Shown in pieces: positions 1 through 35,897 of a stretch of 35,897 bases of DNA; position 1 is the first letter of the stretch; each line of letters starts with the position of its first letter. The translations under genes and the position numbers were made by a program. The notes below the pieces were generated by a model, which saw only the letters and a program-made list of their open reading frames with translations, made no database searches and had not been told where the DNA came from. The stretch spans positions 1,223 to 37,119 of the forward strand of contig JAGQRV010000020.1 of assembly GCA_020425125.1 (NCBI GenBank). The letters are read 5' to 3'. The DNA is from Paracoccaceae bacterium (lineage in GTDB: Bacteria; Pseudomonadota; Alphaproteobacteria; Rhodobacterales; Rhodobacteraceae).

Positions 1-1442
1 GAGGTCGCGCCGAAATTGGTCGAGGCCGGGTAGGGGCCGCCATGAACCATCGAACCGCAGACCTCGACGCCGGTCGGGAAGCCGTTGACCAGCAGACGTC
101 CGGCCTTGCGTTCGAGGATCGGCAGCAGGCGGCGGGCAAGATCGGTATCGCCCGCGTCCATGTGCAGCGTGGCGGTCAACTGGCCCTCGAAGCCGCGGGC
201 AAGGGTCTCCATCTCGTCGGCGCCCGAGACACGGACGATGAGGCCGAGCGGCCCGAACACCTCTTCGCCGAGCGCATGGTCGTGCAGGTAGGAGGAAGCC
301 TCGGTCTCGTAGAGATTGGGATTGGCGTTCCGGCCGTCGCTGTCGGTGACCAGCACCGGCTTGACTGCGTTGCGACCGTCGAAGCGGGCCTTGCCATCAC
401 GATAGGCCGCCGCAATTCCGTTCGTCAGCATGCACTGGGTTGTCACCCCCTTCAGCGCCTCGGCGGCGGCGGCGACGAACGCATCGCCCGCCGCACCCGT
501 CTCGACCACGGCGATGCCGGGATTGGTGCAGAATTGGCCGGCGCCCATGGTCAGTGATCCGGCCCAGCCGGTGCCGATCTCGGCGCCGCGGGCCTTCACC
601 GCTTCCGGCAGCAGGAACATCGGGTTGACCGAGCCGAGCTCGCCGAAGAACGGGATCGGCTCGGGCCGCGACACGCAGAGATCGAAGAGTGCGCGGCCGC
701 CGGTGAGCGAGCCGGTGAAGCCCACGGCCTTGATCAGGGGATGCTGGACGAGGGCGTGGCCCACGTCGCGCTTGCCGCCCTGGATCAGCGAGAAGGTCCC
801 CGGATGGACGCCGCAGGACCCGATCGCGGCATGGATCGCCTCGGCGACGATCTCGCCGGTGCCGGGATGAGCGGAGTGACCCTTGACCACCACCGGGCAG
901 CCCGCGGCGAGCGCGGCGGCGGTGTCGCCGCCGGCGGTGGAGAAGGCGAGCGGGAAGTTCGACGCGCCGAACACGGCGACCGGGCCGATCGGGCGCTGCA
1001 TCATCCTGAGGTCGGGGCGGGGCAGCGGCTTTCGGTCGGGCAGCGCCGGATCGTGGCGGCGGTCGAGGTAATCGCCCTTCTCGATGTGGCTCGCGAAGAG
1101 CCGCAACTGACCGACGGTCCGGCCGCGTTCGCCTTCGAGGCGCGCCGCGGGGAGGCCGGTTTCGGAGGTGCCGATGGCGGTGATCGCCTCGGCGCGGGCT
1201 TCAATTTCGTCGGCTATGGCATTGAGAAAGCGGGCGCGTTCTGCACGGCTGGAATAGCCGTAGGTCCAGAACGCCGCCTCGGCGGCGACGCAGGCGCGGT
1301 CGACCAGATCGGGGGTGCCGACCGAGAAGTCGTGCGCCGGACCGCTCGCGGGTTCGGACCGGAAGGTGGTGCCGGAGGCGATCCATTCGCCCGCGATGAG
1401 GTGCTGTCCATGAGGGCTGAAGCTGGTCGGGGTGCCGTCCAT
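1..1442 (-). CDS. Alpha-ketoglutarate semialdehyde dehydrogenase (class III type), C-terminus outside window
   Basis: Cytoplasmic NAD(P)-dependent aldehyde dehydrogenase. It probably oxidises 2-oxoglutarate semialdehyde to 2-oxoglutarate, the last step of non-phosphorylated pentonate and aldarate catabolism. The window holds 480 complete codons; the family is about 525 residues, so roughly the last 45 are missing. Visible motifs are the NAD-binding loop with FGASNFPLAF (catalytic Asn162), VVVKGHSAHPG in the cofactor-binding region, the general base Glu268 in GELGSVNP, and the nucleophile Cys305 in GQFCTNPG. VKGHSAHP and GQFCTNP are typical of KGSA dehydrogenases. The ATG at 1442 follows AAGGAG at good spacing. 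It is the last gene of a leftward unit after IlvD/Edd and DapA-fold dehydratases. Family assignment is firm; the exact aldehyde is inferred from neighbours. Confidence 0.88.
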   Translation of the reverse strand, partial: MDGTPTSFSPHGQHLIAGEWIASGTTFRSEPASGPAHDFSVGTPDLVDRACVAAEAAFWTYGYSSRAERARFLNAIADEIEARAEAITAIGTSETGLPAARLEGERGRTVGQLRLFASHIEKGDYLDRRHDPALPDRKPLPRPDLRMMQRPIGPVAVFGASNFPLAFSTAGGDTAAALAAGCPVVVKGHSAHPGTGEIVAEAIHAAIGSCGVHPGTFSLIQGGKRDVGHALVQHPLIKAVGFTGSLTGGRALFDLCVSRPEPIPFFGELGSVNPMFLLPEAVKARGAEIGTGWAGSLTMGAGQFCTNPGIAVVETGAAGDAFVAAAAEALKGVTTQCMLTNGIAAAYRDGKARFDGRNAVKPVLVTDSDGRNANPNLYETEASSYLHDHALGEEVFGPLGLIVRVSGADEMETLARGFEGQLTATLHMDAGDTDLARRLLPILERKAGRLLVNGFPTGVEVCGSMVHGGPYPASTNFGAT

Positions 1443-1471
1443 CGGGCTCTCCTTTTCGTGTCGGATCCGGT

Positions 1472-1515
1472 ATCGGAAATGCATCGGACTTTTATCGGAC
1501 TTTCATCGGACCCGG
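1472..1515. repeat. Four tandem 11-bp units in the dapA-like/aldehyde dehydrogenase gap
   Basis: ATCGGA recurs at 1472, 1483, 1494 and 1505, exactly 11 bp apart. The two middle units are ATCGGACTTTT and ATCGGACTTTC; the outer ones diverge after the common hexamer. The array lies in the 92-bp gap between the DapA-fold dehydratase stop and the aldehyde dehydrogenase start. No function is known to me. Spacing near one helical turn could suit a phased protein site, or it may be a simple slippage product. Confidence 0.75.
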
Positions 1516-1525
1516 TCTGGGTCCG
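1507..1525 (-). other. Intercistronic hairpin downstream of the DapA-fold dehydratase
   Basis: CGGACCC (1507-1513) pairs with GGGTCCG (1519-1525) around a 5-nt loop, giving a 7-bp GC-rich stem that begins 10 nt after the stop codon on the transcribed strand. No U-tract follows, so it is more likely an mRNA-processing or stability element, or a partial terminator, than a strong intrinsic terminator. Its left arm overlaps the last 11-bp tandem unit. Confidence 0.45.
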
Positions 1526-1534
1526 TGCGGCGGC

Positions 1535-2458
1535 TCAGACCAGTCCGGCGCCTTTCAGAAAGGTGTCGAGCCTGGCCTGCTGCGCCGCGGTCAGGGGCCA
1601 GGCCGATGGCGGGCGGGTCGGTCCGCACTCATGCCCCTGCGCCAGCAGCGCCGCCTTCACGCCGGTGACATTGGTGCCGTTCAGCTCTTCCGCGCGGATG
1701 TCTTCGAACGTCTTCATGCCGGCGATCAGGTCGCGCGCCCGGGCGTAGTCACCGGCTTCCAGCGCCGCATGGATCGCGATCGAGCGCTCGGGCCAGACGT
1801 TGATCAGGCCGGAGGTGAAACCGCGGGCGCCGACGGCATAGAAGGCGGGCGCCCAGACCTCGGCCAGACCGCCGACCCAGACGATCGACGGGTCGCAGGC
1901 GGCGCGGGCTTCTGCCAGCTTCATCGGGTTCGGCGTCGCCCATTTCACCCCCTTGACGCCGGGAATGGCGCAGAGGTCGGCGATGGCCCTGGTGCCGATG
2001 GCGTCGTTGCGCAGATAGAGCATCATCGGCAGGCCGGCCGCATCGCTCACCGCCCTGATGTAGTCGACGGTGCCGCGGGGCGATACGAAGGGGTCGGGCG
2101 GCTGATGGATCATCAGCGCGGTGGCGCCCGCATCGGCCGAGGCCCGCGCGAGGCGGCAGGCATCGCGGACCCCGCGGCCGACGCCTGCGAGGAGCGGCGC
2201 CCGTCCGGCCATCATCGCGGCGACCTCGGTGACCATCGTCACGGCTTCATCCGTGGTCAGGGCATAGAATTCGCCGGTATTGCCGTTGACCACGGGCATG
2301 TGGACCCCGGCGCCGAGGGCGCGGTCGAGGATCGGCGCCAGCCGGGCCGGGGCCACGTCGCCCGCATCGTCATAGGGCGTGACCAGGATCCCCGAGATGC
2401 CGGTGAGGGCGGTGTCGAGGTCGACCGCGCGGGGCGCGGCTTCGGCGATGACGGTCAT
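1535..2458 (-). CDS. DapA-fold dehydratase, probable 2-keto-3-deoxy-pentonate dehydratase
   Basis: A 307-residue class I aldolase/dehydratase of the dihydrodipicolinate synthase family. Seen: GNTGE at 59-63 (the family's phosphate/carboxylate loop), Tyr148 in LYLRND, and the Schiff-base Lys172 in GVKWATPNP. The usual KD context of DapA is replaced by KW. Placed between an IlvD/Edd pentonate-type dehydratase and a KGSA dehydrogenase, it most likely dehydrates 2-keto-3-deoxy-arabonate or -xylonate to 2-oxoglutarate semialdehyde. An aldolase giving pyruvate and glycolaldehyde is the alternative within this fold, but the adjacent KGSA dehydrogenase argues against it. It starts 22 bp after the IlvD-family stop, so the two are almost certainly co-transcribed. 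It is one of three DapA-fold genes in the window. Confidence 0.8.
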   Translation of the reverse strand: MTVIAEAAPRAVDLDTALTGISGILVTPYDDAGDVAPARLAPILDRALGAGVHMPVVNGNTGEFYALTTDEAVTMVTEVAAMMAGRAPLLAGVGRGVRDACRLARASADAGATALMIHQPPDPFVSPRGTVDYIRAVSDAAGLPMMLYLRNDAIGTRAIADLCAIPGVKGVKWATPNPMKLAEARAACDPSIVWVGGLAEVWAPAFYAVGARGFTSGLINVWPERSIAIHAALEAGDYARARDLIAGMKTFEDIRAEELNGTNVTGVKAALLAQGHECGPTRPPSAWPLTAAQQARLDTFLKGAGLV

Positions 2459-2480
2459 GGGCGTTCCCTTCGTGGCAGTC

Positions 2481-4226
2481 TCAGAAGATGTCCGGCTCGC
2501 CCGCGGCGGGGCCGAAGGACCGGGTCAGGAAGTCGAAATCGCAGCCTTCGTTGGCCTGCCCCACATGGCGCTGGAACATGTAGCCCCAGCCCCGGGCATA
2601 GCGCGGCTCGGGCGCTGTCCAGGCGGCGCGGCGGCGGGCCAGTTCGTCGTCGTCCACCAGCATGTCGAGGCGCCGGTTGGCGAGGTCGAGGCGCACGATG
2701 TCGCCGGTCCTGAGCAGTGCGAGCGGGCCGCCGACGAAGCTTTCCGGCGCGACATGCAGCACGCAGGCACCGTAGGACGTGCCCGACATGCGCGCATCCG
2801 AGATCCGGAGCATGTCGCGGTGGCCCTGCTTGATCAGCGCCTTGGGGATCGGCAGCATGCCCCATTCCGGCATCCCCGGACCGCCCTGCGGTCCGGCATT
2901 GCGCAGCACCAGCACCGTGTCCGGCGTGACGTCGAGATCTTCGTCGTCGATCGCCTTCTTCATGTCGGGGTAGCTGTCGAAGACCAGCGCGGGGCCTTCG
3001 TGGCTGTAGTATTTCGGGTCGCAGGCGGCAGGCTTGATGACAGCGCCGTCGGGGCAGAGATTGCCCCTGAGCACGGCCAGCGAGCCTTCGTGATAGACCG
3101 GGTTCGACAGCGGGCGGATCACGTCGTCATTGTAGACCTGGGCATCGGCGATCTCTTCGCCGAGGGTCCTTCCGGTGACGGTCAGCGCCGAAGTGTCAAG
3201 CCGGTCGGAGATCTGCTTCATCAGCGCCTTCAGGCCACCGGCATAGAAGAAATCCTCCATCAGGTAGTCCTTGCCCGAGGGGCGGACATTGGCGACGAGC
3301 GGCGTGGTGCGGCCCAAGGCGTCGAGATCGTCGAGATCGAGCGTGACGCCGGCGCGCCGGGCCATGGCGATCAGGTGGACGACGGCATTGGTGGAACAGC
3401 CCGTGGCCATGGCGACGATGGCGGCGTTTCGCACCGCGGCATCGGTCACGATCCGGTCGGGGGTCAGATCCTCCCACACCATGTCGACGACGCGCCGCCC
3501 GGAGGCGGAGCCGAGCCGCTGATGGCCGGAATCCGCCGCCGGGACCGACGACGCGCCGGGGATGGTCAGCCCCATCGCGTCGGCGATCGCCGTCATGGTG
3601 GAGGCGGTGCCCATGGTCATGCAGGTGCCGACCGACCGCGCGATGCCGCCCTGGAGTCCGACCCATTCGGCATCGGTGATGTTGCCGGCGCGGCGCTCGT
3701 CCCAGTACTTCCAGGCGTCCGAACCCGAACCCAGGGTCTTGCCGGCATAGTTGCCGCGCAGCATCGGCCCGGCGGGCAGGAAGATCATCGGCAGACCGGC
3801 GGTCAGCGCGCCCATCACCAGGCCGGGCGTGGTCTTGTCGCAGCCGCCCATCAGCACCACGCCGTCGAGCGGGTGGCAGCGGATCATCTCCTCGGTCTCC
3901 ATCGCCAGCATGTTGCGGTAGAGCATCGAGGTCGGCTTGGTGAAGGATTCGTCCACCGAGAGGGCGGGCAGTTCGACCGGGAAGCCGCCGGCCTGCAGGA
4001 TGCCGCGCTTCACGTCCTTGACCCGTTCCGGGAAATGGCCGTGGCAGGAATTCAGTTCCGACCAGGTGTTGAGGATGCCGATCACCGGCTTCCCCATGAA
4101 ATCCTCTTCGGCGTAGCCGAGCTGCATCAGCCGCGAGCGGTGGCCGAAGCTGCGCAGGTCGTCGGGGGCGAACCAGCGGGCGCTGCGGAGCGTGTCCGGG
4201 GTCTTTCTAGGCTTCGCGTCGAACAT
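2481..4226 (-). CDS. IlvD/Edd-family sugar-acid dehydratase (L-arabonate/D-xylonate type)
   Basis: A 581-residue Fe-S dehydratase converting an aldonate to its 2-keto-3-deoxy form. From the ATG at 4226, the three cluster cysteines are Cys61 (LNSCHGHF), Cys129 (GGCDKT) and Cys202 (GTCMTMGTAST). Lys131 sits at the position that is carbamylated in the Rhizobium L-arabonate dehydratase, whose cysteines fall at nearly identical positions. DARMSGTSYG near residue 470 supplies the catalytic-serine region. The start at 4226 has GGGAGGAG upstream; an in-frame ATG at 4277 would lie inside the operator palindrome and is rejected. First gene of the leftward operon. Pentonate specificity is inferred from length and neighbours; fuconate or galactonate dehydratase cannot be excluded. 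Confidence 0.87.
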   Translation of the reverse strand: MFDAKPRKTPDTLRSARWFAPDDLRSFGHRSRLMQLGYAEEDFMGKPVIGILNTWSELNSCHGHFPERVKDVKRGILQAGGFPVELPALSVDESFTKPTSMLYRNMLAMETEEMIRCHPLDGVVLMGGCDKTTPGLVMGALTAGLPMIFLPAGPMLRGNYAGKTLGSGSDAWKYWDERRAGNITDAEWVGLQGGIARSVGTCMTMGTASTMTAIADAMGLTIPGASSVPAADSGHQRLGSASGRRVVDMVWEDLTPDRIVTDAAVRNAAIVAMATGCSTNAVVHLIAMARRAGVTLDLDDLDALGRTTPLVANVRPSGKDYLMEDFFYAGGLKALMKQISDRLDTSALTVTGRTLGEEIADAQVYNDDVIRPLSNPVYHEGSLAVLRGNLCPDGAVIKPAACDPKYYSHEGPALVFDSYPDMKKAIDDEDLDVTPDTVLVLRNAGPQGGPGMPEWGMLPIPKALIKQGHRDMLRISDARMSGTSYGACVLHVAPESFVGGPLALLRTGDIVRLDLANRRLDMLVDDDELARRRAAWTAPEPRYARGWGYMFQRHVGQANEGCDFDFLTRSFGPAAGEPDIF

Positions 4227-4261
4227 TCGGCTCCTCCCGCGCGATCTGGATTTCGGATGCT

Positions 4262-4290
4262 GTGTATGCGCATACATAAACAGGTGTCAA
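4262..4290 (-). promoter_or_regulatory. Candidate promoter of the leftward dehydratase operon
   Basis: On the minus strand TTGACA (4290-4285) is a perfect -35 box. About 17 nt downstream lies ATACAC/TACACA as a weak -10, inside the 14-bp palindrome at 4263-4276. A repressor on the palindrome would block this promoter. The -10 is poor, so the exact box is uncertain. Confidence 0.5.
4263..4276. promoter_or_regulatory. 14-bp perfect palindromic operator, site 1
   Basis: TGTATGCGCATACA is perfectly self-complementary with a central CG-containing core, the form typical of LacI-family operators. It lies in the divergent region between the dehydratase operon and the TTT transporter operon. That transporter operon is followed by a LacI-family gene at 7632-8675, the likeliest binder. 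Confidence 0.7.
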
Positions 4291-4340
4291 GCCGGTTTCC
4301 TCACTTCTTTCCAATTATTGCTGCTCCATAAAAAGGCGTG

Positions 4341-4370
4341 TTGACACGGGATCGGGAACGATGGCATGGA
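4341..4370 (+). promoter_or_regulatory. Candidate promoter of the TTT transporter operon
   Basis: TTGACA at 4341-4346 is a perfect -35 box; the region 17-18 nt downstream (GCATGG/CATGGA, 4364-4370) is a poor -10. Operator site 2 begins directly after it. Transcription would leave a leader of roughly 100 nt before the binding-protein start. Confidence 0.45.
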
Positions 4371-4371
4371 A

Positions 4372-4385
4372 TGTATGCGCTTTCA
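4372..4385. promoter_or_regulatory. Operator site 2, 12 of 14 matches to site 1
   Basis: TGTATGCGCTTTCA differs from the perfect palindrome at 4263-4276 at only two positions. The sites are 109 bp apart start to start, each next to one of the two divergent promoters. This suits joint repression of uptake and catabolism, with possible looping between them. Confidence 0.6.
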
Positions 4386-4480
4386 TCAATGGGTGGTGGT
4401 GGCGCGTACCGGGCGCGAATGGCGCGTCCGCCACGGCACATGTCTGGCCGCCAGGGGTGGCGGCCGAACGGGAGGACCCC

Positions 4481-5536
4481 ATGAAACTGACCCGCAGAGC
4501 GATTCTGGCCACCGTCAGTGCGGCCGCGATTCTGGCCCAGCCGCTGATGGCGGCGGCGCAGGAACTGCCGCGCAACGTGCGCCTTGTCATCGGCTCGACC
4601 TCGACCGGGGGCGACACCTACCAGAACGCGGCGATCGTCGCCGATGCGCTGGCCGAGAAGCTGGGCATCAACATCAAGGTCGATGCGGTCGGCCCGACCG
4701 AGGCCTTCAAGGCGGTCGGACGCGACAAGCGCGGCACCACGCTGATGATGCATCACGACCAGTCCTATCTGGGCCATCTCTACGGCGTGCGCGGCTATGA
4801 CGACATCTTCGCCGAGTACCAGATCGGCCCGACCGTCGCGGTGAACCCGGGCAACGCCTATCTGCTGCCGAAGGATTCGCCCTACCAGTCGATGGACGAC
4901 ATCCTGAAGGCCGTCGAATCGGGCGAGCGGGTGCGGGTCGCGATCCAGCCCGGCGGGGTCAGCGAGATCGGCTTCTCGGCGATGAAGAACGCGGCCAAGC
5001 TGGCGGCGCCGGGATCGGAGGAGAACCTGGTTGCGGTGAATACCGGCAGCCAGTCCGACAAGGACCAGGCGCTGTTCGACGATCTGGCCGACGTCATCAA
5101 CGGGTCGATCCAGTCGAACGAGCAGTACACCCAGCTGCCGGCCGACGATCAGAAGGCGATGCGCTTCGTCTGGATCACTGCGCGCCCCGAGACGCTGAGC
5201 CAGGCGCCGGAAGCGGGGATGGGCAAGCTCAGCCGCGACGACATGCTGAAATACGCCAGCCCCGAGACCAGCGTGACGCTGGACGGCAGCAAGGACTTCA
5301 CCTTCGACAAGGTCTTCTTCTTCATTTACAACAAGGACATGGACCCGGCGATCGTGAAGCAGATCGACGACGCGCTGGCCGAGATCTATGCCGACGGCAC
5401 GATCCAGGAGCGCCAGAAGGAAGCCTTCTTCATCCCCGATTTCCGGCCCTCGGCGGAGGCCCGCGCGCATCTCGAGGAGAAGAACGCCGCCTATGCCAAG
5501 GTGATCGACGCGATCGGCGCGGCGCAGACCAACTGA
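4481..5536 (+). CDS. TTT transporter periplasmic substrate-binding protein (TctC family)
   Basis: A 351-residue secreted binding protein that would deliver a carboxylated substrate to the TctB/TctA membrane pair. An export signal covers about residues 1-26, with basic LTRRAIL, a hydrophobic stretch and AAAQE at the cleavage region; the twin arginines make Tat export possible. The mature protein opens with a beta-strand followed by STGGDTYQNAAIVADALAEK, matching the first lobe of the family. The start has GGGAGG upstream. An in-frame upstream extension to 4361 would cover the operator and is rejected. Substrate is unknown; the divergent IlvD/DapA/KGSA genes suggest a pentonate or related sugar acid rather than a tricarboxylate. 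Confidence 0.85.
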   Translation: MKLTRRAILATVSAAAILAQPLMAAAQELPRNVRLVIGSTSTGGDTYQNAAIVADALAEKLGINIKVDAVGPTEAFKAVGRDKRGTTLMMHHDQSYLGHLYGVRGYDDIFAEYQIGPTVAVNPGNAYLLPKDSPYQSMDDILKAVESGERVRVAIQPGGVSEIGFSAMKNAAKLAAPGSEENLVAVNTGSQSDKDQALFDDLADVINGSIQSNEQYTQLPADDQKAMRFVWITARPETLSQAPEAGMGKLSRDDMLKYASPETSVTLDGSKDFTFDKVFFFIYNKDMDPAIVKQIDDALAEIYADGTIQERQKEAFFIPDFRPSAEARAHLEEKNAAYAKVIDAIGAAQTN

Positions 5537-5554
5537 GCGCCGCACGATCCGCGC

Positions 5555-5587
5555 GGGCGCCGGCGCCGGGGAGGACGGCCGGCGCCC
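5555..5587 (+). other. Strong intercistronic hairpin between tctC and tctB
   Basis: GGGCGCCGGC (5555-5564) and GCCGGCGCCC (5578-5587) form a perfect 10-bp GC stem with a 13-nt loop, 18 nt after the binding-protein stop. There is no U-tract. Such hairpins after binding-protein genes are known to protect the upstream mRNA or partly stop transcription, keeping the binding protein in excess over membrane subunits. Confidence 0.65.
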
Positions 5588-5630
5588 ACAGGTTTCCGTA
5601 TCGCCACGTATCTCCGGGAGGGACGACACC

Positions 5631-6050
5631 ATGGGCAGCCTGACCCATGTCACGGTGAATTTCGCGACATCGCATCTGATCTTTCCGACGCTGATCGCCG
5701 GCATCCTGGCGCTGCTGGGGCTCGCCATCCTGATCACCAAGCGCCACGCCATCGCCGGCAGCGGCGCCTATTGGCAGGGCATCCTTTCCGCCATGGACCG
5801 GGTGCGCTTCCTCGGCGCCGTCGCGCTCACGGTGCTCTACTTCCTGCTGATGGTCCCGGTCGGCGACCACTGGCCGAATACCGGCCTGGGCTTCCTGATC
5901 TGTTCGATCCCGTATGTCTTCCTGACCGGCGCGCTGTTCCTGCACCGGCGCGGCGCGCGGGATCTGATCCCGGTCGCACTCACCGCGGCCGTCGCGCCGA
6001 CGCTGGTCTGGTGGCTGTTCACCGACCTCTTCTTCCTGACGCTGCCCTGA
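5631..6050 (+). CDS. TTT transporter small membrane subunit (TctB family)
   Basis: A 139-residue inner-membrane protein with about four hydrophobic segments: near residues 14-35, 58-75, 83-105 and 113-137. This is the size and layout of TctB/DUF1468 subunits. It has a clear GGGAGGGA ribosome site. It lies between TctC and TctA, 25 bp before the latter, so the transporter is complete. Sequence conservation in this family is low, and the call rests on size, hydrophobicity and position. Confidence 0.83.
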   Translation: MGSLTHVTVNFATSHLIFPTLIAGILALLGLAILITKRHAIAGSGAYWQGILSAMDRVRFLGAVALTVLYFLLMVPVGDHWPNTGLGFLICSIPYVFLTGALFLHRRGARDLIPVALTAAVAPTLVWWLFTDLFFLTLP

Positions 6051-6074
6051 GCCGGCACGAGCCAAGGGATCCCC

Positions 6075-7577
6075 ATGGACCTGTTTGACATCGTCACGCC
6101 GCTGTTCCTGTCGCTGATCGTCGGCGGCACCTTCGTCGGCATCATCTTCGGCGCCATTCCCGGCATGACCGCCACCATGGCCGTGGCCGTCTGCCTGCCA
6201 CTGACCTATTCGCTGGGCCTCAACAACGGGCTCGCGCTGCTGCTGGGCCTCTATGTCGGCGGGATATCGGGCGGGCTGGTTCCCGCAATCCTGCTCGGAA
6301 TACCGGGCACGCCATCCTCGATCACCACCTGTTTCGACGGCCATCCGATGACCAAGGCGGGCGAGGGCGAGAAGGCGCTCAGGATCGGCATCGTCGCCTC
6401 GCTGGTGGGCGGCCTGATCAGCCTGCTGATCCTCGATCTGTTCGCGCCGGTGCTGGCCGAGTTCGCGATCCAGTTCTCGTACGTGGAGAAATTCCTGATC
6501 ATCCTCTTCGCGCTGAGCGTCATGGCGGCGCTGAGTTCGGACATGCTGATGGGCATCTTCTCGGGCTTCCTGGGCATCTTCATCAGCCTGATCGGCACCT
6601 ACAGCATCGAGTCGGGCGGCAACGGCGAGATCCGGCTGATCCCGCCTGGTATGGAGAACTGGCTGGAAAGCGGCTTTTCCCTGCTGCCGGTGCTGATCGG
6701 GCTGTTCGGTCTGGCTGCGATCCTCGAGGAAGCCGAGAAGGGCGTGCCGGAAAGCATGTCGGCCAAGGACGTCAAGATCGGCGCGGCCTCGACCTTTTCC
6801 TTCGGCATCTTCCGCAACCAGATCGGCAACCTGATCCGGTCGTCGTCCATCGGCACCTTCGTCGGCATCCTTCCCGGCGTCGGCGGCTCGGCGGCCTCGA
6901 TCCTGGCCTATACCGGTGCCAAGACCTTCTCGAAGCATCCCGAGACCTTCGGCAAGGGCGAGCCTGCGGGGATCGTCGCGTCGGAATCGGGCAATAACGG
7001 CCTGACCGGCGGGGCGCTGGTGCCGCTGCTGTCGCTGGGCATTCCGGGCGACTCGACGACGGCGCTGCTGATCGGCGCCTTCACGCTGCAGGGCGTTCAG
7101 GTCGGGCCGCTCTTCATCGGCGAGAATCCCCGGACCTGGGACGCGATGATCATCGCCATGCTGGTCGCCAACTTCGCCATGTTCGGGATCATGTACTTCG
7201 CGATCCGCTTCATGGCGCGAGTGGTCACGGTGCCGAAGCCGATCCTGTTCCCGATCATCCTGATGATGTGCGTGATCGGTGCCTACACGATCAATTACGG
7301 CATCATGTTCGACGTCTGGACGCTGCTGATCTTCGGGCTCTTCGGCTGGGCGGCGGTGAAGGTCGGGATCGAGGTCGCGCCCTTCATCATCGGCTTCATC
7401 CTCGGGCCCTCGGCCGAGATCTACTTCGTCAAGAGCCTCGAATCCTTCGGCGACCTGACCATCTTCTTCACCAAGAGCTGGATCGCCATCTTCCTGTGGG
7501 TGCTGATCGCGGGGTCGATCGGCGGGTCGGCGATGCTGGCGCGCAAGCGGCGGATGCAGGAGGCCTTCGCGGAATGA
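6075..7577 (+). CDS. TTT transporter large permease subunit (TctA family)
   Basis: A 500-residue polytopic membrane protein with about twelve hydrophobic segments, the channel-forming component of the TTT system. The two family signatures are present: GAIPGMTATMAVAVCLPLT around residues 28-46 and GILPGVGGSAASILAYTGAK around 263-282. These come from the two inverted halves of the protein. The loop LLGIPGTPSSITTCFDGHPM near residue 75 is also typical. The start follows AAGGGATCCCC. The next gene, a LacI-family regulator, follows within 54 bp. Confidence 0.93.
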   Translation: MDLFDIVTPLFLSLIVGGTFVGIIFGAIPGMTATMAVAVCLPLTYSLGLNNGLALLLGLYVGGISGGLVPAILLGIPGTPSSITTCFDGHPMTKAGEGEKALRIGIVASLVGGLISLLILDLFAPVLAEFAIQFSYVEKFLIILFALSVMAALSSDMLMGIFSGFLGIFISLIGTYSIESGGNGEIRLIPPGMENWLESGFSLLPVLIGLFGLAAILEEAEKGVPESMSAKDVKIGAASTFSFGIFRNQIGNLIRSSSIGTFVGILPGVGGSAASILAYTGAKTFSKHPETFGKGEPAGIVASESGNNGLTGGALVPLLSLGIPGDSTTALLIGAFTLQGVQVGPLFIGENPRTWDAMIIAMLVANFAMFGIMYFAIRFMARVVTVPKPILFPIILMMCVIGAYTINYGIMFDVWTLLIFGLFGWAAVKVGIEVAPFIIGFILGPSAEIYFVKSLESFGDLTIFFTKSWIAIFLWVLIAGSIGGSAMLARKRRMQEAFAE

Positions 7578-7631
7578 GTGCGACCGTCGTCACGCTTGCC
7601 TTCCCGCGCGGGACCGCGGACGGTACGCGCG

Positions 7632-8675
7632 ATGAGCGTGCATGACGACAGGCAGAAGACGGGGCGCGGCGGAACGTCGGCGCCCCGCGGTGTCACGATG
7701 GCGGCGGTGGGGCGGCTGGCGGGCGTAAGCCAGGTGACCGTCTCGCGCGCCCTGAGCGATCCGTCGAAGGTCTCGCCCGAGACGTTGCGGCGCATCCGGG
7801 AGGCGATCGAGGTCACGGGATACGTCCCGAACGCGGTTGCCGGGGCGCTCGCCTCGCGGCGGTCGAAGCTGATCACGGCCCTGGTGCCATCGATCACCAA
7901 CATCGTCTATTCGTCGATGATCCAGACCTTCACCGGCGAGCTCAGGGCGCAGGATTACCAGATCCTGATGTCCGAGACCGGCTTCGATCCGAAGGTGGAG
8001 GAGGCGGCCGTCGCCACGCACCTGTCGCGCCGGCCCGATGCGGTGCTTCTGACCGGAATCCACCACAGTCCGCAGACGCGGCGAATGCTGCTGGCGGCGG
8101 AAATTCCGGTGGTCGAGCTGTGGGACATCACCGACACGCCGATCGACCTCTGCGTCGGCTTTTCCCATGTGGAATCGGGCCGCGCGGTGGCGCGGTTTTG
8201 CCGCGAGGCGGGATATCTGCGCGCCGCGACCGTTTCGGCGGGCGACGAACGTGCGATCCGGCGCAAGGACGCGTTCGTGCGCGAATTCGGCCGCCCTGGC
8301 GGAGAGGCGGTGCAGGAAGTGACCTATGCGGGCTCGGCCAGTCTGGTGCGGGGCCGCGAGGCGCTGGTCCGGCTGCTGGACGAGGCCGGGTTCCGGAACG
8401 GGGTCGTGGTGTGCAGCTCCGACCTGCTGGCGCATGGGGTCGTGATCGAGGCGGCGGCGCGCGGGCTCGAGGTGCCCGGCGAGATCGCCGTGGTCGGGTT
8501 CGGCGACCAGGACTACGCCGCCCATATCGTGCCCAGCCTGACCACGGTGCGGGTCGACCGCGAGGCGCTGGGACGGGTGGCCGCACAGGCGATCCTGGCG
8601 CGGATCGAGGGCGGCGAACCGCCGCCGGCAGTGACCGATCTGGGCTTCGAGATCATCCGCCGCGAATCGGCCTGA
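7632..8675 (+). CDS. LacI-family transcriptional repressor (gluconate-repressor-like)
   Basis: About 347 residues. The N-terminal helix-turn-helix and hinge (residues about 21-78) read VTMAAVGRLAGVSQVTVSRA followed by TGYVPNAVAGALASRRS. A periplasmic-binding-protein-like effector domain follows, with LVPSITNIVYSSMIQ at its start and VVGFGDQDYAAHIVPSLTTV near the C-terminus. It is the last gene of the transporter unit and probably represses both this unit and the divergent dehydratase operon through the palindromes at 4263 and 4372. The effector is presumably a sugar acid or its 2-keto-3-deoxy derivative. Start choice is uncertain: an in-frame GTG at 7578 lies 14 nt after AGGAGG, while the ATG at 7632 has only a weak site but begins just before the HTH. 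Confidence 0.87.
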   Translation: MSVHDDRQKTGRGGTSAPRGVTMAAVGRLAGVSQVTVSRALSDPSKVSPETLRRIREAIEVTGYVPNAVAGALASRRSKLITALVPSITNIVYSSMIQTFTGELRAQDYQILMSETGFDPKVEEAAVATHLSRRPDAVLLTGIHHSPQTRRMLLAAEIPVVELWDITDTPIDLCVGFSHVESGRAVARFCREAGYLRAATVSAGDERAIRRKDAFVREFGRPGGEAVQEVTYAGSASLVRGREALVRLLDEAGFRNGVVVCSSDLLAHGVVIEAAARGLEVPGEIAVVGFGDQDYAAHIVPSLTTVRVDREALGRVAAQAILARIEGGEPPPAVTDLGFEIIRRESA

Positions 8676-8713
8676 CGGGCGCCGGGACCGCCCCGGACGG
8701 TTCGCGGCGCAAA

Positions 8714-8729
8714 GGCCGTTGGCACGGCC
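8714..8729. terminator. Possible hairpin terminator between convergent LacI and LysR genes
   Basis: GGCCGT (8714-8719) pairs with ACGGCC (8724-8729) across a 4-nt loop. GGCACGGCC (8721-8729) can alternatively pair with GGCCGTGCC (8759-8767). The position between two converging genes fits termination, but no U-run follows on either strand. Confidence 0.3.
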
Positions 8730-8783
8730 ATGCCCGGTGGCGGGTCCTGGAAGGCCGAGGCCGTGCCCCGCCGCTTTTGCGTC

Positions 8784-9743
8784 TCAGGTCCCGGCGGGCC
8801 GGGTCTGCGTCTCCTCGCGGGGGATCCGGTCGACCTCGCGGTCGACGGCGAGTTCCCGTTCGATCAGCGAGGCGACTTCGGCGACGATCGCGTCGGGCTC
8901 CTTCGGGCCGAGCGCCAGATAGAGATCGGACCGCAGATCGGGCGGCAGATCGACCTGGCGGATCACCGTGTCGGGCATGCAGATCATCCGGTTCGACCGC
9001 GGCACCAGCCCCATGCCGATGCCTTCGTTGATGAGGGCCATGATGGTGTGGCTCTGGGCGACCGCGTAGAGCGTGTCGGGGTTGACGCCCCTTGCGGTGA
9101 GGAAGCCGTGCACGATCTCGAACAGGAAGCCGCCGCGTTCGATCGAATAGCCGACGAAGGGCTGGTTGTTGAGATCGGCCGCCACGATCTCGGGCTTCGA
9201 TGCAAGCGGGTGCGACCGGGGCACTGCGAGGACGAACGGCTCGCTCCAGACCTTCCGGAGCGGTAGCGCGGTGTCGCGGTGCGGCAGGCGCATCAGGCCG
9301 ATCTCGATGCTGCCGGCCATCAGCCCCTCGATCTGCTCGAAGGTCATCATTTCGCGGAGCGTGACGTTCACCCCCGGCATGTCGCGGCGCAGCCGGCTGA
9401 CGACGCGGGGGATCACTTCGACCGCGGCCGACGGCACGAAGCCGAGCACGATGGATCCGCTTTCGCCGCGGGCGGCCTGGCGGGCCAGCAGGGCGGCGCT
9501 TTCGGCGCGGGTCAGGATGTCGATGGCGTCGGGCAGGAAGCGGCGGCCCGCGGCGGTCAGGCGGACCGAGCGGTTGGTGCGGTCGAGCAGGCGCGCGCCG
9601 ACGGCATGTTCGAGCAGGCTGATATGGCGCGACAGCGGCGGCTGGGTCATGTTGAGCCGCGACGCGGCGCGGCGGAAGTTCAGCTCTTCGGCGACCGCGA
9701 CAAAGGATCTGAGATGGGTGAGTTCGAAGAGGCGCCCGGCCAT
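8784..9743 (-). CDS. LysR-family transcriptional regulator
   Basis: A 319-residue regulator. The N-terminal winged HTH (about residues 5-63) has LTHLRSFVAVAEELNFRRAA and NMTQPPLSRHISLLE, followed by a two-lobed effector domain with GFVPSAAVEVIPRVV near residue 95. I choose the ATG at 9743 because GGAGG lies seven bases upstream; an in-frame ATG at 9776 has none. It is divergent from the DUF1537 kinase gene with only a 91-bp shared region, so by the usual LysR arrangement it probably controls the kinase-GntR unit. The inducer is unknown. Its 3' end converges on the LacI gene. Confidence 0.88.
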   Translation of the reverse strand: MAGRLFELTHLRSFVAVAEELNFRRAASRLNMTQPPLSRHISLLEHAVGARLLDRTNRSVRLTAAGRRFLPDAIDILTRAESAALLARQAARGESGSIVLGFVPSAAVEVIPRVVSRLRRDMPGVNVTLREMMTFEQIEGLMAGSIEIGLMRLPHRDTALPLRKVWSEPFVLAVPRSHPLASKPEIVAADLNNQPFVGYSIERGGFLFEIVHGFLTARGVNPDTLYAVAQSHTIMALINEGIGMGLVPRSNRMICMPDTVIRQVDLPPDLRSDLYLALGPKEPDAIVAEVASLIERELAVDREVDRIPREETQTRPAGT

Positions 9744-9770
9744 TCGGACCTCCGGAAAGCTGTCGCGATG

Positions 9771-9834
9771 TTGCAATTCCTGCGCAAGGATGTAAAGTCA
9801 TAAAGGATAAATTCATGCGGTATTACGGACTAGT
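9771..9834 (+). promoter_or_regulatory. AT-rich divergent promoter region, LysR/kinase
   Basis: TTGCAA at 9771-9776, a 16-bp spacer and TAAAGT at 9793-9798 make a candidate rightward promoter for the kinase. The stretch to about 9860 is clearly more AT-rich than its surroundings and includes short palindromes such as CATATATG. I could not pick out a convincing LysR box. Confidence 0.4.
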
Positions 9835-10857
9835 ATGGACATATATGAACAAATATGCCGGATGGTGCTGATCGCGGACGACCTGACCGGCGCGCTCGAT
9901 GCCGCGGCGCCCTTCTGTGGCGCCGGGCGGCGGGTGGCCGTTGCCACCAGGCTCGATGCGCTGCCGGCCGCGCTGGCCGAAAGGGCGCAGGTCACCGCGG
10001 TCTCGACCCGGTCGAGGGAAGTTCCTCCCGAGGTCGCGGCGGCGCGGGTTCGCGAGGTCGTGGCTGCGGTGGGCGCCGACCGGCCGATCTTCAAGAAGAT
10101 CGATTCCCGCCTGAAGGGGCCGATCGCCGCCGAACTGTCCGCCTTGCCCGACCGGCCGCTTCTGGTGGCACCGGCCATTCCCGCCTTCGGGCGGGTCGTC
10201 GCGGACGGGGCGGTGCAGGGCTTCGGGGTGGCGCGGCCGATCCCGGTTGCGCCGCGGCTCGGCACCGCGGCGGCGCGTGCGGCGATTCCGGAGACGCCCG
10301 ACGAGGCCGCGATGGATGCGGCGCTTGCCGCGGCGCCCGCCGCGGCCATTCTGGTGGGTGCGCGCGGTCTCGCTCAGGCGATGGCGCGGCAGGCGCGGCT
10401 GACCGCGGCCGTGCCGGATCCGCTGTCGGGCAGGATCGCCGTCGCGGTCGGCTCGACCGATCCGATCACGCTGGCGCAACTGGCCCGGCTTGAGCGGACG
10501 CCGTGTCTCGCGGCGCCATCGGGGTCCTATGCCGGGCCGATTCCGGAGGCGGCGTCGCTGGTGATGCAGGCAGTGCCGGGGCCGGAGGCCGACGGGGCGA
10601 CGATCGCGCGCAATCTGGCCCGGTCGTTCCGTCCGCTCGCGGAGCGGAGCGATGCGCTGATCCTGACCGGCGGTGCAACGGCGGAGGCGGTGCTCGACGC
10701 GCTCGACGTGACGCTGCTGACGCTCGAAGGAGAGATTCTGCCCGGATTGCCACTTTCGCGTGCGGGTGGGTGGCGTATTGTCACCAAGTCCGGCGGGTTC
10801 GGCGATCCGGGGACACTTGCGGAACTGGTGGAAGGACAGGGGGCGTTGGCGGGATGA
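9835..10857 (+). CDS. Four-carbon acid sugar kinase family protein (DUF1537, DtnK/OtnK type)
   Basis: A 340-residue ATP-dependent kinase. Characterised members phosphorylate the 4-OH of D-threonate or D-erythronate. The substrate-binding half has ADDLTGALDAA at 14-24 and FKKIDSRLKGP at 86-96. The nucleotide-binding half has AVGSTDPIT at 204-212, LTGGATAEAVL at 277-287 and VTKSGGFGDP at 316-325. All signature blocks are present, but the protein is shorter than the usual 400-430 residues, mainly in the middle. The start is not settled: neither the ATG at 9835 nor the in-frame ATG at 9862 has a clear ribosome site. The PdxA2-like gene at 13709-14653 would supply the next step. The stop overlaps the GntR start by 4 bp. 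Confidence 0.83.
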   Translation: MDIYEQICRMVLIADDLTGALDAAAPFCGAGRRVAVATRLDALPAALAERAQVTAVSTRSREVPPEVAAARVREVVAAVGADRPIFKKIDSRLKGPIAAELSALPDRPLLVAPAIPAFGRVVADGAVQGFGVARPIPVAPRLGTAAARAAIPETPDEAAMDAALAAAPAAAILVGARGLAQAMARQARLTAAVPDPLSGRIAVAVGSTDPITLAQLARLERTPCLAAPSGSYAGPIPEAASLVMQAVPGPEADGATIARNLARSFRPLAERSDALILTGGATAEAVLDALDVTLLTLEGEILPGLPLSRAGGWRIVTKSGGFGDPGTLAELVEGQGALAG

Positions 10858-11579
10858 CGACGGGCAGGGCGCCGGTTCCGGAGGGCGTGAAGCAGCGCAA
10901 GAGCCTGGCCGAAGTGGTCTTCGAGCGGATGCACCGGGCGATCAAGTCCGGCGCCTACGCCCCGGATGAACGGCTGCCGACCGAGCACGACCTGGCGGCG
11001 GAGTTCCAGGTCTCGCGCCCGGTCGTGCGCGAGGCGCTGAAGAAGCTGAGGGACCAGCGGCTGATCTATTCGCGCCAGGGAGCGGGAAGCTTCGTCGCGC
11101 AGCTCGGCGTCAAGGAGCCGCTCGGGTTCGGTGCGGTCGAGAGCCTGGCGGATCTGCGGCGCTGCTACGAGTTCCGCGAAGTGATCGAGCCGGCGAGCGC
11201 TGCGGTCGCGGCCGAGCGGCGCACCGCCGAGGATCTGGTCGAAATCCGCCGCGCGCTCGACGTGATGCGCGACGCCACGGAACGGCGGCGCCACCGCGAG
11301 GACGCCGACTACGAATTCCACCTCGCCATCGCGAAGGCCACCGGCAACCAGTATTTCTGGACCGCGATGGAGGCGCTGAAGGATCATATCGCCGTGGGGA
11401 TGCAGTTCCACGGCATGTCGCTCAAGCACACGATCGACGGGCTCGCGCAGGTCTACGACGAACATGTCTCGATCTACGAGTCGATAGCGGGGCAGCGGCC
11501 CGACGAGGCGCGCCGGCGGATGGCGGCGCATCTGGCAGGCTCGCGCGAGAGGCTGTTCGAGGGGCAGGGCGGGCAGTAG
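10854..11579 (+). CDS. GntR-family regulator, FadR/FCD subfamily
   Basis: A 241-residue repressor-type regulator. The winged HTH covers about residues 15-85, with DERLPTEHDLAAEFQVSRPV and VREALKKLRDQRLI. The all-helical FCD effector domain follows, with metal/ligand-type residues in DADYEFHLAIAKATGN, YDEHVSIYESI and RMAAHLAGSRE. Its ATG overlaps the kinase stop as ATGA, so translation is coupled and it probably answers to the kinase's pathway. The facing operon at 11606-15780 is a plausible second target. A longer in-frame extension upstream would lie entirely within the kinase and is rejected. Confidence 0.88.
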   Translation: MTTGRAPVPEGVKQRKSLAEVVFERMHRAIKSGAYAPDERLPTEHDLAAEFQVSRPVVREALKKLRDQRLIYSRQGAGSFVAQLGVKEPLGFGAVESLADLRRCYEFREVIEPASAAVAAERRTAEDLVEIRRALDVMRDATERRRHREDADYEFHLAIAKATGNQYFWTAMEALKDHIAVGMQFHGMSLKHTIDGLAQVYDEHVSIYESIAGQRPDEARRRMAAHLAGSRERLFEGQGGQ

Positions 11580-11590
11580 CCGCCCCGCCC
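11567..11590. terminator. Possible hairpin between convergent GntR and alcohol dehydrogenase genes
   Basis: GGGCGGG (11567-11573) is complementary to CCCGCCC (11584-11590) with a 10-nt loop. It spans the GntR stop codon and sits just past the end of the facing alcohol dehydrogenase gene. It could act on both strands, but there is no U-tract. Confidence 0.3.
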
Positions 11591-11605
11591 GCTGACGCGG
11601 CGACC

Positions 11606-12727
11606 CTAGTAGGCGGCCCGGTAAATCGTCAGGACATCGTCGACAGACATCTCGCGCGGATTGTTGTCCATCAGGCGCCGGATGCCGTGGGCTTCCTCGG
11701 CCCAGGCGGGCAGCGCATTGTCGACCGCACCGTGCGCCGACAGCCGCATCTCGTTGCCGAGGTCGCGGCAGAAGCCGTGGGTCGCCTCGAGCACGTGGTC
11801 CGGCTCGGGCGTGTCGGGCAGGCCGAGCAGGGACAGGATTTCGGCCGTCTTGGCTTCACGCGCCGGTGCATTGAAGGCCAGCACATGGGGGAAGATGATC
11901 GCATTCGCCAGGCCGTGCGGCAGGTGAAGCCGGGTGCCGAGCGGATAGGCGAGCGCATGGCCGGCGGCGGTGTTCACCGGGCCGAGGCAGATGCCGCCGT
12001 AATAGCTGGCCAGCATCATTCCCTCGCGCGCCTCGGTGTCGGTGCCATCCTCGACCGCGCGGCGAAGGTAGCGGCCGACGAGGTCGATCCCCATGCGCGC
12101 GAAGCCGTCGATCATGTCGTGGGCGCGGCGGTTGGTGAACGCCTCCACGCAATGCGCCATCGCATCGACGCCGGTCGCGGCGGTGACGGCTGCCGGCACG
12201 GTCCAGGTGAGTTCGGGGTCGAGAACGGCGAGGTCGGCGCGCATCAGCGGGCTTTCCACGGCCATCTTGGCATTGGTCGTGGAATCGGTGATCAGCGCGC
12301 GAATTCCGGCCTCCGACCCGGTGCCGGCGGTGGTGGGCACCTGAGCGAGGCGTGACAGCTTTGCCGCGACCCGGTCGGGGCCGACCACCTCGGCGAGGGT
12401 CTGGCGCCCGTCCCAAAGCACGGCGACGAGCTTGGCGACATCCATCACCGACCCGCCGCCGAGGCCGATCACCAGATCGGGGCGGAAATCGGCCGCGACG
12501 GCCAGTGCGGCGGCCAGCGCCGTGTCGTCGGGCTCGGGCGGAACGTCGCTGAAGACGCGGACGTCGCCGCCGAGTCCCAGCCGCTCGACAAGGCCGGCGA
12601 CCGCCGGCGCGGTGATGACGAGGCTGCGCGCGGCACCGGCGGCCCAGGCGCCGACACGGGAGACGGCACCGGCGCCGATGTCGAGACGCGACGGCTGGTG
12701 AAGCGTGATGAGGCGGTCCATGGCCAT
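11606..12727 (-). CDS. Iron-containing (group III) alcohol dehydrogenase
   Basis: A 373-residue NAD(P)-dependent alcohol/aldehyde oxidoreductase, related to lactaldehyde reductase and maleylacetate reductase. The nucleotide loop GLGGGSVMDVAK is at about 88-99. The four metal ligands are visible as Asp188 and His192 (GVDAMAHCVEAF), His257 (AAGHALAYPLG) and His271 (LPHGLANAI). PTTAGTGSEA at 131-140 is the family signature, and the C-terminus NNPREM...IYRAAY is typical. The ATG at 12727 has AAGGA upstream; in-frame ATGs further upstream overlap the preceding gene. Last gene of the leftward unit, 25 bp after the DapA-fold gene. It may reduce an aldehyde released by that enzyme or oxidise the entering alcohol-acid; the substrate is unknown. 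Confidence 0.88.
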   Translation of the reverse strand: MAMDRLITLHQPSRLDIGAGAVSRVGAWAAGAARSLVITAPAVAGLVERLGLGGDVRVFSDVPPEPDDTALAAALAVAADFRPDLVIGLGGGSVMDVAKLVAVLWDGRQTLAEVVGPDRVAAKLSRLAQVPTTAGTGSEAGIRALITDSTTNAKMAVESPLMRADLAVLDPELTWTVPAAVTAATGVDAMAHCVEAFTNRRAHDMIDGFARMGIDLVGRYLRRAVEDGTDTEAREGMMLASYYGGICLGPVNTAAGHALAYPLGTRLHLPHGLANAIIFPHVLAFNAPAREAKTAEILSLLGLPDTPEPDHVLEATHGFCRDLGNEMRLSAHGAVDNALPAWAEEAHGIRRLMDNNPREMSVDDVLTIYRAAY

Positions 12728-12752
12728 TGGGATGATCCTTGCCCTGCGGGTT

Positions 12753-13712
12753 TCAGGCCGACAGCCGGTCCATTTCGGACCAGACGTTCTCGCGTTCTGC
12801 ATCGGAGAGCGGCGCCAGCGGCGGGCGGACATTGAGCCAGGCATCGTTGCCGCGGGCCTTCGCGACCATCGCCTTCACCGTGGGCAGTTGCACATAGGTG
12901 TTGGTCAGGCTGCGCCAGGCGTTGATCCGGTCCTGGGCAGCGGCGACCTCGGCCTCGGCGGTCGGGTCGGCCCATTTCTCCCAGATGGTTCTCAGCGCAT
13001 CGGCGCGCAGGTTCGAGGTGGCGGTGATGCAGCCCTGGCCGCCGCCGCGCAGGAGCGGGAGCAGCAGCGGATCGGCGCCCGCCAGCACCGAGAAGCCGGG
13101 GAAGCGCGCCACCATCGCGGCCATGTTGCCGAGATCGCCGGCGCTGTCCTTGATCCCGACGACGATGCCGGGGAAGGCGTCGAGCAGCCGCGCGATCAGG
13201 TCGTGGCCGATCGGCACCTGGGTGACCTGCGGAATATGGTAGAGGACCAGCCGCAGCCGGTCGTCTCCGACGCCCTCGATCACCGAGGCGTAGAAGCGGA
13301 ACAGGCCGTCGTCGCTGACGCCCTTGTAATAGAAGGGCGGCAGCATCACGCATCCCAGCACCCCATGGTCCACCGCGTGACGCGTGAGGGCGACGGATTC
13401 GGGGATGTTGCAGCTCGACGTTCCGGGAAGCAGCTGGGGACCGGCGATCCCGCTGTCCCGCGCCGCGTCGAGCAGCGCCATCCGCTCGGCGACCGAGAAG
13501 CTGTTCGCCTCGCCGGTGGTGCCCAGAAGGGCGACGCCGTGGCAGCCCTCGCGCAGCAGCGCCTGGGCGTGCGCGGCGAAGAGGTCGAGCCGTGGCGCGC
13601 CGTCCGGCCCGACCGGCGTGGTGGCGGCCGAAAAGACGCCGGAGATCGGGCCGGTCGCCGCGCCGGTCTTCGCGGCGGTGGAGGCCGCATCGAGGGTCGT
13701 GGTGGTCATCAT
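12753..13712 (-). CDS. DapA-fold lyase/dehydratase, substrate unknown
   Basis: A 319-residue class I aldolase-fold enzyme. GTTGE is at 64-68, Tyr158 lies in VLYHIPQVT and the Schiff-base Lys188 in [10 protein letters not shown]. The KDSAGD context is the classic one for this family's lyases, unlike the KW of the copy at 1535-2458. About 20 extra N-terminal residues are rich in Ala and Thr. The first ATG overlaps the PdxA-like stop as ATGA; the second ATG, three bases on, is better spaced from GGGAGG and may be the real start. An aldolase step on a keto-deoxy acid feeding the neighbouring alcohol dehydrogenase is plausible; true dihydrodipicolinate synthesis is unlikely in this context. Confidence 0.82.
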
Positions 13713-14653
13713 GTCCTCCCTGCCGCGAGGCGGCGGGCATAGGCGATCGCCTCCAGCATGTTGTCGTGTTTCGCGATGCCCCGGCCTGCAATGTCGAAGG
13801 CGGTGCCGTGATCGACCGAGGTGCGGTCGATCGGGAGCCCGATGGAGACGTTCACCGCGGTGTCGAAGGCGACGAGCTTGATCGGGATGTGCCCCTGGTC
13901 GTGATAATTCGCGACGACCAGGTCGAAGGCGCCGTTATAGGCGCGGTGGAAGAGCGTGTCCGCCGAGATCGGCCCGGTGACGTCGATGCCGTCGGCGCGT
14001 GCCATTTCGATCCCCGGCACGATGAGTCGGTCATCCTCGTCGCCGAAGAGGCCGTTCTCGCCGCAATGGGGGTTCAGGCCCGAGACTGCAATCCGCGGCC
14101 TGTCGTAGCCGATCCGGCGCAGGTGGTCGTGCCCGGCCCGGACCGTGTCGCGGATACGTTCGGGCGAGGTCCGCGCGATCGCATCCTTCAGCGACACGTG
14201 GGTCGAGGTGTGGATGACCTTCAGCCGTTCGGAGGCGAGCAGCATGAACGCTCCCTTCTGGCCGGTCAGCGCGGCCAGCATCCCGGTATGGCCGTCGTAG
14301 TGGTGCCCGGCGGCGTTCAGCGCCTCCTTGTTGATCGGCGCGGTGACGATGCAGCCGATCTCGCCCGCCTCGGCGGCCCTGACCGCCGCCTCGATGAAGC
14401 GGAAGGCGGCGTCGCCGGCGCGAGGGTCGAGCCGGCCCATGGGCAGCGGGCCGTCCGCGACGGGCAGGTCGGTCACGGCGATGTCGGTTGCCGGGTCGAG
14501 CGGGCTGCCGATCATCCCGGCCACCGCCTGCAGCGTGGCGAGATTGCCGAAGACGCGGGTCTGCGCCCGATCCAGCGGCGACATTGCGGCCACGGCCTTC
14601 AGGATGATCTCCGGTCCGACCCCGGCGGGGTCGCCCATCGTGATGCCGATCAT
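13709..14653 (-). CDS. pdxA2: PdxA2-like 4-phospho-D-threonate/D-erythronate 3-dehydrogenase
   Basis: A 314-residue NAD- and divalent-metal-dependent beta-hydroxyacid dehydrogenase that oxidises the C3 hydroxyl of a 4-phosphorylated acid with decarboxylation. Metal histidines are His152 (STHVSL), His196 (LNPHCGENG) and His282 (SVDHGTAFD). [10 protein letters not shown] at 6-15, TAPINKEAL at 104-112 and [10 protein letters not shown] at 248-257 are family blocks. True PdxA makes pyridoxal phosphate. Here the catabolic setting and a DUF1537 kinase 3 kb away point to the PdxA2 role, giving dihydroxyacetone phosphate and CO2. It overlaps both neighbours by 4 bp, so the operon is translationally coupled. 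Distinguishing PdxA from PdxA2 by eye is not certain. Confidence 0.8.
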
Positions 14654-15780
14654 TGGGTTCCTCCGATTTCGGATGGCGCGAGCCGGACATGGGCAATCGC
14701 CCGGCGGTGCAGGGTGAAGGCGACGTCGAGGCTGCCGTCGGGCGCCTCGGCGAGGGCGGGATAGGACAGCTCCTGGTTCTTGCCGTCGGTGCTGATGTTG
14801 GACAGGCAGGTTCCGGCACTGTCCGCGACCACGACCTGGTGGTCGAAGCTGAGGCCGTCATCCGAGGAGAAGGCCACCACGAGGGGCGCGCGCGGGACGC
14901 CCCAGACCGGCGTGCAGCCGCCGGTCGCCTCGGGGCGGTCGTCGTCGCCCAACTCGTCGTAGAGCGATGCGCGGCGTTCGGGCGACATGGCGCCGTTGAT
15001 GGGGTTGCAGGCCAGCGCGATGCGGCCGTCCGACAGCCGGATCGCGGCGATCGACGAATTGTTGTTCGGCACCGGAGTCGGCGCCGGCACCGACCAGCTT
15101 TCGCCGCCGTCGCGGCTTTCGCTGCGGTAGACGAAATCGGCCTGACGGCGGCGGAACAGCGCGACGAGGCAGTCCTGTCCGGGCACCAACGTCATGTGCA
15201 CGCAGCCCGTGGAGTCCGGCACCGGAACGAGCCGCCAGTTCTGGCCCGCATTGGCGCTGATCGCGACCGAGGCGGTGTCATGGCGTCCGGTCCAGCGCGC
15301 GCCGTCCTGCGCCGTGCAATGGAAGAGCGGCAGCAGCCACGCGCCATCGCTGCGGACATGCGGCGCAGCGCGGACGAACGTGCCCTGCGGCAGCGGCAGG
15401 TCCGCGGGGGAGCTGCCGATCTCGCGCATCCTGACAACGCATCGATCCTGATCGCCGCCCGGCTGCGCCGTGTGGATCAGGCATGTCCGGCCGTCCGGTG
15501 CGTGAAACAGGATCGGGTTCTGTTCGGAGCGGTCCGGGTCGTCGGTCAGCTTTTCGGCCGGTCCCCAGCCGGTGCCGCCAAGGCGGCTGCGATAGACGCA
15601 GATGTCTGCCTTGCCTTCCAGGCTGCCGCCGAACCAGACGCAGTCCAGCCCGTCCGGGCCCTGCGCCAGAAATGCGGCGTGGTTCTGGATCATGGGCGAC
15701 GGCAGGAGTGCGATCCCCGCTTCGGGCCGGCCGGTCATCCGTGCCGCGATCGACTCCGGCGAGGTTGGGAATTGGCGCAT
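14650..15780 (-). CDS. Sialidase-fold (BNR-repeat) protein without signal peptide
   Basis: About 376 residues of the six-bladed sialidase/neuraminidase superfamily. BNR/Asp-box-like motifs are SRDGGESW near residue 232 and the degenerate SANAGQNW and [30 protein letters not shown] and [21 protein letters not shown] are typical blade segments. I see no export signal, so it is predicted cytoplasmic, unusual for a sialidase. The true sialidase arginine triad could not be confirmed. The ATG at 15780 is chosen because the in-frame extension to 15909 is AT-rich and lysine/phenylalanine-rich, unlike coding DNA here; there is no strong ribosome site. First gene of the leftward operon, coupled to pdxA2 by a 4-bp overlap. 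It may be a glycan hydrolase, lyase or lactonase-like enzyme. Confidence 0.72.
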
Positions 15781-16024
15781 GTCTGCTGTCTCTCGACTTC
15801 GTTCTGACTTGTCGTGCAAGATGCTGATGAATTTGAAGTTGTCAAGTTGATCTGAATAGTTTCTCCTGAACTGGATAGAGAAATATCTAAGAACCATCAG
15901 AAAAAACACAATAAAAAATTCATCAGCGATTGGAATCCTCGCGCCATTCCGAATCTAGTTGACAAATCAGATGGAGTGATGTCTTGTCCGGCATGCCGGA
16001 TCAGGCCGGCGGCGGGGGAATGGC
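15781..16024. promoter_or_regulatory. AT-rich divergent intergenic region, BNR operon/EamA gene
   Basis: A 244-bp region clearly richer in A+T than the flanking genes. It carries two TTGACA -35-like boxes facing outward: minus strand 15845-15840 and plus strand 15959-15964. The boxes sit in inverted copies of TTGTCAAnTnGAT, so one regulator might bind both. Neither has a good -10 at the expected spacing. An A-rich run lies at about 15900-15920. Confidence 0.4.
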
Positions 16025-16903
16025 ATGCGCGACAGATCGGCGATGTACGGAGTGCTTCTGATGCTGCTCGTGGCATTGATGAGCGCCGCCGATGCCGTCG
16101 TCGTCCGAATGCTGTCGGGCCAGATCCACCCCTTCGTCATCGGCTTCACCCGCACGACCTTCGGCCTTCTGGCCATGCTGCCCTGGATCTTGCGCCATCC
16201 TCACATCCTGCGGACGCGGCGCGTGGGTGTGCATGTGCTGCGGGCGGCGCTCAAGCTCGGCTCGCTGGTGGCCCTGTTTGCCGCGCTCGGAGGCGCGCCG
16301 CTCGCATCGGTGACGGCAATCGGTTTTGCCGCGCCGATCTTCGTCTCCGTAGGCGCGTGGGTCTTCCTGGCTGAATTGCCGCGCCCGATGCGAATCACGG
16401 CGGCGGCGATCGGATTTGTGGGGGTGATGGTCATTCTGCGCCCGGCCATGGAGGGGGGGGCGGCAGCGGTCGCCCTGTGGCTGGCCCTGCTGTCGGCGTC
16501 GCTGACTGCGGCCATCCAGCTCATTCTCAAGGTCATCGGCCGCACCGAGCGCGCTGAGACCCTCGTCGCTTGGAACCTGATCGCCTCGGTCCCGCTGGCG
16601 CTTGGGCCCGCTCTCTGGTTCTGGACTCCGCCGACAGCGGCGCAGTGGGGACTGCTTGCGTTCCAGGGGGCGCTGGGCGCGCTCAATCAGGGCTGTGTTA
16701 CCCGCGCGCTTCAGCTTGCCGACGCGTCGCTGGTGGCGCCGATCGACTTCCTGCGTCTGCCGCTGGTGGCGGTGCTGGCCTACGCATTCTTCGGCGAAGT
16801 CGCCAATCCCGCGACCTGGGTGGGGGCGGCGCTGATCGTGTCGGCGGTGGCGCTGATGGCAGCGACAACGCGCGGGGTCTCGCGCCCGAATGATGTTGCC
16901 TGA
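16025..16903 (+). CDS. EamA/DMT-superfamily transporter
   Basis: A 292-residue inner-membrane protein with about ten hydrophobic segments in two five-helix halves, the layout of drug/metabolite exporters. The first half ends at VGVMVILRPA near residue 140; the second ends with WVGAALIVSAVALMAATTR. GFTRTTFGLLAMLPWIL near 38-54 and LVAPIDFLRLPLVAVLAY near 237-254 are the equivalent conserved segments. GGGGGA precedes the start. A run of eight G at 16453-16460 lies in codons 143-146. The substrate is unknown. The gene stands between two catabolic operons and may export an intermediate, but nothing in the sequence shows which. Confidence 0.87.
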   Translation: MRDRSAMYGVLLMLLVALMSAADAVVVRMLSGQIHPFVIGFTRTTFGLLAMLPWILRHPHILRTRRVGVHVLRAALKLGSLVALFAALGGAPLASVTAIGFAAPIFVSVGAWVFLAELPRPMRITAAAIGFVGVMVILRPAMEGGAAAVALWLALLSASLTAAIQLILKVIGRTERAETLVAWNLIASVPLALGPALWFWTPPTAAQWGLLAFQGALGALNQGCVTRALQLADASLVAPIDFLRLPLVAVLAYAFFGEVANPATWVGAALIVSAVALMAATTRGVSRPNDVA

Positions 16904-16970
16904 AGTGTGAATGATACTGATTTGGCATCACTGTGCATCAAGATCGACCTCGCTATGGGATCTGAAATGC

Positions 16971-16984
16971 ACTAATATTTTAGT
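16971..16984. promoter_or_regulatory. GntR-type operator upstream of the ABC transporter operon
   Basis: ACTAATATTTTAGT is an imperfect palindrome matching 13 of 14 bases of the core of the perfect palindrome at 24905-24922, beside the GntR gene. TAATAT within it could be a -10 box, so a bound repressor would block transcription. It lies 105 bp before the binding-protein GTG. Confidence 0.65.
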
Positions 16985-17089
16985 TGGGCTGGAAGAACGA
17001 GCAGCTTCGCGCCGGCCCCTGTCGACCGTCCGGACCACGCAGCGGGGTTCGGGGACGGGCACAGCGCTGCAGACCAGGAGGAGGAACCC

Positions 17090-18592
17090 GTGAAACTATC
17101 AGTCTATCTGGGGGCGAGTCTGATCTCGCTGGCCGCAGCGGTGCCGGCACTTGCCGCGAACACCGATATCACCATCGTGCTCAACGAGGAGCTCGAGGTG
17201 CTCGAACCCTGCATGACCTCGCAGTCGAATATCGGCCGCGTGTTGCTGCAGAACGTGTCCGAGACGATGACCGAGCTGAACCCGACGAACGGCGAGCTGA
17301 TGCCGCGCCTTGCGGAAAGCTGGGAAGACCAGGGCAACGGCACCTGGCGCTTTCATCTGCGCGATGGCGTGACCTTCTCGGACGGAACCGGCTTCGACGC
17401 CGAAGATGTCAAGCACTCCATCGAGCGCACCCTGTCGCCCGACCTGACCTGCGAGATCGGCGCCAAGTTCTTCGGGGGCATGAAGATCACCCCGACGGTG
17501 GTCGATGCGCACACGATCGACATCACCGCCGATCCGGCCCAGCCGATCCTGCCGCTCTTGATGTCGACGCTGACCATCGTGCCGGCCGAGACCCCGATGG
17601 AATTCACCCGCGATCCGGTCGGAACCGGTCCCTACAAGCTGACCGAATACAATGTCGGGCAGAATATCATTCTGGACCGGCGCGACGATTACTGGGGCAC
17701 GGCGCCGGCGGTGAGCAAGGCGACCTATGTCTTCCGCACCGACGATGCCGTCCGCGCGGCCATGGTGGCCACCGGCGAAGCCGACATCGCGCCGCTGATC
17801 AACCAGATCGATGCCACCAATCCGAAGACCGATTTCGCCTATCCGAACTCGGAAACCACCTACCTGCGGATCGACAGCGCGATCCCGCCGCTCAACGACG
17901 TGCGCGTCCGCAAGGCGCTGAACCTCGCGGTGGATCGCGAAGCGTTCCTGGGCACGCTGATCCCCGAAGACGCCAAGATCGCCACGCACATGGTGCCGCC
18001 GTCGACGCTAGGCTGGAACGCCGACCTGAAGGCCTGGCCCTACGATCCCGAAGAAGCGAAGAAGCTTCTGGCCGAGGCCAAGGCCGATGGCGTGACGGTC
18101 GACACCCAGATCGAACTGATCGGGCGGACGGGGAACTTCCCGAACGTGACCGAGGTGATGGAAGCGCTGCAGCAGATGTTCAGCGATGTCGGCTTCAACA
18201 CCAAGCTGCAGATGTACGAAGTGGCAGAGTGGGTGAAGCTCTACTCGAAGCCCTTTGCCGAGGACCGTGGCCCCCGCATCGTCGAGGCCATGCACGACAA
18301 CAACCGCGGCGACCCGGTCTTCTCGATGTACTTCAAGTATGCCTGCGACGGCCTGCAATCGGGCGTCTGCGACCACGAGCTTGACTCGATGATCGCCGAG
18401 GCCACCGCGGCCACCGGAGACGAGCGCGCCCAGAAATGGAGCGAGATCTTCAAGATGGTGCACGAGGATCTCGTCGCCGACGTGTTCCTGTTCCACATGG
18501 TCGGCTTCAGCCGGGTGTCCGAGCGGCTCGACTTCACGCCCACCATCGCCACGAACTCGGAACTGCAGCTGTCGCAGATCGGGTTCAAATAG
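17090..18592 (+). CDS. Dpp-type ABC transporter substrate-binding protein (SBP_bac_5 family)
   Basis: A 500-residue secreted binding protein. The Sec signal covers about residues 1-22 (hydrophobic, ending VPALAA). The mature protein shows family blocks ELMPRLAESWEDQGNGTWRF at 70-89, FSDGTGFDAEDVKHSIER near 97-114, PVGTGPYKLTEY near 178-189 and NDVRVRKALNLAVDREAF near 267-284. The start is GTG, directly after a strong AGGAGGAGG. It begins a complete transporter operon. Proteins of this family bind peptides but also oligosaccharides and sugar acids. The downstream and co-regulated aldarate genes suggest a carbohydrate-derived ligand, which the sequence cannot prove. Confidence 0.9.
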   Translation: MKLSVYLGASLISLAAAVPALAANTDITIVLNEELEVLEPCMTSQSNIGRVLLQNVSETMTELNPTNGELMPRLAESWEDQGNGTWRFHLRDGVTFSDGTGFDAEDVKHSIERTLSPDLTCEIGAKFFGGMKITPTVVDAHTIDITADPAQPILPLLMSTLTIVPAETPMEFTRDPVGTGPYKLTEYNVGQNIILDRRDDYWGTAPAVSKATYVFRTDDAVRAAMVATGEADIAPLINQIDATNPKTDFAYPNSETTYLRIDSAIPPLNDVRVRKALNLAVDREAFLGTLIPEDAKIATHMVPPSTLGWNADLKAWPYDPEEAKKLLAEAKADGVTVDTQIELIGRTGNFPNVTEVMEALQQMFSDVGFNTKLQMYEVAEWVKLYSKPFAEDRGPRIVEAMHDNNRGDPVFSMYFKYACDGLQSGVCDHELDSMIAEATAATGDERAQKWSEIFKMVHEDLVADVFLFHMVGFSRVSERLDFTPTIATNSELQLSQIGFK

Positions 18593-18605
18593 GGGTCCTC
18601 CCCCG

Positions 18606-18636
18606 GGGAACGGCGCGGCCTCGTCGCACCGTTCCC
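18606..18636 (+). other. Intercistronic hairpin after the ABC binding-protein gene
   Basis: GGGAACGG (18606-18613) pairs with CCGTTCCC (18629-18636), and after one mismatch GCG/CGC extends the stem, leaving a 7-nt loop. It is 13 nt after the stop and 29 nt before the permease start, without a U-tract. This is the same arrangement as the hairpin after the TTT binding protein and fits differential expression of the binding protein. Confidence 0.6.
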
Positions 18637-18665
18637 GCAACCATCGGACCACCCGGAGAACCGGA

Positions 18666-19580
18666 ATGAGACAATTCCTTGCCAGACGCGCCGTCGCCAG
18701 CCTGGTGTCGCTTGCCTTTCTCGTGATCGCGGTCTTCTTCCTGTCGCGCCTGACCGGCGACCCGACCGACCTGTACCTTCCGGTCGATGCCAGCCTCGAG
18801 GCGCGGGAACAGTTCCGCCAGCTGCATGGCCTGAACGACCCGCTGATCGTGCAGTTCTGGCACTATCTCAAGGATCTCGCGGTCCTGGATTTCGGCGAGT
18901 CGATCCGCCGTGCCCGGCCGGCGCTCGACGTCGTTCTCGAAGCCTTCCAGTGGACCCTGGCGCTGGCGCTGAGCACCATGGCGCTGGTCACCGTTTCGGC
19001 CATCGTGATGGGTGCGCTTGCCGCCTTCCATGTCGGCGGCGTCTTCGACCGCATCGCCACCTTCTTCTCGCTGATCGGGGCGAGCGCGCCGGACTTCTGG
19101 ATCGCCATCGTCGCGATCGTGGTCTTCTCGGTGCAGCTCGGCTGGCTGCCCACGTCGGGGACGGGGACGCCACTGCACTGGGTGCTGCCCATCGCGGTCC
19201 TCTTCATCCGGCCTTTCGGCCTGATCCTGCAGGTGGTGCGGGGGTCGATGATCACCGCGCTCGGCTCGGCCTATGTCAAGACGGCGCGGGCCAAGGGCGT
19301 CGCCGCGCGGCCGATCATCTTCGTCCACGCCCTGCGCAATGCCATGCTTCCGGTGATCACCGTGATCGGCGACCAGCTGGCGGGGATGCTGAACGGCGTG
19401 GTCATCGTCGAGACGGTGTTCGGCTTCCCCGGCATCGGCAAGCTGATGATCGACTCGATCCTGCAGCGCGATTTCTCGGTCATCCTGGCCTCGATCATCG
19501 TGACCGCCATGGCGATCTTCATCATGAACCTGCTGATCGACATGGCCTATGCCGTCCTCGATCCCCGAATCCGGTACTGA
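18666..19580 (+). CDS. Dpp/Opp-type ABC transporter permease (DppB-like)
   Basis: A 304-residue inner-membrane permease with about six transmembrane segments. MRQFLARRAVASLVSLAFLV at the N-terminus, then a periplasmic loop with REQFRQLHGLNDPLIVQFWH, is the DppB pattern. The cytoplasmic EAA loop that docks the ATPase is YVKTARAKGVAARPIIFVHA near residues 203-222. VVIVETVFGFPGIGKLMIDSI follows. It is preceded by GGAGAA. DppB-like members average slightly over 300 residues, so it looks complete. Confidence 0.93.
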   Translation: MRQFLARRAVASLVSLAFLVIAVFFLSRLTGDPTDLYLPVDASLEAREQFRQLHGLNDPLIVQFWHYLKDLAVLDFGESIRRARPALDVVLEAFQWTLALALSTMALVTVSAIVMGALAAFHVGGVFDRIATFFSLIGASAPDFWIAIVAIVVFSVQLGWLPTSGTGTPLHWVLPIAVLFIRPFGLILQVVRGSMITALGSAYVKTARAKGVAARPIIFVHALRNAMLPVITVIGDQLAGMLNGVVIVETVFGFPGIGKLMIDSILQRDFSVILASIIVTAMAIFIMNLLIDMAYAVLDPRIRY

Positions 19581-19583
19581 GAG

Positions 19584-20510
19584 ATGACGATGGTTCAGAC
19601 CACTCCCCTCCGGGAAGCCCGCTCAAAGGGACGCCTGGCAACCACCTGGTCCCTGCTCTGCGCCGACAAGTTCGCGCTGGCCGCGGCCATCATCCTGACG
19701 ATCGTCGTGCTGTGCGCCGTGTTCGGGCCCATGTTCCTGGGCGAGCAGGCCAGCCACCAGAACCTGCGCGGCCGCAACGCGCCGCCCTTCGATCTGGCCA
19801 AGGGCTGGCTCTACGTCCTGGGCGGCGACCAGCTGGGCCGGCCGCTTCTCGCGCGCATCGTCGTGGCGGCCCAGAACACAATGGCCATCGCGACCGGTGC
19901 GGTTCTCGCCTCGATGACCATCGGCGGGACGCTGGGCCTGATCGCGGGCAATTCCCGCGGGCGGGCCGGACAGATCATCCCGCGGCTTGCCGACGTGATC
20001 ATGTCGTTCCCGTCGCTCCTGCTTGCGGTGATCGTCCTCTACATGCTCGAGCCGTCGGTCAAGAACATCATCATCGTGCTGGCGATCACCCGGATCCCGG
20101 TCTACCTGCGCACGACCCGCGCCGAGATCCTCGAGATCCGCGAGCGGATGTTCGTGCAGGCCGCCAAGGTCATGGGCGCGTCCGAGTTCCGCATCGTCTT
20201 CCGCCACATGCTGCCGGTGATCCTGCCGACGCTGATCACCATCGCGACGCTCGACTTCGCCTTCGTGATGCTGGCGGAAAGCTCGCTCTCGTTCCTCGGC
20301 ATCGGCATCCAGCCGCCCGAGATCACCTGGGGCCTGATGGTCAGCCAGGGCCGGCCCTACCTGACAACCGCCTGGTGGCTGTCCTTCTGGCCGGGACTTG
20401 CGATCATCCTCGCCACGCTGAGCCTGAATCTACTGTCCAACTGGATGCGCGTCGCGCTCGATCCGCAGCAACGCTGGCGCCTGGAAATCGGAGGCCGCAA
20501 GAATGGCTGA
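19584..20510 (+). CDS. Dpp/Opp-type ABC transporter permease (DppC-like)
   Basis: A 308-residue permease with a cytoplasmic N-terminal stretch, one transmembrane anchor around residues 30-52, and a further five or so segments. The EAA loop is YLRTTRAEILEIRERMFVQA followed by AKVMGASEFRIVFRHMLPVI, near residues 173-212. LAESSLSFLGIGIQPPEITWG is the classic DppC segment. The start is 3 bp after the DppB stop; ATG at 19590 is an alternative. The last codons overlap the start of the ATPase gene by 8 bp. Confidence 0.93.
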   Translation: MTMVQTTPLREARSKGRLATTWSLLCADKFALAAAIILTIVVLCAVFGPMFLGEQASHQNLRGRNAPPFDLAKGWLYVLGGDQLGRPLLARIVVAAQNTMAIATGAVLASMTIGGTLGLIAGNSRGRAGQIIPRLADVIMSFPSLLLAVIVLYMLEPSVKNIIIVLAITRIPVYLRTTRAEILEIRERMFVQAAKVMGASEFRIVFRHMLPVILPTLITIATLDFAFVMLAESSLSFLGIGIQPPEITWGLMVSQGRPYLTTAWWLSFWPGLAIILATLSLNLLSNWMRVALDPQQRWRLEIGGRKNG

Positions 20511-22122
20511 CCATCTGCTCGAGGTTCGGAACCTGTCCGTCACCTTCCATACGGCCCGCGGTCCCGTCCATGCCGTGCGCGACGTGAACTGGCACCTGGA
20601 TCGCGGCGAAGTGCTGGCGATCCTCGGCGAAAGCGGATCGGGCAAGTCGGTGTCGGCCTCCGCGATCATGGACCTGATCGATTGTCCGCCGGGCGAGATC
20701 ACGTCGGGCCGGATCCTGTTCGACGGCCGTGACCTGCTGACGATGTCCCGCGAGGAGCGCCGCCACATCAACGGCAAGCGCATCGCGATGATCTTCCAGG
20801 ACCCGCTGAGCCATCTGAACCCGGTCTACACGGTCGGCTGGCAGATCGAGGAGACCATGGTCATCCACGGCACCTCGCGGCAGGAGGCGCGGCAAACCAC
20901 CGTCGACCTCCTGCGCAAGGTCGGCATTCCCGACCCGGAGGCCTCGGTGCACAAGTATCCGCACCAGTTCTCGGGCGGCCAGCGGCAACGGCTGATGATC
21001 GCCATGGCGCTCGCCCTGCGCCCGGACGTGCTGATCGCGGACGAGCCGACGACGGCGCTCGACGTTACCGTGCAGGCGCAGATCCTGGCGCTTCTAGAGG
21101 AACTGCAGCGCGAAACCGGGATGGGCCTTCTCATCATCACCCACGACCTGGGCGTGGTGGCCGAAGTCGCCGACCGGGTCGTCGTGATGAACGCGGGCGA
21201 GATCGTCGAAGCGGGCGAGGCGAGCGAGGTCTACCATAACCCGAAGCACCCTTATACGCGGAAGCTGATCGCCGCGGCGCCGGGGCAGGGAGAGATGTCG
21301 TCGGGCGTCGAGGAGGGAGCGCCGCTTCTGAGCCTGCGCAACGTGAGCAAGCGCTACGGTACCTTCGAGGCACTCAAGGGCGTGAGCTTCGACCTGATGC
21401 CCGGCGAGACCGTCGCCGTGGTGGGCGAAAGCGGGTCGGGCAAGTCGACCACGGCCAAGGTGCTGCTGCGCCTGGAGGAGGCAAGCGGCGGAAGCGCGAT
21501 CTACAAGGGCCGCGACCTGTTCACACTGTCCCCGCGCGAGCTTTATGAGATGCGGCGGGACATCCAGATGGTGTTCCAGGATCCGACGCAAAGCCTCAAT
21601 CCGCGGATGTCGGTTTATGCACTGATCTCGGAGGCCTGGGTGATCCATCCGGGCATCGTCGAAAGGTCGCGCTGGCGCGCGCGGGTCGCCGAGCTGCTGG
21701 AGCAGGTGGGGCTTCTGCCCGAGCACATGTACCGATATCCACACCAGTTCTCGGGCGGTCAGCGGCAGCGCATCGCGATTGCCCGCGCGCTGGCGCTGGA
21801 GCCGCAGATCATCGTCTGCGACGAGGCGGTTTCGGCACTCGACGTGTCGATCCAGGCGCAGGTCATCGCGCTGCTCGACCGGCTGCAGGATGAACTCGGG
21901 ATCAGCTTCATCTTCATCGCCCACGACCTTCCGGTGGTGCGCGACTTCGCTGACCGGGTCATCGTGATGCAGGGCGGGCGGATCGTCGAACAGGGCGATG
22001 TCCGGCAGATCTTCGAGGCCCCGCGGGAGCCCTATACGCAGGCGCTTCTGGCTGCGAGCCTTGATCCCGATCCCGAGATACAGGCCGAGCGCCGCGCCAG
22101 ACGCCTGGAGGCCGCAGAATGA
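20503..22122 (+). CDS. Fused double ABC ATPase (DppD-DppF type)
   Basis: A 539-residue ATPase with two complete nucleotide-binding domains in one chain, energising the Dpp-type transporter. Domain 1: Walker A GESGSGKS at 42-49, signature FSGGQRQR at 156-163, Walker B VLIADEP near 176-182. Domain 2: Walker A GESGSGKS at 308-315, then FSGGQRQR and Walker [13 protein letters not shown]. The HPYTRKL and [10 protein letters not shown] tails of both domains match the C-terminal oligopeptide-transporter extension, though the cysteine motif that binds Fe-S in some members is absent. It overlaps the DppC gene by 8 bp and the next gene by 4 bp, so the operon is tightly coupled. Confidence 0.94.
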
Positions 22123-23057
22123 AACCCGACGTCCTTGTTCTCTATCCGACCCGGCCGAAGGCGATGGCGGCGCTCGACGCCGCCTATGTCCTGCACCGCT
22201 ACGACGAAGCGGCCGACAAGGCCGCGTTCCTGGCCGAAGTGGGCGGAAGATGCCGCGCGATCGTGACCAACGGTCATGCGAAACTGACCCGCGACATGGT
22301 CGATCAACTGCCCGAACTCCGTCTTGTCGCCTGCGCGTCGGCCGGCTACGAGTCGATTGACGTTGCGGCGCTGAGCGAGCGCGGGATCAAGCTCACCACG
22401 ACGTCGAACGCACTCTTTGACGATGTCGCCGACACCGCCGTGATGCTGATGCTGGCGGCCCGGCGCGATCTCGTTCGGGCGCACGCCTATGTGGCGTCGG
22501 GCGACTGGGGGCGGAAGGGGATGTACCCGCTGCAATCCTCGATCTCGGGGAAATCGGTGGGGATCGTCGGCATGGGCACGATCGGAAAGGCGATCGCGCG
22601 CCGGTGCGCGCCGATGAACGTCTCCATTGCCTACTATGCGCGGAGTGACAAGGGCGTGCCATGGCGCTTCGAGCCCGACCTGGAGCGTCTGGCGCGAGAG
22701 TCCGACATTCTGATCGTCGTCGTTCCTGGCGGGCCGGAGACGCGGAACCTGATCGACGCCCGGATCCTTGCAGCGCTCGGCCCCCGTGGAACGTTGATCA
22801 ACGTCGCGCGCGGCTCGGTCGTGGACGAAACCGCGCTGATCGACGCGCTCGGGTCCGGTGCGCTGGGTTCCGCAGGGCTCGACGTCTTCTGGAACGAACC
22901 GAATCCCGATCCGGCGCTGACCGGCCTGCCGAACGTGATCCTCTATCCGCACCATGCGTCGGGCACCGAGGAGACAAGGGACGCCATGGCGCAACTGGTC
23001 GTCGACAATCTTGCGGCGTTCTACGCCGACCGTCCGCTGCTTACCCCGGTGAACTGA
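22119..23057 (+). CDS. D-isomer-specific 2-hydroxyacid dehydrogenase (GhrB-like), first copy
   Basis: A 312-residue NAD(P)-dependent dehydrogenase reducing a 2-keto acid or oxidising a D-2-hydroxyacid. The nucleotide loop GMGTIG is at 151-156. The catalytic set is Arg231 (NVARGSVVDE), Glu260 (FWNEPNP) and His278 (YPHHASG). RLVACASAGYESIDVAALSERGI near 68-90 is the usual substrate-domain block. It overlaps the ATPase stop by 4 bp (ATGA), so it belongs to the transporter operon and probably acts on an imported compound or its breakdown product. Glyoxylate, hydroxypyruvate or a keto-aldonate are reasonable substrates. It is paralogous to the gene at 27819-28778. Confidence 0.88.
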   Translation: MKPDVLVLYPTRPKAMAALDAAYVLHRYDEAADKAAFLAEVGGRCRAIVTNGHAKLTRDMVDQLPELRLVACASAGYESIDVAALSERGIKLTTTSNALFDDVADTAVMLMLAARRDLVRAHAYVASGDWGRKGMYPLQSSISGKSVGIVGMGTIGKAIARRCAPMNVSIAYYARSDKGVPWRFEPDLERLARESDILIVVVPGGPETRNLIDARILAALGPRGTLINVARGSVVDETALIDALGSGALGSAGLDVFWNEPNPDPALTGLPNVILYPHHASGTEETRDAMAQLVVDNLAAFYADRPLLTPVN

Positions 23058-23079
23058 CGCCGCCCAACCGGAGACTGCC

Positions 23080-24123
23080 ATGTCTGCCTTCCGCTATTTC
23101 CGCTGGGCGTTCGCTCTGACGGGGGCCGGTCTGATGCTCGCCTTCTGGCTCGGCTGGATCTATTCCGGCTCGCTGGCCGGGGCCTTCGGGTTCTTCCTCA
23201 TCGGCCTCGTGCTGGCGATCCTCGAGATCTCGCTGTCCTTCGACAATGCGATCGTCAATGCCAACAAGCTCAGCCGGATGACGCCGGTCTGGCGCCAGCG
23301 GTTCCTGACCTGGGGCATTCTGATCGCGGTCTTCGGGATGCGGATCCTCTTTCCGCTGCTGATCGTGGTGATCGCCGCCGGAGTGGGGCCGATCGAGGCG
23401 CTGGTCCTGGCGGCCAGCCGGCCCGCGGAATATGCCCGCATCGTCGGCGAGGCGCATCTGTCCATCGCCGCGTTCGGCGGCGCGTTCCTGATGATGGTGG
23501 CGCTGAGCTATTTCGTCGACGAGGGAAAGGAGGTCGACTGGATCGCCGCCCTCGAACGCGGGCTGCGCCGCTGCGGATCGGTCCGCGGCGCGGAAGTCGC
23601 CTTCGTGCTCGCGGCGATGCTGGTTGTCGCGATGATCCTGCCTCACAAGGATCTCGGCACCTTCCTGCTTGCGTCCGTCGGCGGTCTGGCGGCCTTTCTC
23701 GGTGTCGACATGCTGGGGCATGTGCTTGACAGGCCGGACACGGCCAAGGCGATCGGGCGGGGCGGGCTGGGCGCGTTCCTCTATCTCGAAGTGCTCGACG
23801 CGTCGTTCTCGTTCGACGGCGTGATCGGTGCCTTCGCGCTGACGCAGAACCTGTTTCTCATCGCCATCGGGCTCGGCATCGGGGCGATGTACGTGCGGTC
23901 GATGACGGTCATGCTGGTCGAACGGAAGACGCTGAGCGAATTCCGTTACCTGGAACACGGCGCCTTCTGGTCGATCCTGATCCTGTCGGTCATCATGTTC
24001 GCGCAGACCCTCTGGCATATTCCGGAGCTGATAACCGGGGTCCTCGGCGCCACGTTCATCGCGCTCGCCTTCGTCTCGTCGATCCTGCACCGGCGGTCCG
24101 AGGCGGAAAGCACTAGTTCCTGA
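23080..24123 (+). CDS. DUF475 / TerC-like integral membrane protein
   Basis: A 347-residue membrane protein with about nine hydrophobic segments. The two halves carry matching acidic motifs: LEISLSFDNAIVNANKLS (SFDN at 53-56) and LEVLDASFSFDGVIGAFA (SFDG at 244-247). These internal repeats are the hallmark of the TerC/DUF475 group, some members of which export manganese or are linked to tellurite and metal stress. It follows the 2-hydroxyacid dehydrogenase by 22 bp, so it is probably in the same transcript, although no obvious link to sugar-acid uptake is known to me. The 3' end overlaps the converging GntR gene by 11 bp. The biochemical role is unknown. Confidence 0.85.
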   Translation: MSAFRYFRWAFALTGAGLMLAFWLGWIYSGSLAGAFGFFLIGLVLAILEISLSFDNAIVNANKLSRMTPVWRQRFLTWGILIAVFGMRILFPLLIVVIAAGVGPIEALVLAASRPAEYARIVGEAHLSIAAFGGAFLMMVALSYFVDEGKEVDWIAALERGLRRCGSVRGAEVAFVLAAMLVVAMILPHKDLGTFLLASVGGLAAFLGVDMLGHVLDRPDTAKAIGRGGLGAFLYLEVLDASFSFDGVIGAFALTQNLFLIAIGLGIGAMYVRSMTVMLVERKTLSEFRYLEHGAFWSILILSVIMFAQTLWHIPELITGVLGATFIALAFVSSILHRRSEAESTSS

Positions 24124-24841
24124 AGTAGTCGGGATGCCGGGCGCGCAGGATATCCACGCGGCTGATCGTCCGGCTGAGATGCTCCCGGATTGCCGCTTCG
24201 GCAGCCTCGGGGTCATGGGCTTCGAGCGCGACGATTATCCTGTCGTGTCCGTCGAGGATGTTGGCGATCTTGCCTCCGTCCGGCATGTCGAGGCGACGCA
24301 GACGGTTCAGATGACCAGATTGCGCACGGAGGACGGCGTGAAGGCCGGGCTGGCCGATCGCGGTCATCATCGCGAGATGAAACGCTTCGTCGAGATCCTG
24401 GAACATGACGATCTCGTCGGGATTGTCAGCGATGGCGCGTTGCATCGACAGGATGGACCTCAGCCGCGCAATCAGCACGTCATCTGCGGTCTCGGCGAGC
24501 ATGCGCACCACCTCGATCTCGGTGGCACGGCGCAGGAAATGCGCTTCGTGCATTCGCGCCGTGTCGATGCGCGTCACCACCGTCTTCGATTGCGGGAAGA
24601 TCTCGACCAGTCCTTCGGCTTCGAGCTTCTGCAGCGCGTCCCGGACCGGCGTCTGGCTGACCGCGTAGTCACGCGCGAGGTCGGTCCGGGAGAGGACCGT
24701 GTCGGGTGGAAGTTCCAGCGAGATGATCCGGTGGCGCAGCGAATCCAGAATGCGTCCGGACGCCGTCTGGCTGCCGGCCCCAGCCGAGGTTGCGAGCCGG
24801 GACAGCGCTTCTGTCGGGGAACTGGATATCTGCATCGCCAT
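24113..24841 (-). CDS. GntR-family regulator, FCD subfamily, likely master regulator of the flanking operons
   Basis: A 242-residue regulator. The winged HTH occupies about residues 26-95, with ILDSLRHRIISLELPPDTVL and DYAVSQTPVRDALQKLEAEG. The FCD domain has metal-type residues in QDLDEAFHLAMM, DGHDRIIVALEA and IREHLSRTI. It is transcribed away from the SDR-KdgD operon, with an 18-bp perfect palindrome between the two starts, and its other end overlaps the ABC operon's last gene. A near-identical site precedes the ABC operon, so it probably represses all three units until a sugar-acid intermediate binds. The ribosome site is weak, and the ATG at 24835 is an alternative start. Confidence 0.9.
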   Translation of the reverse strand: MAMQISSSPTEALSRLATSAGAGSQTASGRILDSLRHRIISLELPPDTVLSRTDLARDYAVSQTPVRDALQKLEAEGLVEIFPQSKTVVTRIDTARMHEAHFLRRATEIEVVRMLAETADDVLIARLRSILSMQRAIADNPDEIVMFQDLDEAFHLAMMTAIGQPGLHAVLRAQSGHLNRLRRLDMPDGGKIANILDGHDRIIVALEAHDPEAAEAAIREHLSRTISRVDILRARHPDYFRN

Positions 24842-24890
24842 GCCGCCGCTTCTGCCTGCCCTGAATAATCGTGGCGAATGCCTGTACGAG

Positions 24891-24936
24891 TTGCAAGCGG
24901 TCTCGTACTAATATATTAGTACATAAGAACGTCGAA
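24891..24936. promoter_or_regulatory. Overlapping divergent promoters around the GntR palindrome
   Basis: Rightward: TTGCAA (24891-24896), 17-bp spacer, TATTAG (24914-24919). Leftward: TTCGAC (24936-24931), 17-bp spacer, TATTAG (24913-24908). Both -10 boxes lie within the palindrome and are generated by its symmetry, so one bound dimer would block both directions. Confidence 0.5.
24905..24922. promoter_or_regulatory. 18-bp perfect palindrome, candidate GntR operator
   Basis: GTACTAATATATTAGTAC is perfectly self-complementary. It lies 64 bp upstream of the GntR start and 88 bp upstream of the SDR start. The 14-bp core recurs with one change at 16971-16984, upstream of the ABC transporter operon. 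I saw no other close copy between or next to the other genes in the window. Confidence 0.8.
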
Positions 24937-25010
24937 TCTGAGATGCGGAGAGAGGCGAGGCGGGACTCTCTCTGATCTGCTGCCTCTGCCCGAATGAAGG
25001 GAAGCGCGAT

Positions 25011-25712
25011 ATGGAAACGTCAGAAGGCGGTGTCGGCGGCCGCCATGCGCTGGTGACCGGTGCGAGTTCGGGAATCGGGCGGACCATAACCGAGGCACTT
25101 CTGGCCAGCGGTTGGCATGTGACGGGGATCAGCCGTTCTGAGCCCGAATTCGATCACCCGGACTTCTGCTTTGTTCCGGCCGACCTGCTGGATGCGGCCG
25201 CGACCGATGCCGCATTGACGGAGATCGCGCAGGTCGATGCGGCGATCCACGCCGCCGGCCTGTTGCGCGTCGGCCGGCACGACGAGATGGATCTTGCCGA
25301 AGGGGCCGTCATGTGGCGCCTTCATGTGGATGCGGCGGCGCGGATGATCCAACACACGGCCCCGCGGATGCCCGACGGCGGGCGGATCGTGCTGATCGGC
25401 AGTCGCGTGGCCAATGGGGCTGCGGGCCGAGCGCTCTACGCGGCATCGAAAGCGGCACTTGTGGGGCTTGGCCGCTCCGTGGCGGCGGAACTTGCGCCGC
25501 GCCGGATCACCGTCAACATCGTCGCGCCCGGTGCCACCGACACGCCGATGCTGCGGGACCCCGCGCGGGCAAGCGAAGCGCCACGCCTGCCGCCGATGGG
25601 CCGCCTTGTCCGCCTCGACGAGGTCGCCGGCACGGTGGCGTTCCTGCTGTCACCCAGCGCGGGCGCGATCACCGGACAGAGCATCACGATTTGCGGCGGC
25701 GGTTCGCTTTGA
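25011..25712 (+). CDS. Short-chain dehydrogenase/reductase (SDR)
   Basis: A 233-residue classical [11 protein letters not shown] at 16-23 binds NAD(P). The catalytic residues are Ser131 (IGSRVANG), Tyr143 and Lys147 (YAASKAAL). [13 protein letters not shown] and [14 protein letters not shown] are the usual C-terminal blocks. It opens the operon with the enolase-superfamily dehydratase and KdgD, so it could oxidise an incoming uronate, aldose or lactone precursor to the aldarate, or interconvert a hydroxy and keto sugar acid. It is not of the known uronate dehydrogenase type, which belongs to the extended SDR group. GAAGGGAAG stands upstream of the chosen ATG. Confidence 0.87.
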
Positions 25713-25735
25713 CGGCCGCTGGAAGGAGAGAGATC

Positions 25736-26878
25736 ATGACCGACCGTATCCGGGGCCTGAGACTGTCGCACATCGTCCAACCGATCGCGAAACCCGTCTC
25801 GGACGCAAAGGTTGCGACCGGGCGGCAGGCGCCGCTCGCCGCCGTCGATCTGCTGGTGGTCGAAGCGGTCTCGACCGGCGGCCTCAGCGGGCTTGGGTTC
25901 TCCTACACCTTGCGCACCGGCGGGACAGCCCTCATGGCGCTGGCGCGGGAACTGGCACCCGGGCTGCTGAACGAGGATCCGAGCCGCATTTCCTGGTTGT
26001 GGGACAGGCTGGCCTGGCGGACCAATTCCCTGGGCGAAGGCGGGGCGGCGGCCCAGTGCATCGCCGCCTTCGACACGGCGCTCTGGGACATGAAGGCGCG
26101 GCGCGCCGCCCTGCCGCTGGCGCATCTCCTCGGCGCGCACCGCACGGCGGTCCCGGTCTACAACACGTCGGGCCAGTATCTGCAGGCAACGATCCCGGAA
26201 ATGCGCGACAGTGCCGAGGCGGCCATCGATCGCGGCATCGGCGGCATCAAGATGAAGGTCGGACAGCCGGACAGTACCGAGGACATGCGCCGCATCGAGG
26301 CCCTCCGGCAGGTGACCGAAGGGCGCGCGGCCCTGATGATCGATGCGAACCAGCAATGGAGCCGGTCCGGCGCATGGGCCTTCTGCCGCGGTGTGGACGA
26401 TCTGGGGCTCGCCTTCATCGAAGAGCCCCTTGCGGCGCGCGACCATGCCGGACACGGCCAGCTTGCCGGGCGGCTTGCGACCCCGGTCGCGACGGGCGAA
26501 ATGCTGACCTCGGTCGCCGAGCATCACGCATTGATCGAGGCGCGCGGCGCCGGTTTCCTGCAGGCCGACGCGCCGCGGATCGGCGGCATCACCCCGTTCC
26601 TGAAGGTCATGGCCATGGCCGACGAAGCGCGCATCGGCCTCGCACCCCATTTCGTCATGGAGCAGCACATTCATCTGGCAGCTGCCTATCCGGGCGCGGT
26701 CTGGGTCGAGCATTTCGACTGGCTGGAGCCGCTTTTCGAGGAACGTCTGGAGATTGCCGGTGGCCAGATGCTTGTGCCCGCGGCCCCGGGGCTTGGTCTG
26801 ACACTGTCCGGCGCCGCGCGGCGTTTCACCCACGAAACCATCACGTTCGGCGAGCTGCCCCCGGCGATAGCCGCCTGA
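25736..26878 (+). CDS. Enolase-superfamily sugar-acid dehydratase, probable galactarate/talarate dehydratase
   Basis: A 380-residue enzyme of the mandelate racemase/muconate lactonising group. It has an N-terminal capping domain and a (beta/alpha)7-beta barrel. The acid-base lysines are in the KxK motif, Lys172 and Lys174 (GGIKMKVGQ). Metal ligands are Asp203 (MIDANQQW), Glu229 (FIEEPL) and Glu255 (ATGEML). The His-Asp dyad is His305 (LAPHFVMEQ) and Asp278 (QADAPRIGG), with Glu309 nearby. This set matches the L-talarate/galactarate dehydratase type. The following KdgD gene uses exactly that product, so an aldarate dehydratase is the best call. The start has GGAAGGAGAG upstream. D-glucarate or another aldarate cannot be excluded. 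Confidence 0.85.
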
Positions 26879-26916
26879 ACGGTCTCTCCTACCAGCGAGC
26901 TAGAGGAGTGTCTCGC

Positions 26917-27822
26917 ATGATCGACAATTCCGACCTTCAGGCCCTTATCCGCAACGGACTGCTGTCCTTCCCGGTTACGCCGTTCGGAGCCGACGGCGGC
27001 TTCGCGCCGGAGCCTTACCGCGCGCATCTGGAATGGCTTTCGGACTACCCGGTGGCCGGCCTGATCGTGGCGGGCGGAACCGGCGAGATGTTCTCGCTCA
27101 CACCGTCCGAGATCGTCGCGGTGGTGAAGACTGCGAAGGCGGCGCAGCCCGGGCAGCCGATCATCGCCGGCTGCGGCTACGGCACCCGGCTTGCCTGCGA
27201 ACTGGCACAGGGAATCGAGGCGGCGGGCGGCGACGGCATCCTGCTGTTGCCCCATTATCTGATCACGGCGCCGCAGGACGGGATCGAGGCGCATATCCGC
27301 GCGGTCTGCCACGCCACGAGGATGGGCGTCATCGTCTACAATCGCGGGCAAAGCCGGGTCTCCGCCGAAACTCTGGCGCGGCTGGCCGAGGAGTGCCCCA
27401 ACCTGATCGGCTTCAAGGACGGGACCGGCGATATCGACACCGTGCGGCGGGTGACGCTGAAGTTGGGCGACCGGCTGTCCTATATCGGCGGGATGCCGAC
27501 GCACGAGCTGTTTGCGCAGGCCTATCGCGGCGCGGGCATGCCGACCTATTCCTCGGCCGTGTTCAACTTCGTCCCCGAAACCGCGCTGAGGTTCCACCGG
27601 GCGTTCACGGCCGGGGATGACGCCACATGCGAGCGGCTGCTGACGGAGTTCTACTACCCCTTCGCAGCAATCCGCGACCGCAAGACCGGGTACGCCGTGT
27701 CGGCGATCAAGGCCGGTGTGCGCCTGCGCGGCTTCGCTGTCGGCCCGGTCCGGACGCCGTTGACCGACCTGACGGAAGAAGAGACCGGCCTGATGCAGGA
27801 CCTGATCCGGGACCGCAAATGA
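26917..27822 (+). CDS. kdgD: 5-dehydro-4-deoxyglucarate dehydratase
   Basis: A 301-residue class I aldolase-fold enzyme that dehydrates and decarboxylates 5-keto-4-deoxy-glucarate to 2-oxoglutarate semialdehyde and CO2. [10 protein letters not shown] at 14-23, GGTGE at 53-57, [14 protein letters not shown] near 109-122, Tyr141 in VIVYNRG, the Schiff-base Lys167 in IGFKDGTGD, and [11 protein letters not shown] are all specific to the KdgD branch rather than generic DapA. Length is as expected. The start follows AGAGGAG. It sits between the aldarate dehydratase and a hydroxyacid dehydrogenase that it overlaps by 4 bp. The matching semialdehyde dehydrogenase is not in this operon, but a good candidate starts at 1442 at the other end of the window. 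Confidence 0.92.
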
Positions 27823-28778
27823 ACGTGGCCCGGGTCGCCATTCTCGAGGCATTCGCGCCAGAGACGCAGGGCCGCATTCGCGGCCTCGCCGGGCCGCGCC
27901 TGAGCATCGGCTTCGCCGAGTCCGACAACCTGGAGGACCGGGCGCGGGCACTCGATGGGGCGCAATACGCCGTCGTGCGTTCCGTGAAGATGCCGGCGGA
28001 CTTGCTCGATCGGGCACCCGACCTGCGAATGATCCATCAATGGGGGACCGGAACCGACGGCATTCCCCTGTCCGAGGCGGCCGCGCGCGGGATCGTGGTC
28101 GCACGCAGCCCCGGTCTGAATGCGCCGTCGGTGGCGGATCTCGCGCTCGCGCTGATGCTGACCTGTCTGCGCCGGGTCGTCGTGGGCGACCGGCTGATCC
28201 GCGGCGGCGCCTGGGCGGAACCCGACCTTTACGAGATCGGCCGGGACCTGACCGGTGCGCGGGTCGGACTGCTGGGATACGGCGCCATTGCGGCCGAGGT
28301 CGCGAAGCGGCTCCGGGGGTTCGACTGCGAGGTCGTCTATCACCGCCCCTCCGGTCCGGTTCCGGGTCTTCCCGGATATCTGCCGTTCGACGATTTCATT
28401 TCCGACCTCGACGTGCTCAGCCTGCATGCGCCGTCGACCGCCGCGACCCGGAAGATCATCGATGCCGGGCGGATCGCGGCGATGCGCCGTGGAACGGTGA
28501 TCGTCAACACCGCGCGGGGGGAACTGGTCGACGAGGCGGCTCTGGCGGCGGGCCTTCACGCGGGGCAGATCGGCGCGGCGGGGCTCGATGTCTTCGACCC
28601 CGAACCCCTGGCGGCGGAGTCGCCGCTCAGATCTGCGCCGAACACGGTCTTCTCGGCGCATTCCGGCGGCCGGACGCGGGAGAATTTCGCGCGCATCGTG
28701 CGCCACTGGGCCGGCAACATCCGCCGTCATGCCGACGGACTGCCGATCGAAGCACCGTGCCTTGTCGCTCTTCCCTGA
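27819..28778 (+). CDS. D-isomer-specific 2-hydroxyacid dehydrogenase, second copy
   Basis: A 319-residue NAD(P)-dependent dehydrogenase. The nucleotide loop is GYGAIA at 153-158, ending in Ala where the copy at 22119-23057 has Gly. Catalytic residues are Arg233 ([10 protein letters not shown]), Glu262 (FDPEPL) and His281 (FSAHSGG). The start overlaps the KdgD stop as ATGA, so it is translationally coupled to the aldarate operon. It is closer to phosphoglycerate-dehydrogenase-like members than to the first copy. A side product of aldarate breakdown such as a hydroxypyruvate or tartronate-type acid could be its substrate, but this is a guess. Confidence 0.86.
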
Positions 28779-28935
28779 CGCCCCCCCGCGGCGCTCTTGC
28801 CTTGGGGCGCCAGCAGGGCCTGCCAACACCGTGCGGCCGGTTGTGGGATTGGGGGCCCAACGCTAGACCCGGACGGGAAAACCGGGCGGCGACGCCGCCT
28901 TGGACTGCAAGCGACCGGCGGCGAAAGGGCAGAAC

Positions 28936-30252
28936 ATGGCCGACGACGATGCAAAGCTCGGCGTGTTCTCGACATTCTCCGTGGGGATCGGCGGCATGGT
29001 GGGCGGAGGCATCTTCGCCGTCACCGGACTGACCATCGAGACGACCCGCGCGGCGGCACCGCTGGCCTTCGTCGTGGCCGGGATCGTCGCATTGCTGACC
29101 AGCTATTCCTACTTGCGTCTCACCCTGGCGTTCCCGGGCGAAGGCGGGACGGTCGATTTCCTCAACCGCGCATTCGGCGGCGGTATCCTGACCGGCGCGG
29201 CGAACATCCTGCTGCTGCTCAGTTACGTGGTGCTGCTCTCCGTCTACGCCTATGCCTTCGGCAGTTACGGCGCGAACCTTCTGCCGCCCGCGCAACAGGA
29301 GCTTTGGGTACATGTCCTGACCAGCGGCATCGTTGTCGCGCTTCTGGGGCTCAACATTCTTGCGCCGCGGCTGGTGATCGAATCCGAGAACCTGCTCAAC
29401 GCGATCAAGCTCCTGATCCTCGGCGGGCTCGTGGTCGCAGGGTTCCTGCTGCCGATGGACTGGTCGCAACTCGACCCGGTCGGAGCAGTCTCGCCGGTCG
29501 GGCTGGTCGCCGGGGCGATGCTGATCTTTCTCAATTACGAAGGGTTCGAGCTTATCGCCAACGCGTCGCCCGACGTGGCGGATCCGCGGCGGGCGCTGCC
29601 GGTCGCCTATCTGGGCGGGGTGGTCGTGGTCATCCTGCTTTATGCGCTGATCGTCGCGGTGGTGCTGGGGCACCTGAGCCTGGCTCAAGTCCGCGCCGCA
29701 TCCGACACCGCGCTGTCCGCGGCGGGACAGGCCATCCTGGGCCGCGCGGGGTATCTCGCGATCGTCGTCGCCGCGCTCCTGGCCACCGGGTCTGCGATCA
29801 ACGCGACGCTCTTCAGTACCGGACGGCTCGCCTACGTGGTGGCGAAGACCGGCGAATTGCCAGCAAGTCTGGAAGGAACGATCCGCGGCACCCATGGCGA
29901 AGGCGCGATCATCTGCGCTGTCCTAGCTATCGTCATCGCAAATGTCGTCCCCCTTGACGCGATCGCGACGATGGGAAGCGCGGGGTTCCTGCTGCTGTTC
30001 TTTCTGGTCAATCTCGCCAATGTGAGGCTCGCACGGCAGACCGGAAGCCGGGCCTGGCTGTCCGCCCTTGCCGCGCTGGCAACGCTCGGGGCGCTCGTTG
30101 TCCTCTGCGTCAGCGTCGAGGAGAACCCGGCCAGCCGGAACCACCTGTGGATCTTCGCAGGTCTGATCGGCGTGTCGCTGGTCATCGAGATCGTCTATCG
30201 CGGCCTGACCGGTCGGCGCATCACCTTGCACCGCAGGCGGCGGCGCACCTGA
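28936..30252 (+). CDS. APC-superfamily amino acid/organic cation permease
   Basis: A 438-residue membrane transporter with about twelve hydrophobic segments. The first helix has VGIGGMVGGGIFAVTGLTIE near residues 16-35, the unwound GxGxGIF motif of the APC superfamily. LRLTLAFPGEGGTVDFLNRAFG near 70-91 and FLNYEGFELIANASPDVADPRRALP near 199-223 are further typical blocks. I take the ATG at 28936, preceded by AAGGG, rather than an in-frame TTG at 28900. A 157-bp gap separates it from the preceding operon, so it may have its own promoter. It converges on the cytochrome gene. The substrate cannot be told. Confidence 0.88.
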   Translation: MADDDAKLGVFSTFSVGIGGMVGGGIFAVTGLTIETTRAAAPLAFVVAGIVALLTSYSYLRLTLAFPGEGGTVDFLNRAFGGGILTGAANILLLLSYVVLLSVYAYAFGSYGANLLPPAQQELWVHVLTSGIVVALLGLNILAPRLVIESENLLNAIKLLILGGLVVAGFLLPMDWSQLDPVGAVSPVGLVAGAMLIFLNYEGFELIANASPDVADPRRALPVAYLGGVVVVILLYALIVAVVLGHLSLAQVRAASDTALSAAGQAILGRAGYLAIVVAALLATGSAINATLFSTGRLAYVVAKTGELPASLEGTIRGTHGEGAIICAVLAIVIANVVPLDAIATMGSAGFLLLFFLVNLANVRLARQTGSRAWLSALAALATLGALVVLCVSVEENPASRNHLWIFAGLIGVSLVIEIVYRGLTGRRITLHRRRRRT

Positions 30253-30261
30253 TCGGGATCG

Positions 30262-30292
30262 CCTTCAGGGTGCGCCGATCTGGCCCTGAAGG
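30262..30292. terminator. Candidate bidirectional hairpin between permease and cytochrome genes
   Basis: CCTTCAGGG (30262-30270) is perfectly complementary to CCCTGAAGG (30284-30292) with a 13-nt loop. It covers the cytochrome stop codon and begins 9 bp past the permease stop. Position and symmetry fit a shared terminator, but U-runs are lacking on both strands. Confidence 0.45.
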
Positions 30293-32244
30293 GCTGTCAG
30301 CGCCGGATTGTCCGGATTGGCCTTCAGCGCCTCGTCGAGCGCGGTGCGTGCGGCGTCGGTCTGGCCAAGCGCCGCATTGATCCGGACAATCATCGACCAG
30401 CCATCCACCAGTTGCGGATCGAGGCTGACCGCCTCGCCGAAGGCGTTGAGCGCAAGTTGCCAGTTGCGCATCGTCAGCCCGGCGCCGCCGATCTGGAGAT
30501 GCGTCTCGGGAAAGTCCGTCCGGGTCATCAGCGAGGCGCGATATTCATCCATCGCGCCGGAGAGCGCGGCAGCGTCCGCGCCGCTGGGGGCGACTTGCGC
30601 ATCGAGCAGCGCCTTGGCGGCGGCGATCCGGACGTTGCGCATCGGGTCGCGCAGGGCCGGTTGCAGGCGGTCGAGCCTCTGTTCGGGCGGCAGGCCGCTC
30701 AACGCGCCCGCGGCAGCAGCGCGGACCAGCGGGTCGGGATCGTCAAGCAGTGCCGTTGCCCGGTCGGCGGCCGCAGGATCGGCAGCGAAGCCGACAAGCT
30801 CCAGCGCAGTTGCGCGGACGATCGGTGCCGCCCCGCTGTCCTCTGCAAGGCTCAGCAACTCGGGCACCTCCGCGGCGGGATCGAGGCGTGCCGCAGCCAA
30901 TGTGGTGGCGAAATGCGGCTGCGTGTGCCGGCCTTCGGGATACCGCTTGGCGATCTCGGCGGCTGCCCAGGCGGGATCGCGATCCGTGTGGCAATCGGTG
31001 CAGGCGTCCGGTGATCCCGTGGCGGCAAGATCCGGCCGCGGCACCCGGAAGCTGTGATCCCGCCGCGCGTCGATGCCCATGTAGACGCGTTCGATCATGT
31101 GGCAGGACGGGCAGGAGGCACCGGGTGTCCCGGGTTTGTGGAAATGGTGCGCAGGCGAGTCGTAATCGGCCGGATGCAGAGTCGGAAAGCGCGGATTTCC
31201 CGCCGGATTGTGGCATTGGGTACAGACCGCATTTCCCTCGGCACGCAGGTTCAGCGAATGAGGGTCGTGGCAATCCGTGCAGCGGACCCCGCGGGCATAC
31301 ATCTTCGATTGCAGGAACGATCCGGCAACATAGACCTCGTCCTGGATCGACCCGTCCGGGTGGTAGAGCCCCTGACGCAGCAGCGCGAGTGCGTAGGCAT
31401 CGTGATATGGCGTGCCGGGCAGGGAATTGCCGTCGAAGAAGGCTTCGCGGCGGGAATGGCAGGTGGCGCATTGTTCGATCAGCGTCTCGGCCGAGGCGCC
31501 CAGATCGGCGGTGAGGCCGGTATCCGTGAGGCTCTGCCGCGGTGTCCAGTCCCGCGGGTCCGCGGCCCAGGCCAGATGCTCTGCACCGGGGCCGTGGCAG
31601 GCTTCGCAGCCGACACCGATTTCCGCCATTCGGGGCGAGTACGTCCGGGTCTCCGCGTGGTAGTTGCGCGTGTAGCCGGTGGAATGACACTCGGCGCAGC
31701 GCGCCTCCCAGCTCTTGTAGGGACCGGTCCAGTGGAACCCGTCGCCCGGCGGCGCGATCTGATCGGGAAAGACGGGGTACCACCGCTTTGCTTCGACATC
31801 CCAGGCGATGTCATAGACTTGGGTGCGTCCGGGCTCGGGCTCCAGAAGGTATTGCTGGAGCGGGCGGATGCCGGCGACACCGACGACCGGATAGGCGCGG
31901 CGGACGCCGTCCGCCCCCTCGGCCTCGATCAGGTACTTGCCGTCTTGCGTCAGGAACCGGGTGGTGACACCGCCATTGGTGAACTCGGCATTGTCGAAAT
32001 CACCGAGAACGGTCTCGGGGCCCGGGTCGGTCCAGGCGAGTTGGTGGTCCGATCCGGTCCAGGCCCGCGTGGCGTCTTCGTGGCAGCTGGCGCAGGCGGC
32101 CGAGCCGACATAGGCCGGAGGATCGAGCAGACCAGGCGCTTCGGACGCGTCCGCCGGCAGCGCGAAGACAAGAAGCGCGGCGAGGCAACGAAACAGGAAG
32201 CTCCCGCACGTCAATTGCCCGAAGGCCGCGATCGGCTGCGTCAT
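30265..32244 (-). CDS. Octaheme c-type cytochrome with C-terminal HEAT-like and TPR-like repeats
   Basis: A 659-residue periplasmic protein. The signal peptide is about residues 1-33. Eight CxxCH heme sites begin at Cys51, 183, 213, 259, 322, 341, 378 and 415, in motifs such as CASCHED, CEACHGPG and CTDCHDPHS, resembling the cytochrome c554/doubled-CXXCH group. Many extra His residues could be distal heme ligands. Residues about 445-560 form HEAT-like helical repeats (LDDPDPLVRAAAAGAL, LRDPMRNVRIAAAKAL). Residues about 600-655 form TPR-like units (NWQLALNAFGEAVSLDP, TDAARTALDEALKANPDNP). The start has AAGGAGG. Electron partner and reaction are unknown; the repeats suggest docking to another protein. 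No other redox or cytochrome-maturation gene lies in the window. Confidence 0.9.
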   Translation of the reverse strand: MTQPIAAFGQLTCGSFLFRCLAALLVFALPADASEAPGLLDPPAYVGSAACASCHEDATRAWTGSDHQLAWTDPGPETVLGDFDNAEFTNGGVTTRFLTQDGKYLIEAEGADGVRRAYPVVGVAGIRPLQQYLLEPEPGRTQVYDIAWDVEAKRWYPVFPDQIAPPGDGFHWTGPYKSWEARCAECHSTGYTRNYHAETRTYSPRMAEIGVGCEACHGPGAEHLAWAADPRDWTPRQSLTDTGLTADLGASAETLIEQCATCHSRREAFFDGNSLPGTPYHDAYALALLRQGLYHPDGSIQDEVYVAGSFLQSKMYARGVRCTDCHDPHSLNLRAEGNAVCTQCHNPAGNPRFPTLHPADYDSPAHHFHKPGTPGASCPSCHMIERVYMGIDARRDHSFRVPRPDLAATGSPDACTDCHTDRDPAWAAAEIAKRYPEGRHTQPHFATTLAAARLDPAAEVPELLSLAEDSGAAPIVRATALELVGFAADPAAADRATALLDDPDPLVRAAAAGALSGLPPEQRLDRLQPALRDPMRNVRIAAAKALLDAQVAPSGADAAALSGAMDEYRASLMTRTDFPETHLQIGGAGLTMRNWQLALNAFGEAVSLDPQLVDGWSMIVRINAALGQTDAARTALDEALKANPDNPALTALQGQIGAP

Positions 32245-32331
32245 CGGCGGGACCTCCTTCGGGCTTCGGCGACGCTGCGGGGATAGCGCGGGACATTGCC
32301 GGGTGTCGAGGCAGGAACCCCGCGGTCGCCA

Positions 32332-33339
32332 TCACTTCTCGCGCAGGGCGCGTGGCGGCTTGCCTTTCCAGCGCCGCACGGCGCGCGTCAGTGCCGATGG
32401 CGAGGCATAGCCGACCGCGCTGGCGATCTCGGCGATGGCGGTGCCAGGCTCGGCGATCGCGGCCAGCGCGTTCCGTTTGCGGGTCTGGTCGACCAGCTCC
32501 TTGAAACTCGTCCCTTCGGCGGCGAGACGGCGCTGCAGCGTGCGCAGGCTGATCCCGGCGGCTTTCGCAAGTAGGTCCACATCCGGTGTTCCGTCTTCCA
32601 CCATCCCCTCGACCAGCATCCGGGCGCAGCTTCGGAAATCTGCCTGGTCGCGCAGATTGCGCCACGCCTGATCATGATCGCCGGGTCCTGTCACCGGCGT
32701 CATGGACCGCGGCAACGGCGTGGCCATCACCCCATTCCCGACAGAGACGATCATCACCCTATCATCGGCAGGCGTCGCGATCGCACCAAACTCGGGTGGC
32801 AGGTGGCTGAAGCCAAGCTCCGGATGGGGCACGATGCGGATCTGTTCAGCCAGCGGACCGGGATTTCGCGTCACGGCGGCAAGAGCGAACAGAAACGTCA
32901 GGGTCAGCAGCTGCGCCTGATGCAGCGCGGCCTGGTCGGTGCCGATCGAGAAGGTCACGATGACCTGTGCCCCGCCGGGCTGGCGCCGCAGATCGAGCCA
33001 TTCGTGGGTGCAGAAATGCGGCATCGCCCGCGAGGCCCGCTGCAGCGCCTGTTCGATGCTGCGGCCGCCGAGAATGACCTGCGCGTAGTTGCCCAGATCG
33101 GCGAAAGATGCGCTGGTCATCACCTGCAGGCCGAGATCGGGCACCCCTTCGCCTTCGGCCACATTGCGGAGAAAGGCGAAGGCGGACCGCAAGGGGATCG
33201 GCCGTTCCGACTGTTCAAGCGGGTCGCCGGGTACGCCCGCCGCCGCCAGATACGAGTCGACCGGCCGGTCTCGCGCCTCGAGCCAACGGATATGCGGCAC
33301 CAGGCATGTCGCCCGGACCAGAGGAATTAACGGCACCAT
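32332..33339 (-). CDS. AraC-family transcriptional regulator (OruR/arabinose-binding-like N-domain)
   Basis: A 335-residue regulator. The N-terminal about 200 residues match the arabinose-binding-like domain of OruR-type AraC proteins (GDPLEQSERPIPLRSAFAFL, then LGLQVMTSASFADLGNYAQV). The C-terminal double HTH (about residues 240-333) contains LLAKAAGISLRTLQRRLAAE and AIAEIASAVGYASPSALTRA. It ends 87 bp before the cytochrome start on the same strand, so it may share a transcript with it or control it. The upstream gap separates it from the divergent phosphatidylcholine synthase gene, another possible target. The ligand is unknown. Confidence 0.88.
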   Translation of the reverse strand: MVPLIPLVRATCLVPHIRWLEARDRPVDSYLAAAGVPGDPLEQSERPIPLRSAFAFLRNVAEGEGVPDLGLQVMTSASFADLGNYAQVILGGRSIEQALQRASRAMPHFCTHEWLDLRRQPGGAQVIVTFSIGTDQAALHQAQLLTLTFLFALAAVTRNPGPLAEQIRIVPHPELGFSHLPPEFGAIATPADDRVMIVSVGNGVMATPLPRSMTPVTGPGDHDQAWRNLRDQADFRSCARMLVEGMVEDGTPDVDLLAKAAGISLRTLQRRLAAEGTSFKELVDQTRKRNALAAIAEPGTAIAEIASAVGYASPSALTRAVRRWKGKPPRALREK

Positions 33340-33552
33340 CGGATCTGCGGTCCTTGTTCGAAGCCGGGCGCATTATGGCCGGAGATTCTCAGATGGCCAG
33401 TAACGCCGACGACATCGGGACGGAATGTCCCGGCAAGGCCAGACGTCCGATCGCGGTTCGATCCGGGCTGTCGGTCAGTGGCCGGACATGTGTTCCAGCC
33501 TTCCCGCGCGCGGAACCCCAGGTCGCGTTGACTGTCTTCCAATCCCCGTTCG

Positions 33553-34269
33553 ATGCATTATGACAAGGAGATGACACACTCGACCCTGCGTGCCTTTTCC
33601 GTCCATCTGCTCACCGCCACCGGGGCGGTCTTTGCCATGTTCGCGCTTCTGGCGGCGGTGAACGAGAAATGGAGCCTGATGTTCCTGTGGCTGCTGGTCG
33701 CCTTCGCGGTGGACGGCATCGACGGACCGCTGGCACGGAAATACGATGTCCGCACCCATGCGCCGCATATCGACGGGGCGTTGCTGGACCTGATCATCGA
33801 CTACCTCACTTACGTCTTCATCCCGGCCTATGCGCTGTTCCAGGCGGGCATTCTGCCGGGTCTCTGGGACTGGACCGCGCTGATCGGGATCACCTTCGCC
33901 AGCGGGCTCTACTTCGCCGGCAGCTGGATGAAGACCGCCGACAAGAGCTTTCTGGGCTTCCCGGGATGCTGGAACATGCTGGTACTTGTGCTGTTCGCCA
34001 CCACGCCGCCACCGGCGGTGATCATGGGTGTGGTGGCGGTGCTGGCCGTCGCGATGTTCCTGCCGCTGAAGTTCATCCACCCGACCCGGACGGTGCGGTG
34101 GCGGAAAGTCTCGCTGCCGGTGGCGATGCTCTGGACCGGCTTTGCCCTCTGGGCGGCGCTGGCCCGGTTCGATCCGGGGCCCTTGCCGCAGGTCGGGCTG
34201 GTGGCGACGAGCCTCTACCTGCTTGGTGCCGGCATCGCGCAGCAGGTGGTGGATGCGCTGCAAAAGTGA
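33553..34269 (+). CDS. pcs: Phosphatidylcholine synthase
   Basis: A 238-residue inner-membrane CDP-alcohol phosphatidyltransferase that condenses CDP-diacylglycerol with choline to phosphatidylcholine in one step, the bacterial Pcs route. The family motif is complete: Asp54, Asp57-Gly58, Ala61-Arg62, Gly75, Asp79 and Asp83 in DGIDGPLARKYD and HIDGALLDLIIDYLTY. RAFSVHLLTATGAVFAM at the N-terminus and YVFIPAYALFQAGILPG are typical of Pcs. There are about eight hydrophobic segments. Start is uncertain: the ATG at 33553 lacks a ribosome site, and the in-frame ATG at 33571 directly abuts AAGGAG. TTGACT at 33527-33532 may be a -35 box. Pcs occurs mainly in alphaproteobacteria and some host-associated gammaproteobacteria. 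Confidence 0.93.
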   Translation: MHYDKEMTHSTLRAFSVHLLTATGAVFAMFALLAAVNEKWSLMFLWLLVAFAVDGIDGPLARKYDVRTHAPHIDGALLDLIIDYLTYVFIPAYALFQAGILPGLWDWTALIGITFASGLYFAGSWMKTADKSFLGFPGCWNMLVLVLFATTPPPAVIMGVVAVLAVAMFLPLKFIHPTRTVRWRKVSLPVAMLWTGFALWAALARFDPGPLPQVGLVATSLYLLGAGIAQQVVDALQK

Positions 34270-34414
34270 GCAGATGGTGTCGGTGTAACCCGCCGCGTGC
34301 ATGATCTAATGTGTCGGAAAAGTGGAGCTTTGCGGCAGCGGGGCGCGCGCGTCGATCGCCGCCTCCGCAGGATCGCACTTCGGATGAACGCGGCACGCAG
34401 AAGGAGCTAAGGCT

Positions 34415-34726
34415 ATGGCGCTGACACTTCAGGTCCTCTACCCGTCCGGGGCTGGGACGACGTTCGACCACGGTTACTACCTCGGCACGCACATGACGAT
34501 CGTTGCAGACTGCATCGGTCGGCACCTGAAGGACACTCTGATCACGAGGGGCGTTTCGGGCGGGGCGGATCAGCCGGCGGGATATCATGCGGTCGCGACA
34601 TTGATCTTCGCGGAGCAGGATGCGATGGACGCCGCACTTGCCGAGATCGGCCCTGCCGTCGCTGACATCGCCAATTTCTACGATGGCCAGCCGCACATTC
34701 TGTTGGGCGAAATCATCGAGACCTGA
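34415..34726 (+). CDS. Small EthD-domain protein
   Basis: A 103-residue single-domain protein of the dimeric alpha-beta barrel fold. LQVLYPSGAGTTFDHGYYLG followed by THMTIV, and near the end YDGQPHILLGEI, match the EthD family, whose first member is needed for ethyl tert-butyl ether degradation by an unknown mechanism. The start is preceded by AGAAGGAG. It stands 145 bp after pcs and may be monocistronic. No function can be given beyond the fold. Confidence 0.83.
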   Translation: MALTLQVLYPSGAGTTFDHGYYLGTHMTIVADCIGRHLKDTLITRGVSGGADQPAGYHAVATLIFAEQDAMDAALAEIGPAVADIANFYDGQPHILLGEIIET

Positions 34727-35077
34727 CGGCGCAACCTGAATCACTGACGTTTTAGGGGGCTCCCGCGATCTTGGCGCGGGCGACCCATCGTTACCCACAG
34801 CGCATCCGGGCCAGGTTCAACCGTTCGGCACCTCATATGGCAGGGCCTTGACGAGTGTGATGCCCGGTTGCGGCGGGTGGGGTACCGACGACGTGCGGCC
34901 GATGGCAACACTGGCCTCAGACCTGTGTTGGCCTCGCTTCACGATGTACCAATTCCAGCCGGTTCATCACCTACCGCGCCTCGCTAGGTTCAGCTGTAAC
35001 TCAGCAAGGCGCGATTGCGTGCCCGATGGATCTGCGGTGGCGCATCGGCATCGGCCATCGGATGGGAACGCCCGTAC
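34727..35077. other. Gene-free stretch between EthD gene and gcvP
   Basis: I find no credible gene in this 351 bp. All frames are short or stop-rich, and base composition seems less GC-rich than the neighbours. CCCGCG/CGCGGG with a 7-nt loop at about 34764-34782 could be a weak terminator for the EthD gene. Minus-strand frames between 34730 and 34980 read as stop-broken protein-like pieces, so a decayed gene is possible but unproven. Confidence 0.4.
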
Positions 35078-35897
35078 CTACTCTGCCGCCTCGCCATAGG
35101 CCTCCATCGGCGGGCAGGTGCAGATCAGGTGACGGTCGCCGTAGACGTTGTCGACCCGGCCTACGGGGGGCCAGTACTTGTCGACGCGAAACGATCCGGC
35201 CGGGAAGCAGGCCGCCTCGCGGGTATAGGGGCGGTCCCAGTCGGCGACCAGATCCTCGGTGGTGTGGGGGGCGTTCTTCAGCGGATTGTTGTCGGCGTCG
35301 ATGCGGCCCGCGGCGATGTCGTCGATTTCGGCCCGGATCGCCAGCATGGCGTTGCAGAAACGGTCGAGCTCGGCCTTGGTTTCGGACTCGGTCGGCTCCA
35401 CCATCAAGGTCCCGGTGACCGGCCAGCTCATAGTGGGCGCGTGGAAGCCGTGGTCGATCAGCCGCTTGGCGACGTCGTCGACGGTGATACCCGCAGCGCC
35501 GAAGGGGCGGATGTCGAGGATGCATTCGTGTGCAACCCGTCCGTGGTCGCCCTTGTAGACAACGTCGAACGCGCCTTCGAGGCGCCGGGCGATGTAGTTC
35601 GCGCTGAGGATCGCGACCTTGGTGGCCTGGGTCAGCCCGGCCCCGCCCATCATCAGGCAATAGGCCCATGAGATCGGCAGGATCGAGGCCGAGCCGAACG
35701 GCGCCCCGGAAACCGGCCCTTCGGCGCCCCCGGTGAACGGATGGCCCGGCAGATAGGGGGCGAGATGCGCCTTGACGCCGATCGGGCCCATGCCGGGGCC
35801 GCCGCCGTCGTGGGGGATGCAGAAGGTCTTGTGCAGGTTGAGGTGGGATACGTCGGCACCGAACTTGCCGGGCGCGGCCAGCCCCACCAGCGCGTTG
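35078..35897 (-). CDS. gcvP: Glycine dehydrogenase (decarboxylating), P-protein, C-terminal part
   Basis: The last 272 residues or so of a protein usually near 950, the pyridoxal-phosphate P-protein of the glycine cleavage system. It decarboxylates glycine and passes the aminomethyl group to the lipoyl H-protein. The cofactor lysine lies in [20 protein letters not shown]; the position usually Gly in PHGGGGPG is Asp here. [61 protein letters not shown] and [23 protein letters not shown] follow in normal order to the TAG at 35078. The gene runs off the right edge. It is housekeeping and marks the end of the catabolic region. Confidence 0.95.

Follow-up and report, generated by a model that had tools for sequence, protein, structure and literature searches.

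The window analysed here, a stretch of 35,897 nucleotides from a Paracoccaceae bacterium, raises the question of which acidic sugar is consumed by a DUF1537 kinase and a PdxA2-type dehydrogenase accompanied by a sialidase-fold protein (BNR), a DapA-fold lyase and an iron-containing alcohol dehydrogenase (Fe-ADH). All five enzymes were found as described in the initial annotation, each call being backed by Pfam (Table 1), while a divergent SBP5-type ABC transporter (17090–22122, + strand), which belongs to the cluster, had been missed. The BNR and PdxA2 genes overlap by 4 nt, as do those of PdxA2 and the DapA-fold enzyme, followed by 25 nt to Fe-ADH, and the kinase and GntR genes occupy the strand facing these four. 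In several relatives an EamA permease likewise lies between BNR and the transporter, and the LysR cluster has members in just 9 loci including the window, its adjacency to the kinase not being constant. Dehydratase modules for L-arabinonate and for galactarate are present in the window as well and could serve arabinose and galacturonate residues neighbouring the candidate substrate.

Table 1. Positions, strands and supporting evidence of the cluster genes and their neighbours in the window.
Feature	Position	Strand	Evidence or remark
LysR regulator	end 8784; start 9776 (TTG) or, likelier by eye, 9743 (ATG)	-	
DUF1537 four-carbon acid sugar kinase, short form (340 aa)	9835..10857	+	Pfam SBD_N 75.5 bits, NBD_C 67.9 bits
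GntR/FadR-type regulator	10854..11579	+	Pfam GntR 65.9, FCD 91.3 bits; 4-nt overlap with kinase
Fe-ADH	11606..12727	-	Pfam Fe-ADH 163.5 + 118.4 bits
DapA-fold lyase, putative pyruvate aldolase	12753..13712	-	Pfam DHDPS (PF00701) 146.4 bits; Schiff-base Lys + Tyr motif
PdxA2-type 4-phosphate dehydrogenase, putatively decarboxylating	13709..14653	-	Pfam PdxA 333.3 bits; TIGR00557
BNR_2/sialidase-fold protein	14650..15780	-	Pfam BNR_2 177.7 bits; ATG at 15780
EamA permease	16025..16903	+	Pfam; cluster c15, 10 loci including window
SBP5-type solute-binding protein, divergent ABC transporter	17090..18592	+	SBP_bac_5 256 bits
ABC permease 1	18666..19580	+	Domain match, conserved order
ABC permease 2	19584..20510	+	Named from position and conserved order only
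Double ABC ATPase	20503..22122	+	Named from sequence inspection and conserved order only
SDR	25011..25712	+	Homologous to SDRs adjacent to BNR in other groups (48–62% identity to those of distant BNR loci); membership uncertain

These genes had been proposed to form one pathway, and the distribution of the set argues for this over a chance grouping, as its co-occurrence lies far above that in control stretches and it recurs far outside this genome. In a survey of 295 genomes from the family of this bacterium, BNR was detected in 12 at E<1e-30 (16 at E<=0.001, the four weaker ones being dropped) and a kinase ortholog above 100 bits in 14 (56 at E<=0.001); both were present together in 11 genomes (Fisher p ~1e-16, n=295, phylogeny ignored). 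The kinase ortholog thus accompanies BNR in 11 of the 12 BNR genomes, contrary to the possibility that the operon never co-occurs with the kinase. In 20 control stretches of 20 kb, taken at round-number positions from five BNR-positive genomes, no kinase, PdxA, DapA-fold, HpcH or BNR match was observed, and Fe-ADH appeared in one. Within the fetched stretches of 72 named BNR loci, counted with self-chosen cut-offs (DapA 150, aldo-keto reductase (AKR) 300, SDR 250, others 60 bits) and with HMMs built from the same loci, which divergent members may escape, kinase and PdxA2 were both present in 60, only one of them in 4 and neither in 8, several of these last 12 being cut by contig ends.

An aldolase/reductase pair accompanies the kinase and PdxA2 in 57 of these 60 loci, as DapA-fold with Fe-ADH in 44 and as HpcH/HpaI with AKR in 13; no pair was detected in L026, L056 and L062. 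The five-enzyme set spans Alpha-, Beta- and Gammaproteobacteria, with the second pair in Actinobacteria: the 16 actinobacterial BNR loci comprise 14 with HpcH and AKR and none with DapA or Fe-ADH, whereas the 56 non-actinobacterial loci comprise 46 with DapA and Fe-ADH, none with HpcH and AKR, two with HpcH alone and six with AKR alone. An apparent lack of DapA in rhizobial operons was an identity-threshold artefact, the gene being located at the end of the transporter operon. Moreover, L106 and L107, from related genomes, lack BNR but have kinase, PdxA2, DapA and Fe-ADH next to a TTT transporter, indicating that those four act together and that BNR probably acts upstream of this core, while L105 holds a bare kinase/PdxA2 pair.

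The kinase and PdxA2 had been assigned to the D-threonate/D-erythronate module, an assignment favoured by the linkage of the two genes, by the corresponding Pantoea pair and by the nearest structures of PdxA2, although the pair of the window itself falls below the model cut-offs. The window kinase scored 97.7 bits on the D-threonate kinase (DtnK) model NF047819 (cut-off 450) and 56 bits on the OtnK model, and PdxA2 scored 313 bits on NF002891 (cut-off 583) and 351.7 bits on the PdxA-family model TIGR00557, above its cut-off of 290.35. Its nearest PDB entries are 4jqp, 2hi1 and 6e85 (named D-threonate 4-phosphate dehydrogenase), at 283–290 bits, with other PdxA entries at <=193. Two outside loci were scored on the D-threonate NCBIfam models, and Pantoea L054 alone passes both (kinase 525.7 against 450, PdxA 666.8 against 583), the actinobacterial L069 remaining under both (126.7 and 354 bits). 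A truncated, dead kinase was set aside, since 35 of the 68 kinases measured are likewise short, with envelopes of at most 357 aa, L088 and L102 being one locus counted twice, and the conserved motifs are intact in all 21 aligned kinases.

The DapA-fold enzyme of the window carries the motifs YHIPQVTQ (Tyr) and VGIKDSA (Schiff-base Lys), which place it among the class I DHDPS/NAL aldolases. The family comprises several motif types, the window and rhizobial members being ~30% identical, and the Lys motif occurs in every member except two 157-aa fragments, indicating conservation of the reaction through changes of enzyme. The Tyr motif of DapA proper (4-hydroxy-tetrahydrodipicolinate synthase) includes an Arg; the window enzyme lacks this residue and scores 124 bits on the dapA model TIGR00674 (cut-off 206), while the rhizobial/Pantoea type contains the Arg and scores 177–196 bits, so that this type may perform a DapA-like reaction. 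The replacement of DapA-fold and Fe-ADH by the unrelated HpcH and AKR points to a retro-aldol release of pyruvate followed by aldehyde reduction. The earlier proposal that cleavage of the substrate yields a four-carbon acid plus an aldehyde came close, but with this replacement the aldehyde is probably the precursor of the acid, and pyruvate the other product.

Family matches alone do not fix substrates. From the families, the operon structure, their conservation, the aldolase/reductase replacement and the D-threonate-type pair of L054, all directly observed, we infer the individual reactions, the C7 diacid and what BNR does. Read backwards from the kinase substrate, the pathway suggests a C7 2-keto-3-deoxy-aldarate (4,5,6-trihydroxy-2-oxoheptanedioate) as the expected substrate of the aldolase, in keeping with the initial expectation of a larger or branched substrate, of which a size above four carbons is supported. 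It is moderately probable that the locus serves to import and break down an acidic sugar through this compound. The SBP5 ABC transporter would import the substrate, probably as a conjugate, and BNR would free or prepare the cytoplasmic C7 acid, which the DapA-fold enzyme would cleave to pyruvate and a four-carbon aldehyde-acid; Fe-ADH would reduce the latter to threonate (or erythronate), the DUF1537 kinase would phosphorylate its new C4 hydroxyl, and PdxA2 would oxidise and decarboxylate the product to dihydroxyacetone phosphate (DHAP), which would enter glycolysis. The candidate substrate may well be 3-deoxy-D-lyxo-2-heptulosarate (Dha), a rare seven-carbon acid of pectin RG-II, for which C5 and C6 of the D-lyxo form would give exactly D-threonate (own derivation of the stereochemistry on paper). 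Kdo was rejected, as its aldol cleavage gives five-carbon arabinose, with no feed into kinase and PdxA2, and so were hexarates, which would yield a three-carbon semialdehyde.

BNR exhibits the six-bladed sialidase fold of GH33, at ~15% identity to GH33 sialidases, and its structural matches are nearly all sialidases among the matches listed (best 50), so that further fold families may match as well. A PDB sequence search with a single BNR sequence gave no match below E 0.07; in another search a weak local match (E 0.053) was observed to 5mqr, which we take to be BT1020, a GH143 Dha hydrolase. In GH33 sialidases a catalytic Glu is paired with a Tyr nucleophile, whereas in BNR that Glu is absent and its position is taken by His196; all 55 sequences aligned from part of the BNR loci have this His, which is set over the sialidase Glu in five of five printed HMMER alignments; BNR further differs in that no export signal was seen by eye. 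R211, R298 and Y341 are likewise invariant in this alignment, whose numbering is one above the count from the ATG. His/Tyr propeller lyases exist, and by analogy these four residues would suit a BNR that acts as a His/Tyr/Arg lyase or dehydratase, converting a saturated C7 aldarate or a conjugate to the 2-keto-3-deoxy acid with the remaining steps unchanged. Transporters of the SSF (16/72 loci) and TctC (7/72) types suggest a small free acid and would agree with such a role; it is nevertheless unlikely, as the argument is one of analogy, the fold being what is established, and as the usual dehydratases are of the enolase-superfamily or IlvD type.

SBP5 is the commonest transporter type (47/72 BNR loci), and such transporters are known for peptides and oligosaccharides. 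Together with the glycosidase fold of BNR, this would accord with hydrolysis of a threonate or erythronate conjugate, the kinase and PdxA2 taking the four-carbon half and DapA and Fe-ADH the other half independently, which appears improbable given that the aldolase/reductase pair tracks kinase and PdxA2 so closely and that L106 and L107 keep the other four enzymes but have no BNR. A plain D-threonate/D-erythronate operon whose neighbours have nothing to do with it, a reading for which the known module and the bare pair of L105 speak, is very improbable in view of the recurrence of the five-enzyme set across three proteobacterial classes, the alternative pair in Actinobacteria and control regions nearly devoid of these genes. 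SDRs (>250 bits) occur in 34 of the 72 loci, and neither they nor the 2-hydroxyacid dehydrogenases present in part of the loci are accounted for by the scheme involving the C7 acid. GH127 beta-L-arabinofuranosidase was found in 11 of 295 family genomes at E<=0.001, seven of them strong (>330 bits), with strong matches in 3/12 BNR-positive and 4/283 other genomes (p 0.0017, phylogeny ignored), and in one genome it lies ~4 kb from BNR; a link to the cluster was dropped as support, its weight being doubtful with a FecCD-type ABC system in between and no GH127 in the window genome.

The cluster, which many bacteria of soil and plants share, looks like a route for an acidic sugar that has not been described before. 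Among the open-access matches listed, as far as their available text extends, no catabolic route for Dha and no link of the DUF1537/PdxA2 module with a pyruvate aldolase and a sialidase-fold protein was found. If correct, the Dha reading would provide an enzyme-by-enzyme hypothesis for a locus of rhizobia, Pantoea, mycobacteria and marine alphaproteobacteria and a substrate class for a highly conserved BNR group that so far has a sialidase-like name only; Dha is a rare plant sugar, and the hypothesis could be checked with one synthetic substrate.

Among known systems, the 3-oxo-tetronate kinase route (OtnK/OtnC/OtnI; PMC12540250 and PMC10580937) shares a DUF1537 kinase and the DHAP product with the proposed route. 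The window differs from the route so described in having PdxA2, with no LtnD, OtnI or OtnC among its annotated genes. This route and the apionate route were set aside, their partner genes not being seen among the annotated window genes and the kinase being nearer to DtnK. A known route of retro-aldol cleavage and aldehyde reduction that ends in glycerol and pyruvate has the same two steps as proposed here, but has neither a tetronate end product nor kinase and PdxA2. GarL and HpaI, aldolases of 2-keto-3-deoxy diacids (2-dehydro-3-deoxyglucarate and 4-hydroxy-2-oxoheptanedioate), are the nearest models to the HpcH of L069 (143 and 137 bits, both under cut-offs of 369–407), and the HpaI substrate equals the proposed C7 diacid minus two extra hydroxyls, whereas L069 HpcH comes with AKR, kinase and PdxA2. 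The D-threonate pathway, reportedly described by Zhang et al. in their DUF1537 paper of 2016, runs through DtnK and PdxA2, the same two families, and its DHAP end product would be expected here as well; in contrast to that pathway, the window kinase is short and far under the model cut-off, and the cluster adds a transporter, BNR, a putative pyruvate aldolase and a putative aldehyde reductase.

The five-enzyme grouping made in the initial annotation is real: all five genes lie in the window (contig positions 1223-37119 of a 4.0-Mb genome), and each family is backed by Pfam. Its further idea, that the DUF1537 kinase and PdxA2 together with three extra enzymes act on a substrate that is probably larger or branched, was a good instinct. 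The best reading of the cluster, from sequence, is a D-threonate-type end-module preceded in the pathway by an ABC transporter, a sialidase-fold protein (BNR), a pyruvate aldolase and an aldehyde reductase, the whole of which would serve a seven-carbon deoxy-ulosaric acid.

Features of the window and their positions
Feature	Position	Strand	Remark
L-arabinonate dehydratase, then DHDPS-family protein	1535-4277		
TTT-type transporter, then LacI-family regulator	4481-8675		
DUF1537 kinase	9835-10857	plus	Pfam; faces the minus-strand enzymes
GntR regulator	10854-11579	plus	Pfam; faces the minus-strand enzymes
Fe-ADH	11606-12727	minus	Pfam; 25 nt after DapA-fold gene
DapA-fold gene	12753-13712	minus	Pfam; 4-nt overlap with PdxA2
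PdxA2	13709-14653	minus	Pfam; 4-nt overlaps with BNR and DapA-fold gene
BNR	14650-15780	minus	Pfam; 4-nt overlap with PdxA2
SDR	25011-25712		Pantoea, Azospirillum and Actinobacteria have relatives of it next to BNR
Galactarate module	25736-26878 and 26917-27822		
2-hydroxyacid dehydrogenase	at 27819		After KdgD-type enzyme

Conservation was assessed over 72 named BNR loci, obtained from a BNR scan with one genome per species, in which genes were counted with HMMs built from clusters of these loci's own ORFs at self-chosen cut-offs. The kinase was detected in 63 loci, PdxA in 61 and both together in 60, with Fe-ADH in 49, the SBP5 protein in 47, the DapA-fold gene in 46, SDR in 34, SSF in 16 and TctC in 7. 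Within the stretch examined, eight of the 72 had neither kinase nor PdxA and four just one of the two, and these loci weigh against the proposed pathway. The same-family sample comprised the 13 stretches L092-L104, in three of which the BNR is weak or repeated; Fe-ADH and the DapA-fold gene occurred together in 10 and PdxA with the kinase in 6; in L099-L101 the kinase sits just beyond the stretch examined. Among 295 genomes of the same family, 11 contained BNR (E<1e-30) and a kinase ortholog (>100 bits), one BNR only, three the kinase only and 280 neither. As controls, twenty 20-kb regions were taken from five genomes that carry BNR; kinase, PdxA, DapA-fold, HpcH and BNR were absent from all of them, and Fe-ADH turned up in one. 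L088 (Puniceibacterium sediminis) and L102 are apparently one and the same contig, in which the matches to BNR, Fe-ADH and DapA are fragmented, suggesting broken genes or sequencing errors.

Sorted by record titles, 16 of the 72 loci were actinobacterial; DapA-fold and Fe-ADH were found in none of these, and 14 carried both an aldo-keto reductase (AKR) and an aldolase of the HpcH/HpaI family. The 56 non-actinobacterial loci displayed DapA-fold plus Fe-ADH in 46 and HpcH plus AKR in none; two had only the HpcH of the latter pair and six only the AKR. Either pair was present in 57 of the 60 kinase-PdxA2 loci, and the three with neither also count against the pathway. The DapA-fold and HpcH/HpaI families are unrelated, each releasing pyruvate. 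The presence of unrelated aldolase and reductase families in the same slots points to retro-aldol cleavage and then aldehyde reduction as the likely steps, the swap being otherwise difficult to account for. The HpcH of the actinobacterial locus L069 matched best GarL (143 bits) and HpaI (137 bits), both under cut-off; GarL and HpaI act on 2-keto-3-deoxy diacids. DapA-fold members represent several motif types, with ~30% identity between window and rhizobia, and the rhizobial and Pantoea types are, by their scores, closer to DapA than the window type, because on the dapA model, which has a cut-off of 206 bits, they reach 177-196 bits and the window type 124.

If a pyruvate aldolase acts first and a reductase then gives 2,3,4-trihydroxybutanoate, the aldolase substrate would have to be a seven-carbon 2-keto-3-deoxy diacid. 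Dha (3-deoxy-D-lyxo-2-heptulosarate), a sugar acid of pectin RG-II, is a candidate: by our own Fischer-projection reasoning on its stereochemistry, the C4-C7 fragment, once cleaved and reduced, would be D-threonate, the expected substrate of the kinase, and on paper the Dha route would give every core enzyme a role. SDR and 2-hydroxyacid dehydrogenases are unaccounted for by this route, which counts against it, and an SDR relative lies near BNR in Bacillus L049, a locus without kinase or PdxA. GH127 enrichment was weak, with none in the window genome, a further point against; in L101, a GH127 beta-L-arabinofuranosidase (14653-16659 of that stretch) lies ~4 kb from BNR, with a FecCD-type ABC transporter between them.

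Since the SBP5 gene is divergent from BNR in all 29 loci of L020-L048, the functional unit takes in window positions 17090-22122. The TTT-type transporter of the window consists of a secreted-looking protein, for which no Pfam or NCBIfam match exceeded the cut-off, TctB and TctA. In the galactarate module, the L-talarate/galactarate dehydratase passes its cut-off (546 versus 500 bits), and the next gene, a KdgD-type enzyme, scores 410 bits against a subfamily cut-off of 278 and 365.8 bits on the KdgD equivalog, below its cut-off of 374. The DHDPS-family protein after the L-arabinonate dehydratase (1110 versus 882 bits) likely performs the next L-arabinose oxidative step.

In searches of an open-access library, with papers judged by title and start of abstract, no description of the cluster or of bacterial Dha catabolism was recognised, and the DUF1537 founding paper may already mention related neighbourhoods; most RG-II linkages are cleaved by gut-bacterial hydrolases, according to a review (PMC12168206). 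Compared with the NCBIfam D-threonate enzymes, the Pantoea locus L054 exceeds the cut-offs for both the kinase (525.7 versus 450 bits) and the D-threonate-4-phosphate dehydrogenase (666.8 versus 583 bits), and both proteins fall under them in L069 (126.7 and 354 bits) and in the window (97.7 and 313 bits). At 340 aa, the kinase of the window is of a short form that accounts for 35 of the 68 measured kinases, and conserved motifs are retained in all 21 kinases aligned. A second PdxA is located elsewhere in the window genome, and the window PdxA2 matches PDB entries 4jqp, 2hi1 and 6e85, the last bearing the name D-threonate 4-phosphate dehydrogenase, at 283-290 bits, with other PdxA entries at <=193.
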